From the NCBI RefSeq assembly GCF_023015805.1, contig NZ_JALKBA010000013.1, forward strand, positions 1 to 64,000: 64,000 bases of DNA. The letters run 5' to 3'. The notes under the pieces are model-generated. The model did no database searches. It saw only the letters and a list, made by a program, of their open reading frames with translations, and was not told the origin of the DNA. This DNA is from Cellulophaga sp. F20128. GTDB taxonomy: Bacteria > Bacteroidota > Bacteroidia > Flavobacteriales > Flavobacteriaceae. This document shows, piece by piece, positions 1-64,000 of this stretch. Within the stretch, counting starts at the first letter, position 1. Each line of letters starts with the position of its first letter. The position numbers were made by a program, and so were the translations under genes.

Positions 1-668
1 AATTCAATACCGTCGTCTCCACCATTGTAAGACTGTACGTATTCAAAAGTAGTACCAGAACCAACACCGAACAAAGAAACACCGTTAAACTCTTTATCAT
101 TAGAATACGTAGCACCGGTATATTCAATGCGTAAATATCTAATAGAACCTGAGTTGTCAGTAGGTACATTTCCTCCGTATGTTAAATCAGCTACTTCAGA
201 AGTTACAGAAGTACCTTTGTTAGTAGGAGCATTACCAGCAATTACCAGGCCTCCCCAGTTACCAGCAGTAGGGTTGACTTCACCAGATGTCATAACAACC
301 GGGTTTGCAGATGTACCGTTAATAAAAATTTGTGCACCTTGTTCAACTGCGATATAAGCCGCAGTACCACCAGTAGCCTTAATTGTAGTTCCAGCAGGAA
401 TTGTTAATGAAGAACCCGATTTTACAACAAAAGCTCCATTCAGTTTGTAGGCTATTGCAGCATCTAAAATTAAATCTTCAGTTACATCTCCTATGAGTGC
501 ATCTAATTGAGGACAGTCGTTACAAGAACCACCACAATCTATTCCTGTTTCATCTCCGTTTTGAATTCCATCAGAACAAGTTGATCCCGAAGAATCGTCA
601 TCTTTACAAGATGATACGAATACTGTTACAGTAATCGTTAGTATTAATTTTAAAATTGTTTTTTTCAT
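1..668 (-). CDS. Secreted lipoprotein, beta-helix-like, partial (C-terminus outside window)
   Basis: The reading frame is open to the left edge, so only the first ~222 residues are visible. The N-terminus is a lipoprotein signal peptide (MKKTILKL...VSSCKDD), giving an outer-membrane or surface lipoprotein. Next comes the cysteine-rich motif CSDGIQNGDETGIDCGGSC, which is common in exported Bacteroidota proteins. After it are repeated short beta-strand segments (GSSLTIPAGTTIKA, NWGGLVIAGNAP) that look like a right-handed parallel beta-helix. It lies 96 bp downstream of the TonB-dependent receptor on the same strand and is probably its operon partner. The function is not known. The proximity to phoB/phoR suggests, but does not show, a link to phosphate scavenging. 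Confidence 0.75.
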   Translation of the reverse strand, partial: MKKTILKLILTITVTVFVSSCKDDDSSGSTCSDGIQNGDETGIDCGGSCNDCPQLDALIGDVTEDLILDAAIAYKLNGAFVVKSGSSLTIPAGTTIKATGGTAAYIAVEQGAQIFINGTSANPVVMTSGEVNPTAGNWGGLVIAGNAPTNKGTSVTSEVADLTYGGNVPTDNSGSIRYLRIEYTGATYSNDKEFNGVSLFGVGSGTTFEYVQSYNGGDDGIE

Positions 669-764
669 TTTAATAGTTTTTATATTTATGCAAATAAACA
701 GCAACCTTATTAAGTGATGTTTACCTGTGAATTATGAAAATGTAATGCTTGTATTAACTAAAGG

Positions 765-3593
765 TTAAAACCTATATGATAAAGAAAGTTTTAGGTCTAC
801 ACCTCCTTTATACGATCTTACAATAACGTTTTGAGTGTCTTGAATTCTTTCAATAGAAGGGTTTAATAAATTCTTTGCAGATAGTCCTAAACTGATGTTT
901 TTATTAAGTGTTGATTTTACAATAAAATCTAATGTATTTACTGCTTGATCTACCAAATTTCCTTTGCCTTGAACCCCTAATGCATAAATCCTGTCAGAAA
1001 AATAATTATAAGCCAAAGTAGCCGATATGTCTTTGTCTTTTGAAAATTCCTTGCTGTAGCTAATGTCTGCATTCAATAACAAATCTGATGCGCCAGAAAG
1101 ACGATCTTCAGAATTGGTAAAAGTTACACTTAAAGGAAAACCAGCTGCGGTAGTTTCTTCTATGACTTTGCCATCACTCAGATTTTGGTTGGTATTCATA
1201 TATGAAAGGTTAAAACCAACAGACATATTTGTTTTTAAGTAATCTGTCTCATTTTCAGTTTCGCTTTCAAATAAATTTTTTCTAATTTCAAATTCTGCTC
1301 CAAAGGCAGTTGCTTCATCACCTGAATTAACGTAGCTAATATCATTTGCGGCCGAGTTAACAGTTACTGTATTAATAGGATCTTGAATTAGTTTTCCAAA
1401 AACTCCAAATGAAATAATATCGGTTAGCTTTGGAAACAACTCCCATTTTAAATCAACGTTATAATCGGTAGAAGCATATAGTCCGTTATTACCATACGTA
1501 TCGCCACCTATATCTTGGAATAGAAATGGAGCTCTCTCTTTATATTGTGGAAGGGTATATGTTTTACTTGCGGCAAATTTTAAATTTTGTTTCTCTGTTA
1601 ACTCATATTTAAGTGAAGTCATTGGTAATAACTCAAATGAATCTAATTCGCTTGGCCCACCAGAATTCAAAGAAGTATTCCATTCAATGGATTGGTTTAT
1701 CTTTTCCCCTCTTAAGCCCACCACAGCTGTAAATTTAGGCGAAAACTTATGTGTTCCAGAGATAAAACCAGCATGGATATTTTGATCGCCACCGTAAGTT
1801 TGTGGGGCTAAAACAGCTACATTTGGAGTAGTTGCAGTTCCCCTAAAAGTTTCTATCCTAAAGTAACCTTCATTAATATTTTGTTGATTAAAGTAGGCGT
1901 CTAAATTATAGATATCTTGAATAATAGGTTGTTGTTGAACATTATTGTTATTGTCTCTTTGGAGTATTCTGAAGTTGAATTGAGTTGCTTCAAAGTTTAT
2001 TTGTTTCATTCTTCCGCTATATCCCAAGGTTAGGTTGCTTAAGAACTCATCATCTTCATTTTTGTTAAATTTAAATGTGGTAGCGATGTTTGCAGCAAAT
2101 TCATCTTCATTTAAGGTGTGGTAAAACCTGTGGTTGTCTGAGGATGATGAAATTAGTTGCATGGATTTTGGTCCGTCAGGATCATTAGAATTAACCGGTA
2201 GAATTGTTGCTTGGCGTCTGTTAGGAACAACATTATCTAAACTGTTGTATGAAACACCCCAGTTTAAATCTAAATTATCCTTTAACTTTATGTCTCCTAA
2301 GAATTGATTTACCAACAATGTTGTTCTTTCAAAAGCAGCGCGTTGTATAAACCCACCTCCCTGAGCTGCATCATCATCCTTGTCTATTATTCCATAATAT
2401 TCTTGCTGTTTTTGAGAGGATGAATTAAGGTATAGCACATTGTATTTGAAAGTGTGTTTTCCTAATCTGTAAGCAATATTACTCATAAGAGTAGAGTTGG
2501 TATTATAGCTGTAGTCAAAAGAATCAAAATCATTATCTGGTACACCGCTTACGTTTACGCCTCCCCTTACTATTCCTTCCTTATAACTGTAATCGTTATC
2601 AAAAGAACCTACTGCAAAAAAGCTAAGTCTACTATCTTCACCTAAGTTAAAAGAGTCTCCTCCTTTAAGAGAAATACTCGAATTTATAGGTGTTGGGCCA
2701 ACTTCTCTGTCCCAACTCGTTGAAAAATTATAGTTGTTTAAAGGAAAAGCTGGATAATCTTTAGAATAAAAGCCGCTAAAATTAGGGCCGTCATTTAAAT
2801 AGAACGTACTTACGCCTATTGCTTCCGAATTTCCTCCTACGCCTACACCAAGTTCAATAAAACCACTACCAGTATAGTTTTTTGAAGCGATGTCTATGTT
2901 AGCTCCGGCAAAATCACCATAATTTTTTGTACTATACGTTTTGTCTATACCAATGTATTCCACAATATCAGTGGAAAATATTTCTAAATCTATATTTTTA
3001 TTAGACGGGTTATTAGATGGTAACGGTAAGCCGTTCATTGTAGTTACATTATACCTGTCTCCCAAACCTCTAACAAAAACATTACCAGAACCTTCTTGTT
3101 TAGAAATTCCTGTGGTTTTGGTAACTGCAGTGGCAACATCACTAACTCCTTTTCGAGCAAGTTCTTGCGCGCCAATTGAAGTTTTCATTTCAACAGCTTT
3201 CTTTTGATCTAATAATAAGGCTGTTTCTGAATCTTTTCTGGATACTGTAGTTATTACAATTTCATCCAATTGCATCCCTTCATTGGCAGCCATTGGAACA
3301 TTAATTGTAGTTACTTTTCCAGAAATTATTTCAACGTTAGGAATCTCTATAGTCTCATAACCAACATAACTATATTGAACTGTGTAATTGCCAGGCACTA
3401 AATTTGCAATCTCGTATAAGCCATCAAAATCTGATGTTGTTCCTTTTGTTGTTCCTTTAATCAATACATTGGCAAATGCCAACGGATCGTTATTCATCTC
3501 CTTGTCGGTTAATTTTCCAACAATGCTTCCTGTTTCTTGTGCCTTTGAAAATAAGCAAGTTAAAAGGCAAAATGTCAATAAAAAAAGTCTCAT
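765..3593 (-). CDS. TonB-dependent outer-membrane receptor
   Basis: This 942-residue protein has a signal peptide ending at ...LFSKAQ. A carboxypeptidase-D-regulatory-like beta-sandwich follows at about residues 22-110 (GSIVGKLTD, TSDFDGLYEI). Then come a plug domain (VATAVTKTTGISKQEGSGNVFVRG region) and a long beta-barrel ending in ...LSLSYRF, with the terminal aromatic typical of outer-membrane barrels. It is not a SusC: no SusD follows, and the plug region resembles the general siderophore/peptide class. Downstream is a beta-helix-like lipoprotein gene, and upstream and divergent are phoB/phoR. Such receptors import a ligand using TonB-ExbBD energy. The ligand cannot be read here; a phosphate-related ligand is inferred only from context. 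Confidence 0.9.
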   Translation of the reverse strand: MRLFLLTFCLLTCLFSKAQETGSIVGKLTDKEMNNDPLAFANVLIKGTTKGTTSDFDGLYEIANLVPGNYTVQYSYVGYETIEIPNVEIISGKVTTINVPMAANEGMQLDEIVITTVSRKDSETALLLDQKKAVEMKTSIGAQELARKGVSDVATAVTKTTGISKQEGSGNVFVRGLGDRYNVTTMNGLPLPSNNPSNKNIDLEIFSTDIVEYIGIDKTYSTKNYGDFAGANIDIASKNYTGSGFIELGVGVGGNSEAIGVSTFYLNDGPNFSGFYSKDYPAFPLNNYNFSTSWDREVGPTPINSSISLKGGDSFNLGEDSRLSFFAVGSFDNDYSYKEGIVRGGVNVSGVPDNDFDSFDYSYNTNSTLMSNIAYRLGKHTFKYNVLYLNSSSQKQQEYYGIIDKDDDAAQGGGFIQRAAFERTTLLVNQFLGDIKLKDNLDLNWGVSYNSLDNVVPNRRQATILPVNSNDPDGPKSMQLISSSSDNHRFYHTLNEDEFAANIATTFKFNKNEDDEFLSNLTLGYSGRMKQINFEATQFNFRILQRDNNNNVQQQPIIQDIYNLDAYFNQQNINEGYFRIETFRGTATTPNVAVLAPQTYGGDQNIHAGFISGTHKFSPKFTAVVGLRGEKINQSIEWNTSLNSGGPSELDSFELLPMTSLKYELTEKQNLKFAASKTYTLPQYKERAPFLFQDIGGDTYGNNGLYASTDYNVDLKWELFPKLTDIISFGVFGKLIQDPINTVTVNSAANDISYVNSGDEATAFGAEFEIRKNLFESETENETDYLKTNMSVGFNLSYMNTNQNLSDGKVIEETTAAGFPLSVTFTNSEDRLSGASDLLLNADISYSKEFSKDKDISATLAYNYFSDRIYALGVQGKGNLVDQAVNTLDFIVKSTLNKNISLGLSAKNLLNPSIERIQDTQNVIVRSYKGGVDLKLSLSYRF

Positions 3594-3717
3594 TAATTTC
3601 GTTTATAAGTTGCCGCAAAGAACGTCAGCAGCTGTAAAAGTGATGTTACTCATATGTTAAGAATACAAGTCCAAATTGTTATATTAAGGTTTAGATATTA
3701 AATGAATGTTAAGCATC

Positions 3718-3747
3718 TTTGTGGTTTAAGTATTATCTTTACTTTTG
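3718..3747 (+). promoter_or_regulatory. Predicted Bacteroidota promoter of phoB
   Basis: TTTG at 3718-3721, an 18-nt spacer and TACTTTTG at 3740-3747 match the Bacteroidota sigma-A consensus (TTTG, about 19 nt, TAnnTTTG). Transcription would start near 3755, which leaves an 18-nt leader before the ATG at 3773. This argues against the upstream TTG at 3719 as the start codon, since it lies inside the promoter. Confidence 0.6.
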
Positions 3748-3772
3748 GCGCTATAATCAATACGATGTACAG

Positions 3773-4462
3773 ATGAAAAAGAAAGATATTAGAATACTTT
3801 TAGTAGATGATGAACCAGATATTTTAGAAATTGTGGGCTATAATCTTTCATCTGAAGGATACGATGTGTTTACAGCAAAGAATGGCATTGAGGCAGTTGC
3901 CAAAGCAAAGAAAAAACTACCACATCTAGTGATATTGGATGTTATGATGCCAGAAATGGATGGTATTGAAGCTTGTGAAATCATTAGAAATACACCAGAA
4001 TTGGAGCAAACTATTATAACCTTTTTAACCGCAAGGGGTGAGGATTATTCTCAAGTTGCGGGTTTTGATGCCGGAGCCGATGATTATATTACGAAACCAA
4101 TTAAACCCAAAGTGCTGATAAGTAAAGTAAAGGCACTGCTTAGAAGGTTAAAAGAGAATACTGTGGAAGATCAAGAAGATATTGTTAAAGTGGGCAATAT
4201 TATTATCAATAGAGAAGAATATAAGGTTGTTAACAACGGAAAAGAGATCGTGTTGCCAAGAAAGGAATTCGAGTTATTGGCATTATTGACATCGAAACCC
4301 AACAAGGTATATAAAAGGGAAGTGATTTTAGATAAGGTTTGGGGTAATGAAGTTGTGGTTGGAGGAAGAACAATAGATGTGCATATAAGAAAATTAAGAG
4401 AAAAAATAGGAGACGACCACTTTAAAACTGTAAAAGGTGTTGGATATAAGTTTGTTTTATAA
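3773..4462 (+). CDS. phoB: PhoB-like response regulator (REC + winged helix)
   Basis: This OmpR/PhoB-family response regulator has about 229 residues. The receiver domain begins IRILLVDDEPDILE. Its phospho-acceptor aspartate is in HLVILDVMMPEMDG, and the conserved lysine is in DDYITKPIKP. The C-terminal winged helix ends ...VGGRTIDVHIRKLREKIG...VKGVGYKF. The ATG at 3773 is preferred over the TTG at 3719 because homologues start at MKKKDIRIL and the TTG falls within the promoter. The stop codon shares one base with the phoR start (TAATG), so the two are translationally coupled. The pair resembles flavobacterial PhoBR, which senses phosphate limitation. The assignment rests on family resemblance; another OmpR-type system is possible. 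Confidence 0.85.
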   Translation: MKKKDIRILLVDDEPDILEIVGYNLSSEGYDVFTAKNGIEAVAKAKKKLPHLVILDVMMPEMDGIEACEIIRNTPELEQTIITFLTARGEDYSQVAGFDAGADDYITKPIKPKVLISKVKALLRRLKENTVEDQEDIVKVGNIIINREEYKVVNNGKEIVLPRKEFELLALLTSKPNKVYKREVILDKVWGNEVVVGGRTIDVHIRKLREKIGDDHFKTVKGVGYKFVL

Positions 4463-5517
4463 TGGCTAAAAGACTAAAAAAGTCCTATAAATTTGCATTC
4501 CGCTCATCCCTATTTATTGTTGTAATACTTACAGGCATATTGGGTATGAGTATGTATTATTCCGGTACTAAGGAGTGGCTATTTCTTGTGGCTTTCTCAC
4601 TCCTAAGTTTTGCAATTGCCTTTATGATTATTCAATACCGTGTAGAGAAATTTATCTATAAACGGATAAAAAAAATATATGATGATGTCTCACTGCTAGA
4701 ATCTACCTCTTTTTCATCGGCTCCAATTACTACAGATATAAAAACCTTAACCGAAGAAATTGAAAAATTTGCGCAAGGAAAAAAAACAGAGATTGATACA
4801 TTAAAGATTAGAGAGGAATACCGAAAAGATTTTTTAGGAAACATCTCACATGAATTAAAAACTCCTTTGTTTACGGTGCAAGGATATATTTTAACCTTGT
4901 TGGATGGCGCTATGGACGATAAAAAAGTTCATAAAAAATATTTGGAAAGAGCTAATAAAGGAGTCGAAAGGCTAATTTATATTGTCAAGGATTTAGATAT
5001 GATTACCAAATTAGAGGTTGGTGGACTTGTGTTAGATCTTGAAGATTTTGATATCGTAGAGCTTATTCAGAATGTATTTGATTCCTTAGAGATGCGCGCT
5101 GCTAAAAAGAAGATTGCACTTACTTTTGATATTAATTATGACAAACCTATCATGGTTAAGGCAGATAAAGAACGCACTCAGCAAGTACTGGCTAACCTGC
5201 TGGTGAATTCTATTAAGTACGGTTATAATAATGGAACCACTGAGGTTAGTGTAGAAAACTTAATAAAAAACAAAGTGATTGTTCGGGTAACCGATAACGG
5301 AGAAGGAATTCCTAAAGAGTTAATTCCTAGACTTTTTGAACGCTTTTACAGAGTTGATAAAAGTGGAAGCAGAGAGGTTGGAGGGTCAGGATTAGGATTG
5401 GCAATAGTAAAACATATTTTAGAAGCGCATAACGAAAAAATTTATGTGGAAAGCGTTGTTGGTGTTGGGTCAGAGTTTTCTTTTACCTTAGAGAAAACCT
5501 CAAATAAAGCCTTGTAA
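4462..5517 (+). CDS. phoR: PhoR-like sensor histidine kinase
   Basis: A 351-residue membrane kinase partnered with the overlapping upstream regulator. Two transmembrane helices at roughly residues 12-57 enclose only a very short loop, so there is no sizeable periplasmic sensor domain. This fits PhoR-type kinases that sense through partners. The HisKA motif FLGNISHELKTPL places the phospho-histidine near residue 131. The HATPase domain shows an N box, NGEGIPKELIPRLFERFYR and GGSGLGLAIVKHI. The last 76 bp overlap the 3' end of the convergent glycosyltransferase gene. That overlap removes space for an ordinary terminator between them. Confidence 0.85.
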   Translation: MAKRLKKSYKFAFRSSLFIVVILTGILGMSMYYSGTKEWLFLVAFSLLSFAIAFMIIQYRVEKFIYKRIKKIYDDVSLLESTSFSSAPITTDIKTLTEEIEKFAQGKKTEIDTLKIREEYRKDFLGNISHELKTPLFTVQGYILTLLDGAMDDKKVHKKYLERANKGVERLIYIVKDLDMITKLEVGGLVLDLEDFDIVELIQNVFDSLEMRAAKKKIALTFDINYDKPIMVKADKERTQQVLANLLVNSIKYGYNNGTTEVSVENLIKNKVIVRVTDNGEGIPKELIPRLFERFYRVDKSGSREVGGSGLGLAIVKHILEAHNEKIYVESVVGVGSEFSFTLEKTSNKAL

Positions 5518-6545
5518 TCTACTTCCTTTGTAAAATGCTTCAGGCCTTTGAACACTTTTATTTTACACAGTTTGTCAATTGTGAATTCATCTTGTGAGCA
5601 AGATGGTGCAATGCCTTTTTTATGTAGTCGGTGTGCCAGATATTCTTGTTCAAATTGCCCAGGAGTGGGTATAAAGAAGGCCTTCTTTTCTAATTTTGCT
5701 AAATCCATTATCGTAGTATAACCGGACCTACAAAGAATAATGCCGCTTTCACCTATGGCTCTTTCCAGGGCTTTGGAATTCATATAGTTATATATAATAA
5801 TATTTCCTCGTAATGAGGTTATTTTTTGCTCATCTTCAACTTTGCCTTTTACGAGTAATACATCGTAATTGTACCCAATTAATTCATCGTATATTTTTTC
5901 TTCCAGCATTGATCGTTGAGGTTCAGGGCCAGATAATAAAACCATTAAATGGTATTTTTTAGGGGAATCACTTTTTTTAAGTCTACTCAAAGGACCTATG
6001 TATTTAAGGTTTAGTTTAGAATTTTTTAAATGTCCTAATTTACCAGAAAGGTTGGGTTGTTCTTCTACGTCAGGTACCCAGCACTCATCAAACTTTTTAA
6101 TAATGTTTTGGTGTAGTTTGGTGGTCATCCATGTTGTACTTCCGGTGAGTACATTTAATTGATGGGTAATAAAAATACAAGGTATCTTTTTGTAATATAC
6201 ACCAAGCCTGTTATCAGAAATAATAGCGTCTATTTGTAGTTCTTTCACTAGTTTTTTAGTCTCTTTTTTTTCTTTATGGATGGCTTTTAGCATTTTAGGA
6301 GAATCCCAGAGCATTTTCATTTTAAAATGCTTGCCTTTTTTAGCATATTTTATTTTGTAAGAGGGGAGATTATAAGCCTCTAGTTCTGGAAACTCTTTCT
6401 TCAATAGGTGTAAAGCATCACCATCCGAACCAAGTATAGGGGTGTAACCGTGTTCTATCAAAGAAGTTATTATGGGAACACATCTTGTGGCGTGTCCTAA
6501 ACCCCAATTTAACGGAGCTACTAGTATGCGTTTAGATTTATTCAT
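5442..6545 (-). CDS. MurG-like glycosyltransferase, GT family 1-type fold
   Basis: A 367-residue cytosolic protein beginning KRILVAPLNWGLGHATRCVP, the glycine-rich N-terminal loop of GT-B enzymes that act like MurG. The C-terminal half has LCRSGYTTIMDLAKL and FIPTPGQFEQEYLA, which match the nucleotide-sugar binding region of this family (an acidic/Gln patch after a GxTT-like loop). Homologues are widespread in flavobacteria and usually annotated only as glycosyltransferases; acceptor and donor are unknown. The last ~25 codons run antisense to the 3' end of phoR, and that tail (SDPTPTTLST) looks like a late extension. A promoter-like sequence precedes the start. Confidence 0.75.
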   Translation of the reverse strand: MNKSKRILVAPLNWGLGHATRCVPIITSLIEHGYTPILGSDGDALHLLKKEFPELEAYNLPSYKIKYAKKGKHFKMKMLWDSPKMLKAIHKEKKETKKLVKELQIDAIISDNRLGVYYKKIPCIFITHQLNVLTGSTTWMTTKLHQNIIKKFDECWVPDVEEQPNLSGKLGHLKNSKLNLKYIGPLSRLKKSDSPKKYHLMVLLSGPEPQRSMLEEKIYDELIGYNYDVLLVKGKVEDEQKITSLRGNIIIYNYMNSKALERAIGESGIILCRSGYTTIMDLAKLEKKAFFIPTPGQFEQEYLAHRLHKKGIAPSCSQDEFTIDKLCKIKVFKGLKHFTKEVDYKALFEVFSKVKENSDPTPTTLST

Positions 6546-6570
6546 AAAGACAAAAAAACAACTATAAAAA

Positions 6571-6599
6571 CATAAATAGATTTCCTTAGCTTTGCCAAA
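6571..6599 (-). promoter_or_regulatory. Predicted promoter of the MurG-like glycosyltransferase
   Basis: On the minus strand, TTTG (6599-6596), a 17-nt spacer and TATTTATG (6578-6571) match the Bacteroidota consensus with one mismatch in the -7 element. It overlaps the oppositely directed trmB promoter in the 61-bp intergenic gap. Confidence 0.45.
6587..6594 (+). promoter_or_regulatory. Predicted -7 element upstream of trmB
   Basis: TAGCTTTG fits TAnnTTTG exactly, but no clear TTG lies 17-23 nt upstream. If used, transcription starts near 6601, only a few bases before the ATG at 6607 and about 15 nt before the GTG at 6616. This favours the GTG start for trmB. Confidence 0.4.
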
Positions 6600-6615
6600 T
6601 CATTAAATGTATGTT

Positions 6616-7287
6616 GTGGGAAGTAAAAATAAATTAAAGAGGTTTAAAGAGAATGAAACGTTTGCAAACGTGTTTCAGCCTACCCGAGAAGATATAACAG
6701 ACGTGGTTTTTCCGTTACAAGGAAAATGGGCAACTTTCTTTAAAAATGATAATCCTATTGTATTAGAGTTGGGTTGTGGCAAAGGGGAATATACCATTGG
6801 TTTGGCAAAACAAAATCCGAATAAAAACTTTATAGGGATTGATATTAAAGGGGCTCGTTTTTGGCGAGGGGCTAAAACGGCTATCGAAGAAAATATCGAA
6901 AATGCCGCTTTTTTAAGAACACAAATAGAGCTGATAGATAAGATTTTTGCCGTTGGGGAAGTAGCTGAAATATGGATTACCTTTCCAGATCCACAGATAA
7001 AATATAAGCGTACCAAGCACAGACTAACCAATGACGCTTTCTTAGCAAAGTATAGACAGGTATTAAAACCTGACGGATTGGTGAATCTTAAAACAGATAG
7101 CGAATTTATGCATGGGTATACTTTAGGGCTGTTACACGGTAAAGGATTAGAGGTTGTTTATGCCAATCATGATGTGTATAAGAACGAAGGAAGTCCTAAA
7201 GAAGTGTTGGATATACAAACTTTCTATGAAAATCAGTATCTTGAGAAAGGAAAACCAATAACCTATATTCAATTTAAGGTCAATTAA
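6616..7287 (+). CDS. trmB: tRNA (guanine-N7)-methyltransferase TrmB
   Basis: This SAM-dependent enzyme makes m7G46 in tRNA variable loops. The SAM-binding motif is VLELGCGKGEYTIGLA, followed by FIGIDIKGARFWRGAK. The family catalytic/tRNA region is seen as ITFPDPQIKYKRTKHR and LVNLKTDSEF, which are TrmB hallmarks. The size, about 224 residues, is normal. I chose the GTG at 6616 because family members in this group begin GSKNKLKRF and the predicted promoter lies just upstream. An in-frame ATG at 6607 would add three residues (MYV). It is followed after 3 bp by the LysE-like gene, so the three genes to 8272 are likely co-transcribed. Confidence 0.88.
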   Translation: MGSKNKLKRFKENETFANVFQPTREDITDVVFPLQGKWATFFKNDNPIVLELGCGKGEYTIGLAKQNPNKNFIGIDIKGARFWRGAKTAIEENIENAAFLRTQIELIDKIFAVGEVAEIWITFPDPQIKYKRTKHRLTNDAFLAKYRQVLKPDGLVNLKTDSEFMHGYTLGLLHGKGLEVVYANHDVYKNEGSPKEVLDIQTFYENQYLEKGKPITYIQFKVN

Positions 7288-7290
7288 CCA

Positions 7291-7923
7291 ATGACGCATT
7301 TAGTTACACTTTTTTTTGCCACTTTTTCGGCAGCCTTTATGGCAACGGTGCCACCGGGCCTCCTGAATATGAATGCGGCAAAAACTAGTGTAGAAAAGGG
7401 CAAGTTAAATGGTATTATTTTTAGTATTGGTGTGTCCATTACGGTGATCATTCAAGCCTATATTGCCGTTGTAATTTCTAAATTTCTGCACAAAAACCCT
7501 GAGGTGGTTAGCGTGTTGTTAAAGGTGGCCTTAGTTGTTTTTGCAGTTTTAGGAGTTTATTTTTTCGCTATGGCGAAGGAATGGATCAAACCTAAAAAGA
7601 AAGTAAAACCCAAAATTAGCAAGCGCAATAGTTTTTATAAAGGCGTTTTTTTAGCAGCAATTAATTTGTTAACTATTCCGTACTATAGTGGTATGAATGC
7701 CATGTGGAAGGCATCGGGTTGGATTAAATTTGAAGTTTGGGATATTCTTACCTTTATTTTTGCCGCTGGCTTTGGCACTTTTGCTGTATTGTATTTGTAT
7801 ACGGTATACTTTAATAAGCTTGAAAAGAAGTCCAAAGGCTTTTCAAAAAATTCGAATTATATTATTAGCGCCTTAATGCTGATCCTCTTTATCATAACTT
7901 CAGTTAGAGTCTACCATCAATAA
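7291..7923 (+). CDS. LysE/RhtB-family exporter
   Basis: A 210-residue inner-membrane protein with about six hydrophobic segments. It opens with FFATFSAAFMATVPPGLLNMNAAKTSVEKG, the LysE/RhtB signature region (PPG followed by a small-residue helix). A basic cytosolic loop (KPKKKVKPKISKR) separates the first and second halves, as usual for this superfamily of amino-acid exporters. It lies 3 bp after trmB and 1 bp before the alkyltransferase-like gene. The substrate cannot be predicted. Many flavobacterial LysE-like proteins are short and uncharacterised. Confidence 0.75.
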   Translation: MTHLVTLFFATFSAAFMATVPPGLLNMNAAKTSVEKGKLNGIIFSIGVSITVIIQAYIAVVISKFLHKNPEVVSVLLKVALVVFAVLGVYFFAMAKEWIKPKKKVKPKISKRNSFYKGVFLAAINLLTIPYYSGMNAMWKASGWIKFEVWDILTFIFAAGFGTFAVLYLYTVYFNKLEKKSKGFSKNSNYIISALMLILFIITSVRVYHQ

Positions 7924-7924
7924 A

Positions 7925-8272
7925 ATGGAATTAAAAAACGAAAATTTCTTTCAAAAAGTATATGCTGTAGCAGAGCAAATACCGTATGGAAGGGTTACCT
8001 CTTATGGGGCCATTGCCAAATATTTGGGAGCAGCCCGAAGTGCCAGAATGGTGGGATGGGCTATGAATGCTTCTCATTTAAAAGAAGAAATACCTGCACA
8101 TAGAGTGGTTAATCGTAAAGGGTTGCTCACTGGGAAACATCATTTTGATGGGACTAATTTAATGCAACAACTACTCGAAAATGAAGGTGTAGTTGTAGTA
8201 GATAACCAAATACAAGATTTAGACAAGTACTTTTGGGATCCGTTTCAAGAATTGGAATATAAAGCGCTATAA
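7925..8272 (+). CDS. Alkyltransferase-like (ATL) protein, MGMT family without the active cysteine
   Basis: A 115-residue protein with the helix-turn-helix DNA-binding half of MGMT (QIPYGRVTSYGAIAKYLG, SARMVGWAMNA). At the active site O6-alkylguanine methyltransferases have PCHRV, but this protein reads PAHRV, so the alkyl-accepting cysteine is alanine. This is the mark of ATL proteins. They bind O6-alkylguanine and recruit nucleotide excision repair instead of repairing directly. The length also fits ATLs, which lack the N-terminal MGMT domain. It is the last gene of the trmB-LysE-ATL run. Confidence 0.85.
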   Translation: MELKNENFFQKVYAVAEQIPYGRVTSYGAIAKYLGAARSARMVGWAMNASHLKEEIPAHRVVNRKGLLTGKHHFDGTNLMQQLLENEGVVVVDNQIQDLDKYFWDPFQELEYKAL

Positions 8273-8375
8273 CTTCTAAATTTTAGTCTAAAAAGGAGAG
8301 CATGTAATATAAAGTTAACTGATAAAAGTATGTTATATTTCAATTCTATGGCTTCTTATTCTCAGCCCTATACAC

Positions 8376-8383
8376 TATCTTTG
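8376..8383 (+). promoter_or_regulatory. Predicted -7 element for the mrp operon
   Basis: TATCTTTG is a perfect TAnnTTTG match 49 nt before the mrp ATG, within a 159-bp intergenic gap. No good TTG is seen at the expected -33 distance. Confidence 0.45.
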
Positions 8384-8431
8384 CAATTTAGAATCAGTTT
8401 AAGTAAAAAGCTGAAAAAGAAAGTGATATAG

Positions 8432-9574
8432 ATGAAGATAAGTAAGAGTGATGTCTTAAAGGCGTTAGAGAAAATTACGGTTCCTGGAGAAGGAAAGAAT
8501 ATGGTAGAAAGCGGAGCTGTTACCAATATTATGATTTTTGGAGATGAGGTTGTTGTAGATGTAACGATTAACAACCCTAGTTTACAAGCTCGTAAAAAAA
8601 CAGAAGTTGAAATCTTAAAGACTATTCATACAGAAGTTTATGAAAAAGCTAAGATTAAAATTAATGTTAAGGTAGGTGCTGCTGCAGCGAAGCCAAAAAC
8701 AAATGAGATAAAAGGGAAACCACTTCCTGGGATAAAAAATATTATCGCCATTGCTTCGGGTAAAGGCGGTGTAGGCAAATCTACAGTTACAGCCAATTTA
8801 GCAGTAACATTGGCTAAAATGGGATTTAAAGTGGGGTTATTGGATGCAGATATCTACGGTCCGTCTATGCCCATTATGTTTGACGTTGCCCAGGAAAAAC
8901 CACTAGCAGTAAACATAGATGGCAAGTCTAAAATGAAGCCCGTTGAAAGCTATGGTGTTAAATTACTATCCATTGGATTTTTTACACAACCAAATCAAGC
9001 TGTAATTTGGAGGGGACCAATGGCTTCAAAAGCATTAAATCAAATGATTTTTGATGCCCATTGGGGAGAAATTGATTTTATGCTGATAGATTTACCACCA
9101 GGAACTGGCGATATACATCTAAGTATTATGCAAGCCATGCCTGTAACAGGAGCTGTTGTGGTAAGTACACCACAAGAAATTGCTTTGGCAGATGCACGCA
9201 AAGGAGTGGCAATGTTTCAACAAGATTCTATAAATGTTCCGGTATTGGGAATAGTAGAAAATATGGCGTATTTTACACCAGAAGAACTGCCAGATAATAA
9301 GTATTATATTTTTGGAAAAGAAGGTGCAAAGCATTTGGCGGAAGATTTAAAAATTCCTTTTTTAGGGGAGATTCCACTAGTACAAAGTATTAGAGAAGCC
9401 GGAGATGTTGGTAGACCAGCAGCATTGCAAACAGCCTCACCAATAGAAGCTGCTTTTGAGAAATTAACAAAAAGCATAGTGCAAGAAGTCGTAAAAAGAA
9501 ATACAGCTATGCCTCCTACTGAAGCTATTAAAATAACAACTATGGCGGGTTGCTCGCCGGTTAACAAGAAGTAA
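8432..9574 (+). CDS. Mrp/ApbC-family Fe-S cluster carrier ATPase
   Basis: A 380-residue P-loop ATPase of the Mrp/NBP35 family. Residues 1-85 form the MIP18/DUF59 domain often fused to Mrp in bacteria. The deviant Walker A motif GKGGVGKST lies at 110-118. Switch motifs are seen at LLDADIYGPSMP and DLPPGTGDIHL. The family's usual CxxC that bridges an Fe-S cluster is absent: after ENMAYF the sequence runs TPEELPDNKYYIFG. The only late cysteine is near the C-terminus (MAGCSPVNKK). It loads Fe-S clusters onto apoproteins, and the adjacent NifU-like gene supports that role. Confidence 0.88.
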   Translation: MKISKSDVLKALEKITVPGEGKNMVESGAVTNIMIFGDEVVVDVTINNPSLQARKKTEVEILKTIHTEVYEKAKIKINVKVGAAAAKPKTNEIKGKPLPGIKNIIAIASGKGGVGKSTVTANLAVTLAKMGFKVGLLDADIYGPSMPIMFDVAQEKPLAVNIDGKSKMKPVESYGVKLLSIGFFTQPNQAVIWRGPMASKALNQMIFDAHWGEIDFMLIDLPPGTGDIHLSIMQAMPVTGAVVVSTPQEIALADARKGVAMFQQDSINVPVLGIVENMAYFTPEELPDNKYYIFGKEGAKHLAEDLKIPFLGEIPLVQSIREAGDVGRPAALQTASPIEAAFEKLTKSIVQEVVKRNTAMPPTEAIKITTMAGCSPVNKK

Positions 9575-9577
9575 AAG

Positions 9578-9817
9578 ATGACAACAGAAGAAATAAGAGC
9601 TAAGGTGGAAATAGCATTGGAAGAAATTCGTCCTTTTTTGCAGAGTGATGGAGGGGATATCTCGCTAATTTCAATTGATAATGATACTTCTGTAAAAGTA
9701 AAGTTAGAAGGAGCTTGTGTAGGCTGTAGTGTGAATCAAATGACACTGAAAAGCGGCGTTGAAATGACCATTAAAAAATATGTGCCACAAATTGAAGAGG
9801 TGATTAATGTGGGTTAA
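9578..9817 (+). CDS. NifU-like Fe-S scaffold protein
   Basis: A 79-residue single-domain NifU C-terminal (Nfu) protein. The conserved CxxC is GACVGCSVNQMTLKSGVE, whose two cysteines hold a 4Fe-4S cluster at a dimer interface. The N-terminus (MTTEEIRAKVEIALEEIRPFLQSDGGDI) is typical of the family. It starts 3 bp after the Mrp gene, so the two are co-translated, which supports a joint role in Fe-S cluster transfer. Confidence 0.88.
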   Translation: MTTEEIRAKVEIALEEIRPFLQSDGGDISLISIDNDTSVKVKLEGACVGCSVNQMTLKSGVEMTIKKYVPQIEEVINVG

Positions 9818-9890
9818 TTATTGTGATATTTATCATATTTAGACCATAATTACTTCTGTAATTTTACATTTATTTTAAGGATACTTTTAC

Positions 9891-10949
9891 ATGATTAAGA
9901 CAGATATACTAATTATAGGTGCTGGTCCAACAGGACTTTTTGCAGTTTTTGAAGCAGGATTATTACAATTAAAATGTCATTTAATAGACGCTTTGCCACA
10001 AGCAGGCGGACAATGTTCAGAGATTTATCCTAAAAAACCAATCTACGATATTCCGGGCTTTCCTGAAGTATTAGCAGGAGATTTAGTAGCTAATTTAATG
10101 GAGCAGACAAAAGCATTTCAACCAGGATTTACATTGGGTGAACGTGCAGAAACTATAGAAAAACAGGAAGATGGCTCATTTGTTGTTACCACCAACAAGG
10201 GAACAAAGCACCACGCACCAATTGTTGCAATAGCAGGTGGTTTGGGGAGTTTTGAGCCACGAAAACCATTACTACAAAACTTAACTAAGTTTGAGGATAA
10301 TGGCGTTGCTTACATGATAAAAGACCCAGAAGTTTACCGCAATAAAAAAGTAGTTATTGCTGGTGGGGGCGACTCAGCCCTTGATTGGAGTATTTTTTTG
10401 GCAGATATAGCCTCTGAGGTTACTTTAGTGCATCGAAGAAATGAATTTAGAGGGGCTTTAGACTCGGTTGAAAAAGTGCAGTTACTTAAAAATGCAGGTA
10501 AGATTAACCTTGTTACACCAGCAGAAATTGTTGGACTTATTGGCGAGGATACCCTTACGGCCGTTGCAATTAAAAAAACAGGAGAAGAAGACATTATCAC
10601 ATTAGAAGTTGATAATTTTATCGCTCTATTTGGTTTATCTCCAAAATTAGGTCCCATTGCAAATTGGGGTTTAGAAATAGAAAAAAATGCGATTAAAGTA
10701 AACAATGCACTAGATTACCAAACTAATATTCCTGGTATATATGCCATTGGTGATGTAAATACCTATCCGGGGAAATTAAAACTTATTCTTTGTGGTTTTC
10801 ACGAGGCCACTTTAATGTGTCAAAGTGCCTACCAGAAAATTTATCCTGAGAAAAGATATGTAATGAAATATACAACCGTAGGTGGTGTTACTGGATTTGA
10901 TGGAACCAAAAAAGAAGCTCCAAAAGTAGTAGTTAAAGCAATAGATTAA
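9891..10949 (+). CDS. Ferredoxin-NAD(P)H reductase, thioredoxin-reductase-like type
   Basis: A 352-residue FAD/NAD(P)H-dependent oxidoreductase. The FAD-binding Rossmann motif is IIGAGPTGLFAVFEAGL at residues 7-23, and the NAD(P)H motif is VVIAGGGDSALDW. The FAD-proximal C-terminal motif is GIYAIGDVNTYPGK. There is no CxxC redox pair, unlike thioredoxin reductase, as expected for the type-2 ferredoxin reductases of Bacillus and Chlorobium. The stop codon overlaps the start of the downstream 2Fe-2S ferredoxin, its likely redox partner. The gene sits 73 bp after the Nfu gene in one Fe-S/redox cluster. Confidence 0.88.
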   Translation: MIKTDILIIGAGPTGLFAVFEAGLLQLKCHLIDALPQAGGQCSEIYPKKPIYDIPGFPEVLAGDLVANLMEQTKAFQPGFTLGERAETIEKQEDGSFVVTTNKGTKHHAPIVAIAGGLGSFEPRKPLLQNLTKFEDNGVAYMIKDPEVYRNKKVVIAGGGDSALDWSIFLADIASEVTLVHRRNEFRGALDSVEKVQLLKNAGKINLVTPAEIVGLIGEDTLTAVAIKKTGEEDIITLEVDNFIALFGLSPKLGPIANWGLEIEKNAIKVNNALDYQTNIPGIYAIGDVNTYPGKLKLILCGFHEATLMCQSAYQKIYPEKRYVMKYTTVGGVTGFDGTKKEAPKVVVKAID

Positions 10950-11278
10950 TGAGTGATATTAAAATAAAAATAACAGACCGAGAAGGGGTTTTACATGAAG
11001 TAGATGCGCCTACAGATATGAATATGAATTTAATGGAAATTGTGCGATCGTATGAGCTAGCTCCTGAAGGAACTATTGGTATTTGTGGTGGGATGGCTAT
11101 GTGTGCTTCTTGTCAGTGCTATGTGAAATCTGATCATAATTTACCAGAAATGTCTGAGGATGAAGATGCTATGTTAGCAGAGGCCTTTAACGTAGAAGAC
11201 AACAGTAGATTGGGTTGCCAAATACACATGACTCCAGATTTAGACGGATTAGAAGTTGAGTTGGCACCAGAAAGCTAA
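10949..11278 (+). CDS. 2Fe-2S ferredoxin
   Basis: A 109-residue adrenodoxin-like ferredoxin. The four cluster ligands are seen as CGGMAMCASCQC (spacing C-x5-C-x2-C) and the later LGCQIH. The overlap with the reductase gene suggests the two proteins form an electron-transfer pair. The operon is closed by the strong hairpin at 11301-11340. The electron acceptor is unknown. Confidence 0.9.
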   Translation: MSDIKIKITDREGVLHEVDAPTDMNMNLMEIVRSYELAPEGTIGICGGMAMCASCQCYVKSDHNLPEMSEDEDAMLAEAFNVEDNSRLGCQIHMTPDLDGLEVELAPES

Positions 11279-11300
11279 ACAAACTTACTAGCTATAAATA

Positions 11301-11340
11301 AAAGCTCAAACCCTTAGAATAGCTAAGGGTTTGAGCTTTT
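11301..11340. terminator. Bidirectional rho-independent terminator
   Basis: A perfect 17-bp inverted repeat (11301-11317 and 11323-11339) around a 5-nt loop, AATAG. An A-run flanks one side and a T-run the other, so it can end both the ferredoxin operon on the plus strand and the ABC exporter gene on the minus strand. Confidence 0.85.
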
Positions 11341-11354
11341 ACCATTTTTATAAA

Positions 11355-13094
11355 TTATATCCGTGCTTGATACGTAAACAAGTTAAAATATCGGCCTTCT
11401 TTTGCAATAAGCTCGTCATGGGTACCGCGCTCTGCAATTTCTCCATTTTCAATAACCAAAATCTTATCAGCTTTACGTATTGTACTCAGTCTGTGTGCTA
11501 TAACAAAGGTTGTTCTTCCCTCAGTTAAAGTCGCTAAACTTTTCTGTATAAGCGCTTCACTCTCCGTATCTAAGTTGGAAGTAGCTTCATCCAAAATTAA
11601 TATTTTAGGATTCGCTAAAATAGCTCGGGCAATAGCGATCCGTTGGCGTTGTCCGCCTGATAGTTTTACCCCACGTTCTCCAATTAGCGTTTCCAAGCCA
11701 TCATCAAAGCGATCGGTAAATTCGTTGACATAGGCCGCGTCAACAGCCTTTAACAGTTCTTCTTCCGTTGCGTTAGGCCTAGGAAAAAGGATGTTATTTC
11801 TTATGGTTCCTTCAAACAAAAAATCGTCTTGTAAAACAACACCCAAGTATTGTCTAAAACTGTTAAGATCTATCTGTGATAAATCTTTGCCATCTATAGC
11901 TACAGTTCCTTCCGCAGGATTTAAAAAACTGGCTGCCAAACCAGCAATGGTAGATTTCCCAGATCCCGAACTGCCTACAAGGGCAACCACTTGGCCAGAA
12001 TTAACGGTAAAATTTACGTTGGTTAATACTTCCTTGTCTTCTTCATAGGCAAAAGAAACATTGTTAAAAGAGACATCCCCTTTCATGGTATCTAAAACAA
12101 TGGTACGATTTTTTTCATCGGCTTCAGAAGTCATATTCATTAGCTCTTCAGTACGGTCTAAACCTGCAAGTGCTTCAGTTAGCTGACTCCCAATATTACT
12201 CATCTGCACTATAGGTGCTACCATAAGAGCTAATAAAAACGTAAACTGAAAATATTCTCCAGTAGTTAAATCGCCTGTAATTAATAGGTAACCCCCGTAG
12301 CCCATCATAATTCCCGTAGTGGCAAGACCCAATAAAAAGGTTGAGGAGCTTGTCATTACAGCCGTTGCGGTTAGACTCTTTTTTACATTTTCATACAGCT
12401 GAGCAACGCCGTCTTCAAAAATTTTATTTTCTTGTTCCTCGGCATTAAACCCTTTAATGACACGAACGCCACTTAGGGTTTCGGTTAATCTCCCTTTTAC
12501 TTCTGCATTTATTTTTCCTCGTTCTCTAAAAACAGGACGAATAATTTTAAACGCTTTTAAAGAAATAAAAGCAAATAATAGCAAGGGTATAAAAGCCATA
12601 ACGGTCATGGTTATGCTTATTTTCATCAATAGTACTACAGAGACTACGGCTGTAATGGTCCCCCCAACCAGTTGTGCTAAACCTGTGCCTATAAGGTTTC
12701 GTACGCCTTCTACATCGCTCATTATTCTAGAGACCAAACCACCAGATTTGTTATTGTCAAAAAAACTGATTGGTAATGATAATACCTTTTTTTGTACTTG
12801 AGCCCGGAGTTCAGAAATTAAATATTGGGCCTGTATGCTCAGTACTTTTGTGAGTAGAAAGGAAGTAATTGCCTGTACTAAAAATGCTAAGATTACAAGG
12901 ATTACCAAGTTTCTTAAAAAAACTAAATCTTTATTAGGTACAATATCATCCATTAAATATTTAAGTGATATTGGTGCAACAAAACTTGCCGCCTTACTGA
13001 TTACAATTAGGAATAGCCCAATAAAAACAAGTTTACGTCTAGGCCAAATAATCGTTTTAAATGCGGTTAAAATACTTACTTTTTTTTCTGCCAT
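11355..13094 (-). CDS. ABC exporter, fused permease-ATPase
   Basis: A half-size ABC exporter of 579 residues from the chosen start. Six transmembrane helices occupy the N-terminal half. The nucleotide-binding domain has Walker A ALVGSSGSGKST, the signature LSGGQRQRIAIARA, Walker B ILILDEATSNLDTESE and the H-loop IAHRLSTI. The family includes MsbA-like lipid flippases and multidrug exporters; the substrate is not determinable. I chose the ATG at 13094 (MAEKKVSILTAF) because it begins right before the first conserved helix. An upstream in-frame ATG at 13187 would add a 31-residue basic extension. The gene stands alone between the terminator and a divergent helicase gene. Confidence 0.88.
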   Translation of the reverse strand: MAEKKVSILTAFKTIIWPRRKLVFIGLFLIVISKAASFVAPISLKYLMDDIVPNKDLVFLRNLVILVILAFLVQAITSFLLTKVLSIQAQYLISELRAQVQKKVLSLPISFFDNNKSGGLVSRIMSDVEGVRNLIGTGLAQLVGGTITAVVSVVLLMKISITMTVMAFIPLLLFAFISLKAFKIIRPVFRERGKINAEVKGRLTETLSGVRVIKGFNAEEQENKIFEDGVAQLYENVKKSLTATAVMTSSSTFLLGLATTGIMMGYGGYLLITGDLTTGEYFQFTFLLALMVAPIVQMSNIGSQLTEALAGLDRTEELMNMTSEADEKNRTIVLDTMKGDVSFNNVSFAYEEDKEVLTNVNFTVNSGQVVALVGSSGSGKSTIAGLAASFLNPAEGTVAIDGKDLSQIDLNSFRQYLGVVLQDDFLFEGTIRNNILFPRPNATEEELLKAVDAAYVNEFTDRFDDGLETLIGERGVKLSGGQRQRIAIARAILANPKILILDEATSNLDTESEALIQKSLATLTEGRTTFVIAHRLSTIRKADKILVIENGEIAERGTHDELIAKEGRYFNLFTYQARI

Positions 13095-13352
13095 CTTGGG
13101 GTTTTCGATTTTGATGCAAGGTAATTTAATTCTGTGCCAAATTTTAATGATGCCTTTATAAATAGTTGTAGCAAGTTTAAAAATCATTAAAATTAGTTTT
13201 TAAAACAGAAGTCTAGTATTTTCACACCACCGATTTTTACAATCGTAAAAAAGAAACCTAATCTCTTTTTAGTTATGGTTTTTAGTAAAAATTCTGTATT
13301 ATGGAACTACAGAAATTTTCCAATCTGGAGGGGTTAACTAAATTTAAAAACA

Positions 13353-15038
13353 TTGCAACAAGACAAAGCACTAGCACTATTAAAATCAGGTAAAAATGTA
13401 TTTCTAACAGGTTCTGCTGGTACAGGAAAAACATATATTTTAAACCAATACATATCCTATTTAAAGGCTAGAAAAATCCCTGTAGCTGTGACGGCCTCTA
13501 CCGGTATTGCTGCAACACATATGAACGGGATGACCATACATTCTTGGGCTGGGTTTGGGATTAAGGAACAGCTTACCAGAGCCAATTTAATGGCGATGAA
13601 GGATAAAAAGTACTTACGGGAACACCTAGAAAATTCGAAGGTTTTAATAATTGATGAAATATCCATGCTCCACAAAAAGCAGTTGGATATGGTAGATGCT
13701 GTGTTGCAATTTTTTAAACAAAGTGATGCGGCTTTTGGAGGCATTCAAATTGTGGTCTGTGGTGATTTTTTTCAGTTACCTCCTATAGGAAATCAAGGAG
13801 AAAAGAGTAAGGATAAGTTCGCATTTATGGCAGCAGCCTGGGTGAATGCCAAATTTAATGTCTGTTATTTAACAGAACAATACCGGCAAGAGCATGCAGA
13901 TGTACTAACTACTATTTTAAATGAAATTAGGGCTGGTGAAATTTCCAATAGCAGTATACATCAGTTAAAAAGTGCAGAAAAAAACACCTTTAAAGAGGAA
14001 GATGAACCTACAAAATTGTTTACGCACAATTATGATGTGGATCAAATTAACCAGGTCCATTTAAGTGAAATAAAGGGAAAGGCTAAAAAGTTTAAAGCAT
14101 CAACCAAAGGCAATAAAAAATTAGTAGAAACTTTAAAAAAATCCGTTTTAGCGAAAGAAGAATTAGAATTAAAATTACAGACTAAGGTGATGTTTGTGAG
14201 GAATAATCCAGAACAAGGGTATGTCAATGGTACCTTAGGAACTATTGTTAGTTTTAATGATGATGGTTTTCCTGTGGTAAAAACGGCACAGGGAAAACGA
14301 ATTACAGTAAAGCAAGAAAACTGGAGTATACAGGATGATACAGGGAAATCATTAGCCAGTTTAGATCAGATTCCTTTGCGTTTAGCTTGGGCCATTACTG
14401 TGCATAAGTGTCAGGGAATGACACTAGACGGAGCGCTTATAGATTTGTCTAAGACCTTTGAAAAAGGACAGGGATATGTTGCGCTGTCAAGGTTAAAAAA
14501 TATTGAAAATCTAAAGCTTTTAGGTTTTAATGAAATGGCTTTGCAAGTAGATGGCTTGGCACATAAGGCAGATCAGCGTTTTTTAGAACTATCTTCTGAA
14601 GCAGATTCTGGAACCAACATTGAAGAATTAACAAAGGCTGCATCCAAGTTTGTAATAGATTCAGGGGGCTTAACTAACGTAAAGGAAATAGATAAACACC
14701 GCAGGAAAACCCTGGATAAAAAACTAAAAAAAGACTCTACCTACGATGTTACTTTGGACTATTTTAGAAAAAAATTAACAATCGAAGAAATCGCAATCCA
14801 AAGAGGCATGTCTTCGGGGACAATAGCGGGGCATTTAATAAAATTGTGTTTGGACTATCCCGAGGAGGATTTTAGTTTTTATGAGCCAACAGCGCAAATT
14901 GTAAAAGATGTTCGAAAGGCAAAAAGTAACCAAATAAAAGGAGAGCCATTAAGTTTAAAAGCAATTTACGAAACATTAAACAAGAAAGTATCGTATAACG
15001 ATATTAAGTTGGCTCTTGCGTTTATTGGTAGGGTATAA
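13353..15038 (+). CDS. PIF1/RecD-like DNA helicase with C-terminal HTH
   Basis: A 561-residue SF1 helicase. Walker A is FLTGSAGTGKTYIL and Walker B is VLIIDEISMLHKKQLD. Later motifs are VVCGDFFQLPPIG, LTEQYRQ and AITVHKCQGMTLDGALIDL, and the end of the helicase core is GQGYVALSRLKNIENLKLLG, as in PIF1/TraI/RecD2. Residues ~470-540 (TLDYFRKKLTIEEIAIQRGMS region) look like the HTH_40 domain found at helicase C-termini. It probably resolves DNA structures during replication or repair. The start is unusual: the only start-like codon before Walker A is TTG at 13353, since a stop lies in frame at 13335. The gene ends 1 bp before the convergent neighbour. Confidence 0.85.
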   Translation: MQQDKALALLKSGKNVFLTGSAGTGKTYILNQYISYLKARKIPVAVTASTGIAATHMNGMTIHSWAGFGIKEQLTRANLMAMKDKKYLREHLENSKVLIIDEISMLHKKQLDMVDAVLQFFKQSDAAFGGIQIVVCGDFFQLPPIGNQGEKSKDKFAFMAAAWVNAKFNVCYLTEQYRQEHADVLTTILNEIRAGEISNSSIHQLKSAEKNTFKEEDEPTKLFTHNYDVDQINQVHLSEIKGKAKKFKASTKGNKKLVETLKKSVLAKEELELKLQTKVMFVRNNPEQGYVNGTLGTIVSFNDDGFPVVKTAQGKRITVKQENWSIQDDTGKSLASLDQIPLRLAWAITVHKCQGMTLDGALIDLSKTFEKGQGYVALSRLKNIENLKLLGFNEMALQVDGLAHKADQRFLELSSEADSGTNIEELTKAASKFVIDSGGLTNVKEIDKHRRKTLDKKLKKDSTYDVTLDYFRKKLTIEEIAIQRGMSSGTIAGHLIKLCLDYPEEDFSFYEPTAQIVKDVRKAKSNQIKGEPLSLKAIYETLNKKVSYNDIKLALAFIGRV

Positions 15039-15039
15039 T

Positions 15040-15672
15040 TTATTCTTTAACTACAATTATTGAAGCTTTAGAACCTGTAGAAAGTAGCCATTTTTTAGAA
15101 GTTAATAGTTTTCCATCTTCATCATATACATTTACTTGGGCAGTATTTGGACCAGAGGTGCCTTGGTTTAAGGCTTCAAAATCGATCTGGTTAAATCCTT
15201 TTTTTAGCGTAAGGTTGACACCCTTAAATGAAGCATCTAACATCATATTGTACTCTACTACTTCTCCATTGGCATAAATCTTAACACGATCGCCATCTAC
15301 ATATTCGTGATCACGACAAACAATACCTACAAATGTTCCATTACTTTTTACATCCCCTAAATATTGGTCTCCATAAAAGGTTTTGGAATCTTTTTTTTCT
15401 TCAAGACCTAGGCGTGGGTTTAATTTAACATCTCTACCCGGCTTTACGAGGCGGTCATCTGGACGCATATCAATTCTAGGCTTCATCATGGAATCTAAAA
15501 AATTGATATTCGGTTGCTTTTTAGCTTCAGGAATTAGAACAGGAAAAGGCAATCCCTTTGGGGCTTCTTTTTTTGCTTCAATTTTTAAAGGAATAACGGG
15601 AGTCGTTTCTTGCGCAACGGTTGGTAGGGCAAAAGCTAACATAAGCAGTAAGGAAAGTACTGTAAATCGCAT
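15040..15672 (-). CDS. Secreted protein of unknown function
   Basis: A 210-residue exported protein with a clear signal peptide (MRFTVLSLLLMLAFALPTVAQ). The mature N-terminus TTPVIPLKIEAKKEAP is nearly the same as that of the next upstream gene. The rest has no motif I recognise. The C-terminal half (GTFVGIVCRDHEYVDGDRVK, then alternating hydrophobic strands) suggests a beta-sandwich domain. It shares promoter and leader with the neighbouring Gfo/Idh-like gene, so the two leaders arose by duplication. A convergent helicase gene ends 1 bp away. Confidence 0.75.
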   Translation of the reverse strand: MRFTVLSLLLMLAFALPTVAQETTPVIPLKIEAKKEAPKGLPFPVLIPEAKKQPNINFLDSMMKPRIDMRPDDRLVKPGRDVKLNPRLGLEEKKDSKTFYGDQYLGDVKSNGTFVGIVCRDHEYVDGDRVKIYANGEVVEYNMMLDASFKGVNLTLKKGFNQIDFEALNQGTSGPNTAQVNVYDEDGKLLTSKKWLLSTGSKASIIVVKE

Positions 15673-15696
15673 TAAATCACTTTGTTATTTAAAGGG

Positions 15697-15724
15697 TAAA
15701 GATAACAAATACCTTGCCACGCAA
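15697..15724 (-). promoter_or_regulatory. Predicted promoter, duplicated copy 1
   Basis: On the minus strand, TTG (15724-15722), a 17-nt spacer and TATCTTTA (15704-15697) resemble the Bacteroidota consensus. The same arrangement, with a shared exact 17-mer around the -7 region, occurs before the Gfo/Idh-like gene at 17039-17066. The leader to the ATG is about 18 nt in both. Confidence 0.55.
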
Positions 15725-15880
15725 TATTAAACAGTTGTTAAAATACGATTTCTAGCTTTTTAGACCAGTCTGCTCAAGAAAGAAAATAAAAATGAATACG
15801 GTTCTTTTTAATAGGCAAGCCATACCAATCCGTGCTAAAAAGCAACTATATTGGTTAAGTAGAATGAGGAGGGGTGATCG

Positions 15881-17014
15881 CTATTTTGAAAATTTTAGTG
15901 TTTTCCCTGATTTGGCACTTTTTTTCGCTAGTTCAAGAATTTCAACAACTATCATGTTATTTTCTAAGGAAGACAGACTGTAGGGGCTTTCCTTTATTTC
16001 TCCTCGTACTATGGCTTTAAAAAAACTAAAGGGATCATTGTAGGGCGCTGGCCTAGGTTTTGGATATGACTTTTCTTCTGGTTTATGCGCATTGAGCTTA
16101 TATCTGATTTCTTTAGAATTTTCATTAATAATATAACCAGTTTCTCCATAAATTTCAATGTCTTTTCTTGAAAAAGGCCAGTTCCAAGAGGGCTGAAGTA
16201 CCGCCTGCATTTTGGGGTATTGTAAAATGATGGTAGCCTCATCGTCTACCTTAGGGTAAATGGATGGTTTGTTGGTTTGGGTCACCGCTGTAATAGTTAG
16301 TGGTTTTTCCCCTTTCTTGAGCCAAGTAACTAAATTAGCTCCATAACAACCAAAATCTATAATGGCCCCACCACCATTGCTTATTGGATCTGTTAGCCAT
16401 TCTAAAAATTCTTGATTAACACCAATCTCCTTTGGTCCTTTATGTCCATCTTGTACCACAATTCTACGCATATCGCCAATAGCCCCGTTGTAGATCATTT
16501 CATAGGCTTTATGATTGGTTGCATACCAGGTAGTTTCATAATTTGTTAAAAGGTGTATGTTGTGCTTTGTTGCTAATTTCTGCATCTTTTTAGCGTGTTT
16601 AACGCTAACTGCTAGTGGTTTTTCAACCATAATATGGACTCCTAATGGCGCAAAATGTTCAACAACAGCTAAATGTTCATAAATACTTCCAAAGGCGGTT
16701 ACAGCTTCTAGTTTAACGGCATTGGTCATTGCTTCCATTGTTGGGTATACCTTTTCCATTGCATATCCGTATTGTTTAGCATATCGTTGTGCCATATCAA
16801 TATTAGGCTCTACAATACCTACTATTTCAATATCCGTATGGCTAGAAGAACGTCCCAACAGTAAGTGCACATGGGAATGAGAGAGTCCAATGATACCTAC
16901 TTTTAAGGGTGCTTCTTTTTTTGCTTCAGTTTTTAATGGAATAATTGGTTTAGTGTTTTGCGCAACAGTGGGTTGGGTAATAACTAGAAAAAAGATTAGG
17001 ATTGCAAACCGCAT
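15881..17014 (-). CDS. Exported Gfo/Idh/MocA-family oxidoreductase
   Basis: A 377-residue NAD(P)-dependent dehydrogenase-like protein with an export signal (MRFAILIFFLVITQPTVAQ). The Rossmann part starts KVGIIGLSHSHVHLL, a degenerate GxGxxG with histidines instead of the last glycines. The catalytic EKP is present in IMVEKPLAVS. The C-terminal alpha/beta domain of the family follows. The ATG at 17014 is chosen over that at 17050 for two reasons: the protein then aligns with the leader of the neighbouring 210-residue protein, and the predicted promoter lies at 17039-17066. The substrate is unknown; sugars or cyclitols are usual. Export of this family is uncommon outside Bacteroidota and Planctomycetota. 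Confidence 0.8.
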   Translation of the reverse strand: MRFAILIFFLVITQPTVAQNTKPIIPLKTEAKKEAPLKVGIIGLSHSHVHLLLGRSSSHTDIEIVGIVEPNIDMAQRYAKQYGYAMEKVYPTMEAMTNAVKLEAVTAFGSIYEHLAVVEHFAPLGVHIMVEKPLAVSVKHAKKMQKLATKHNIHLLTNYETTWYATNHKAYEMIYNGAIGDMRRIVVQDGHKGPKEIGVNQEFLEWLTDPISNGGGAIIDFGCYGANLVTWLKKGEKPLTITAVTQTNKPSIYPKVDDEATIILQYPKMQAVLQPSWNWPFSRKDIEIYGETGYIINENSKEIRYKLNAHKPEEKSYPKPRPAPYNDPFSFFKAIVRGEIKESPYSLSSLENNMIVVEILELAKKSAKSGKTLKFSK

Positions 17015-17038
17015 GAGATTAATATAGTATTTATAAGG

Positions 17039-17066
17039 TAAAGATAACAAATAGCATACAAAGCAA
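17039..17066 (-). promoter_or_regulatory. Predicted promoter, duplicated copy 2
   Basis: On the minus strand, TTG (17066-17064), exactly 17 nt, then TATCTTTA (17046-17039). It matches the promoter of the 210-residue neighbour in sequence and spacing. Confidence 0.55.
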
Positions 17067-17184
17067 TAGGTCGTGGTTGTTCCATTAAATTATAGATAGC
17101 TAGCAGGTAATTTAATTTTAATATAGGATGAATATTTAACAATTAATTACACGTATAGGTGTGTTTTAGAATCGGAAATAAAAC

Positions 17185-17192
17185 TATTTTTG
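17185..17192 (+). promoter_or_regulatory. Predicted -7 element for the EamA transporter gene
   Basis: TATTTTTG is a perfect TAnnTTTG match 21 nt before the ATG at 17213; the -33 region is weak. It supports the downstream ATG over the start at 17159, which lies upstream of this element. Confidence 0.4.
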
Positions 17193-17212
17193 CCGATCAT
17201 TTTTTTAAGGCT

Positions 17213-18109
17213 ATGAAAAAGGAAAGAATTGCGTTGGCTGTGGGTATTTTATGTATTTCTATATTTCCTATTTTGGTAAAGTTAAACTTAACACCAGGTG
17301 TAATATCTGCATTTTATAGAATGGCAGTGGCAGCAGCCTGTATTTTGCCATATGTTCTGTTTACCAAACAGTTTAAAATTAGATCAAAAAAAACGTTTTT
17401 TTACGCGGTGCTCTGTGGTGTTGTCTTTGGGTTGGATGTTTCGGTTTGGAATATAGCCATACAGGAATCTACAGCAACACAAGCAACACTTTTAACTAAT
17501 TTGTCACCGGTTTGGGTGGGAATTGGTGCGTTTTTCTTTTTAAAAGATAAACCGACAAAAAACTTTTGGATAGGAACCGTTATTGCAATTTTTGGAATGA
17601 TGATGCTGGTTGGTTTTAAAACCTTTATTCAGTTAGATTTTAATCTTGCTTTTTGTTTTGCGGTACTTTCAGGGATATTATATGCTGTTTATATGTTGCT
17701 AAGTAAAAATGTTTTAGACAAGATTAATGTACTGACTTTTATGACTATTAGTGTTGTGTCTTCGGCTGTATCCTTAGGAATATTGAGTTATAGCATTAAT
17801 GAACCCTTTACAGGGTTTTCTTCTGCCGGTTGGTTGGTGTTGGTTGTTCAAGGGGTGGTTTGTCAGCTGCTGGCATGGTTGCTCATAAGTTATGCTACAA
17901 AGCATATGCGTGCCACTAGAGTGTCTGTTAGCTTGTTGGGTCAGGCTATTTTAGCCTCTTTTTTGGCGTGGTTATTTTTAGAAGAGACTGTTTCTATACA
18001 AATGGTAATTGGCGGGTTAGTTCTCCTTTTTGGAATCCGAATTACGTTTTACCAAAAGGATGTATTTGCTAAAAGAAGCGTTTCTAATAGCAAGTTATCT
18101 CGACTTTAA
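17213..18109 (+). CDS. EamA-family (drug/metabolite) transporter
   Basis: About 298 residues with ten predicted transmembrane helices arranged as two EamA repeats, roughly residues 5-135 and 148-290. Conserved elements include FYRMAVAAACILP in the first repeat and ...LLGQAILASFLAWLFLEETVS near the end, the usual helix 9 with an acidic pair. These permeases move small metabolites; the substrate is not inferable. The ATG at 17213 (MKKERIALAVGI) directly precedes the first helix. It stands alone and converges with lpxD. Confidence 0.8.
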   Translation: MKKERIALAVGILCISIFPILVKLNLTPGVISAFYRMAVAAACILPYVLFTKQFKIRSKKTFFYAVLCGVVFGLDVSVWNIAIQESTATQATLLTNLSPVWVGIGAFFFLKDKPTKNFWIGTVIAIFGMMMLVGFKTFIQLDFNLAFCFAVLSGILYAVYMLLSKNVLDKINVLTFMTISVVSSAVSLGILSYSINEPFTGFSSAGWLVLVVQGVVCQLLAWLLISYATKHMRATRVSVSLLGQAILASFLAWLFLEETVSIQMVIGGLVLLFGIRITFYQKDVFAKRSVSNSKLSRL

Positions 18110-18219
18110 TCTTCTACTGTACGGTTATTGATAAGTTGGTCTAACTGCCGTCATTGTACAAGAACAAGATGGTTACGCTACACAAGAAGGCGTTTTAGAT
18201 TTTAGTCTTTTAAATATTT

Positions 18220-19212
18220 TTAAGATTGGGTTAATCTTCGCATGGCCACCCATTGTTTTAACATATCTCTAGAATCTTGAGCGGGGTATCCAAGTACTGT
18301 TTTTCCGGCTTCAATATTATTCATTACTCCCGATCCCGCACCTACAATAGCACCTGCGCCAATGGTTGTGTGGTCTTTAATAGAAGCGCTACCGCCAATA
18401 ATTACACCATCGCCTAAGGTGACAGAGCCGGCTAATCCACTGTGTCCCGCCATAATACATGATCTACCCATAACACAGTTGTGTGCAATTTGCACCAAGT
18501 TATCTATTTTACAACCGTCACCTACAATGGTAGAGCTAAATTTTCCGCGGTCTACACAAGAATTCGCTCCAATTTCTACAGCATTGCCAATAACTACATT
18601 CCCAATTTGCGGAATTTTAACCAAACCACGGCCATCTTCACTAGGTCTATACCCAAAACCATCGGCTCCAATGCTCACATTGTTGTGAAAAATGCAAAAA
18701 CTACCAATTTCACTACGCTCTCGTACAACAGTTCCGGGCCACATAATGGTGGCTGCACCCACAACGGTATCGTCTAGAATAGTAACATTGGGGTAAAGTA
18801 TTACGCCATCACCAAGAACTACATTTTTACCAACATAAGTATGGGCGCCAATTTTACAGTTTTTACCAATGATAGCCGTTTTGTGTATCGTTGCATTGGG
18901 GTGTATGTCTTCATCAAAAGCTGGAGGTCCTGGATCAAAAGCTTCCAATAATTTTGCCAAGGAAATATCGGCATTCTTTACTCTAATCAACGCCTTATTT
19001 TCTCCGGGCTCTATTTTTAAATTATCATTTACAATAGCAGCACAGGCATTGGAATTTTTCCAGAGACGTACATATTTTACACTACCAACAAATGTAATTT
19101 GGTTTTCAGTGGCTCTTTCTAATTGTTCCGCACCCTGTATTTTATGTGTTGTGTTGCCTACTAATTCTCCTCCTAAGAGACTGCATATTTCTTGTATAGT
19201 AAATGATTTCAT
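18220..19212 (-). CDS. lpxD: UDP-3-O-acylglucosamine N-acyltransferase LpxD
   Basis: A 330-residue lipid A biosynthesis enzyme adding the amide-linked acyl chain to UDP-3-O-acyl-glucosamine. The N-terminal uridine-binding domain starts FTIQEICSLLGGELVG. It is followed by a left-handed beta-helix of hexapeptide repeats (AIIGKNCKIGAHTYVGKNVVLGDG region). The catalytic histidine is expected in NLVQIAHNCVMG. The C-terminal helices end ...MLKQWVAMRRL. Length and layout are normal. The neighbours trmL and an amidohydrolase are unrelated in function. Flavobacteria often carry a second LpxD-like gene, so this may be one of two. Confidence 0.85.
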   Translation of the reverse strand: MKSFTIQEICSLLGGELVGNTTHKIQGAEQLERATENQITFVGSVKYVRLWKNSNACAAIVNDNLKIEPGENKALIRVKNADISLAKLLEAFDPGPPAFDEDIHPNATIHKTAIIGKNCKIGAHTYVGKNVVLGDGVILYPNVTILDDTVVGAATIMWPGTVVRERSEIGSFCIFHNNVSIGADGFGYRPSEDGRGLVKIPQIGNVVIGNAVEIGANSCVDRGKFSSTIVGDGCKIDNLVQIAHNCVMGRSCIMAGHSGLAGSVTLGDGVIIGGSASIKDHTTIGAGAIVGAGSGVMNNIEAGKTVLGYPAQDSRDMLKQWVAMRRLTQS

Positions 19213-19321
19213 GTTCTTAAAATAAATTTAAAGGTTGTAATTTTTTAGGCTCAATGTCTAAAAATAAGGATAAATAGAGAAGTAAAAGCATAGCCTTGTC
19301 GTATTTCTATATTTAGAATGT

Positions 19322-19777
19322 CTAGTTAGCACTGGCTCTTATAGCGTCATAAATAACAATACTTACGGCATTTGCCAGGTTTAAGCTCCTAATATGCTCG
19401 CTATACAGTGGAATTTTATACAAATTGTCCTGTTGCGTTTCTATTAGGTTTTTTGGTAAACCAACAGATTCTTTGCCAAAAACAAAATACATAGATTCAC
19501 TGTAGGGTATATTCCAATACTCTTTGGTTCCATGGGATGATAAAAAGACTAATTTTTTATCGCCATGCATACTTAAAAACTCATCGATATTTTCATAGAT
19601 TTTTAGGTCTAAATGTTGCCAATAATCCAAGCCCGCTCTTTTTACACGTTTGTCGCTCAATTCAAAACCAAATGGTTTTACCAGGTGTAGCGTAGCGCCA
19701 GAAGCCAAACTTAAGCGACCTATATTTCCGGTATTGGTTGGGATTTCAGGTTCTATTAAAACAATATTAAATGCCAT
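19322..19777 (-). CDS. trmL: tRNA 2'-O-methyltransferase TrmL (SPOUT family)
   Basis: A 151-residue SPOUT methyltransferase that modifies the wobble cytidine or uridine (position 34) of tRNA-Leu. The family pattern is clear: IVLIEPEIPTNTGNIGRLS at the start, KRAGLDYWQHLDL in the middle, FVFGKESVGLP in the knot and IRSLNLANAVSIVIYDA at the end. The length is that of the minimal TrmL dimer subunit. Confidence 0.88.
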   Translation of the reverse strand: MAFNIVLIEPEIPTNTGNIGRLSLASGATLHLVKPFGFELSDKRVKRAGLDYWQHLDLKIYENIDEFLSMHGDKKLVFLSSHGTKEYWNIPYSESMYFVFGKESVGLPKNLIETQQDNLYKIPLYSEHIRSLNLANAVSIVIYDAIRASAN

Positions 19778-19843
19778 CTTGAGGTGTTAATTAAGGGGCA
19801 AAGGAAGGCAATGATACCGTCTTATCCTACCTTTTTTTAGTGC

Positions 19844-20695
19844 TTATAATTTATAAAAGGCAATGGCGTTTTTACGGTATATTTTTTGTAAATCACTCTC
19901 GCTAAAGGTGTTTAGAGCCCAGTCTAAGGTTTCTATCCATTGGGTATAGGTTGCAGCTTCAATAATTACAGGCCAATCGCCACCAAAAACAATCCTATCT
20001 TTTCCAAAACTGTTCACTACATGATCAATATACGGTTTAAGGTCTTCTTTCGTCCAGCTGTCTACAGCTGCCTCTGTAACCAAGCCCGATATCTTGCAGT
20101 ATACATTTGGAAATTGGGCTAATTTGGTAATATTTTCTTTCCAAGGTTCAAAAAGTTGTGATTTAATATCTGGTTTTCCAATATGATCTAATATAAATTG
20201 AGTGTTCGGACATTGAGCGACTAATTTTATGGTGCTTTCCAATTGGGTATGGAGAATACAGATGTCAAAACTAAAATCATAATCAGATAAAAGCTGCACC
20301 CCTTTAACGAAATCGGGTTGTATGCAGAAGTTAATATCATCTTCTGATTGTATCAATCTACGCACTCCTTTTATTAGTTTGTTTTTTGCATACCGATTTA
20401 GGACTGGGCGTGCGCCTTCTCCTAATTCTAAGGGGGCCTGAGCTACAATACCTTGAATTCTAGCGTCTTTTTGGGCCAATTGTGTAACCCATGCAGCTTC
20501 GTCTTCAGCCTGTCCTGGATCACATTCACATTGGATAAAAACCATTTTTTCAACGGCAATAGTAGCCGTTGCGCCCTTAAACTCCTCCAATTCGAAAGGC
20601 TTATTTAAATGGGGAACATTGGCAAGCCATGGGTAATTAATAGTATTAGGATCCCACAGATGTACGTGGGTATCAATGATAGGAAAATTTGGCAT
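19844..20695 (-). CDS. Amidohydrolase-2 family lactonase-like enzyme (fuconolactonase-like)
   Basis: A 283-residue TIM-barrel amidohydrolase beginning IIDTHVHLWDP, the HxH metal-binding motif of the family. Later elements are ILDHIGKPDI and RIVFGGDWPV, which hold the further histidine and the catalytic aspartate. This is the COG3618 type, which includes L-fuconolactone and L-rhamnonolactone hydrolases. It ends a minus-strand run of DUF1080, PmoA-like and Gfo/Idh genes, 11 bp after the last of them. A dehydrogenase followed by a lactonase would fit oxidation of a free sugar. The exact sugar is unknown. Confidence 0.78.
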   Translation of the reverse strand: MPNFPIIDTHVHLWDPNTINYPWLANVPHLNKPFELEEFKGATATIAVEKMVFIQCECDPGQAEDEAAWVTQLAQKDARIQGIVAQAPLELGEGARPVLNRYAKNKLIKGVRRLIQSEDDINFCIQPDFVKGVQLLSDYDFSFDICILHTQLESTIKLVAQCPNTQFILDHIGKPDIKSQLFEPWKENITKLAQFPNVYCKISGLVTEAAVDSWTKEDLKPYIDHVVNSFGKDRIVFGGDWPVIIEAATYTQWIETLDWALNTFSESDLQKIYRKNAIAFYKL

Positions 20696-20706
20696 ATTTA
20701 TTTTTT

Positions 20707-22083
20707 TTATACTTTATTTGGTACAATATAAGGATATCTGTATCTACGGCTTAACATTAAATCTGCCTGTTCGTTATCAATAAAATTCTCGAACTCACCG
20801 TTAAACTTTAGGCTTTCGCCTGTACGATGGGCAATATTAGCAATTAAAGGTAATACGGTAGACATATGTCCTACTTCAATATCACAATTAAGGATGTTTT
20901 TATTTTCGGCCTTAACACCATCAATGAAATTGGCAAAATGTCCTTTGCTATCTGGAGCGGTTCTAAACGATGAATCTCCACCAACAGACGCACCTTCAGC
21001 CATTCCTGAGCCAGCAAAAGGTTCGTTTTCCCGGCCTTTGTACGCTTTCCAAGTAGAGCCGTTGATTTCCATCCATCCTTCTGTTCCAAAAAATGTATTT
21101 CCAATTTTAATACCCATATTTGCTTCTCCACCAGTATAACGGCCACGGGTCTCAAACTCCAGAAGTTTTCCGTCTTCATATTCAAAAACAGAGGTTTGTG
21201 TATTTGGCGTTTCCTGGGAACATTCTTGAGGCGACACCCCAAAAATATTACCCATAGACTGCACTTTTACTGGGTGCACTAATTTGTTGAGTCCCCAACG
21301 TGCAACATCAAATTGATGCGGTCCTTGATTGCCCGTATCTCCATTGCCCGTATCCCAATGCCAATGCCAATTGTAATGTCCTTTTTTTTCATTGTAAGGC
21401 CGATAGTTTGCAGGACCTAGCCACATGTCGTAATTGAGCGAGGACGGGGGTGTACTGTCTTTAGAAATTCCAAAAGAATCCCTGGGTTTAAAGCAGGTGC
21501 CACGCGCCATAAAGACTTCACCAATACCACCATTATGTAAAAAATTCATAGCCTGCATAACATTGCTTATAGACCTATTATGAAATCCTACTTGTACAAC
21601 TCTATTGTATTTTCTTGCCGCCTCTATCATTTTTCTTCCTTCCCAAACGTTATGAGAACTCGGTTTTTCAACATAAACGTGCTTCCCTGCTTGGCAGGCC
21701 CAAATGGTAGATAGTGCATGCCAGTGGTTAGGCACAGCTACAATTACGGCATCAATATCCTTGTCTTCAAATACACGGCGCATGTCGGTCTCTGTGCCGG
21801 GTTTATTTCCTTTTTGGTTCTTTGCCGAGAGCGATACATTCTTCTCTAGGAATTCTGTATCTACGTCGCAAACCGTTTTTATACGTACCCCATCATCATA
21901 CATTTTGGAGAAACTATCTAATAATTGGTTTCCCCGGCCGCGTACCCCTATAGACCCTAAGACAACCCGGTCGTTAGATCCAATGATATTGCCATAAGAT
22001 TTTGCCGAGAACGCTGATGCCCCAACGGCAATACCTGTACTTGCTAAGGTTGTTTTTTTAATAAAACTTCTTCTGTTTCCCAT
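20707..22083 (-). CDS. Tat-exported Gfo/Idh/MocA-family oxidoreductase
   Basis: A 458-residue protein with a twin-arginine leader (NRRSFIKKTTLASTGIAVGASAF). The nucleotide motif is LGSIGVRGRGNQLL and the catalytic EKP is in HVYVEKPSSHN. The C-terminal region (GNGDTGNQGPHQFDVARWGL) is the extended form usual in exported Bacteroidota members. The family acts on sugars or derivatives with tightly bound NAD(P), and periplasmic members fold with the cofactor before Tat export. It lies between the PmoA-like and amidohydrolase genes. Confidence 0.85.
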   Translation of the reverse strand: MGNRRSFIKKTTLASTGIAVGASAFSAKSYGNIIGSNDRVVLGSIGVRGRGNQLLDSFSKMYDDGVRIKTVCDVDTEFLEKNVSLSAKNQKGNKPGTETDMRRVFEDKDIDAVIVAVPNHWHALSTIWACQAGKHVYVEKPSSHNVWEGRKMIEAARKYNRVVQVGFHNRSISNVMQAMNFLHNGGIGEVFMARGTCFKPRDSFGISKDSTPPSSLNYDMWLGPANYRPYNEKKGHYNWHWHWDTGNGDTGNQGPHQFDVARWGLNKLVHPVKVQSMGNIFGVSPQECSQETPNTQTSVFEYEDGKLLEFETRGRYTGGEANMGIKIGNTFFGTEGWMEINGSTWKAYKGRENEPFAGSGMAEGASVGGDSSFRTAPDSKGHFANFIDGVKAENKNILNCDIEVGHMSTVLPLIANIAHRTGESLKFNGEFENFIDNEQADLMLSRRYRYPYIVPNKV

Positions 22084-22117
22084 GATGGATACTATTTTGG
22101 TTTTTATTTATAATTGG

Positions 22118-23212
22118 TTAGTTTTTTGAAAAATTCATAAAGGCATTGTCTAAGGTCTCTTTTGATAAGTGATTACTTGCCACAAGAATTCGGTGCTTAA
22201 AGGTTACCTGACTTCCCTTGTCTAACTTAAAATTTAGGCTGTCTTTTCCGTTGCTAAAAACCTTTTGCCCTAGTGGGTTAGCTGCAAACAAACCATAACC
22301 CCTAGCATGCCAGTATGTAGGGTACCCTACATTAGACGAGTGGTCTATTATGGCTAAGGAAATATTTTCTTTGTCAATAGAAGATGTGAGATTCAACCAA
22401 TTGGCACGTTTCCCCCAGCAATCTAATCCCTGTATATTTTCACTATTGACATACTTGCCGTTTACCCCTTCGTTATTTAATTCTGTTACTTGGGTAATTG
22501 TGCCATTGACATCGGTAAAACTATCTGGTTTGGTCGATGGGTGTTCTAAGGCCCGCGTTACTCGTATGCCTAGCATACCTTCTTTGTTGTCTTTAAAAGA
22601 TACCACATCTTCCTGGGCAATTAAAGTGGTAATCCTATCAATAGCATAGGTGTCATTGGTAACTCGGAAGACAAATATTGTTCTTTCTTCAAGTAGTTTT
22701 TTTTGATTGGGATCTAGCCAATCCATAGTCACTTCTAATACACCTTCTTTGTTGCCGCTGCGTAGGGCTGTTATTTTTCGGTGCTTTATAGTACCATACC
22801 TATGGCGATCTACTATTTTGATGGAATCTGAATTGTTCCAGAAATCATATCCGTTAACATTGCCATAATTAAACCAAAGTCCAACGTGATGCGGATGATC
22901 TACACGTTCTCCCACTGAAGGTTCAAGTGGGAATTTACGAGTAATTCTAGTGCCCTTTGGAGTTACAATAGGATAGAGTACTGGTTTTTTAATAGTGTTG
23001 GGATAAATATAGGAAGTGAACAACTTGCCATTTATTAAAACATCTACCTTTTTGTTGGCGTCGTCCCTGATCAATTCTATTTTCTTTGTGGGAGTTGCAC
23101 TATCCATATATAGAGCTTGCGCTTGCTTAGCCTTCTCTTTACAGCCAAAAACAAGAAAAAGCATCAGTATAGATATGCCAATATTCTGAAATACTACCAA
23201 TCTGTTCTTCAT
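22118..23212 (-). CDS. PmoA-like (DUF6807) lipoprotein
   Basis: A 364-residue lipoprotein (signal ending ...LVFGCKEK). The motif RVDHPHHVGLWFNYGNVNG is diagnostic of the family called PmoA or DUF6807, which is common in Bacteroidota and Planctomycetota sugar-degradation clusters. Despite the name it has no shown relation to methane oxidation. The fold is expected to be a beta-sandwich like galactose mutarotases. Its biochemical function is unknown. The neighbours DUF1080 and Gfo/Idh are the usual partners. Confidence 0.82.
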   Translation of the reverse strand: MKNRLVVFQNIGISILMLFLVFGCKEKAKQAQALYMDSATPTKKIELIRDDANKKVDVLINGKLFTSYIYPNTIKKPVLYPIVTPKGTRITRKFPLEPSVGERVDHPHHVGLWFNYGNVNGYDFWNNSDSIKIVDRHRYGTIKHRKITALRSGNKEGVLEVTMDWLDPNQKKLLEERTIFVFRVTNDTYAIDRITTLIAQEDVVSFKDNKEGMLGIRVTRALEHPSTKPDSFTDVNGTITQVTELNNEGVNGKYVNSENIQGLDCWGKRANWLNLTSSIDKENISLAIIDHSSNVGYPTYWHARGYGLFAANPLGQKVFSNGKDSLNFKLDKGSQVTFKHRILVASNHLSKETLDNAFMNFSKN

Positions 23213-23213
23213 A

Positions 23214-23813
23214 TTACTTTATTTCTCCTATTTTAATATCCTTAAAATCGATTTCCATATCTCTATCGGGATGTAACTGAAGCCCTATAGGACCTTTAGG
23301 AATGTAATTATCGCTGTTATAAGTCATTACCAAGGTGTCATTGAGCCATACCTTGTACAAACCCGCAACGGCCATTACTTTTATGGTATTCCATGCTTGT
23401 GGTTTTAGGAGCTTTTTAATATTTTCTGCCTCTACCGGGTATCCTTTTCCGGGAATATAGGGGGAAGCTGTCATATCGCGTTGCATAGAACCAGAAATTC
23501 CAAGCTGAATTTGCTGTTTGTCATTTCTAATAAATATTCCTGAATCTACCGTGCCTTGGCCAAACCTAAAATCTGTTTGAATAACAAAGTCTGTGTATTC
23601 TTTTTTTGTCCAAAGAATGGATCCTTCTTTGTTTACCCCACTTTTGGCATTCAAGATTCCATTTTTTACCGTCCACCAACTGTTATTTGATGGTACTACC
23701 CAAGCGTTGAGGTTTTTTCCGTTGAAAGCTTTTTTTAATTTGGGAGTTTGTGCCTGAACACTTAAATGAAAGCAAACGAAAACAAGCAAAACGGGAATCA
23801 AGTTATTTTTCAT
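23214..23813 (-). CDS. DUF1080 (3-keto-disaccharide hydrolase-type) secreted protein
   Basis: A 199-residue exported protein (signal MKNNLIPVLLVFVCFHLSVQAQ). It is a concanavalin-like beta-sandwich of the DUF1080 family: KAFNGKNLNAWVVP, DFVIQTDFRFGQGTVDSGIFIR and GPIGLQLHPDRDMEIDFKDIKI are characteristic. Some family members hydrolyse 3-keto-glycosides. It is the first gene of a four-gene minus-strand operon reaching 19844 with gaps of 1-34 bp. A 3-keto route (a Gfo/Idh oxidoreductase making 3-keto sugars, then DUF1080 cleavage) is a plausible joint role, inferred only. Confidence 0.83.
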   Translation of the reverse strand: MKNNLIPVLLVFVCFHLSVQAQTPKLKKAFNGKNLNAWVVPSNNSWWTVKNGILNAKSGVNKEGSILWTKKEYTDFVIQTDFRFGQGTVDSGIFIRNDKQQIQLGISGSMQRDMTASPYIPGKGYPVEAENIKKLLKPQAWNTIKVMAVAGLYKVWLNDTLVMTYNSDNYIPKGPIGLQLHPDRDMEIDFKDIKIGEIK

Positions 23814-23819
23814 AATCTG

Positions 23820-23845
23820 TTTGACAAAGAATATATCTGTTTAAA
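23820..23845 (-). promoter_or_regulatory. Candidate HTCS-type site before the DUF1080 operon
   Basis: On the minus strand this reads TTTAAAC, then AGATATATTC, TTT, GTCAAA. It resembles the 30591-30612 element (TTTTAAG, AGATATATTC, GTCAAA) except for a 3-nt insertion. It lies very close to the ATG at 23813, so the match may be chance. Confidence 0.3.
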
Positions 23846-24033
23846 GCTATCTAAAAAATAGAAACCAACCAATTTTATACTATAAAATGAAAGTTTTTGG
23901 ATGGTTTTTGCATAAAAAGTATCAAAATATATCAAAAAAGAGGAAGCTAGCATTTAAATTCAGGGGATGGAAGTCTGTACCCCAACATTTTGTGCTTCTT
24001 TTTTGTATTATTGTGAACTTAAAACCCTGTTCA

Positions 24034-24846
24034 ATGAGAAGTCTTTTAGCCTTAAGTTTATTTTTTATTTCTGGAATTGCAGTGTATGCAGGGGTAGTAG
24101 ATACCGTATCTGTTCATAGTGTTGTGATGATGAAAGACATAAAGAACGTTGTTATTTTTCCAGATAGTTATGAAAAGTCTAGCCGTGATTATCCGGTGTT
24201 GTACCTATTACACGGTGCAGGAGGCAACTACGCCCAATGGATTAAATCAGTGCCAGAATTAAAAGAACTAGTAGACCAGTATCAAATGATTATTGTTTGT
24301 CCCGACGGAGGTGTTACAAGTTGGTATTTTAATAGTCCCATTGATAAAACAATGCAGTACGAAACCTATGTTGCCTATGAATTAGTATCCTATATGAGTA
24401 ATTCTTACAGAATTTTAAAGGACAAATCGAAACACGCAATTACAGGACTTAGTATGGGGGGCCATGGGGCATTCTATTTGGCATTTAAACATCAAGATGT
24501 ATGGGGAGCAGCAGGTAGTATGAGTGGTGGTGTAGATATTAGACCCTTTCCTAATAGTTGGGATATTAACAAACGCCTAGGTTCTTTTGCTGAGAATAAA
24601 GAAAGTTGGGAGAAAAATACGGTCCTTAATATGGTTTATTTGTTAGATAAAAATGCACCTAAACTGATTTTTGATTGTGGGACAAGTGATTTTTTCTTCA
24701 GACAAAACCAAGCCTTGCACACTAAATTATTGGAGCGTAATATTCCCCATGATTATATAGAACGCCCAGGGAGTCATAATTGGGCGTATTGGAAAAATTC
24801 CATTCAGTATCAATTGTTGTTTTTTGATAAAATATTTAGAAACTAA
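24034..24846 (+). CDS. Secreted alpha/beta-hydrolase esterase, CE1/esterase-D type
   Basis: About 270 residues with a signal peptide (MRSLLALSLFFISGIAVYA). The nucleophile elbow is ITGLSMGGHGAFYLA, with Ser near residue 140, and the oxyanion strand is YPVLYLLHGAGGNYAQW. The catalytic histidine is in RPGSHNWAYW. The family includes acetyl-xylan and feruloyl esterases and S-formylglutathione hydrolases; export favours a carbohydrate esterase. The ATG at 24034 is used because the 49-residue extension from 23887 is not signal-like. It diverges from the DUF1080 operon and is followed by the PhoD-like gene after 17 bp. Confidence 0.8.
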   Translation: MRSLLALSLFFISGIAVYAGVVDTVSVHSVVMMKDIKNVVIFPDSYEKSSRDYPVLYLLHGAGGNYAQWIKSVPELKELVDQYQMIIVCPDGGVTSWYFNSPIDKTMQYETYVAYELVSYMSNSYRILKDKSKHAITGLSMGGHGAFYLAFKHQDVWGAAGSMSGGVDIRPFPNSWDINKRLGSFAENKESWEKNTVLNMVYLLDKNAPKLIFDCGTSDFFFRQNQALHTKLLERNIPHDYIERPGSHNWAYWKNSIQYQLLFFDKIFRN

Positions 24847-24863
24847 CCCACTGAAAGTAACAG

Positions 24864-26279
24864 ATGAGAAAAAATGTTTTTACAATTTTAAGTGTATTTA
24901 TTGGCTTACTATCTTCAATACAAGCACAAAAAACTGAAGCAGTATTCTTTACTAATGGCTTTAAAGTAGGGGAATTAACTAATTCGTCTGCGATAGTCTG
25001 GACCAGACTATGTGCCGCTGAAAAAGCGGTGCCTATTAGGCATCAACAAAAGGGAGCACCATTTAGGAGTCCCATTGATTTTGATAATAACATGCCGGTA
25101 CAAGAAATGGACGGGGCAGTACCTGGGGCTTTTGGGCAGGTTCGTATTAAAGTTCAGTCTAAGGATACTCTAATACAGACCCAATGGGAGTATGTTTCGG
25201 CCTATCAAGATTATACCATTAAACGTAAAATTAAGGGCTTACGGTCAAATACAAAGTACCAAATAATTATAACAGGTAGGAAAGGGCCAAAAACGCCAGT
25301 TTCAGAGGTAAAGGGTGAGTTTACTACGGCTCCCTTGCCCAATGAAATAGCTCCTGTTTTGTTTACTTCTTCAACCTGTCAGTACTTTTGGTCTTATGAT
25401 GATGCGGAACGCGGCTTTAAGATGTATGATAGTATGCTTAAGTTAGAGCCTATGTTTCACTGTCAGACGGGCGATTATGTGTATTATGATAAGCCCGGAC
25501 CTATGGCGTATAATTTGGAGTTGGCGCGACATAAATGGCATGCAATTAATGCTTGGCCTTCTTTGGTGAATTTTTACAACAACACCCCCTTGTACCTGCA
25601 AAAGGATGATCATGATGTCCTTAAAGATGATGCCATGCCTACATCTTCTGCATTTGGTGAACTAGGATTTGAAGACGGACTATGGATATGGAATGAGCAA
25701 GCTCCCATAATGGATAAATCGTATAGAACATTTCGTTGGGGAAAAGATTTGCAAATTTGGGTAGTAGAAGGCAGGGATTTTAGAAGTGATAATTCCTCTC
25801 CCGATGGTGCAGACAAGAGTATTTGGGGCAAAGAGCAGTTAGAATGGTTTAAAAAAACTGTTGAAGCATCAGATGCTACTTTTAAAATTTTAAGCTCGCC
25901 AACACCTGTGGTTGGACCAGATAGAGCGAAAGGAAAAACAGACAATCATTCTAATGATTCCTTTAAGACGGAAGGCGAATGGTTGCGTAAGTACCTTGCC
26001 GATCACGGGATGTTCGTTATTAATGGTGATAGGCATTGGCAATATGTATCGGTTGATCCGGATACTGGGCTAATGGAATTTAGTCAAGGTCCATCTAGTG
26101 ATTCACACGCCCAAGGTTGGAATAAAAATGATAAACGACCCGAACATCGGTTTCTAAGGGTTAAAGGTGGTTTTTTAGCCGTGAACGTATTCCGGGAAGG
26201 TGACACACCTATAGTAGAATTTATACACTATGATGTTGATGGAAATATTGTAAATAAGGAAACCATAAAGAAGCAATAA
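24864..26279 (+). CDS. PhoD-like phosphatase/phosphodiesterase
   Basis: A 471-residue secreted protein (signal ending ...SSIQAQ). An N-terminal Fn3-like PhoD domain (VGELTNSSAIVWTRL...YQIIITGRKG) is followed by a metallophosphatase core: QTGDYVYYDK, LQKDDHDVLKDD and the C-terminal NGDRHW supply the metal ligands. PhoD proteins release phosphate from phosphodiesters using Fe and Ca. In glycan loci they may instead act on phosphorylated glycans. It is co-oriented with the CE1-like esterase. Confidence 0.8.
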   Translation: MRKNVFTILSVFIGLLSSIQAQKTEAVFFTNGFKVGELTNSSAIVWTRLCAAEKAVPIRHQQKGAPFRSPIDFDNNMPVQEMDGAVPGAFGQVRIKVQSKDTLIQTQWEYVSAYQDYTIKRKIKGLRSNTKYQIIITGRKGPKTPVSEVKGEFTTAPLPNEIAPVLFTSSTCQYFWSYDDAERGFKMYDSMLKLEPMFHCQTGDYVYYDKPGPMAYNLELARHKWHAINAWPSLVNFYNNTPLYLQKDDHDVLKDDAMPTSSAFGELGFEDGLWIWNEQAPIMDKSYRTFRWGKDLQIWVVEGRDFRSDNSSPDGADKSIWGKEQLEWFKKTVEASDATFKILSSPTPVVGPDRAKGKTDNHSNDSFKTEGEWLRKYLADHGMFVINGDRHWQYVSVDPDTGLMEFSQGPSSDSHAQGWNKNDKRPEHRFLRVKGGFLAVNVFREGDTPIVEFIHYDVDGNIVNKETIKKQ

Positions 26280-26379
26280 GGAGGTAATCGTTGATCTCTT
26301 CCATACTGTTTATTTTCCTTTTAAAAAAACTAGCATTGTACTTTTAAAAAGTTCCGTTTATATTGTATTTAAATAGTTG

Positions 26380-29300
26380 TTATTTGGCGTTCCTTTTAAG
26401 CTTTCCAGGAGATTCTCCAAATTCTTCTTTAAAACATTTAGCAAAGTATTTGGTGTCTTTGTATCCTACCATATACCCAGCCTCAGAGATATTATACCCT
26501 TGTTCTTTAATGAGGATAGCAGCCTTGTTTAAACGCAGCGAACGGAAAAATTCTACTAGCGTTTTCCCTGTTAAATCATGGCATCTTCTGTAAATGGCAG
26601 AATAACTCATATTTAGAGTGTTGGGTAGATCTTCTAGTTTAAAATCTGTGTTTTCTAATTGGTTATTAAGTTCGGTAACCAACTCCTCCATAAAAAGTTC
26701 ATCTTTGGATTTTGCATCTATTTTTTTTGGGGAACTAATAAGGTCAGTTTTGTATTTCGAAATTGTTTTTTCTCTGGTTGAAATTATATTGTTCACCTTT
26801 AAAATTAATTCATGAAAATTAAAAGGTTTTTCAATATAAGCTACTGCTCCAGATTCTAACCCAGATAATTTAGATTTGAAGGAGTTTTTAGCGGTTAATA
26901 AAATCACGGGTATATGTTGGGTGGCCTTGTTTTTCTGTAGGGATTTACACATGTCTATACCATCCATAATAGGCATCATTAAATCACTAATTATTAAATC
27001 TGGCTTGTTTCTTTCGGCTAGTTTAAGACCTTCTTTTCCGTTTTCAGCCAGTAAAAGGTGGTAGCGGTTTTTAAATACGTCCTTTAGAAATATTTGCATT
27101 TCCACATTGTCTTCAACGATGAGGAGCGTATGTGTTTTTTCTTTAGATTCAGGCATTGCAGGTAATAAATCTACTTCATAATTCTCAATATCAGTATATA
27201 GTTTAGAAGTACTCTCAAAAATAGCTTCAGGTGAGATTTTTTCGTCTTCTGAAAATACATTATCAGCGGCAGAAATCGCTACGGTAAAACAAGTGCCCTT
27301 TTCTGCAGATGAGGTCACTTTTATTTCTCCATGGTGTAAAGATATAAGCTCCTTTGTTAATGCCAAGCCTATGCCTAGGCCCTTTTGATGCTTTCCAAGT
27401 TCCGATTGATAAAAAAGTTTAAAAATATCTTCGAGTTCATTTTTAGGAATGCCAGGCCCAGAATCTTCAACTGATATTTCGAGGGTATCTTTAACCAAAT
27501 GGGTCTTTAAGGTGATGGTCCCATTCCGGGGAGTGAACTTAAATGCATTTGAAAGTAAGTTGTAGAGTACATGTTCTATTTTATCCGAATCATACCAGAT
27601 AAATAAGTCTTCTTTGGTTGAATATTCTTTTATAAAATGTATGTTTTTAAACCGGGCCTGCTCAGAAAAAGATAGCGCAATTTCTTTTAAATGTTCAGTG
27701 AGGTTATTTCTAGAAGCCAATACCTTTAAGGTTCCTAATTCCTTATTTCTAATGGTCATTAATTCTGTAGCAATCCTTGAAAGTCTTTTTGCATTATTTT
27801 TTAAAATAAAAAGGCGTTGTTTTAAAAGCTCATTGTTGTTGGTTACGGCTCTATGCAACATATCGTCAATAGGGCCTAGGATCAAGGTTAATGGCGTTTG
27901 AATTTCATGCGACATTTTGGCAAAGAAATTCATTTTTAGTGCATAAAGCTCTTTGTCTTTTTCGTTTTGCCATGCTTTTTTTCGGATTTCTTTTTTTAGG
28001 CTAAGCCAATAACTTATGCCAATTATTATTAGGCAACTTAGTATTATATACAAAATATAAGCCCAAATACTGCCCCAAAATGTGGGTTTTATGTTCACCT
28101 TTATTTGGGTAGCTTCAATATTCCATTCACCGCGTTTTGATCCGGCTTTAACTTCAAAAACATAGGAGCCAGAAGGAATGTTGGTATAGGTAGCAATTCT
28201 GTTCTTTTTAGTTGTAATCCAGTTTTTGTCAAAACCTTTTAATCGGTATGCATAATGGTAATTAGAGTTTAATACATTGTCAATCGCTGAAAACTGGAAG
28301 GAAAACGAAGAGTGTTTTGAAGCCAAGTCAAGCTTTGTAAGATTTTCTATGGGTAGGGTTATTTTATTTTGCAATATTTGTTGCACCGGTTTATTTAAAA
28401 CCTCTATGGCATTGATGTATATTTTTGCGTTGGGTTCTTTGGTGTGCATGTCTTCCGTGTAAAAAGTATTCATGCCATCTTCTCCTCCAAAATACAATTT
28501 ACCCGTACGATCTTTATAGGCACTTCTTTTTAAAAAAGTGTTGCCTTGTAGACCATCGGTGGTGTAAAAAGATTTTAAATCACCAGTGTCTAGAATGTAA
28601 TTATGAATTCCATTTTTACTACTAATCCATAGGTTGTTGGGATCCATGATTAGGATTGCAGAAATATCGATATTTTCAAGGTTCTGATTCGTTAAAAATG
28701 ATTCTGCGGTTTTTGAAGAAATGGTGTATCTTATTAAAAAACCAGAATCACTTAACAACCAAAGATTGCCATTGTAATCGGGTTTAATAACCGCAATGTC
28801 GTAATTGTTGTGTTTTATTTCTTCTTTGGAATAGTAACTGTGGCTTTTAAAGCTCGACATAGCAAAGTTCGATTGGTTTTCCACAAATTCAAACAAGCCC
28901 CCGTTGTTAACACCTAGCCATACGGTGCCATTTTCATCTTCATTGATGGCTTGGGAAACAGTGCCTAAAAACCCATTGGTATTATAATCAAAGGTAGCTA
29001 ATAATTCTGTTGGACTAGAAAACACATGTACCCCGGCAGCGGTTGACACCCATATTCGGTCCTTGGTATCTTTAAATAAGTGCCTTACATCCGGTGAGTA
29101 TATGCCAGTAGTACTTTGGGTTTTTATTTCAGTAAACCTCTTCGTACTTGTATCAAATTTCCACAATCCATTTAAGTAAGTGGCGATCCAAATATTCTTA
29201 TCCTTATCTTCAATAAGGCCTTGAATGTATCTGCCTTTAAAAAAATTGTTCCCTTTTTTACTCGAATCGTATTGAATTTTTGTACCGTTAGTAAATACCC

Positions 29301-30468
29301 TGTTTAATCCCTTACCATCGGTTCCTATCCATGTGGAGCCATCTTCAGATTTTAAAATAGACAAAACACTTGTTGGGGTGTTGTTTTCTAATCCGTTGTA
29401 ATATTTTATTTTATTTGCATTGTTAGGCAATATATTAATTTGCCCTTTTTTTGCAACAGTCCAGATATTGCCATAAGAATCTTCATTAATAAAGGTAACC
29501 GTATTATTACTTATTGAAAATTTATTGATTTCTTCATGTTTAAAAATGGTCACGGCATTAGTTTCTGAATTTATCTTATACAAACCGTTACCATCAGTTC
29601 CTGCCCAAATATTATTGTTTTTACCTGCATAAACGTAGAGAAACAAATCATGGCTTCCATTTTTTTCAGGAGGATTAAATTGGGTAAATTCACCAAAGTT
29701 GGGGTAATAACTGTAGAGACCTTCTAGTTCCGTTGCAATCCATAATTTACCACTTAAATCACTAGTGAGTTTTATATCTTGTTTTTTATGTGTCAACGGA
29801 CTTTTTAATTCTTTAAGAATGTCTGTGTTTATGATGTGTTGGTACACTTTACCATGATCGGTGCTTATCCACATCTCATACGTGCTGGTAAAAGCAATGC
29901 TTAAAATAGTTTGGGCGAAACCATTGTTTTTTGGAAGAGTAAATAGGCTCCTTATGGTCGTGTTTTTTTCGTCATACCTATAGATGGAACCTTCTTTAGA
30001 ACCAAACCAAACGTCTTTTTCATGAGGCGTTATGGCTGTGGTGTGTTTTGGAGCATTGTTCAGTTCTATTAAAAGAGACTCCTCTGTATATTGTGAATTG
30101 AGCTTTGTTAATTTTCCACCGTATACAGCGATCCAGATATTTTCGTTATTGTCTTTTTGTAAAAGAAACTTTTGGTTGCTCGAATATTTTCCTTTAAATA
30201 TATTTTGATAGGGAACAAAAGAAAAATCGTATCCATCATATTTATACAGTCCGTCTGAGTTGGAAATCCATATATACCCCAAGCTATCTTCTATGATTTG
30301 AGAATTACCATAAAAAGTTTCTTCCAAATGCAAAAAGTTAGATTCATTTTGTGCAATTACGAAACTAGTATATAAAAGAAGCACAGATATACATAACCTA
30401 AATTTAACGTTTAAGTTGTATAGCATTCCGTCGTTTGGGATACTTTTGAATGGTATTAATCGCTGCAT
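26380..30468 (-). CDS. Hybrid two-component system regulator (HTCS)
   Basis: A 1362-residue single-chain sensor-regulator. A signal peptide is followed by a periplasmic sensor made of two-component beta-propeller repeats (IWISNSDGLYKYDG, NIWAGTDGNGLYK, TVWLGVNNGGLFEF). A Y_Y_Y domain and a transmembrane helix (about 800-822) come next. HisKA has the histidine in AKMSHEIQTPL (about 853). The HATPase has GPGIPKNELEDIF and GLGIGLA. The receiver has LIISDLMMP (Asp about 1161). The protein ends in an AraC-type HTH (about 1275-1360). HTCS proteins bind glycan fragments and switch on the adjacent PUL. A start at 30426 (MLYNLNVKF) is equally possible. It diverges from SusC. Confidence 0.92.
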   Translation of the reverse strand: MQRLIPFKSIPNDGMLYNLNVKFRLCISVLLLYTSFVIAQNESNFLHLEETFYGNSQIIEDSLGYIWISNSDGLYKYDGYDFSFVPYQNIFKGKYSSNQKFLLQKDNNENIWIAVYGGKLTKLNSQYTEESLLIELNNAPKHTTAITPHEKDVWFGSKEGSIYRYDEKNTTIRSLFTLPKNNGFAQTILSIAFTSTYEMWISTDHGKVYQHIINTDILKELKSPLTHKKQDIKLTSDLSGKLWIATELEGLYSYYPNFGEFTQFNPPEKNGSHDLFLYVYAGKNNNIWAGTDGNGLYKINSETNAVTIFKHEEINKFSISNNTVTFINEDSYGNIWTVAKKGQINILPNNANKIKYYNGLENNTPTSVLSILKSEDGSTWIGTDGKGLNRVFTNGTKIQYDSSKKGNNFFKGRYIQGLIEDKDKNIWIATYLNGLWKFDTSTKRFTEIKTQSTTGIYSPDVRHLFKDTKDRIWVSTAAGVHVFSSPTELLATFDYNTNGFLGTVSQAINEDENGTVWLGVNNGGLFEFVENQSNFAMSSFKSHSYYSKEEIKHNNYDIAVIKPDYNGNLWLLSDSGFLIRYTISSKTAESFLTNQNLENIDISAILIMDPNNLWISSKNGIHNYILDTGDLKSFYTTDGLQGNTFLKRSAYKDRTGKLYFGGEDGMNTFYTEDMHTKEPNAKIYINAIEVLNKPVQQILQNKITLPIENLTKLDLASKHSSFSFQFSAIDNVLNSNYHYAYRLKGFDKNWITTKKNRIATYTNIPSGSYVFEVKAGSKRGEWNIEATQIKVNIKPTFWGSIWAYILYIILSCLIIIGISYWLSLKKEIRKKAWQNEKDKELYALKMNFFAKMSHEIQTPLTLILGPIDDMLHRAVTNNNELLKQRLFILKNNAKRLSRIATELMTIRNKELGTLKVLASRNNLTEHLKEIALSFSEQARFKNIHFIKEYSTKEDLFIWYDSDKIEHVLYNLLSNAFKFTPRNGTITLKTHLVKDTLEISVEDSGPGIPKNELEDIFKLFYQSELGKHQKGLGIGLALTKELISLHHGEIKVTSSAEKGTCFTVAISAADNVFSEDEKISPEAIFESTSKLYTDIENYEVDLLPAMPESKEKTHTLLIVEDNVEMQIFLKDVFKNRYHLLLAENGKEGLKLAERNKPDLIISDLMMPIMDGIDMCKSLQKNKATQHIPVILLTAKNSFKSKLSGLESGAVAYIEKPFNFHELILKVNNIISTREKTISKYKTDLISSPKKIDAKSKDELFMEELVTELNNQLENTDFKLEDLPNTLNMSYSAIYRRCHDLTGKTLVEFFRSLRLNKAAILIKEQGYNISEAGYMVGYKDTKYFAKCFKEEFGESPGKLKRNAK

Positions 30469-30869
30469 TTTTTTAATAAAAATAATAACAAGGTTTTCTT
30501 TGTTAGCTCTTCTTGAAAGAAGCTGTTAAGATACTCATTCTTGGATTTAGTTACTCTTCTAATTAACGTACTTTAAGAAACTTTAAGATATTTTAAGAGA
30601 TATATTCGTCAAATGTAGGTGATATATTAGTCATTTTTATAAATTGTACTATTATGTAGTGTATTTTAGCTTAAAATGTCGCCCTTCAATTTTATAAGAT
30701 TTCTCATTTTTGATCTTTGGCTATGAAATTTTGAATTTCATATATTTTTAACAAATTTAATTGTCAGTTAATAAAATTGTTTCTTGAAAAAATAAATATG
30801 ATAATTTTTCGAAAAAAAATGAATGAAATAAGATCATAAGTTCCTAATAGTGGAACGTATTTTCTAAAA
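30469..30869. other. Intergenic control region between the HTCS gene and PUL module 1
   Basis: No gene is visible. The AT-rich stretch from about 30505 to 30720 is recognisably related to 44398-44600 upstream of the GH109-like gene. Both have a small hairpin (CTTCTT...AAGAAG type), then about 62 nt later the TTTAAGA repeats, then a TAGCTTAAAA patch. The remainder runs into the pseudogene fragment. Confidence 0.6.
30571..30610 (+). promoter_or_regulatory. Candidate HTCS operator: three 10-bp direct repeats
   Basis: CTTTAAG at 30571 and 30581 and TTTTAAG at 30591 repeat exactly every 10 bp, one helical turn, and are followed by TATATTCGTC (30601-30610). Two units with the same downstream box recur upstream of the GH109-like gene (44464-44493). 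This suits binding of an AraC-type dimer on one DNA face next to a weak -7 element (TATATTCG). The regulator is likely the adjacent HTCS, by inference. Confidence 0.55.
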
Positions 30870-31057
30870 ATGAATTCATTTATAGAATCGGCTAAGGAGA
30901 ATATTTCCCACCTATAGATGTTTATGATATTGCAGATTGGAGTGCTTTAACATTATTATCTGAGGTGTCTATGGCCAATAATACAGAGTCACAAGATTTT
31001 CCAAGAGGTAATTGAATTAAAAGAAAACCATACAACTGGATGAAGAATACCTATTAA
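30870..31057 (+). pseudogene. Decayed 3' fragment of a GH109-like gene
   Basis: This 188-bp stretch is a clear copy of the last ~65 codons of the intact GH109-like gene at 44674-46038 (compare 45841-46038). It begins ATGAATTCATTTATAG and ends with the same KRKPYNWMKNTY coding stretch and stop. It is broken by a one-base deletion, an in-frame TAG, a nine-base deletion and a TGG-to-TGA change. The similarity continues through the 43-nt leader to the SusC start. No 5' part of the gene remains. Confidence 0.9.
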
Positions 31058-31099
31058 CTAAATACAACTCAATTAACAATCAACTTAAACTAAATTTTT

Positions 31100-34000
31100 A
31101 TGAAGCAAAAATCAATTTATTATGAAGAGGAACCAAATCTGGTCTCGGCAAAAGAGAGAGATAGATATAAGTTTATACTATCTTTTGCGCTATTTTTTTT
31201 AGTATTTCAATTTATTTGGGCGAACAATACATTCGCTGAGGTAAAAGATAATTTTGTATTTCAAGAACAAACAAAAACGATAAAGGGTGTCGTGTCTGAT
31301 GAGAGCGGACAACCTGTTATAGGTGTAAATGTTTTGGTTCTTGGTACGGTTAGAGGGATGCAAACTAACTTTGACGGAGAGTATGAAGTTAAAGCAAGTA
31401 AGGGTGATATTTTAGAGTTTTCTTATATAGGAATGGAAACTAAAAAAGTTACCGTTGGTGATGATACCACAATAAACGTTGTTTTAAAAGAAGGAGCAGA
31501 GGCACTAGATGAAGTGGTTCTTGTGAGTTTTGGCGCACAGAAAAAGAAGAGCGTTATAGCATCTGTTTCAACAGTAAAGCCTGGAGAGCTTAAAATAGGT
31601 TCAAGTAACTTAACTACTGCCTTAGCGGGTAGAGTTCCAGGGTTAATCTCATACCAAAGAGGTGGAGAACCAGGGAGAGACAATGCTGAATTTTTTATTA
31701 GAGGTGTTACTACTTTTGGGTATGCTTCAAGTCCGTTGATTTTGATCGATGGTGTTGAGCTTACCATTGACGATTTACGTAGATTACATCCAGATGATAT
31801 CGCTGAATTCTCTATAATGAAAGATGCTTCGGCCACTGCATTATATGGAGCTAGAGGTGCAAATGGTGTAATTTTTGTAACCACTAAAGAAGGGGTAGAA
31901 GGCCCGGTAAAAGTTACGGTTAGAATGGAAAGTTCTTTTTCTAGCCCTACAAGAAATATTGAATTAGCAGATCCTATTACATACATGAGAATGGGTAACG
32001 AAGCTGTTAAAACGCGTGACCCATTAGGGTTGTTGCCGTATTCTTTAGAGAAAATAGAAAATACAATAGCGGGCACAAACCCCATATTATACCCAACTAC
32101 AGATTGGTATGAAGAACTATTTCAAGATTTTGCGGTAAGCAATCGGGTGAATTTTAGTTTGAACGGTGGGGGTAAAACAGCGCGTTACTACGTTTCTGTT
32201 GCAAGCAACACGGATAATGGGATACTAACTGTTCCTAAGGTAAGTAACTTTAATTCTAATGTTAAATTTAAGCAACAGAACTTACGTTCTAGTACAAATA
32301 TTAGTCTAACTGAGACATCTAAGTTAAAATTAAGCTTTAATGTTAATTTTGAAAATTATACAGGTCCAATTAATGGAGGGTCAGATGTTTATGCTCAAGT
32401 AATGAGAGCAAATCCTGTTTTGTTTAAACCTTTTTATGAGAAAGATGCTGCCAATGAATTTACGAATCATATTTTGTTTGGAAATTTTGGAAATGGAGAT
32501 TATTTAAATCCCTATGCGCAAATGGTGCGTGGGTACCAAGAGAACATTAGTAGTAAGATTATTGCACAATTAGAATTTAATCAAGATTTAAAAAAGATAG
32601 CTGAGGGATTAAATTTTAAGCTTGTTTTTAACGGTACTAAGGATGCGAGATACCAGGCTGTTAGGGGTTATAATCCTTATTATTATTCGCCTCGTAAAAA
32701 TTCCTTGACAGGAGTAACTTCTTTGACAGCTTTAAACGAAGAAAGTGGTACAGAGACATTAAGTTTTTCTCAGAGAGAAAGATTTATTTCATCCTCTACT
32801 TATGTAGAATCAAATTTGAATTATCAGAAAGAACTTGATGATAGAAATGAGGTTGGCGGGCTGTTGGTGTTTACCTTAAATGATAGACTAACCACGCTTA
32901 CAGATGGTGAGGTATTCACTTCAGATGCACTACAAAAATCATTAGCATATAGAAATATGGGAATGTCTGGGCGTTTTACCTATGCTAGAGACCAAAAATA
33001 TTTTGTGGAAGCTAGTTTTGGTTATAATGGCTCAGAAAGATTTGCAAAAGCAGAGCGTTGGGGATTCTTTCCTGCCTTGGCTTTAGGATGGATGGCTTCT
33101 GATGAAAAATTTATGGAGTCTATTGACGATGTGGTAACCAAATTAAAATTTAAAGGTTCTTATGGTTTGGTAGGAAACGACCAAATTGGTAGTGCAGATG
33201 ATAGATTCTTTTATTTATCACAAGTTAATTTAAATAGTGGAGGATATGTAACTGGTGAAAATTTTAATAATTTCCAGTCGGGTGTTAGTATTCAAAGGTA
33301 TGCAAATGATCAAATTACTTGGGAGACAGGGAAGAAAATGAATATTGGATTTGAATTAGGTTTATTTAAAAAATTAGATTTAGAAGTAGACTTTTTTAGA
33401 GAAGATAGAGAGAATATCTTAGCAGATAGAATCTTGCCATCTAGTCTAGGTTTGCAAGCAGGAGTAAGAGCCAATATTGGTGAAGCTAGGAGTGAAGGTA
33501 TTGATGGAACGGTAGTGTATTCAGATGATTTTGCAGATGGAGACGGATGGATGCAAGTTAGAGGTAACTTTACCTATGCTAAAAACAGAATAACCAAAAT
33601 AGAGGAACCAGATTATTCTGCTACACCGTGGTTATCTAGAATAGGGCAACCCATAAATCAAACTTGGGGGTATGTTGCAGAACGTTTGTTTATAGATCAG
33701 GCAGAAGTAAACAACTCTCCAGTACAAACTTTTGGCGAGTATTCTGGTGGTGATATTAAGTATACTGATATTAATGGGGATGGTAAAATTTCAGCATTAG
33801 ATCGTGTGCCTATAGGTAACCCAACAGTTCCTGAGATAACCTACGGGATGGGACTTTCTGCAGGATATAAAAATTTAGATATATCTTGTTTTTTCCAAGG
33901 ATCGGCTAATTCATCTTTTTGGGTTAATCCTTATGCAACGGCACCATTTGTTGGAGAACGACAATTGTTAAAGGCTTGGGCAGATGATTATTGGTCAGAA

Positions 34001-34306
34001 ACGAACAGAAATGAATATGCCACATGGCCAAGATTATCGAACAACTATGTCAATAATAATAACCAAACGAATACGTGGTTTATGCAAGACGGCGCTTTTT
34101 TAAGATTAAAGCAAGTTGAGATAGGATACAAAATGCCAAATGATTTGGTTTCTAAACTTAAAATGGAGAAAATAAGATTATATTTAAGTGGCACAAATTT
34201 ATTTGTAATGAGTAAATTTAAATTATGGGATCCAGAATTATCAGGGGATGGATTAGGTTATCCAAACCAAAGAGTATTTAACTTCGGTGTAAATCTTTCA
34301 TTCTAA
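31100..34306 (+). CDS. SusC/RagA-family TonB-linked glycan importer (module 1)
   Basis: This 1068-residue outer-membrane protein starts with an unusually long, charged N-region (MKQKSIYYEEEPNLVSAKER) before its signal anchor. A carboxypeptidase-D-like domain follows (TIKGVVSDESGQPVIGVNV). The plug carries the SusC signature DASATALYGARGANGVIFVTT. The barrel ends ...VFNFGVNLSF. It forms a pedal-bin transporter with the SusD that follows after 11 bp. It is only distantly similar to the second SusC at 46079, so the two modules probably take up different ligands. Its 5' leader is almost the same as that of the other SusC gene. Confidence 0.93.
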   Translation: MKQKSIYYEEEPNLVSAKERDRYKFILSFALFFLVFQFIWANNTFAEVKDNFVFQEQTKTIKGVVSDESGQPVIGVNVLVLGTVRGMQTNFDGEYEVKASKGDILEFSYIGMETKKVTVGDDTTINVVLKEGAEALDEVVLVSFGAQKKKSVIASVSTVKPGELKIGSSNLTTALAGRVPGLISYQRGGEPGRDNAEFFIRGVTTFGYASSPLILIDGVELTIDDLRRLHPDDIAEFSIMKDASATALYGARGANGVIFVTTKEGVEGPVKVTVRMESSFSSPTRNIELADPITYMRMGNEAVKTRDPLGLLPYSLEKIENTIAGTNPILYPTTDWYEELFQDFAVSNRVNFSLNGGGKTARYYVSVASNTDNGILTVPKVSNFNSNVKFKQQNLRSSTNISLTETSKLKLSFNVNFENYTGPINGGSDVYAQVMRANPVLFKPFYEKDAANEFTNHILFGNFGNGDYLNPYAQMVRGYQENISSKIIAQLEFNQDLKKIAEGLNFKLVFNGTKDARYQAVRGYNPYYYSPRKNSLTGVTSLTALNEESGTETLSFSQRERFISSSTYVESNLNYQKELDDRNEVGGLLVFTLNDRLTTLTDGEVFTSDALQKSLAYRNMGMSGRFTYARDQKYFVEASFGYNGSERFAKAERWGFFPALALGWMASDEKFMESIDDVVTKLKFKGSYGLVGNDQIGSADDRFFYLSQVNLNSGGYVTGENFNNFQSGVSIQRYANDQITWETGKKMNIGFELGLFKKLDLEVDFFREDRENILADRILPSSLGLQAGVRANIGEARSEGIDGTVVYSDDFADGDGWMQVRGNFTYAKNRITKIEEPDYSATPWLSRIGQPINQTWGYVAERLFIDQAEVNNSPVQTFGEYSGGDIKYTDINGDGKISALDRVPIGNPTVPEITYGMGLSAGYKNLDISCFFQGSANSSFWVNPYATAPFVGERQLLKAWADDYWSETNRNEYATWPRLSNNYVNNNNQTNTWFMQDGAFLRLKQVEIGYKMPNDLVSKLKMEKIRLYLSGTNLFVMSKFKLWDPELSGDGLGYPNQRVFNFGVNLSF

Positions 34307-34317
34307 ACAATTAAATA

Positions 34318-36204
34318 ATGAAAAAAAATAAAATATATATAGCAATAATTTTTATAGCAGGAATACTTTCTTCTTGTGAAAAAGATTATTTGAATGTTGT
34401 GCCAGATAATGTTGCAACCATTGATAATGCCTTTTCAAACAGGTTTAATACGCAAAAATTCTTATACACTATTTACGGTTCAATACCAGATCCGGGTACT
34501 GTTAATAACCCTGCATTAAATGGAGGTGACGAAATATGGTATCCAGAATCAGAGCGTAATAGAGCAGGGGTGAGAATTGCACAAGGTTTTCAAAGTGCTA
34601 CCCAGCCTAGTTACAATTTATGGAATGATGGTTTGTATGAAGGAATAAGAAACTGTAATATTTTCTTAAGTAGAATTGACGATGTCCAAGGCATCCAATC
34701 TTATGAGAAAACGATATGGACAGCGGAAGTTAATTTTTTGAAAGCTTATTTTCATTTTTATTTGTTACGGATGTATGGGCCTATTGTTATTAATGATGAA
34801 TTAATACCGGTTTCAGCAGCTACAGGAGATATAAATTCAAACAGAAGTTCCGTAGAAGAAACATTTACTTATATCATAGATTTGTTAGATGATGCTATTT
34901 TAGAGCTTCCATTGGAGTTGCAAAATCCAGGTGATGAATTAGGAAGAGTTACCAAACCAATTGCTGCGGCTATGAAAGCTAGAGTTTTAATGACCTATGC
35001 TAGTCCTTTATTTAATGGCAATTCTGTGTACAGTGGTTTTGTTAATGCTGAAGGGGAGCCCTTTTTTCCTGCTACTTATTCGCCTGAAAAATGGGAGAAT
35101 GCTGCTGTTGCAACTAAAGAAGCAATAGATATCTGCCATGACGCAGGAATAAGATTGTTTCAAAAGGAAGATTATATTAATAGATCAGGAAACGCCATTA
35201 CTTCAGACATTACCTTGTTAAAAGCAGGTCTGAGAAGTAGAATGACCGAGAAATGGAATTTTGAACTTGTTTGGGGACATACTGCTTCTACGAATAACTT
35301 AGAATATGAAGCAATGCCTCGTTTGTATAACTACATAAATAATCCTGTGGCTTCAAGACACTGTCCGCCTTTACGTATTGCAGAAATGTATTACTCTAAA
35401 AATGGGGTGCCAATAGAAGAGGATGTTACCTACGATTATGCCAATAGATATAAATTGAGAAGTTCTCTTGAGGCTGATAAGTATCAGGTAGAAGAAGGGC
35501 AAAGTACTGTTATTTTAAATTTTGATAGAGAAACACGTTTCTATGCAGATTTATCATTTGATAGAGGTGTTTGGTATGGCAATGGTGCCAACGATGAAGC
35601 TAATCCGTGGTTTGTTCACGCTAGAGGTGGTGAGTTTGCATCTGTTTTTGAAATTTCTCAATATTCTGTTACGGGATATTGGCCTAAAAAACTGGTAGCT
35701 ATTCCTACGCAGGTGAACACAGGTCAAAGTTTAAGTACAACACGTTATGCCTTTCCAATAATTAGATTGGCCGATTTGTATTTATACTATGCAGAGGCTT
35801 TGAATGAAAGTAAAACAGCTCCAGATGCTCAAGTGTACGAATACATTGATTTAGTTCGTGAAAGAGCAGGATTAAGTTCTGTGGTAGATAGTTGGTCTGC
35901 GTTTTCAAGCAATCCAAGTAAACCAACTACTAAAAACGGAATGAGAGAAATTATTCAACAAGAAAGAATGATTGAAATGTCTTTTGAAGGAGCCCGATTC
36001 TGGGATTTAAGACGTTGGAAATTAGCAAAAGATTATATGAACAAGCCAATTAAGGGTTGGAATGTTCTTGAAAATGATGCAGATGATTATTATACAATTC
36101 GTACATTGTATAATCCAACATATTCTGAAAAAGATTATTTATGGCCAATACCAGAAACAGAAACAATTAAAGACCCAAGTTTAATCCAAAATCCAGGATG
36201 GTAA
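34318..36204 (+). CDS. SusD/RagB-family glycan-binding lipoprotein (module 1)
   Basis: A 628-residue surface lipoprotein (signal ...GILSSCEKDYLNVVPDN). The TPR-like helical region (TAEVNFLKAYFHFYLLRMYG) and the C-terminal signature ERMIEMSFEGARFWDLRRWKLA with a final YLWPIPETE are diagnostic of RagB/SusD. It forms the lid over the preceding SusC and captures oligosaccharides. It is longer than the module-2 SusD (513 residues), consistent with a different ligand. Confidence 0.93.
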   Translation: MKKNKIYIAIIFIAGILSSCEKDYLNVVPDNVATIDNAFSNRFNTQKFLYTIYGSIPDPGTVNNPALNGGDEIWYPESERNRAGVRIAQGFQSATQPSYNLWNDGLYEGIRNCNIFLSRIDDVQGIQSYEKTIWTAEVNFLKAYFHFYLLRMYGPIVINDELIPVSAATGDINSNRSSVEETFTYIIDLLDDAILELPLELQNPGDELGRVTKPIAAAMKARVLMTYASPLFNGNSVYSGFVNAEGEPFFPATYSPEKWENAAVATKEAIDICHDAGIRLFQKEDYINRSGNAITSDITLLKAGLRSRMTEKWNFELVWGHTASTNNLEYEAMPRLYNYINNPVASRHCPPLRIAEMYYSKNGVPIEEDVTYDYANRYKLRSSLEADKYQVEEGQSTVILNFDRETRFYADLSFDRGVWYGNGANDEANPWFVHARGGEFASVFEISQYSVTGYWPKKLVAIPTQVNTGQSLSTTRYAFPIIRLADLYLYYAEALNESKTAPDAQVYEYIDLVRERAGLSSVVDSWSAFSSNPSKPTTKNGMREIIQQERMIEMSFEGARFWDLRRWKLAKDYMNKPIKGWNVLENDADDYYTIRTLYNPTYSEKDYLWPIPETETIKDPSLIQNPGW

Positions 36205-36232
36205 TTTATCTACTAACTTTAAAAAAAAAGAT

Positions 36233-37429
36233 ATGAAACATTTAATTAAATTAATAATAGTACCAGTAGTATTGGTGTTATTCGCTTGCGAGGAATATCA
36301 ACATGGACCTCTTGCTACAGATAGTTCTATTCCTTCAATTATTGAGAATGTATCCATTACACCGATAAATGGCGGACTTAGTATTGATTATGATTTACCA
36401 TCAGACAGTGACTTGCTGTATGTAAAAGCGATATATACAAATTCTAAAGGAGTAGAAGCAGAAGTAAAAACATCTGCCTTCAACAATAAGATTGAAATCT
36501 TAGGGTTTTCAGATACTTCGGAAAGAACAGTAAAATTGTATTCTGTAGATCGCTCTAGAAATAATTCAGAACCAGTTACAGTTTCGGGATCTCCATTAAC
36601 ACCACCGGTGTTTATGGTTCAGGAAACAATGGCAATTACTTCAGATTTTGGAGGAGCTAGATTTACATGGGAAAATGAATTAAATACGCCCATAACCATT
36701 GAGTTAATGACAACAAACCCAGTAACAGGAAGATTGGAAACTGTTGAAACGGTGTATACTGAGCAATCGGCTACAAGGTCTTCTATAAGAGGGTATGAAT
36801 CAGTGCCTAGACTTTTTGCCGCTGTAATTAGAGATCGTTACGATAATTTTTCTGATACCATTTATGCGCCAACGCCAGATAAATTATTAACACCTTTATT
36901 TGAACAACGTTTAGATAAATCAAAGTTCGAAAAAGTAGTTTTAGACAATGATGACAACTGGGATGCTTGGGAAGGTGATTATTGGAACTTGTTTGATGAT
37001 GATATCATGTCTATTGTACATACACAAGGAGATAAACCTAGACCTAGTATTTTGACGGTAGATTTAGGAGCAAATGTTACTTTAAGTAGGTTTAATGTAC
37101 TGCAAAGACAAACCGCTGGAGTTGGTTTTGCATATACGCACGGAAACCCTAAAACCTATAATGTATATGGTGCTAAAGAATTGCCTGGTCAAGATGGTAA
37201 TTTAGACGATTGGATTTTATTAAAAGAATGCGAGTCTATTAAGCCTTCAGGTTCTCCTATTGGAACAAATACCGATGAAGATGTAGATCATTTTGAAGCA
37301 GGAGATGAATATACTTTTGATGAAGCTGTAGAAATTAGATATTTCCGTTTTGCTGTGTATTCTACATGGGATGGAGCAGGATATATAGATTTTTCAGAAA
37401 TGACTTTTTGGGGAAATATAGTAGAATAA
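36233..37429 (+). CDS. Surface lipoprotein with DUF4959/DUF5000-type domains
   Basis: A 398-residue lipoprotein (VLFACEEYQHG). An N-terminal Fn3-like domain (SITPINGGLSIDYDLPSDSDL) is followed by a second beta-sandwich. The C-terminal discoidin-like region (PSILTVDLGANVTLSRFNVLQRQ, ...EIRYFRFAVYSTWDGAGYIDFSEMTFWG) matches DUF5000. Such proteins follow SusCD and act as surface glycan-binding partners in the position of SusE/SusF. The intergenic gap to SusD is 28 bp. No catalytic residues are apparent. Confidence 0.82.
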   Translation: MKHLIKLIIVPVVLVLFACEEYQHGPLATDSSIPSIIENVSITPINGGLSIDYDLPSDSDLLYVKAIYTNSKGVEAEVKTSAFNNKIEILGFSDTSERTVKLYSVDRSRNNSEPVTVSGSPLTPPVFMVQETMAITSDFGGARFTWENELNTPITIELMTTNPVTGRLETVETVYTEQSATRSSIRGYESVPRLFAAVIRDRYDNFSDTIYAPTPDKLLTPLFEQRLDKSKFEKVVLDNDDNWDAWEGDYWNLFDDDIMSIVHTQGDKPRPSILTVDLGANVTLSRFNVLQRQTAGVGFAYTHGNPKTYNVYGAKELPGQDGNLDDWILLKECESIKPSGSPIGTNTDEDVDHFEAGDEYTFDEAVEIRYFRFAVYSTWDGAGYIDFSEMTFWGNIVE

Positions 37430-37450
37430 TAAAATTTAAGAAATATAATT

Positions 37451-39307
37451 ATGAAAAAAATTAAAATATATATTTTACCATTAAGTATATTACTTCTTTT
37501 TGCATTCTTTTCGTGTAATGATACGTATGAGTTTCATGAGGAGTATGTTAAGGATGGTGAAATAATTTATGCGTCTAAGGTAGATTCTTTACGAACCCTA
37601 CCAGGTGACGGTAGAATTGAAATAGCTGGATATTTAACCAAAGGATTTACTATTAACGAAATAACCGTATTTTGGGATAATGGCGAAAATAGTCAAACCT
37701 TTGCGTATGCTAAATCGCAAAATGAAACCGATCCTTTGGCTTTAATTGTAACAGGTTTAGAGGAAAAATCGTATGAATTTGATGTGTATTCAAAGGATAA
37801 AGAAGGTAATAAATCGATAAAAGTAACTGTTTTTGGAACGGTCTATGGAGAAACCTATAGAGGCAATTTAGAAGCTAGAGAATTTAATTCATTTACGTTC
37901 AATAGCGATGAAAGTGTTAGCGTGACTTTAAAGCCAAGTAGTGAATTAACACGATCTACAGAAATTAAGTATACTAATTTAAGTGGAGAAGAGATTGTTG
38001 TAATAGTTATGGCAGATGAGTCTGAAGGTACTTTAGAACAAGTAAATACAATGCTTCCTATTACCTACAGAACCTATTATGTGCCAGTTGCTGCTAGTGA
38101 AGATGGAGAAGAAGCGGCTATTGATGAGTTTGATTCTGATTGGTCTACCTATGAATTTCCTGGTGTATTTTCGTCAATTTTTACAAGCATGACGTTAGAG
38201 CCAATTTCAGGAGGAGTAATGGCAAATTGGGAGAATACAGCAAATGATATGTTGACATTCGAATTTAAAAATGTAGATAAACAAGATCAAGAGGTAGTAA
38301 CTACTGTTACATCATCTGAGTCTGCAGGTACGTTTACATTTACACCAATGAAATCGGAAGAACAAGAGGTTGAAATTATGATTTCAGATATCTATGGAAA
38401 TTCACAATCAATGTCTTATACCGTAACTCCTTTAGCAGCAGCTGGAAAAGGGAACTGGACTATTGTTGACTTTTCAACTGAAGAGGCCGGTGGTGAAGGT
38501 CCTGTTAATGGTTATGCCACAGCAGCCATTGATGGAGATACAAGCACGTTTTGGCATTCAAAATGGACAGGTTCAGGATCTTCTTATCCGCATCACCTAA
38601 CTATTGATATGGGTGAAGAAAAAGATATTGCTGGTTTTGAAATATTCAGAAGAAATGGAAACGGTAGCGGTGCCACGATGCATGAATTTTGGGTGAGTAG
38701 TGATAATGTAACCTTTACCAAGATTGCTACATTGGACGCGGCCTTAGACTCTAATGATGGATTTTTAGCTCCTGCTGATGTGGTTACTACGGCGAGATAC
38801 GTAAAGTATGTTGCAACAGCTGGTCCAAGTTCATTTACTTTTTTAGGTGAATTAAATGTTATTGAATCATTAGATAATACAGATTGGTCAATAGTCGACT
38901 TTTCATCAGAAGAAGCTGGTGGAGAAGGTCCAGTAAATGGATACGCTACTGCTGCAATAGACGGAGATTTAGCAACGTTTTGGCATACCACTTGGTCAAC
39001 TGGGTCACCAGATTATCCACATCATCTTACTATAGATTTGGGAGAAGAGAAAGGTATTGCTGGTTTTGAAATATTTAGAAGAATGAATAATGGACAAGGC
39101 GCTATTAAGCATGAATTTTGGGTGAGTAGTGATAATGTTACCTTTACACAGGTATCAACATTGGATGCTGCTATGACTACCAATAATGGATATTCAGATT
39201 ATGCAGATGCTGTAACTACAGCAAGGTATGTAAAGTATGTTGCAATAGAAGGACCGTATAATTACACTTTTTTAGGTGAATTAAAAGTATTTGGAACAAT
39301 AGAATAG
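37451..39307 (+). CDS. Surface lipoprotein with DUF4998-like domain and two discoidin domains
   Basis: A 618-residue lipoprotein (LFAFFSCNDTYEFHEEY). The N-terminal part resembles DUF4998 (YASKVDSLRTLPGDGRIEIAG). The C-terminal part has two F5/8 type C (discoidin) domains in tandem at about residues 335-477 and 479-618, each about 143 residues and roughly 70% alike. Shared strings are EEAGGEGPVNGYATAAIDGD, GFEIFRR and HEFWVSSDNVTFT. Discoidin domains bind carbohydrates, so this is a glycan-binding protein with doubled avidity. A rho-independent terminator follows at once. Confidence 0.85.
   Translation: MKKIKIYILPLSILLLFAFFSCNDTYEFHEEYVKDGEIIYASKVDSLRTLPGDGRIEIAGYLTKGFTINEITVFWDNGENSQTFAYAKSQNETDPLALIVTGLEEKSYEFDVYSKDKEGNKSIKVTVFGTVYGETYRGNLEAREFNSFTFNSDESVSVTLKPSSELTRSTEIKYTNLSGEEIVVIVMADESEGTLEQVNTMLPITYRTYYVPVAASEDGEEAAIDEFDSDWSTYEFPGVFSSIFTSMTLEPISGGVMANWENTANDMLTFEFKNVDKQDQEVVTTVTSSESAGTFTFTPMKSEEQEVEIMISDIYGNSQSMSYTVTPLAAAGKGNWTIVDFSTEEAGGEGPVNGYATAAIDGDTSTFWHSKWTGSGSSYPHHLTIDMGEEKDIAGFEIFRRNGNGSGATMHEFWVSSDNVTFTKIATLDAALDSNDGFLAPADVVTTARYVKYVATAGPSSFTFLGELNVIESLDNTDWSIVDFSSEEAGGEGPVNGYATAAIDGDLATFWHTTWSTGSPDYPHHLTIDLGEEKGIAGFEIFRRMNNGQGAIKHEFWVSSDNVTFTQVSTLDAAMTTNNGYSDYADAVTTARYVKYVAIEGPYNYTFLGELKVFGTIE
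38456..39304 (+). repeat. Tandem discoidin-domain coding repeat
   Basis: Two coding units starting at 38456 and 38885, a period of 429 bp or 143 codons. They are clearly similar at DNA level as well as protein level (for example, identical GTGAGTAGTGATAATGT stretches), pointing to a recent internal duplication. Confidence 0.8.
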
Positions 39308-39327
39308 TTTTTTGAATTAGTTTTAAA

Positions 39328-39356
39328 AGGAGGGTTGGAGACAACCCTCTTTTTTT
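39328..39356 (+). terminator. Rho-independent terminator after the discoidin lipoprotein
   Basis: Stem GAGGGTTG / CAACCCTC around the loop GAGA, followed by seven T residues. It separates SusCD and their lipoproteins from the giant BNR protein gene, which may then need its own promoter or read-through. Confidence 0.85.
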
Positions 39357-39389
39357 ATAGCCAAAAACCCTTGAAACCCAACCTAAGCC

Positions 39390-42300
39390 ATGAAAAAAAA
39401 ATTATATCACCTTAAATTTATAGTACCATTTTTTTTACTAATTGTATGTGGGGAGCAAATCCATTCCCAGATACATACAACTCCTTATGATGAGTTGCCA
39501 GGAATCATCAGTACCTATAAGCCTACCTACCAAGAATCGTTTTCTGATTGGGCAAAAAAATTATATGAATACCCTGTAAATTACAAAGAAATAGAAAAAG
39601 GATATGCTGCCTATAAGGCCAATGATCCAGGTAAAACCCCAATAGAGCGGTATTACAAAATATGGAGACGTGTGGTGGCAGATTATGTGCTTTCTGATGG
39701 TACTATTGTACTACCAGAACAAAAAAATAGAACAAAAGCTACCAAACAATCAGGACGTGCATCAAGAGGAACGGATGCCTCCAATTCTAATTGGACCTTT
39801 TTAGGGCCAAAAAGCACCTATTGGTTAAACGAAGCCAACGCTCCAGAAATACCAAACTTGGCACCCTGGCAAGTAAATGTGTATGCAATGGATGTAGCTA
39901 AGTCCAATACCGATATTATCTATGCAGGTACAGAAACTGGATATATGAACAAATCAATAGATAAAGGTCTTACATGGAATTTGTTAGCGCCCGATTATTT
40001 GTTTGGGTCTGGGGTAACTAGCATTGCCATTCATCCTACCAATCCCAATATAGTATTTGCTGCCTCTTCCAGGCAAATTCATAAAACATTAAATGGAGGA
40101 GATACATGGTTTCCTTTACTAAATTTAGAATTAGATGTAAATCATATCAGTATAGATGCAATGAATACCAATACGGTTATTGCTTCTACCAATAAGGGCA
40201 TCTACAGTAGTTTAGATGCGGGAACTACTTGGGTACAGCGTACTTCAAATGTAGCTTATGACCTTCAAGTGTCGCCAGCCAATACCAATACAATATATGC
40301 ATTGACAAAAAATGCTTCCAATAATTTTGAAGTCATAATTTCTACAAATGCAGGCATTACGTTTTCTTCAATAACAAGCTTTCCAACCAATTTGCAAGAG
40401 GCTTCAGGAGGGTTGTTGGCTATGTCTAATGCCAATTCAAATCTTCTGTATGTCACCATGTTGAGTCTAGACAATACGCCTTTGTTGTACAAAGGGGTAT
40501 TAAATAGTGGTGCTTGGACATGGACTAAGGTGATTGATTGTAATACGGACAACTTTCCGTACAATAACGGTCAAGGGTATTATGATCTGGTGCTAGAAGT
40601 CTCTCCTACTAATGCAGATATCTTTATGGTTGGTACCACCACTTTGTTTAAAACAACCAATGGTGGCAGCTCTTTTGATGCTATTGGAGGTTATTTTGGA
40701 AGGTTTTCTATTCATCCAGATATTCAAGATATTGTTTGGATGCCCAATGGGTCGGTTTATGTTGCTACGGATGGTGGTATCAGTTTTTCTACCGATGCTT
40801 TTGAAACAGATTTTCAACCTTTAATAAACGGTCTAATAGGCTCTGATATGTGGGGCTTTGATCAAGGTTGGAATGAAGATATTGTTGTAGGAGGTAGATA
40901 CCACAATGGCAATACCGCCATGTCCGATTTGTACGGTGATAAGGCGCTGCGAATGGGTGGGGCCGAATCTGCAACGGGATGGGTTTTACAAGGTAAAAAG
41001 AGACATGTTGCCTTTAATGACCTCGGAAACGGGTGGATTTTACCAAAAACAGCAGAAGCTGCCCCTGAAGGTAGATTTGTTTTTTCTAAATACCCTAACA
41101 TGTTAGAATACGGAGGAAATAGAGGAAGCTTGGTGCATCATCCCAACTACCATGGTGTTATCTACCTTGGTGAGGGTAATGATTTTTGGAGGAGTGAGGA
41201 TATGGGGAAAACCTTTAGCTCTCTCCATACTTTTTCAGACTTAGTAATGAAAATAGAAGTTAGTGTAACAAACCCCGATGTTATGTATTTAGATGTCCGG
41301 GGAAGTGGCTTATATAAAAGTGAAGATGGTGGTACAACTTGGGTCGCTAAGCCATCTTTAAGTAATAGTGCTAATGCAGGGAGTAGTATTAATGGAAGAA
41401 TTAGTATGGTAGTATCTCCTTATGATGAAAATGTGGTGTATGCCACCTATGCCAACGGAACTTGGACTTCTAATAAAGGAAAAGTGTTCAAGTCTGTAAA
41501 CGGAGGAGATTCTTGGGAAGATATCACTGCTGGTATAGATATAAATACGAAGTGTTTGGTGATACAGCCTACCTCTAATAATGAAGATTTAGTTTATCTT
41601 TTTGGAAAAAGGGGTGATGGTGTTTCGGCCTATGTGTATTATAGGACTGCCTCCATGACCAATTGGGAATTGTTTTCGAATACCTTTCCTGAAAATTTTG
41701 ACATCAATACGGCTCTCCCTTTTTATAGGGATGCAAAGTTACGGGTAGCAGGAGGAGCTGGAGTATGGGAAAGCCCTATGCAGGATGTAAATTTTGAACC
41801 CGTATTAAATCCTTGGGTAGATAAAAGAGTGAATAAGTGCATGCTGGATACACTTAATTTTGATGATCATTCCATGCTTAAGCACGATGGAGCTACTTGG
41901 AATTGGGACATCACACCTGCGCCTAGTTATATAAGTGATGCCACTAGTAGAAACCCTAAAGTGGTCCTAGGAAACCCAGGTTCTTATACGGTTACAATGA
42001 CGGTAACTCAAAACGGGAAAGTCTTCTCTAAAACCATAGAAAATATGGTAGAAACCACTACCTGTCCTTCAATTACAGATTGTAGTAACCCTGGCCAACT
42101 TCCAAAAAATGAATGGAGCTTGCTCTATGCCGATAGTGAAGAGGTGAATTACCCGGGCTTAGCTGTAATGGCTTTTGATGATGATCCAAATACAATTTGG
42201 CACACCAGATGGAGTACAGGTACAGATCCTTACCCGCATGAAATACAGATAGATTTAGGTAATTCTTACAGCATAAGTGAATTTGAGTACCTGCCTAGAA

Positions 42301-43418
42301 GTTCTGGATCTAATGGAAGGATTAACGAATATGAGATTTATTTTAGTTATGATAAAACCAATTGGGGCGAGGTAGATTTTACGGGTACTTTTGAAAACTC
42401 TGCTGCGCCACAAATTATTAAATTTTCTGAGCCAGTTAAGGCGCGTTATATGCGTATTGTGGCACTTTCAGAGGTTAGTGGCCAAGCCTTTACGTCTATT
42501 GCCGAGATTACACTAACCGGATGTTTGTCAGATAATTGTCCGGACATAGACAATCCAGATCAGGCAGATTTTGATTTGGATGGTATTGGTGATCTATGTG
42601 ATGATGATGATGATAACGATGGCGTCCTTGATGTGGACGACGATTGTCCTAATTCAGATTTAAACAGTGTTGTAAATGCCAACGGCTGTGCTGCTTTTAC
42701 CTTGCCTAGTGATAATTTTGGGATACAAACTTTTTCAGAGACCTGTAGGGATAGTGATAATGGAGAGATCCATATCACAGCGCAAGAGTCTTTAAATTAT
42801 AAGGTAGAACTAACGTCTAATTATCAGCTTATAGCGAATTATTCCTTTAGTGATGTATTGGAGGTTGGTGATTTAAAATCGGGTGTCTATACCGTTTGTA
42901 TTACGGTTGATGGTCAATCTGGTTTTGAACGTTGTTACGATATTTCAATTAGCGAGCCTCAGGATATCGCGGTACAATCGTATTACGATGCTGAAAACAA
43001 AACCTTATCGTTGCAAATGTACAATGGCAAGAGTTATAAGGTTCTTGTAAACGGTAAAGAAATAGAAACCAACAATAGTAGAATTACTATAGGTTTAGAT
43101 AAAGGCGCAAATGACATTGTAGTAACTACAGAAAAAGATTGCCAAGGCCAGTTTATGAAGACGATAAACCTCAGTGATACGGTATTGGTGTATCCAAATC
43201 CCGTGGTAGATTATTTGTTTGTCAATATTGGGAATGACACTTCTAAATCGGTATTGTTAAACATGTATTCCGTTGAAGGTAAGTTGGTTTTATCTCGCAC
43301 ATTACCCGTAAATAATGCCACCGTTAAGTTGGATGCTTCCTTTGTAAATAAAGGTGTTTATTGGGTTAAATTAATTTCTGAAAAATCTACAAAATCATTT
43401 AAAATCATTAAGAAATGA
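39390..43418 (+). CDS. Giant secreted BNR-propeller protein with PKD, discoidin, TSP3 and T9SS domains
   Basis: A 1342-residue protein with a signal peptide (...IVCGEQIHSQ). Residues ~130-800 hold sialidase/VPS10-like BNR propeller repeats (NKSIDKGLTWNLL, HKTLNGGDTWFPL, YKSEDGGTTWVA, FKSVNGGDSWEDI). A PKD-like domain lies at about 830-895 and a discoidin domain at about 907-1040 (DDDPNTIWHTRWSTGTDPYP), similar to those of the neighbouring lipoprotein. TSP3 calcium repeats lie at about 1050-1095 (DDDDDNDGVLDVDDDCP). A type IX secretion C-terminal domain (VLVYPNPVVDYLF...GVYWVKL) ends it. It is probably surface-anchored or released. BNR propellers include glycosidases and lyases, but I cannot point to catalytic residues. 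The stop overlaps the next start (ATGA). Confidence 0.82.
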   Translation: MKKKLYHLKFIVPFFLLIVCGEQIHSQIHTTPYDELPGIISTYKPTYQESFSDWAKKLYEYPVNYKEIEKGYAAYKANDPGKTPIERYYKIWRRVVADYVLSDGTIVLPEQKNRTKATKQSGRASRGTDASNSNWTFLGPKSTYWLNEANAPEIPNLAPWQVNVYAMDVAKSNTDIIYAGTETGYMNKSIDKGLTWNLLAPDYLFGSGVTSIAIHPTNPNIVFAASSRQIHKTLNGGDTWFPLLNLELDVNHISIDAMNTNTVIASTNKGIYSSLDAGTTWVQRTSNVAYDLQVSPANTNTIYALTKNASNNFEVIISTNAGITFSSITSFPTNLQEASGGLLAMSNANSNLLYVTMLSLDNTPLLYKGVLNSGAWTWTKVIDCNTDNFPYNNGQGYYDLVLEVSPTNADIFMVGTTTLFKTTNGGSSFDAIGGYFGRFSIHPDIQDIVWMPNGSVYVATDGGISFSTDAFETDFQPLINGLIGSDMWGFDQGWNEDIVVGGRYHNGNTAMSDLYGDKALRMGGAESATGWVLQGKKRHVAFNDLGNGWILPKTAEAAPEGRFVFSKYPNMLEYGGNRGSLVHHPNYHGVIYLGEGNDFWRSEDMGKTFSSLHTFSDLVMKIEVSVTNPDVMYLDVRGSGLYKSEDGGTTWVAKPSLSNSANAGSSINGRISMVVSPYDENVVYATYANGTWTSNKGKVFKSVNGGDSWEDITAGIDINTKCLVIQPTSNNEDLVYLFGKRGDGVSAYVYYRTASMTNWELFSNTFPENFDINTALPFYRDAKLRVAGGAGVWESPMQDVNFEPVLNPWVDKRVNKCMLDTLNFDDHSMLKHDGATWNWDITPAPSYISDATSRNPKVVLGNPGSYTVTMTVTQNGKVFSKTIENMVETTTCPSITDCSNPGQLPKNEWSLLYADSEEVNYPGLAVMAFDDDPNTIWHTRWSTGTDPYPHEIQIDLGNSYSISEFEYLPRSSGSNGRINEYEIYFSYDKTNWGEVDFTGTFENSAAPQIIKFSEPVKARYMRIVALSEVSGQAFTSIAEITLTGCLSDNCPDIDNPDQADFDLDGIGDLCDDDDDNDGVLDVDDDCPNSDLNSVVNANGCAAFTLPSDNFGIQTFSETCRDSDNGEIHITAQESLNYKVELTSNYQLIANYSFSDVLEVGDLKSGVYTVCITVDGQSGFERCYDISISEPQDIAVQSYYDAENKTLSLQMYNGKSYKVLVNGKEIETNNSRITIGLDKGANDIVVTTEKDCQGQFMKTINLSDTVLVYPNPVVDYLFVNIGNDTSKSVLLNMYSVEGKLVLSRTLPVNNATVKLDASFVNKGVYWVKLISEKSTKSFKIIKK

Positions 43419-44116
43419 AAAATTTAATTTGGACAGTATGTTTGTGTATTGGTATGCTTTCTTGTAGTAAGAATAGTGATGCACCAGAGGAAGAAAAATC
43501 CGTAGTAAAACCAGAGGTAGCTTCTTTGATGTTTCCATTAAACAATTCAGAATGTGTGGATGGTGCAATAATCAGCTCGGCTAAAAGTAAGGTTACTTTT
43601 GAGTGGAATACGGCAAATAATGCCGATGGATACGAGCTAAAGCTAAAGAATTTACAAACCAAAATTACAACGGGTCATTTATCATCTAAGGCAGAGATTT
43701 CAATTACGCTAGATAGAGGTGCTGCTTATTCTTGGTATGTTGTTTCCGTGAATAATGGATCTGGGGAAAAGGTAGAAAGTGGAGTGTGGAAATTTTACAA
43801 TGCAGGGGAAGGTGTTACGGCTTATGCGCCTTTTCCAGCGGATGGTGTTTCTCCCTTATCAGGGGCGCAAATAGCGCACCTAGCTGCTGGAATTACCTTA
43901 GAATGGACTGGAAATGATGTTGATAACGATATTGAAGGTTACGATATTTATTTCGGAGAAACTTCTAATCCAGAACTCTATCAAGAAAATTTAACTGCCA
44001 GTAGCCTTGAAAATGTAATCATTAATCAGGATACAAAGTACTACTGGAAAATAAAAACCAAAGATAAACGGGGTAATGTTTCGTATTCAGACGTATTCCA
44101 GTTTAAAGTGAATTAA
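43415..44116 (+). CDS. Small lipoprotein with two Fn3-like domains
   Basis: A 233-residue lipoprotein (CLCIGMLSCSKNSDAPEEE). Two beta-sandwich domains of the Fn3 type are suggested by VTFEWNTANNADGYELKLKN...YSWYVV and ITLEWTGNDVDNDIEGYDIY...YYWKIKTKD. It overlaps the BNR protein gene by four bases (ATGA), so translation is coupled and the two proteins probably work together on the surface. No enzymatic motif is visible. A perfect hairpin follows at 44131. Confidence 0.75.
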   Translation: MKNLIWTVCLCIGMLSCSKNSDAPEEEKSVVKPEVASLMFPLNNSECVDGAIISSAKSKVTFEWNTANNADGYELKLKNLQTKITTGHLSSKAEISITLDRGAAYSWYVVSVNNGSGEKVESGVWKFYNAGEGVTAYAPFPADGVSPLSGAQIAHLAAGITLEWTGNDVDNDIEGYDIYFGETSNPELYQENLTASSLENVIINQDTKYYWKIKTKDKRGNVSYSDVFQFKVN

Positions 44117-44130
44117 GGCAAAAAATGAAG

Positions 44131-44171
44131 CACCAAGGTAGCTTCTGTAGTTTACAGAAGCTACCTTGGTG
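44131..44171. terminator. Perfect 19-bp hairpin after module 1
   Basis: Arms 44131-44149 and 44153-44171 (CACCAAGG...CCTTGGTG) pair without mismatch around a 3-nt loop. It probably ends the BNR/Fn3 transcript. No T-run follows, so it may instead be a processing or stabilising hairpin. Confidence 0.55.
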
Positions 44172-44463
44172 TTATACAGCATAATGAAGTACTAAATTGC
44201 CAATAAAACCCTCATCTTATTGCTGAAAATTTAGATTTTTCACCTGTTTTAGTGGTGCTATTGCTTCTAAATGTCAAGGGAAATAGATAACTTAAATTTA
44301 ACTATTAGGTTACGGGAAAACTTACTTTTTCTATTAGTTTTGAATGGTATAGATTACTTCTTATTTTTTATAAAAATAACCACAAGTCTTCTATCTTATA
44401 TCTTCTCAAAAGAAGCTATGGATATGCTTTTTTTTATGGTTACTTAAGGTAATAATTATCAAT

Positions 44464-44493
44464 CTTTAAGAAACTTTAAGAGATATACTCGTC
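44464..44493 (+). promoter_or_regulatory. Candidate HTCS operator, second copy
   Basis: CTTTAAG at 44464 and 44474, spaced 10 bp, then TATACTCGTC at 44484-44493. It is the two-unit version of the 30571-30610 element and lies about 180 bp before the GH109-like start. Confidence 0.55.
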
Positions 44494-44673
44494 AATAAAC
44501 GGGTGTAAAATCATCTTTTTTTCAAATTTGAATAAAATGCAAGCTATAATAGCTTAAAAAATCCACGTTCTATATTTCTCTATTTCCTCAAATTTGGTAA
44601 TCCAGAATAGTCACTACTATTCAGTTGCCAAATAATTTAATACGTTTTGGATCTGAATAAGAAAAATACAAAT

Positions 44674-46038
44674 ATGAACGAAAGACGAAATTTTCTTAAA
44701 AAAACAGCCATTGCAGGTGCGGGGATTGCCGTAGTACCTAGTGTAACCTTTGGAATGAATACCTCCAAAAAATCTGATTTGGTGCGGGTTGGTATAATTG
44801 GTGTTGGTTTAAGAGGTACAAACCACTTAAATAACCTATTGAGAAGGGATGATGTTGTTGTTACCGCTATATGTGATGTAGATTCCAATAGAATTGACTT
44901 AGCGCTAGAAGCAATAGCTAAGGCAGGTAAAAAGAAACCCAAAGTTTTTGGAAAGAATGATAAAGATTATTTAAACCTACTTGAGTTAGTCGATGTAGAT
45001 GCAGTTGTGATTTCTACACCATGGTTGTGGCACACAAGAATGGCAGTAGATTCTATGCGTGCTGGAAAGTATACAGGATTAGAAGTTTCAGCTGCTAATA
45101 CATTAGAAGAATGTTGGGATTTGGTGAATACGCATGAAGAGACAGGCTCTCATTTAATGATTTTAGAGAATGTAAACTATCGTAGAGATGTTTTGGCTGT
45201 ATTAAATATGGTGAAACAAAACGTTTTTGGAGAGTTGTTGCATTTTACCTGTGGTTACCAACATGATTTAAGAGGAGTAAAGTTTAACGACGGCAAAACC
45301 GCCTATGGTAAAGGAGTAGAATTTGGAGACAAAGGCATCTCTGAATCTGCATGGAGAACACAACATTCTTTGTTGCGTAATGCCGATGTGTATCCTACGC
45401 ATGGTTTAGGACCTGTAGCAGTTATGGCCGATGTAAATAGAGGCAATCGTTTTGTGTCTTTAACCTCGCATGCAACCAAAGCAATAGGTTTAAACAAATA
45501 TATTGTAGACAATGGGGGAGAGAATCACCCCAATGCAAAATTAAAGTGGAAACAAGGAGATATCATTACCTCTACGATAGAGACCTCTAATGGAGAAACA
45601 ATTATTGTGACCCATAATGTAAATACGCCTCACCCTTATTCCTTAGGATTTAAAGTACAAGGAGTACAAGGCCTAACGGATTTTGATTACCACACCCAAC
45701 GAATTCATGTAGAGGGTACAACCAAAGGACATGGTTGGGAAGATATGGATGCTTGGTTTGAGAAATACGATCACCCTTTATGGAAAAAGTTTGGTGAAGG
45801 AGCTACAGAAGCTGGTCATGGAGGCATCGACTTTTTTGTTATGAATGCATTTATAGAATCGGCTAAGGAGAATGTTGCCCCACCAATGGATGCTTATGAT
45901 GCTGCAGCCTGGAGTGCTGTAACACCATTGTCTGAGGTGTCTATAGAGAATAATGGAGAGCCACAAGATTTTCCGGATTTCACAAGAGGCAACTGGATTA
46001 AAAGAAAACCATACAACTGGATGAAGAATACCTATTAA
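44674..46038 (+). CDS. GH109-like NAD-dependent glycosidase (Gfo/Idh/MocA fold), Tat-exported
   Basis: A 454-residue protein with a twin-arginine leader (ERRNFLKKTAIAGAGIAVVPS). The NAD motif is VGIIGVGLRGTNHL. Instead of the usual EKP it has GLEVSAANTLEECWDLV, then MILENVNYRRDVL and YPTHGLGPVAVMADVNRGNRF. These match glycoside hydrolase family 109, whose members cleave alpha-N-acetylgalactosaminides and some other glycosides through an NAD redox mechanism. The ATG at 44674 fits the Tat motif; a TTG at 44647 is less likely. SusC begins 40 bp downstream. Specificity cannot be deduced. A decayed copy of its 3' end precedes the other SusC gene. Confidence 0.82.
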   Translation: MNERRNFLKKTAIAGAGIAVVPSVTFGMNTSKKSDLVRVGIIGVGLRGTNHLNNLLRRDDVVVTAICDVDSNRIDLALEAIAKAGKKKPKVFGKNDKDYLNLLELVDVDAVVISTPWLWHTRMAVDSMRAGKYTGLEVSAANTLEECWDLVNTHEETGSHLMILENVNYRRDVLAVLNMVKQNVFGELLHFTCGYQHDLRGVKFNDGKTAYGKGVEFGDKGISESAWRTQHSLLRNADVYPTHGLGPVAVMADVNRGNRFVSLTSHATKAIGLNKYIVDNGGENHPNAKLKWKQGDIITSTIETSNGETIIVTHNVNTPHPYSLGFKVQGVQGLTDFDYHTQRIHVEGTTKGHGWEDMDAWFEKYDHPLWKKFGEGATEAGHGGIDFFVMNAFIESAKENVAPPMDAYDAAAWSAVTPLSEVSIENNGEPQDFPDFTRGNWIKRKPYNWMKNTY

Positions 46039-46078
46039 CTAAATACAACTCAATTAATAACTAACTTAAATTAAATTT

Positions 46079-49000
46079 ATGAAAAAACAATTTATTTGTT
46101 TGATAACTATGATGCTAAGCATCATGCAGTTTGTGCATGCGCAAAGCGAAATTGTTACAGGAACAGTTTACGATGAAAATGGAGGTCCTTTGTTGGGCGC
46201 TTCAGTGATGGAAAAAGGAACTAAGAACGGAACACAAACCGACTTTGATGGTAATTTTACCTTAAATGTGGCGGGTTCAACTTCTGTTTTGGTAGTTACT
46301 TATGTAGGGTATGTGCCTTCAGAGGTTACTGTAGGTTCTCAAAAAGAAATTAAAGTTACCTTACAACCCGATGTAACTCAATTAGATGATGTGGTACTTA
46401 TTGGATACCAAGCTGTTAAAAGAAGTGATGTAACTGGTGCGGTATCTAGTATTAGCAGTGAAGCCATAGAAGGTGTGCCAGTGGTTAGTGTTTCTGCTTT
46501 ATTGGCGACACAGGCTACAGGTTTGCAAGTGTCTACCCTAAGTGGTGCGGCAGGAGCTAGAGGTGGTTTGGTAATACGTGGTAATACGTCTATAGGTGGA
46601 GATATTGATGCCAACACCGCATTTAGTAATCCTTTATATGTAGTAGATGGTGTACAAACATCTTTGGAAGATTTAGCAGGTTACAACGTGTCTAACGTAG
46701 ATTTCTTAGCGTCATTAAGTCCTAATGATATAGAGAGTATCGATATTTTAAAGGATGCTTCTGCTGCGGCAATTTACGGTTCTCGTGGTGCTAATGGTGT
46801 TATTATCATTAAAACCAAAGGAGGTAAGGCGCTAGATAAGCCAGAATTTACGTTTTCTTCTAGCTTGGGTGTTATGGTGCAGCCAGAATTAACAGGTATG
46901 TATGCCGGTGCTGCAGAAAGAAACGCAAAATGGAACATGTTAAATACATGGTGGGCCCCTTATGAAAGACAAGGTTCTCAAACGCCAATGGTATTATCTG
47001 ATAGTTTAAACCCAGCCTTTAATAACAATGTAGATTACCAAGGTTTGTTTTACAAAACAGGTATTTCTCAACAGTACAACTTAAGTGTTCGTGGTGGTTC
47101 AGATGAGACTAACTATAGAATATCTTTAGGGTACTCTAAAAATGATGGAGTTATACAAAACACTGGTTTTGACAGGTATACTTTAAACACAAATATTAAT
47201 TCTAAAGTAGGTTCTAAATTTAGAAATGATTTACGAATTAACTTAACGTTTACAGACAATAAAACAGGACAAGGAAACCCGGGTGGATATTCGTATAATT
47301 TAAACTCTGCTTTGCCAGTGAATCCAGCGAATATGAACTCTTCATTGTTTTATATTAGCCCAGCAAGAATTGATGGTCTAAAAGGAGAATTGGAAGAAAA
47401 GTTAAATACAGATAGAGCGATAGCAACTACATTTACAAACTTTGCAACCTTAGATTTGTTTGGTGGTCTTGCGCTTAATTCGCAGTTAACCTATTCCTAT
47501 TCTAGTAACAAAAAGAATTTTTACGAGCCTTCAATTACACGTTCTGCGGGTAACGGTTATGCCAGCTATTCACTGTACAACAGAAATAACTTGTCATCTG
47601 ATTTGTATTTAAACTACTTTAAGAATTTTGGCGATGACCATGAGGTAACTGCTGTATTAGGTAATAAAATAGACTACAACCAATATGAAACTATGTATAT
47701 GTCAGCTGCTGGTTTTGGTAGTGATGCTATTAAAGTAATTAATAGTCGTTATACACAAGATCAAATTTATGGCTTTACAGATATCAGTGCCAATGCATTG
47801 GTTTCTTATTTTGGACGTGCCAGTTACAAATACAAAGACCGTTATATTATAGGTGGTACCTATAGTAGAGATGGTTCTTCTAGATTTGGTGCCAATGTGC
47901 GTTGGGCAGAATTTTCATCAGCTAACTTTGGTTGGGAATTTTCTAAAGAGCCATTTTTAGAATCTTTATCTAGCTTTTTAGATTATGGTAAGTTTAGAGC
48001 CTCTTGGGGTATTAACGGAAAGCAGTTTACGGAAAATTACCTAAGATACAATGCCTATGATTTAGGATTTGGTGGTAATGCTTATTGGGCTAACCAATTG
48101 AATGTATCTACTTATGCTGGTGTTACGGGTATTGTACCAAATTACAACGCCATTGGTAATGATGAATTGTCATGGGAAAATTCTGAACAATGGAACTTAG
48201 GGGTAGATTTGGATTTATTTAATAGAAGATTTAATGTTACGTTTGATGCTTACAATAAGCTTACAGATAAATTGTTTTTTGATGTAAACTTCCCTGCTTA
48301 TTCAGGATATAACTCAGCAAAAGCAAATGTTGCAGGTATTCTTAATTACGGTTGGGAAACGTTTGTAACCTACCATGTTTTTCCTAGAGAAAACGATTTG
48401 CGTTTAGAACTAGGTTTTGGTTTAAGTAAAAACGAGAACTATATTGATAAGTTACCTAATGGTAATCAAGATTATATTGGTAGTAACTATGGTTATGTTG
48501 TAGGTAGACCCATAAACTTATATAAATTATTTATCAACGATTATATTATAGATGATCTATCTCAATTACCTGTGAACCCTTATACAGGGCAAGCATTAAC
48601 AGGTAAGAGTGCATGGGCTGCTATTCGTCCAGGATTTCCAATCTGGAAAGATTTAAATTCAGATTATGAATTAAATGAAAACCCAGACTTAAATTTGGTA
48701 CGTGAGTATTCACCGGTTCCAGATATTACAGGTTCATTTAATATTAACCTTAAGTATAAAGGTTGGTATTTTCAAGCCTACAGTCAGTTCTCATTTGGTG
48801 CTGATATTATGGATACAACAACCAATAGTTACTTAGATTCGTATGATAGAACAGGTGATTCTTGGGCAACTAGAGGTTTGGTAGATTTAAGCAACTTTAG
48901 TTTCTGGGAGCAACCAGGAGATGGTGCTGCTGGTGCGCGTTACCCTGCTTTATACCCAACTACGGGTAGTATTGGTGGTCCGTTTTACGGATTTAGAGGT

Positions 49001-49261
49001 GCTCAAACCTTATGGATAGAAAGTGGTGATTACTGGAAAGTTACCAATGCATCTGTTGGTTATACATTTGATCAGCAAAAACAGTTAAGAGGGACTGGTT
49101 TATCTCGTTTACGTGTGTATGCATCAGTTTTAAATCCATACCAATGGCAAAAATCGAAAGCGGTTCCAGATGCTTCTATGGTAGATGCTAAAGGGTATAC
49201 TTATGGTAATGGGTACCCACAATCTAAGACTATTACACTAGGATTTGATGCTAGATTTTAA
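46079..49261 (+). CDS. SusC/RagA-family TonB-linked glycan importer (module 2)
   Basis: A 1060-residue protein with a standard signal peptide (...MQFVHAQ), a carboxypeptidase-D-like domain (IVTGTVYDENGGPLLGASV) and a plug with DASAAAIYGSRGANGVIIIKT. The barrel ends ...KTITLGFDARF. It pairs with the SusD after 27 bp. The leader between the GH109 stop and this start is nearly the same as the one before the module-1 SusC, but the two proteins themselves are diverged. Confidence 0.93.
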   Translation: MKKQFICLITMMLSIMQFVHAQSEIVTGTVYDENGGPLLGASVMEKGTKNGTQTDFDGNFTLNVAGSTSVLVVTYVGYVPSEVTVGSQKEIKVTLQPDVTQLDDVVLIGYQAVKRSDVTGAVSSISSEAIEGVPVVSVSALLATQATGLQVSTLSGAAGARGGLVIRGNTSIGGDIDANTAFSNPLYVVDGVQTSLEDLAGYNVSNVDFLASLSPNDIESIDILKDASAAAIYGSRGANGVIIIKTKGGKALDKPEFTFSSSLGVMVQPELTGMYAGAAERNAKWNMLNTWWAPYERQGSQTPMVLSDSLNPAFNNNVDYQGLFYKTGISQQYNLSVRGGSDETNYRISLGYSKNDGVIQNTGFDRYTLNTNINSKVGSKFRNDLRINLTFTDNKTGQGNPGGYSYNLNSALPVNPANMNSSLFYISPARIDGLKGELEEKLNTDRAIATTFTNFATLDLFGGLALNSQLTYSYSSNKKNFYEPSITRSAGNGYASYSLYNRNNLSSDLYLNYFKNFGDDHEVTAVLGNKIDYNQYETMYMSAAGFGSDAIKVINSRYTQDQIYGFTDISANALVSYFGRASYKYKDRYIIGGTYSRDGSSRFGANVRWAEFSSANFGWEFSKEPFLESLSSFLDYGKFRASWGINGKQFTENYLRYNAYDLGFGGNAYWANQLNVSTYAGVTGIVPNYNAIGNDELSWENSEQWNLGVDLDLFNRRFNVTFDAYNKLTDKLFFDVNFPAYSGYNSAKANVAGILNYGWETFVTYHVFPRENDLRLELGFGLSKNENYIDKLPNGNQDYIGSNYGYVVGRPINLYKLFINDYIIDDLSQLPVNPYTGQALTGKSAWAAIRPGFPIWKDLNSDYELNENPDLNLVREYSPVPDITGSFNINLKYKGWYFQAYSQFSFGADIMDTTTNSYLDSYDRTGDSWATRGLVDLSNFSFWEQPGDGAAGARYPALYPTTGSIGGPFYGFRGAQTLWIESGDYWKVTNASVGYTFDQQKQLRGTGLSRLRVYASVLNPYQWQKSKAVPDASMVDAKGYTYGNGYPQSKTITLGFDARF

Positions 49262-49288
49262 TAAATTAACATTAAAAATTAAAGTTAT

Positions 49289-50830
49289 ATGAAAACTATA
49301 AATATAAAAATAATGGCTGCATCATTACTGGTCTTTTTAGGGACGGTAAGTTGTTCAGATCTACTAGATCAGGAGCCGGTAAGCATAACCCATCCAAATG
49401 TGTTTTGGGTAAATCAAAGTAATGCAGAACAGGCATTGGCAGGTTCTTATGCCTTGTTTAAAGAAACAATAACCTACCAAGCAAATTTTATTTATTGGGG
49501 TGAGTTGCCTGGGATGACGTTTATGAATAGTCGTAACTGGATTTCCGATTATATAGAAGGAAGTGGAAACTACGTTTTGGCATATAGAGACAGATCTAGA
49601 GACTGGAAAGGGTTTTATAGAGCTGCCAACTGGGCCAACACTATTGAAGGCTACGTAGATGGTATGGATGTAGATTTATTTGATACACCGGCAGAGAAAA
49701 ACAGAATTATAGGTGAAGCTGCTTTTGTGAGAGCGTTATCTTATTTTTACATGGCTCGTTTGTGGGGAGATGTTCCTATTATTACAGAATCTATAGAATC
49801 ATCTGACCAGTTAATTACTGAAGATGGTTTTGTGGTAAGTGTACCGCAATCTGATGAGTTATTGGTTTTAGAGCATGCATTAGAAGCGGCTAATAAGGCA
49901 ATAAGTTTATTGCAGTATTCAAATCCTGGAGCACCAGCTTGGGCTATTACGGCCAACAAGGCTAGTGCAGAGGCATTAAAAGCGCACATTACGCTATGGT
50001 ATGCGAGTAGGGATAATAACAATGCGGATATGATAGCGCAAGCTATTGAAGCTACAACTTCTGTCATTAACAATAGTAATGCGGAACTTATAGACTACGT
50101 TGCAGAGGGTGTTGCAGGTTTTGATGCGATGTGTATTGGACAATCCAAGACTGGTCTTTTTGAAATTAACAATAGCCAGGCTATGGGAGAATCTTTTAGA
50201 ATGAATGAAGGAGATGGTTCTTATACTGGTTTAACCTTAAATTATCCAATCTGGAAAAATGAGAACACAAACAAGAGCCCTATTATAGATCCAGATTTTT
50301 ATGGGAAACAGTTTATGGATTCTGATGTCACTAGAGATAATGATGTACGTAAAGACTTGTTCTTTTACGACTATGAAAGTACAGAAAATTCATTCCCGTT
50401 AAAGTACTCTCACCAGTCGCCAGATTCGAATTCAGAAGATGCCTATGCGCAGTTCTCAGAATCGAATATCTTAATTTTCCGTTTGGCAGATATGTATTTA
50501 TTACGTGCAGAAGCAAATGCAAGAAAAGGGTTGTTTGGATTGGCTATAGACGATGTTAATGAAATTAGAAGCAAGGCAGGTTCTTTAGATTACGCAGGTA
50601 CTTTAGATGAAGAAAATGTAATGAAAGCCATTTTTGACGAGCGTGCTATAGAGTTTGTTGCCGAAGGGCAATCAGCCTTTGATCGTATTCGTATGAATTA
50701 TTTTGAAGGAGTGCCTTGGGCGAATGAAGTTAGAAATCAAAAACAAGGTTATTTTTGGCCAATAGCTCCAGATATTATTTCTATTAACCCTCTTATTGTA
50801 CAACCAGAATACTGGAGAGGTGCATTATAA
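49289..50830 (+). CDS. SusD/RagB-family glycan-binding lipoprotein (module 2)
   Basis: A 513-residue lipoprotein (LGTVSCSDLLDQEPVS). Family features are GEAAFVRALSYFYMARLWGDVPIIT in the helical region, FRLADMYLLRAEANAR, and the C-terminal AIFDERAIEFVAEGQSAFDRIR with a final YFWPIAPD. It captures the ligand for the module-2 SusC. Confidence 0.93.
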   Translation: MKTINIKIMAASLLVFLGTVSCSDLLDQEPVSITHPNVFWVNQSNAEQALAGSYALFKETITYQANFIYWGELPGMTFMNSRNWISDYIEGSGNYVLAYRDRSRDWKGFYRAANWANTIEGYVDGMDVDLFDTPAEKNRIIGEAAFVRALSYFYMARLWGDVPIITESIESSDQLITEDGFVVSVPQSDELLVLEHALEAANKAISLLQYSNPGAPAWAITANKASAEALKAHITLWYASRDNNNADMIAQAIEATTSVINNSNAELIDYVAEGVAGFDAMCIGQSKTGLFEINNSQAMGESFRMNEGDGSYTGLTLNYPIWKNENTNKSPIIDPDFYGKQFMDSDVTRDNDVRKDLFFYDYESTENSFPLKYSHQSPDSNSEDAYAQFSESNILIFRLADMYLLRAEANARKGLFGLAIDDVNEIRSKAGSLDYAGTLDEENVMKAIFDERAIEFVAEGQSAFDRIRMNYFEGVPWANEVRNQKQGYFWPIAPDIISINPLIVQPEYWRGAL

Positions 50831-50837
50831 TTAAGAT

Positions 50838-51524
50838 ATGAAAACATTTAAAAAATATAATAGTATGAAAAACACATTGTTAATACTAATAACCCTTGTC
50901 TTTTTATCATCTTGTGATAGTGATAATACATACTTGGAAGATGGTGGCTTAAGTGTCGCCAAGGTAGATATGTCTACCGTAGACTTTTTTAGGTCGCATG
51001 ATCAATTAGATACCTTGGCTATTTTAATAGAAAATGCGGGTATGGAAGATTTGTTTAATGGTAGCAATACTGTATTTGCACCTAACAACCTTTCTATAAG
51101 GAATTATATCCTGTCTAATTTAGCTGAATTGAGAGAAACAGATCCTTTGGCTGAGTTTGGCTTAAATGATATTCCTATGGATACCCTAACCAAATATATG
51201 GGAGGTTATGTTTTTGATGGAAAAATCAAAAGAGAAAACATGACCCAAGAAGGACAAATATATACCGCTAAAAATGGAGAAGATAGACGTTTGTCTTTAG
51301 AGCCAGTTGCGGCATATACAAGTCAATTGGAAGAGTATCCAGAATATGTGTATTTTACGTATAAAGTAGGTACAGATTGGGATGCCTGGGATAGTAATAT
51401 CCAAGATGAAGATGAAAAAGACAGAAAATTTCAAATTAGAACCTCTAATATTGAATCCAATAACGGTATAATTCATGTGCTTCAGGGCAGTGGTCACACA
51501 CTGTTTGGTTATACTAGGGACTAA
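50838..51524 (+). CDS. Fasciclin-domain lipoprotein
   Basis: A lipoprotein of up to 228 residues (VFLSSCDSDNTY). The domain has fasciclin (FAS1) features: DQLDTLAILIENAGMEDL, then NTVFAPNNLSIRNYI and IIHVLQGSGHTLFGYT near the end. FAS1 lipoproteins often follow SusCD pairs and may help bind ligand or keep the complex together. Starts at 50838 and 50865 both give good signal peptides. The first leaves only 7 bp after the SusD stop. Confidence 0.75.
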   Translation: MKTFKKYNSMKNTLLILITLVFLSSCDSDNTYLEDGGLSVAKVDMSTVDFFRSHDQLDTLAILIENAGMEDLFNGSNTVFAPNNLSIRNYILSNLAELRETDPLAEFGLNDIPMDTLTKYMGGYVFDGKIKRENMTQEGQIYTAKNGEDRRLSLEPVAAYTSQLEEYPEYVYFTYKVGTDWDAWDSNIQDEDEKDRKFQIRTSNIESNNGIIHVLQGSGHTLFGYTRD

Positions 51525-51576
51525 TCTTTTTCTCAAAAAAGGACATAAATTAAGATAATAAACTAAAAATAAACAA

Positions 51577-52662
51577 ATGAAAAAGATACTATATTCTTTG
51601 CTAATTGCAGCTATAGCGGTTACTTCTTGTACCCCGCCAGAGGTTGGTTATATTAGCGATAACATTCACGCACTACAAGACACTATTTTTGTGCCTAGAG
51701 GTGTATTTCAGTTATCTACGGCACCAACAGTAGAGGGATCAACTTACCCAATGCATTGGGAGTTAAAAAGTGTTACAGATCCTTCAGGAAACGTAACTAC
51801 TGAATTAACAGACGAGCATGAAATTCTAATTTGGAAAGAAGCTTTTAATGGAGATACGGATACAACCCTAGCCCTTGCAGAGCAAAAGTTAGAATTATCA
51901 CAGCAGCCTACCATGATTCTTAGTGAATCTAGTGGAGAGATCGCTTTTACACAAGCATCTAAGTATGTAGATAATGATATTTTTCATATTAATATAAAAG
52001 CTTCTAATGTAAAAGGAGAGCGTGATTTAGATGATTTCGTTGTTGCAAAATTAGAGCCTTTTGCTCCTGTAGAATTTCCTACAGAAATGAGAGCTAGATT
52101 AAACTTGACTAAAAATTCTGGTGGTAATGATATTTTATATACCTCAGTTATCAGCAATGGTTTTGATGATGAGGTGCCCAGTGTTTTAGATGGTACACAT
52201 CCGTATATAACGGTAACTAAAATTAGTGATGAGCCAGCTTTAGGGTTTAAAGCAAAAATGATCATTACAGATAGTCATGATGTGCCATTGAACCCTGCAA
52301 AAGTTGTTTTTTACCCTTCTGGTGCCAATTATTTGCAAAATTACCATGACAATTCTGTAGAGACCGTAACAGATGCTACGTCATCAACATTTTCGTTGCC
52401 AGCACCGCCGTTTCCACAATTTGGTAGAACATATGCTTCAGGTAATAATTCGTATTTAATGTATTATTTAAGTACTGCAGATGCCTTTACAGTAGATACT
52501 GCAGCTTGGGAAGCTGAGCATGGTCCTAAAGATTGGTCTGCATATACAGATCCAGATACAGGCAACATTAATAATAGTGCTTATATCCGTTGGGGAATAA
52601 AAATTAATGATACAGGTACTTGGGAGCTTAAAATGAAAATTCCTTATACCAACGTTAAATAG
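51577..52662 (+). CDS. DUF5007-like lipoprotein of the SusCD operon
   Basis: A 361-residue lipoprotein (AIAVTSCTPPEVGYISDNIHAL). The opening GYISDNI and FVPRGVFQLSTAPTVEGST resemble the DUF5007 family of surface lipoproteins that accompany SusCD. The remainder looks all-beta. No enzyme motif is visible, so it probably binds glycan on the cell surface. It is the last gene before a strong terminator. Confidence 0.72.
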   Translation: MKKILYSLLIAAIAVTSCTPPEVGYISDNIHALQDTIFVPRGVFQLSTAPTVEGSTYPMHWELKSVTDPSGNVTTELTDEHEILIWKEAFNGDTDTTLALAEQKLELSQQPTMILSESSGEIAFTQASKYVDNDIFHINIKASNVKGERDLDDFVVAKLEPFAPVEFPTEMRARLNLTKNSGGNDILYTSVISNGFDDEVPSVLDGTHPYITVTKISDEPALGFKAKMIITDSHDVPLNPAKVVFYPSGANYLQNYHDNSVETVTDATSSTFSLPAPPFPQFGRTYASGNNSYLMYYLSTADAFTVDTAAWEAEHGPKDWSAYTDPDTGNINNSAYIRWGIKINDTGTWELKMKIPYTNVK

Positions 52663-52695
52663 TAAAACATTAATAATTTTGAGTTAGTTTTTTAT

Positions 52696-52740
52696 GTTTC
52701 CTAATGTTACTTTTTTAGTAGTGTTAGGAAACTTTTTTTT
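52696..52740 (+). terminator. Rho-independent terminator after module 2
   Basis: Outer stem GTTTCCTAA / TTAGGAAAC enclosing an inner TACT / AGTA pairing, then eight T residues. It ends the GH109-SusCD transcript. Confidence 0.8.
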
Positions 52741-52840
52741 AATGATACTCTGAAGTGTACGGCAATTATCATTGCGAGATCAGTATCAAATCAAGTGATT
52801 ATCACTCAGGGTGCCAATAAAATTTAAATTAGAAATCTAT

Positions 52841-53283
52841 AAAGAAACTTAATGTCAGTTCCAGTTATTTTTCGAAACGATTGAGCGGAGTGAAAATCAG
52901 AGAAAATTGTATCGAGAAAACAATTTTTTTGGAATGCAATTTAAAAGTTTCTCTATACAAATGCTTTATTCGCTATGGCTACAAAAGAATTCATTCAAAG
53001 TGACAACGAAATTATAATTTAAAAAAGAAACTTAATGTCAGTTCGAGTGATTTTCGAAACGATTAAGCGGAGTGAAAATCAGAGAAAATTGTATCGAGAA
53101 AACAATTTTTTTGGAATGCATTTTAATAGTTTCTCTATACAAATGCTTTATTCGCTATGGCTACAAAAGAATTCATTCAAATTGACAACGAAATTATAAT
53201 ATAAAAAAGAAACTTAATGTCAGTTCGAGTGATTTTCGAAATGATTGAGCGGAGTGAAAATCAGAGAAAATTGTATCGAGAAC
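52841..53283. repeat. Tandem ~183-bp repeat, 2.4 copies
   Basis: Units begin at 52841, 53024 and 53206 (periods 183 and 182); the last is cut short after 78 bp. Each begins AAAGAAACTTAATGTCAG, carries GATTTTC...GAAAATC inverted arms and ends with a TATCGAGAA box. Only a few bases differ between units. The third unit overlaps a spurious upstream extension of the next coding frame. Confidence 0.9.
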
Positions 53284-53358
53284 CATAAACCAAAATGCTT
53301 TTGGGATTTCGATATCGGATGTATAACTTTTTTTTTAAACAACAATAAACAACAGTTC

Positions 53359-54675
53359 ATGAAATACTTTTTAACACTAGTACTTGCTTTAGTTGTAAGT
53401 TTTGGTAATGCACAGAAAAAAGAAGAAACAAGTTCTTATGTTAAACCGTCAAGAACTGAAGTAATTATTCCTATAAAAAAGGAACAATTTAGAGAAGAGG
53501 CTTGCAAGCAAAGAGTGCAAGGTGGTAATCCACGAATGGTCAATGGCTATTTGCAGTTTGATGGTTCAATGGATGGTAACAGACAGGTAGATCCACAAAT
53601 AGCCGTAGGAGGTGGTTATGTTTTTCATGGAACAAACCTTGGGTTAACTATCTATGATAAAGAAGGCAATTATATAGATGGTGTTTCTCAAAACTGCTTT
53701 AATAAAGGCATAGATCCTAAGTTGTTTTATGATGTACACAATAAAGTTTTTGGGTTCGATTTGTGGAATCCCTGGGATGATAAAAAAAAGAAACCGGTAA
53801 ATATTGCAATTTCTGAAACCAACGATCCTAGAGGAGCATGGAACATTTACCCTGTGCCAGCACCAGGCGGAAGAGATGGTGGCGGCATTGGCTATAGCAA
53901 AAAATGGATTGGGTATTCCTTTCCAGGAGGAGATGATAGAACATTTGTGTTAAAAATGAGTCAGGCTAAGGCAGGTAAAACGGCTACAGTATATCATTTT
54001 GAAGGTACTTTAGGACATCCAGTTTTTACACAAGATGCTATAGATGATTTGTATTTCTTTAAAATAGAAAAAGATAATTTTGTAATTACTAGGGTAACCG
54101 AAGATGAAAATGGAGCTCCAGTTTGTGAGGTGGTTAGCACTAAAAAACACGGGTTGGAATATATGAATTATCCACCTAAATCACCACAAAAAGGAACGGA
54201 TCAGGTTACTTCTTCTGGGGATAGAAACCCTAAAAACTTAATTTTGCAAAGTGGTTGCATTTGGTTTTCACAAGCTGTTGATTACAAAGGTAATTCGGCC
54301 GTTCAATGGCATCAAATTAAATTGGATGGGAAAATTGTACAAACGGGGTTAATTAAGAAAGAAAACTCTAATTTTATACAAACCACAATAGGTGTTAATA
54401 AGAGAAACGATGTCATCATTGGATTTCAAGAAACCAATAAGGATATGTTTATTAGCCCAAGAATGACGTTTCGCTATGCGAAAGACAAGCCAGGGACAAC
54501 AAGAGCTGTAATTAGTTTAGGTGAAGGTACTGGAGCAACTAACGGCGTTGCATGGGGCGATTATAGTGGTAGTACAGTAGATGGCGATAATTTAATGGAT
54601 TTATGGACCATCCAAAGTATTGCAAACCAAGAAGGAAAAGGTGAAACAGTAATTGCAAAAATGCCTTTTAAATAA
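53359..54675 (+). CDS. Secreted protein of unknown function, possible propeller
   Basis: A 438-residue exported protein (signal MKYFLTLVLALVVSFGNAQ). I do not recognise the family. Visible features are a conserved-looking GNRQVDPQIAVGGGYVFHGTNLGLTIYDKEG near the start, then repeated strand-turn-strand units and NGVAWGDYSGSTVDGDNLMDLW at the end. These suggest a beta-propeller exoprotein. The ATG at 53359 is chosen because the 38 residues before it are translated from the 183-bp repeat. It sits between module 2 and the sulfatase operon. Confidence 0.75.
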   Translation: MKYFLTLVLALVVSFGNAQKKEETSSYVKPSRTEVIIPIKKEQFREEACKQRVQGGNPRMVNGYLQFDGSMDGNRQVDPQIAVGGGYVFHGTNLGLTIYDKEGNYIDGVSQNCFNKGIDPKLFYDVHNKVFGFDLWNPWDDKKKKPVNIAISETNDPRGAWNIYPVPAPGGRDGGGIGYSKKWIGYSFPGGDDRTFVLKMSQAKAGKTATVYHFEGTLGHPVFTQDAIDDLYFFKIEKDNFVITRVTEDENGAPVCEVVSTKKHGLEYMNYPPKSPQKGTDQVTSSGDRNPKNLILQSGCIWFSQAVDYKGNSAVQWHQIKLDGKIVQTGLIKKENSNFIQTTIGVNKRNDVIIGFQETNKDMFISPRMTFRYAKDKPGTTRAVISLGEGTGATNGVAWGDYSGSTVDGDNLMDLWTIQSIANQEGKGETVIAKMPFK

Positions 54676-54791
54676 GCGGATTCCTTATTCATTTTTAATA
54701 AATTTATCCAATTGTTAATTCTAGTGTAGTTGAAGAATGACATAACGTTTGGAGAACAGGTTTTTGATATGGTTATTAAGTTATGAATCTA

Positions 54792-54860
54792 AATGTCAGT
54801 TCGAGTGATTTTCTATTTGATTAAGCGCAGTCGAAATCATAGAAAATTGTCTCGAGAACA
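54792..54860. repeat. Solitary REP-like element related to the 183-bp repeat
   Basis: AATGTCAGTTCGAGTGATTT at 54792 and CTCGAGAAC near 54851 match the ends of the tandem repeat units, with an altered middle (TTGATTAAGCGCAGTCGAAATC). It appears to be a dispersed palindromic intergenic element. Confidence 0.7.
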
Positions 54861-54898
54861 GTTTTTTCAGTGAAACTCATCCGCTACAGGCACAACGG

Positions 54899-54927
54899 TT
54901 TAATAAAATAATAGTCGTCAATGTAAG
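54899..54927 (+). promoter_or_regulatory. Weak HTCS-type site before the sulfatase operon
   Basis: TTTAA, about 11 nt, TCGTCAATGTAAG. It resembles the end of the 30591-30620 element (TTTAAG...TCGTCAAATGTAGG) but has no 10-bp repeats. It lies 30 bp before the ATG at 54957. Confidence 0.35.
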
Positions 54928-54956
54928 TAGATAATATCAACATAAAATTTTAAACA

Positions 54957-56267
54957 ATGCGTATACAAAACATAATTTACATCCTTAGTATCCTTTTAAT
55001 ATCGGCTTGTAAGTCGGGCTCCAATACTGATAAAAATGGAAAAGAATTAGAACTTAGCATTGCGGTGCCCCCCGGTGGAAATAGCTGGATTGTAAATAAT
55101 TTAGAAGAAAATAGAAAAGTTATCTCTAAAGAAGGAATTCAATCTTGGACCAATACAGAGAGTGTAATTCGGACTTATTTTAAAACCAATGCTGCTGGGG
55201 AAATACATGTAGGGCTAATGGCCAGCGTGCCAGAAGGAAAATCTAAAATAAAAGTAACAGTTGGGAATACAAGTAAAGAAGTAAAACTAACAGGTGCTGA
55301 TTTACAGAAAATACAGGTTGGTACTTTTAAATTGAAAACTGCGGGCTATCATTTCATAGAAATTCAAGGTATTGAAAAATCTGATGCTACTATTGCTACT
55401 ATTAAGGAGGTTTTAATCGGTGGCCCTGCAACCCATAAAGAGGTGACATTTGTAAAAGAGGACTTTTACTGGGGAAGAAGAGGGCCTTCGGTGCATTTAA
55501 GTTACCAAGCTCCTAAGGATATTGATATACAATGGTTTTATAATGAGATTACAGTTCCAGAAAAGGAAGATGTTATTGGATCGTATTATATGGCAAATGG
55601 TTTTGGCGAAGGGTATTTTGGAATGCAAGTAAATTCGGAGACCGAACGCAGAGTGCTTTTTTCTGTATGGAGTCCGTATGAAACACAAAACCCCAATGAT
55701 ATTCCTGAGGATTACAAGATTATATTATTAGGAAAAGGAGCTGGAGTCACCACGGGGGAATTTGGCAATGAAGGGTCTGGAGGACAAAGTTATAAAGTGT
55801 TTAACTGGAAGGCAGGCAATACCTATAAGTTTTTATTAAAGGGAGAGCCATCCGTTAATAACTCTACGGATTATACCGCTTACTTTTTTGCGCCAGAAGA
55901 AAATGAATGGAAACTGATTGCCAGTTTTAGAAGACCGCATACAAGTACCTACCTAAAAAGACAACATTCGTTTTTGGAAAATTTTGTGACTTCAACAGGT
56001 TTTAAGTCTCGAAAAGGTCTTTATTCTAACCAATGGGTGCATGATACCAAAGGTGTTTGGCATGAACTTACAAAGGCGAAATTTACGGCAGATGCTACAG
56101 CTAGAAAAGGATCTCGTTTAGATTATGCAGGTGGCGTAGAAGGAAATAATTTTTTTATGGAAAACTGTGGTTTTTTTAGTGAAACCACCACTATAGATGC
56201 TACTTTTGAGCGGAAAGCAAATGGAATTGCACCACAAATAGAGTTCTCTAAACTGCCTAAAAAATAA
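54957..56267 (+). CDS. DUF5077/DUF3472-type lipoprotein
   Basis: A 436-residue lipoprotein (ILLISACKSGSNTDKNG). The N-terminal beta-sandwich (residues ~35-155, with GYHFIEIQGIEKSD) matches DUF5077, and the C-terminal DUF3472 region has GYFGMQVNSETERRVLFSVWSP and YLKRQHSFLENF. The pair of domains is common in marine Bacteroidota glycan loci. Function is not established; carbohydrate binding is likely. It is followed after 12 bp by the first sulfatase. Confidence 0.78.
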   Translation: MRIQNIIYILSILLISACKSGSNTDKNGKELELSIAVPPGGNSWIVNNLEENRKVISKEGIQSWTNTESVIRTYFKTNAAGEIHVGLMASVPEGKSKIKVTVGNTSKEVKLTGADLQKIQVGTFKLKTAGYHFIEIQGIEKSDATIATIKEVLIGGPATHKEVTFVKEDFYWGRRGPSVHLSYQAPKDIDIQWFYNEITVPEKEDVIGSYYMANGFGEGYFGMQVNSETERRVLFSVWSPYETQNPNDIPEDYKIILLGKGAGVTTGEFGNEGSGGQSYKVFNWKAGNTYKFLLKGEPSVNNSTDYTAYFFAPEENEWKLIASFRRPHTSTYLKRQHSFLENFVTSTGFKSRKGLYSNQWVHDTKGVWHELTKAKFTADATARKGSRLDYAGGVEGNNFFMENCGFFSETTTIDATFERKANGIAPQIEFSKLPKK

Positions 56268-56279
56268 TTAAATCAATTT

Positions 56280-57698
56280 ATGAAAATTAATATAGTTTGC
56301 TCCTTGTTTTTAATCTGTCTTGTTTTTCATTCTTGTAAAGAAAAAGCGTCACAAGTAAATAAAAGCAGTGATAGTTCTCCCAATATTATTCTTATTAATA
56401 TTGACGATTTGGGTTGGAAAGATCTCGGTTTTCAAGGAAGTGATTATTATGAGACGCCAAATTTGGATGCACTTTCGCAAAAAGGAATGGTTTTTACTAA
56501 CGGCTATGCAGGGGCTGCCAATTGTGCACCAAGTAGGGCTGTTTTAATGACCGGGAAATGGGCACAACGACACGGCATTTATACCGTCTTAAATTCAGAT
56601 AGAGGAAAATCAAAAGACAGAAAATTAATTCCGATTAAAAATACAATTACCTTAGCAGACGAGTTTACGGTTATACCACAACTTCTTCAAAAAAATGGAT
56701 ATAAAACCTGTCATGCTGGAAAATGGCACTTAACCGATAATCCCCTTAAAAAGGGTTTTGATGTTAATATAGGCGGTAGTCATGCAGGTCACCCACGTAG
56801 TTATTATCCACCTTATAAAAACGTGGATTTAGAAGCTGAAGATGGCAAAAGACTTACAGATTTGGTAATGGATAAAGCGATTGAATTTGTCACCAATACC
56901 AAAGCACCATTTTTCTTAAATTACTCCCCTTATGCGGTTCACACCCCAATACAGCCGGTAAAAGAGTTGGTTGGAAAATATGAGGGTAAATCGTCTAAAA
57001 TTGGTCAGAACAATGCGGAATATGCCTCTATGGTAGAGAATATGGACGCTAATGTAGGTCGGTTAATGCTCGCATTAAAAGAGGCGGGGAAACTAGAAAA
57101 TACTTTTATTGTTTTCACCTCAGATAATGGAGGTCTGTATGGAATTACAAAGCAAAAACCCTTGCGTGCAGGTAAAGGAAGTTATTATGAAGGCGGTATT
57201 AGAGTGCCCTTCTTTTTTGTGTGGAAAGGTGAAATTAAGGAGCAAACTACATCAAATGAATCCATCTCAAATATAGATTTGTTTCCAACAATTTTAAAAG
57301 TGGCAAATATAAAGTTGCCAAAAGAGGAAATCTTAGATGGTGAAAACTTAGTGCCAATTTTAAAAAGTGAGATAACAAGTTTAGATAGACCGCTTTATTG
57401 GCATTTTCCTATTTATCTTCAGGCGTATAATGCCAAGGATAATGAAAATAGAGATGCTAAATTTAGAACAAGACCAGGCTCTGTTGTTCGGTATGGCAAA
57501 TGGAAATTGCATCATTACTTTGAGGAGGATGTATTGGAGTTGTACGATTTAGATTCGGATATCGGGGAAGAAAATAATTTGGCAACTACCAATCCAGAGC
57601 AAGCAGAAATACTATTTAAAATGCTAAATAATTGGCGAAAAATTACCAATGCCCCAGTTCCTACAACTTTGAATCCGGAATACAAGGGAGGCGAATAA
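56280..57698 (+). CDS. Formylglycine-dependent sulfatase, lipoprotein
   Basis: A 472-residue type I sulfatase with a lipoprotein signal (LVFHSCKEK). Metal ligands are in NIILINIDDLGWKDLG. The maturation motif is CAPSR with Cys about 82, to be converted to formylglycine, followed by AVLMTGKWAQRHG. Other conserved sites are KTCHAGKWHL and FTSDNGGLYG. It removes a sulfate ester from a glycan; the subfamily is not certain. The next sulfatase gene starts 21 bp downstream. Maturation needs a formylglycine-generating or anaerobic maturase enzyme, which is not in this window. Confidence 0.9.
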   Translation: MKINIVCSLFLICLVFHSCKEKASQVNKSSDSSPNIILINIDDLGWKDLGFQGSDYYETPNLDALSQKGMVFTNGYAGAANCAPSRAVLMTGKWAQRHGIYTVLNSDRGKSKDRKLIPIKNTITLADEFTVIPQLLQKNGYKTCHAGKWHLTDNPLKKGFDVNIGGSHAGHPRSYYPPYKNVDLEAEDGKRLTDLVMDKAIEFVTNTKAPFFLNYSPYAVHTPIQPVKELVGKYEGKSSKIGQNNAEYASMVENMDANVGRLMLALKEAGKLENTFIVFTSDNGGLYGITKQKPLRAGKGSYYEGGIRVPFFFVWKGEIKEQTTSNESISNIDLFPTILKVANIKLPKEEILDGENLVPILKSEITSLDRPLYWHFPIYLQAYNAKDNENRDAKFRTRPGSVVRYGKWKLHHYFEEDVLELYDLDSDIGEENNLATTNPEQAEILFKMLNNWRKITNAPVPTTLNPEYKGGE

Positions 57699-57719
57699 AT
57701 AATTAAATAATTAATATCT

Positions 57720-59297
57720 ATGAAAAAAACTGTTGTACGTGTTGCCGTATTAGGCATTTTATTAATTGCGGTGTCTTCTTGTGCCGAAAAGAAAGCTAAA
57801 GCGGAGCCAAACAAAAGTGCAAAACCTAATATCATCTATATTTTAGCAGATGATTTGGGATATGCTGAGCTCGGTGTATACGGGCAAGAAAAGATTGAAA
57901 CACCAAATATAGATGCACTGGCTAAAGGAGGAATGATGTTTACACAGCATTATACAGGAGCGCCCGTTTGTGCACCGGCACGTTATGATTTGTTAACAGG
58001 GACACACTCTGGCCGTGCCTATGTTCGTGGCAATGATGAATGGGCAGATCGTGGAGCGGTATGGGATTATAAAGCGGCAATTTTAGATTCTACCCTTGAA
58101 GGACAGCGACCAATACCAGGCAATACAATCACAATTGCGAATAAATTAAAAACAGCAGGTTATGCTACGGGTATGGTTGGTAAATGGGGACTAGGAGCGC
58201 CACATACAGAGTCTATCCCGAATAATTTTGGGTTCGATTATTTCTATGGTTTTAACTGTCAGCGCCAAGCACATACCTATTACCCAGTACACTTGTATGA
58301 AAATAAGCATAGAGTGCATTTAAACAATGACACCATTGCACCTAGTACAAAGTTGGAAGAAGGTGCAGACCCTAATGATCCTGCTAGCTACGCTAAGTAT
58401 ACCTTAAATGATTACGCATCAGAAATGATGTTTCAAAAAATCACACAGTTTGTAGATGATCATAAAGAGAAACCATTCTTTATGTATTGGGCAGATCCCA
58501 TTCCGCATGCTGCTTTGCAAGCACCACAGCGTTGGGTAGATTATTATATTAAAAAGTTTGGAGACGAAGAACCCTATTTAGGAAACAAAGGGTATTTCCC
58601 TCATAAAAATCCTAGGGCTGCCTATGCTGCTATGGTGTCCTATTTGGATGAGAATGTAGGCAAGCTAGTGGCCCAATTAAAGAAAGAAGGCTTGTATGAA
58701 AATACCTTAATTATTTTTACCTCAGATAACGGCCCTACTTTTAATGGTGGTTCAGATTCCCCTTGGTTTGATAGTGCTAAGCCTTTTAGAAGTGAACTTG
58801 GTTATGGAAAAGGTCATGTGTATGAAGGCGGAATTCGAATTCCTATGATCGCCTCTTGGCCAGGTAAAATTAAGGCAGGTTCTACTACAGATTTAATTTC
58901 TGCACATTATGATGTTATGGCAACCTTGTGTGAAATAACCAATCAAGAAATCCCTGTGACTACTGATGGAATAAGCTTTTTGCCAACACTAATGGGTGCA
59001 GAAGGTCAGAAAGAACATGAATTTTTATTTTGGGAATATCCAGAGTACGGAGGTCAAGTAGCAATTCGTATGGGCGATTGGAAATTAATTAGGATGAATT
59101 TAAAAAACAAAAACAAGGAGCCAACATTAGAGTTGTACAATTTAAAAGATGATATTAGAGAAGAGCATAATGTAGCGGCACAGCATCCAGAAATTATAGA
59201 AAAGGCTGCTGCAATATTTAAGGAACAGCATAGAAATTCAGCCGTAGAAAGGTTCCGAATTCCAGTGATTGAAAATGGATTGTTGTTTGAGGAATAA
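57720..59297 (+). CDS. Formylglycine-dependent sulfatase, second copy
   Basis: A 525-residue type I sulfatase lipoprotein (LIAVSSCAEKK). The metal motif is NIIYILADDLGYAELG. The maturation motif is CAPAR (Cys about 84), a CxPxR variant with Ala where the first sulfatase has Ser. Then GMVGKWGLGAPH and FTSDNGPTFNGGSDSPW follow. The two sulfatases are only distantly related, so they probably act on different sulfate positions. A terminator hairpin follows directly. Confidence 0.9.
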   Translation: MKKTVVRVAVLGILLIAVSSCAEKKAKAEPNKSAKPNIIYILADDLGYAELGVYGQEKIETPNIDALAKGGMMFTQHYTGAPVCAPARYDLLTGTHSGRAYVRGNDEWADRGAVWDYKAAILDSTLEGQRPIPGNTITIANKLKTAGYATGMVGKWGLGAPHTESIPNNFGFDYFYGFNCQRQAHTYYPVHLYENKHRVHLNNDTIAPSTKLEEGADPNDPASYAKYTLNDYASEMMFQKITQFVDDHKEKPFFMYWADPIPHAALQAPQRWVDYYIKKFGDEEPYLGNKGYFPHKNPRAAYAAMVSYLDENVGKLVAQLKKEGLYENTLIIFTSDNGPTFNGGSDSPWFDSAKPFRSELGYGKGHVYEGGIRIPMIASWPGKIKAGSTTDLISAHYDVMATLCEITNQEIPVTTDGISFLPTLMGAEGQKEHEFLFWEYPEYGGQVAIRMGDWKLIRMNLKNKNKEPTLELYNLKDDIREEHNVAAQHPEIIEKAAAIFKEQHRNSAVERFRIPVIENGLLFEE

Positions 59298-59314
59298 AGT
59301 ACAATAGAATATAA

Positions 59315-59352
59315 ATAAAAAAGTGAGTTTAAGATTCTTAAACTCACTTTTT
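59315..59352. terminator. Bidirectional rho-independent terminator
   Basis: A 17-bp perfect stem (AAAAAAGTGAGTTTAAG and its complement) with loop ATT, A-run on the left and T-run on the right. It serves both the sulfatase operon and the convergent kinase gene. Confidence 0.85.
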
Positions 59353-60420
59353 TTATAGGGTCTGTAGTGTTTCGCTAAATTTTTCAGCCAATACATGCTG
59401 CATAAAGCTTTCTTCTTTTAAGGCTTTATTAGAGAAATCAAAAAGACTAATGCATCGGTCTATATTCTGGTTTTCGTATGCGGTTTTGTAATATTTATCA
59501 TTTTCCAAATAGTCTGTCAACGCTCGTAACCCGTGTATAAAAGGCATAAAAACAGCACCAAGTGGTAAGGAGGCAATCTCTTCTTTCGTTAATTGGGTTG
59601 CATTTGTTTTTAAGCCATCAACAAAAGCTTCAAAAAGATTCTTGTTAAAAGTAATTTTGCTTAGATCTCTTTCATCTTCATCGGCAGTATTTGCAATGGT
59701 ACGTACTGCATCCCCAAAATCATAATAGAAATACCCCTTCATTAGGGTGTCTAAATCTATTAAACACAAAGCCTTCTCTGTGCTTTTAGAAAAAAGGATG
59801 TTATTTAGTTTGGTATCATTATGGCAAACACGTACTGGTAAATCCTGGCTGCTAAATTCAATTAGTTTAGGCAATAAGCCTTGTGCAAATTGAATAGCAC
59901 TGGTAGCCGTAGCTAGCCTCGTTTTATTCGCATTTTTTAATGCTTCTTCAAACTGATCTTTACGTAGTCTTAAATCGTGAAACTGAGGTATAGTATCTGT
60001 ATAAGTATCTGTTTCTGCGGGGCTTAATAATTTATGAAATTCCCCTACAATCTTCCCTGCTTCAAAAGCAATTTTAGAATTTGTTGTGGTGTTATATGTA
60101 GTGCTTTCGTCAATAAAACTCATTAATCGCCAATACCCATCTTCCGTATGATAGGTTTTGTCCGTTTTGGTTTTTACCAATGCGATGTGGTTGTATGCAT
60201 CGCTTTTTAAGAGCGACAAAGCAGCATCAATATTTTGCATTAAACCTTCAATATTGGTAAACACATTGTGGTTAATACGCTGAAGGATATAAACCGACTT
60301 AGCATTACTTATAACCAAATAAGTGTCGTTTATAAGTCCATTGTTTATGGGTTGAAAAGTATAGGGCCTAGCAGGAACAACAAAATTGCTTAAAATAACT
60401 TCAGGATTTGTCTTCATCAA
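59353..60420 (-). CDS. APH/choline-kinase-fold phosphotransferase, NahK-like
   Basis: A 355-residue cytosolic kinase-like protein. Brenner-type catalytic loop is VRVCHNDTKLNNILF and the metal-binding DxD is LIDLDTLMKGYFYYDFGD. The N-terminal lobe begins FQPINNGLINDTYLV. It resembles N-acetylhexosamine 1-kinases more than antibiotic kinases because of length and context: a sugar nucleotidyltransferase gene lies 2 bp upstream. Together they could turn a free sugar into sugar-1-phosphate and then NDP-sugar. GalNAc/GlcNAc specificity is inferred, not seen. A start three bases later (second Met) is possible. Confidence 0.75.
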   Translation of the reverse strand: MMKTNPEVILSNFVVPARPYTFQPINNGLINDTYLVISNAKSVYILQRINHNVFTNIEGLMQNIDAALSLLKSDAYNHIALVKTKTDKTYHTEDGYWRLMSFIDESTTYNTTTNSKIAFEAGKIVGEFHKLLSPAETDTYTDTIPQFHDLRLRKDQFEEALKNANKTRLATATSAIQFAQGLLPKLIEFSSQDLPVRVCHNDTKLNNILFSKSTEKALCLIDLDTLMKGYFYYDFGDAVRTIANTADEDERDLSKITFNKNLFEAFVDGLKTNATQLTKEEIASLPLGAVFMPFIHGLRALTDYLENDKYYKTAYENQNIDRCISLFDFSNKALKEESFMQHVLAEKFSETLQTL

Positions 60421-60422
60421 AG

Positions 60423-61313
60423 TTAATGTTTAGTCCATAAGTTAAGTGGGTAGTCCCCATTTTTAGTCATTTCTGCTAATTTTGAAACCGCCATTGCTTT
60501 ATCATCGGCATAGGTAACCCCAAACCAATTACTTTCAGAATTCAATACGGGAACAGTTATGCCTTTTTCTGTGATCATTTCTTGGATCACAAAAGGAAGG
60601 TAAATCTCACTAGAGCTAATCTTATTTTCATCCTTTAAGAATTCCGTAAATGAGCGCCCTATATAATCAAAAATAGAGGTGCCACAAATCCAGAAATTCA
60701 TACTTACCTCTTCGTTCCCTGTAAACTCTATACCAGAATCTAAATCGATAATTTTATTGTTTTCTTCTTTTAGTTTTAAGCGCTCTTCAACCACAGTTAA
60801 AACATTGTCTTTAATTTGACAAACGCCTCTAGAAACCGAGCCGTAGGTAGATAAGGTATCCTTTAATGTATAAGAAATAAGTCCAAATTTATCAGCATTA
60901 GTTTCAGATGCCATAATTTTTGCGGCATTTTTAAAGGCTAACTCTCCATAAAAGTCATCTGCATTAATAACAGCAAAAGATCCTTTGATTACGTTTCTGG
61001 CAGTCCATACGGCATGTGCCGTTCCCCAAGGTTTTTTTCGCTCAGAAGTGTAACTAGTTCCGGGAGGAACATCGGTTATTTCTTGTGCCAAGACATCTAA
61101 TTTTATGTCCTTGGGTAAGCGTTCAGATAAATGTTTTTGAAGAAAATCTACATTGTCCTTTTTTGTAACGGCAACTATATGTGTAAAACCGTATTTAAGA
61201 GCATCAAAAATACCAAACTCCATTAAAAATTCTTCGTTAGGACCTAGGTCATCAAACTGTTTTAATTTTCCGTATCGGCTACCACTACCAGCAGCCATTA
61301 ATAATAGCGTCAT
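60423..61313 (-). CDS. Sugar-1-phosphate nucleotidyltransferase
   Basis: A 296-residue GT-A fold nucleotidyltransferase. The glycine-rich nucleotide loop is LLLMAAGSGSRYGKLKQ. The metal-binding Asp pair is in VINADDFYG. The central region PPGTSYTSERKKPWGTAHAVWTARN resembles NDP-sugar pyrophosphorylases. It is not a standard GlmU: no left-handed beta-helix follows. It is co-transcribed with the kinase-like gene, 2 bp apart. The nucleotide and sugar are unknown. Confidence 0.8.
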   Translation of the reverse strand: MTLLLMAAGSGSRYGKLKQFDDLGPNEEFLMEFGIFDALKYGFTHIVAVTKKDNVDFLQKHLSERLPKDIKLDVLAQEITDVPPGTSYTSERKKPWGTAHAVWTARNVIKGSFAVINADDFYGELAFKNAAKIMASETNADKFGLISYTLKDTLSTYGSVSRGVCQIKDNVLTVVEERLKLKEENNKIIDLDSGIEFTGNEEVSMNFWICGTSIFDYIGRSFTEFLKDENKISSSEIYLPFVIQEMITEKGITVPVLNSESNWFGVTYADDKAMAVSKLAEMTKNGDYPLNLWTKH

Positions 61314-61491
61314 TTTTCTGTTTTAGAGCTGTAAAAGTAAGGCATTGAGAAAAAAGATTCTAATATTCTAATGTAAAAACTTATCACATCTAAAATAGAA
61401 TATGTATCAAAAGGAATAAATCGTAGCATTTATCCTAAAATTAGTTAAATTTGAATCAGAATTTCATACAAATAAATAGAACATATTTAAA

Positions 61492-64000
61492 ATGCTTAAA
61501 AGAATTGGTTTTTTTGTGATGGCCGCGCTGGCAATCACTGCTTGTAAAGAGAAAGTAGAATGTATCTCAAGTACCGATATAGTTGTTTACCCAACAGACT
61601 CTATCGTTAATGCTTTAAATTGGCCAGATGATTTGGTTGTTAAAGGTTTTTCTGGTCCAGAATTAAATCCTAGTCCTGCTTGTATGGCCGTTGCTCCAAA
61701 TGGTGATGTGTTTGTAGGGGTAGATATGATTGGTTCTTTAGGAAAAGAAATGGGGAAAGGCTTTATAAAGAAACTAGTGGATTGTGATCATGATGGTGTT
61801 ATGGATTCTTATACTGAATTTGTACAATTAGACAATCCTAGAGGAATTTTAGCCATAGGAGATCAAGTATATGTATTGCACACCACGTTTTCTGATGAAA
61901 CCAAAAAAGCCGACAATATGGATTTGGTGGTTTTTGATGATTTAGACAAAGATGGTATTGCTGATGGACCAGGAAAAGTGTTGATAAAAAACATAAGTAA
62001 TCCAAAATATTTAAGGGAAAGAGGAACAGACCACGCAACCAACGGAATACAAATGGGTATTGACGGATGGATTTATATTGCTGTTGGTGATTTTGGTTTT
62101 TACAATGCTACAGACGCAAGTGGAAAACAAATGACAATGCTAGGTGGTGGTATTGTAAGAGTACGGCCAGATGGTACAGAAATGGAAGAGTATACCCACG
62201 GATTGCGTAACATTTATGATGTTGCTATAGATCCATTTATGAATATTTTTACAAGAGGAAATACCAATGATGGTGGCGGATGGAATATTCGATTTATTCA
62301 CCAGATTCAATCGGGTGAATATGGATATCCTATCTTGTTTAAACATTTTACGGAAGAAACTTTACCAGCCTTAGTTGATGTGGGTGGTGGTTCTGGTACA
62401 GGTGCCTTATTTATGAACGATCATAGATGGCCGGCAAAATACAACAATGTGCCTATGATGGCAGATTGGGGAAGAAGTCATTTATACCTTCATAGGGTTG
62501 AAAAAGACGGTCCAAGTTTTACACAAAAAGAAGAGAAATTTATTCAAATGCCGCAAATAACAGATGTTGATGTTGATGCAGCAGGAGCAATGTATTTAGC
62601 TGCTTGGGATGGTGCAGGCTATTCTGGAAATCCAGATAAAGGTTATGTGGTACGCGTTACTCCAAAAGATTTTGCCTATGAAGCCTTTATTGATGTGCAA
62701 GATGCATCAGTAAATACATTGGTAAATGAATTAAAGTCTGGAAGTGCAAAAGCGAGATTAAGTGCGCAGTACGAATTGTTACAACGTCCTAAAGAAAAAA
62801 CAGCTTCTAAGGTGTTAAAATTAGCAAATGATAAAGATGCTTCTTTAGAAACTCGTACAGCAGCAATTTTTACCTATGCTCAAATTGCGGGAGAAGACGG
62901 AATTGAAGGACTTTCTGCTTTGACTAAAGATACGGCGGTACAAGAATTTGCACTACGCGCAATGGCAGATCGTAAAGGATTAATTAAAAAGGTACCAATG
63001 AGCCTTTATGTTGATGGTTTACACTCTTCATCAGTTCGAGTAAAAGCAGCGTCAATAGTTGGTTTAGGAAGGTTAGAAAATACAGCCGCAGCCAAAGAAT
63101 TGTTGCAGCTAAAAGTTCCGAGTTCATTTGTAGCACCCGTTATTAATACGGAAGGACCTCATGCTACTCCAAACTCAGAAATTGTGCTACCTCATTTGGC
63201 AGTTAGAGCATTGGTACAATTAAATGCTGTTGATGCTAGTGTGGCAGCATTACAAACAGAACAAAAAGACATAGCCATGTGGGCTATGCGTTATATGCAT
63301 GATGATAAAGTTGTTGAAGGCTTAATGAAAGCTTATGAAAGTACCACGGATGAAGCATTTAAATTAAAAATATTAAATAATTTATCTAGAATTTATTTCA
63401 AAGAACAACCGTATGATACCTCTTGGTGGTGGAGTACACGTCCAGATACTCACGGACCGTATTACAAAACAATGGAATGGGATCAATCTCCTGTAATTCG
63501 TTCTTTCCTATTGAATCAATTTAAAGAGATTGGAAAAGAGAATGAGGAATATTTTGCGGAATTGAATAGTAAATATAGATTAGGTATTGATGCTTTTGGG
63601 GAAGTTAAAATTGAGAAACCTAAAGAAGATATGCCAGTTGTTGATTTTGAAAAGATTAAGAACAAAAAAGGACAAATAGGAGAGTCTTCTATTGAAGATG
63701 TAATGCTTGCATTAGGAAAAATAAAAGGAGATGCAGCAAAAGGAGAAGCTTTATTTGCTAGCCAAGGATGTTTTGCTTGCCATAGCATTACTAAAGATCA
63801 GGTAATGAAAGGACCTTTTATGGGGCAAGTAGGATCTATTCTAAATAGAGAGCAAATTGCGGAATCTATTTTAAAGCCAAATGCATCTATTTCTCAAGGA
63901 TTTTCAACAGTACAAATAAAAACAAAGGAAGGTAAAAGTTTCGTTGGATTTGTGACCGAAGAATCTGCTGATGCCTTAACCATTAGAAATATTGTTGGAA
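61492..64000 (+). CDS. PVC-type dehydrogenase/cytochrome c lipoprotein, partial
   Basis: The frame runs off the right edge after about 836 codons. It starts with a lipoprotein signal (ALAITACKEK). A soluble-dehydrogenase-like beta-propeller follows (PSPACMAVAPNGDVFVG, RDHATNGIQMGIDGWIYIAVGD-like region, EYTHGLRNIYDVAIDP). Next are HEAT-like helical repeats (ASLETRTAAIFTYAQIAG), and the C-terminal part has a c-type heme site CFACH with SQGFSTVQIKTKEG after it. This is the family called PVC-type heme-binding / putative membrane-bound dehydrogenase (L-sorbosone dehydrogenase-like). It probably oxidises a sugar and passes electrons to a cytochrome chain. Confidence 0.82.
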   Translation, partial: MLKRIGFFVMAALAITACKEKVECISSTDIVVYPTDSIVNALNWPDDLVVKGFSGPELNPSPACMAVAPNGDVFVGVDMIGSLGKEMGKGFIKKLVDCDHDGVMDSYTEFVQLDNPRGILAIGDQVYVLHTTFSDETKKADNMDLVVFDDLDKDGIADGPGKVLIKNISNPKYLRERGTDHATNGIQMGIDGWIYIAVGDFGFYNATDASGKQMTMLGGGIVRVRPDGTEMEEYTHGLRNIYDVAIDPFMNIFTRGNTNDGGGWNIRFIHQIQSGEYGYPILFKHFTEETLPALVDVGGGSGTGALFMNDHRWPAKYNNVPMMADWGRSHLYLHRVEKDGPSFTQKEEKFIQMPQITDVDVDAAGAMYLAAWDGAGYSGNPDKGYVVRVTPKDFAYEAFIDVQDASVNTLVNELKSGSAKARLSAQYELLQRPKEKTASKVLKLANDKDASLETRTAAIFTYAQIAGEDGIEGLSALTKDTAVQEFALRAMADRKGLIKKVPMSLYVDGLHSSSVRVKAASIVGLGRLENTAAAKELLQLKVPSSFVAPVINTEGPHATPNSEIVLPHLAVRALVQLNAVDASVAALQTEQKDIAMWAMRYMHDDKVVEGLMKAYESTTDEAFKLKILNNLSRIYFKEQPYDTSWWWSTRPDTHGPYYKTMEWDQSPVIRSFLLNQFKEIGKENEEYFAELNSKYRLGIDAFGEVKIEKPKEDMPVVDFEKIKNKKGQIGESSIEDVMLALGKIKGDAAKGEALFASQGCFACHSITKDQVMKGPFMGQVGSILNREQIAESILKPNASISQGFSTVQIKTKEGKSFVGFVTEESADALTIRNIVG

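Follow-up and report, generated by a model that had tools for sequence, protein, structure and literature searches.

The DNA analysed here is a window of 64,000 nucleotides from Cellulophaga sp. F20128 (contig NZ_JALKBA010000013.1), and "the window" always means this whole stretch. It contains two modules, each with a SusC/SusD pair recognized by Pfam, and the gene of a hybrid two-component sensor/regulator (HTCS) adjoins them. These features mark the region as a probable HTCS-controlled polysaccharide utilization locus (PUL). Its parts are the following:

26380-30468, minus strand: HTCS, the only intact one of both cassettes (Pfam Reg_prop, Y_Y_Y, HisKA, HATPase_c, Response_reg, HTH_18)
30386-30591, no strand assigned: HTCS start and control region, copy 1 (repeated at 44280-44484)
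30605-30633, plus strand: operator-like direct repeat, copy 1 (TTCGTCA-15-TTAGTCA; strict form)
30840-30856, plus strand: terminator-like hairpin, downstream of operator copy 1 and upstream of the scar
30862-30887, no strand assigned: near-palindrome across the 5' boundary of the scar (self-inverted BLAST match, 92% over 26 nt)
30870-31057, plus strand: GH109 3'-end relic, the "scar" (frameshift, 9-nt deletion, TGA at 31013-31015)
31016-31076, plus strand: 61-nt run identical to 45997-46057
31058-31099, plus strand: SusC leader, copy 1
31100-34306, plus strand: SusC1 (PF13715, Plug, barrel)
34318-36204, plus strand: SusD1 (Pfam)
36233-44116, plus strand: rest of module 1 (by Pfam DUF4959/5126/5000, DUF4998/F5_8, Sortilin-Vps10/F5_8 with Por_Secre_tail, and fn3 proteins)
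44276-44350, minus strand: decayed HTCS 5' end (~25 codons) of cassette 2
44280-44484, no strand assigned: HTCS start and control region, copy 2
44488-44515, plus strand: operator-like direct repeat, copy 2 (CTCGTCA-15-ATCATC; lax pattern only)
44674-46038, plus strand: intact GH109 (Gfo/Idh/MocA fold, PF21252; ORF listed from TTG 44647, ATG at 44674)
46039-46078, plus strand: SusC leader, copy 2
46079-49261, plus strand: SusC2 (PF13715, Plug)
49289-50830, plus strand: SusD2 (Pfam)
50838-56267, plus strand: rest of module 2 (50838-51524, 51577-52662, 53245-54675, 54957-56267)

The intact GH109 belongs to its family by a Rossmann domain (PF01408, E = 8.5e-11) and the C-terminal domain (PF21252, E = 2.1e-80). 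The activity of the family is that of an alpha-N-acetylgalactosaminidase. Sulfatases adjoin module 2 (56280-59297), which suggests a sulfated glycan as substrate. In module 1, the gene of the DUF4998 protein has an internal duplication towards its 3' end (38456-38874 and 38885-39303, 75% identical DNA; Pfam finds two F5/8 type C stretches). In module 2, a 182-nt tandem repeat occupies 52841-53282 (2.4 copies at 96%), and a related stretch follows the next gene (54785-54867). Elsewhere in the same genome there is a second SusC1-type gene (51%; G000:C23:19050-22106).

Directly in front of the SusC1 leader lies a decayed piece of GH109. The self-BLAST of the window aligns 30870-31121 with 45841-46096 at 83.6% identity over 262 columns (E = 6e-73). 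With 30480-31120 as query against the 4.17-Mb assembly (E ≤ 0.001), the only matches besides the query itself are 45841-46095 and 44374-44559. An earlier note, made from the sequence alone, had claimed that the last ~65 GH109 codons recur here with a frameshift, two stop changes and a 9-bp deletion. The recurrence, the frameshift (a 1-nt deletion near 30905) and the 9-nt deletion hold, but the second stop does not. The one true nonsense change is TGG to TGA at 31013-31015, and the TAG at 30915-30917 is read in frame only owing to the frameshift. Homology to an intact paralogue together with these disabling changes makes the scar a pseudogene relic of GH109. Among the matches listed in a sample of 397 genomes, a short frame and stops are combined only in the window scar.

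The scar has decayed unevenly. Its first 144 aligned columns contain 22 mismatches to the intact GH109 and are followed by the 61-nt identical run, which comprises the last 13 GH109 codons, the stop and 19 nt of leader (Fisher p = 3e-4 for the two stretches). The leader of ~40 nt is alike up to the SusC start, although SusC1 and SusC2 are 22-24% identical over aligned residues; here the earlier note was right.

Upstream of the scar, the trail of GH109 ends. The part of GH109 that can be detected significantly at copy 1 is the 3' 188 nt only. Searching 30700-30869 for the GH109 start by alignment gave a score of 49, within the range of shuffles (mean 43.3, maximum 60). The remainder of the genome contains no good match to this sequence (at best E = 0.008 over 29 nt). 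Three small inverted repeats (30721-30741, 30840-30856, 30862-30887) lie close together in the unmatched sequence upstream of the scar. Folding of 30700-30900 gives z = −1.5, with 15 of 200 shuffles equally good, and no Rfam family reaches its gathering threshold in 30300-46300.

A second block is repeated as well. It spans the HTCS start and the intergenic region between HTCS and GH109 (30386-30591 versus 44280-44484, 69.9% identity, E = 6e-16, window self-BLAST) and has the same order relative to GH109 in both copies. Within copy 2, tblastn detects the HTCS N-terminal relic at 44276-44350 (48% over 25 aa), which is weak alone (E = 0.003) and collinear with the control-region DNA match. Two collinear repeated blocks imply that the window holds two copies of an HTCS/GH109/leader arrangement. 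Their losses are complementary: copy 1 retains HTCS but has lost all of GH109 except the 3' end, and in copy 2 GH109 is whole and a decayed start is all that is left of HTCS. From the self-BLAST offsets, the net loss of GH109 in copy 1 is ~1.1 kb.

The orthologous place in Cellulophaga fucicola DSM 24786 (L035) provides an outgroup. Gene order there is g17159-g18220-g19322-HTCS/GH109-SusC-SusD-g54957-g59353-g60423, that is, the flanks of the window around one cassette with an intact GH109. The earlier note had proposed looking in sister strains for an intact GH109 before SusC, and C. fucicola has one, between HTCS and SusC. The C. fucicola SusC is of a third type (27% identity to SusC1, 29% to SusC2). 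An HTCS orthologue at E ≤ 1e-250 occurs in one of the 17 other genomes of the genus. In the window, six genes lie between g19322 and HTCS (19844-26279, including a Gfo/Idh/MocA protein and a PhoD-like phosphatase); they are absent there in C. fucicola.

In a tree of GH109 tails, with the identical 3' end left out, the scar and the GH109 of the window itself form one group (UFBoot 98; branches 0.55 for the scar and 0.00 for the window GH109). This grouping speaks for a duplication, or a homogenisation, later than the divergence from C. fucicola. It argues against the import of module 1 together with a foreign GH109, unless conversion has erased the signal. Both the C. fucicola locus and the tree support the history put forward in the earlier note: a duplication of control region, GH109 and SusC leader, followed by loss of the GH109 body and the placement of another SusCD. 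That history needs one refinement: the start of HTCS was part of the duplicated unit too. Alternatively, a whole second cassette could have arrived and been homogenised later, since both SusCD modules of the window are found behind complete HTCS/GH109 pairs elsewhere. Hence the order of events may have been duplication and then SusCD replacement, or receipt of a second cassette and then homogenisation.

The same front end is found in many relatives. In a sample of 80 named GH109 loci, 39 have HTCS on the minus strand followed by GH109 and SusC on the plus strand, five have one of these neighbours only, and 36 have other surroundings. For 41 cassettes (the 39 loci plus G264 and G427) we compared pairwise identities. 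HTCS and GH109 correlate with a Spearman rho of 0.44 (reached in 0 of 2000 permutations) and HTCS and SusC with a rho of 0.25 (0 of 2000). For GH109 and SusC, rho is 0.10 (46 of 2000). The nearest HTCS belongs to the nearest GH109 in 20 of the 41 cassettes, the nearest SusC in 8. SusC identity is below 40% in 60 of the 106 locus pairs with GH109 at least 85% identical; five incomplete SusC ORFs were kept in the pairwise set, and because they are incomplete their identities are unreliable (L042, L049, L056, L078, L087, with L049 the worst). Arenibacter echinorum (L041) and Arenibacter sp. F20364 (L044) illustrate the pattern: HTCS is 71% identical, GH109 96% and SusC 26%, and the leaders of ~200 nt align up to the SusC start. 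SusC relationships are thus uncoupled from the upstream neighbour, as expected under modular SusCD exchange. After the GH109 stop and before SusC, eight Arenibacter loci (L039, L041-L045, L050, L102) contain, as seen by eye, a terminator- or attenuator-like inverted repeat of the kind CCCATTTCATGAAAATGGAATGGG.

Purifying selection accounts for most of the high protein identity of GH109. In seven of nine Arenibacter pairs, GH109 and HTCS differ by no more than 0.10 at four-fold sites. GH109 is clearly higher than HTCS in L041/L044 (0.69 versus 0.47) and clearly lower in L041/L045 (0.39 versus 0.53). We rejected the idea that recombination keeps GH109 alike everywhere; it receives no support from these seven pairs, nor from four of the five GH109 pairs that share a genome.

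Both modules of the window occur in other settings. Module 1 stands behind an intact HTCS/GH109 pair in G264, Lutibacter litoralis, A. latericius and G427. G264 has SusC1 at 79%, SusD1 at 81% and the same order through fn3, followed by g53245 and g54957, which are module 2 genes in the window; L. litoralis (L177) keeps the module 1 order without an fn3 match. Module 2 stands behind an intact pair in six Arenibacter loci (L039, L041, L042, L043, L050, L102) and in two Aestuariibaculum loci (L078, L087), the latter two with the gene order of the window and a SusC split over two ORFs. Module counts are lower bounds, because two candidates were scored per genome in the searches for SusC1 and SusC2 relatives: among the matches listed, at least nine distinct SusC1 relatives (≥62%) lie outside the window, four behind an intact GH109, one behind a GH109 scar, two behind FecR/ECF sigma genes and two beside other genes, and four of the five SusC2 relatives listed in the 397-genome sample have no GH109 in the flanking ~1.5 kb. 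The module 1 relatives behind FecR/ECF sigma genes are found in Wocania ichthyoenteri and G218. In loci L226 and L227, module-1-type SusCD operons have FecR and ECF sigma genes in place of HTCS/GH109, with SusC frames ~90 residues longer. Both modules are thus also found away from GH109: they change regulators, and GH109 is one of several settings.

Scars are not confined to the window. In Arenibacter aquaticus, HTCS/GH109-SusC-SusD and an FG_GAP protein gene are followed by a relic of the GH109 tail (L038:20210-20317), which immediately precedes a module-1-type operon; this scar is too decayed to receive useful support in the tree. Two of the 18 genomes in the Arenibacter set, G474 (L247) and G476 (L248), have a GH109 relic with several stops between HTCS and SusC; in L248 the start and the tail of GH109 survive and its middle is missing. 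The SusCs behind these two scars are 97% identical, so they probably represent one event. Including the window, there were at least two independent GH109 losses, probably three. Every scar-bearing genome has another, intact GH109. The GH109 survey of the Arenibacter set left out a partial GH109 of 201 aa (G457:C17) and six rows at 28-34% identity, and weak tail matches were dropped or are doubtful (L042 and L092, E = 0.06 and 0.56; L221 and L224, E = 0.19-3.3).

Within genomes, GH109 genes can be almost the same in front of very different transporters. G474 and G476 contain GH109-SusCD arrays, which terminate at contig breaks. Two contigs of G474 begin inside GH109 and share the GH109 3' end and leader at 99.2% over 492 nt, before SusCs that are 36% identical. 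A like GH109 pair in G476 (96.3% over 1202 nt) precedes SusCs that are 34% identical. In both genomes identity stays high through the leader and the SusC N-terminal extension and drops just after an LEEVV stretch, presumably the TonB box. According to the part of PMC7782687 consulted, PF13715 is the N-terminal extension, which lies upstream of the TonB box.

The most extreme pair comes from W. ichthyoenteri. Two GH109s in loci ~440 kb apart match perfectly over 1361 nt (L036:10004-11364 and L037:10001-11361); the match begins directly behind the start codon and ends within the stop codon. Around them the HTCS genes are 64-67% identical and the downstream genes differ, and neither locus contains an N. 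This identity fits gene conversion, and could also be a repeat collapse in the assembly. It is the one identical case among five same-genome GH109 pairs; the other four are 75, 75, 83 and 87% identical, so homogenisation is no general rule. Break points in the pairs examined lie downstream of the GH109 stop and upstream of the SusC TonB box. The earlier note had seen a recombination joint in the conserved leader. The within-genome identity of GH109 supports a joint, but not the leader alone: it comprises GH109 and leader, and in two genomes also the SusC N-terminal extension.

In 41 HTCS-GH109 intergenic regions (39 relatives and both window copies), a strict direct repeat of WTNRTCA half-sites 20-23 nt apart is present in 11 on the GH109 strand and in none on the other (shuffles: mean 0.16, maximum 2). 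A lax form is present in 13 on the GH109 strand and in one on the other (mean 0.29, maximum 3). The motif was picked by eye from the same sequences, which makes the contrast optimistic. One HTCS could run both SusCD operons if this repeat is the HTCS operator. The hairpin at 30840-30856, a consensus match (1 versus a shuffle mean of 0.2), argues against simple read-through into SusC1, and so against the simplest form of such shared control. Consensus promoters were discarded (4 versus a shuffle mean of 6.0); Flavobacteria use promoters of another kind.

We propose that the scar is what remains of the GH109 of a first cassette, in a tandem of two cassettes that underwent reciprocal loss. Each cassette would have consisted of HTCS on the minus strand, operator, and GH109, leader, SusC and SusD on the plus strand. 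We assign this reading a probability of roughly three in four. It builds on what the genomes display: sequence relics, an orthologous intact locus, an uncoupled SusC phylogeny and near-identical GH109 joints within genomes. From these sequences we infer recombination events at the GH109 joint. The two cassettes would have arisen or met by homologous recombination through GH109 and leader. Cassette 1 would then have lost ~1.1 kb net of GH109 by internal deletion and cassette 2 its HTCS, each losing what the other supplied. The remainder would be one HTCS and one GH109, which both SusCD operons may share, and either operon has retained an operator-like repeat and a leader of its own. The same would hold more widely in Flavobacteriaceae: at many loci HTCS, GH109 and leader stay conserved as a front end, and the SusCD modules downstream of it are swapped for different ones.

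A rival history is that the GH109 3' end and the SusC leader alone were copied before SusC1, and that a whole GH109 never stood there. It agrees with the 188 nt that are detectable and with 30700-30869, which resembles the GH109 start no better than shuffles do. Nevertheless we think it unlikely: the upstream control region is duplicated too, in the right order, relatives have a whole GH109 between HTCS and SusC, and the scar of L248 has both GH109 ends with the middle lost. A comparably small chance goes to selection having kept scar and leader, for example as 5' UTR of SusC1 or as a leader RNA. Such a function would explain the 61 unchanged nucleotides beside a stretch with 22 mismatches in 144, and in Arenibacter the ~200-nt leaders with a hairpin do stay similar before different SusCs. 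Yet the leaders of the window and of C. fucicola are very different, and neither the Rfam search of 30300-46300 nor the unremarkable folding of 30700-30900 points to such an RNA.

Tandem SusCD operons are common in PULs, and a plain tandem duplication with rapid divergence of SusC1 and SusC2 would require no module exchange. We regard it as very improbable, because the two SusCs, so different from each other, are each 60-80% identical to relatives in other genera that have the same downstream genes. Slightly less credible still is an invertase-driven SusC/SusD shufflon as in Bacteroides fragilis. A repeated leader before different SusCs recalls such a system, and inversions at SusC/SusD clusters are reported in the part of PMC4747536 available to us. 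The joint copies of the window, however, are direct and not inverted (self-BLAST, both strands), the homology has the length of a gene and not of a short site, and none of the 18 window proteins that were scanned contains a recombinase domain.

Reciprocal loss from two tandem cassettes remains our preferred reading, and it has parallels. In B. thetaiotaomicron 8736 and VPI-5482, SusC and SusD of the fructan PUL are 49% and 39% identical behind a promoter region that is 91% conserved, and the SusCD of strain 8736, moved with its promoter to another strain, needed the recipient HTCS (PMC5967196, in the sections consulted). The resemblance to our case lies in the divergent SusC/SusD behind a conserved promoter region and would extend to the dependence on the recipient HTCS. 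In the fructan PUL, a single SusCD slot varies between strains and the enzymes belong to GH32, whereas here the front end includes the whole GH109, extends across genera, and is accompanied by tandem arrays in some genomes and by gene scars. The B. fragilis shufflon (Tsr0667) also rearranges SusC/SusD genes by recombination, but does so, as far as the part seen of PMC4747536 describes, by site-specific inversion with an invertase, in contrast to the direct repeats and gene-length homology found here. Domain swapping of Bacteroides HTCS is likewise a modular change of PULs, proposed in the accessible part of PMC11253607 to occur during duplication or lateral transfer; it concerns the regulator, unlike the transporter slot considered here.

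SusCD swapping as such is already known. What would be new is GH109 as a recombining joint that leaves scars. At the level of titles and abstract openings we found no description of GH109-led SusCD exchange in the literature, which does not demonstrate its absence from print. More tentatively, and with less confidence than we would need to prefer it, GH109, leader and SusC N-terminal extension could form a dedicated joint for homologous recombination: a self-homogenising socket into which Flavobacteriaceae would plug SusCD modules under one HTCS, and where tandem gain and loss would leave GH109 scars. This would be a cassette platform without an integrase.

The way in which PULs acquire new glycan specificities is usually deduced from gene content. 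The loci described here add a candidate joint with definable break points, namely the GH109 stop, the SusC start codon and the end of the SusC N-terminal extension. Arrays whose GH109 copies are nearly identical may be intermediates, a seemingly homogenised pair is separated by a long distance on the same chromosome, and the scars are end products. Break points, intermediates, homogenised pair and scars together make a mechanism of SusCD exchange testable, and provide a sequence mark by which past exchanges may be found.
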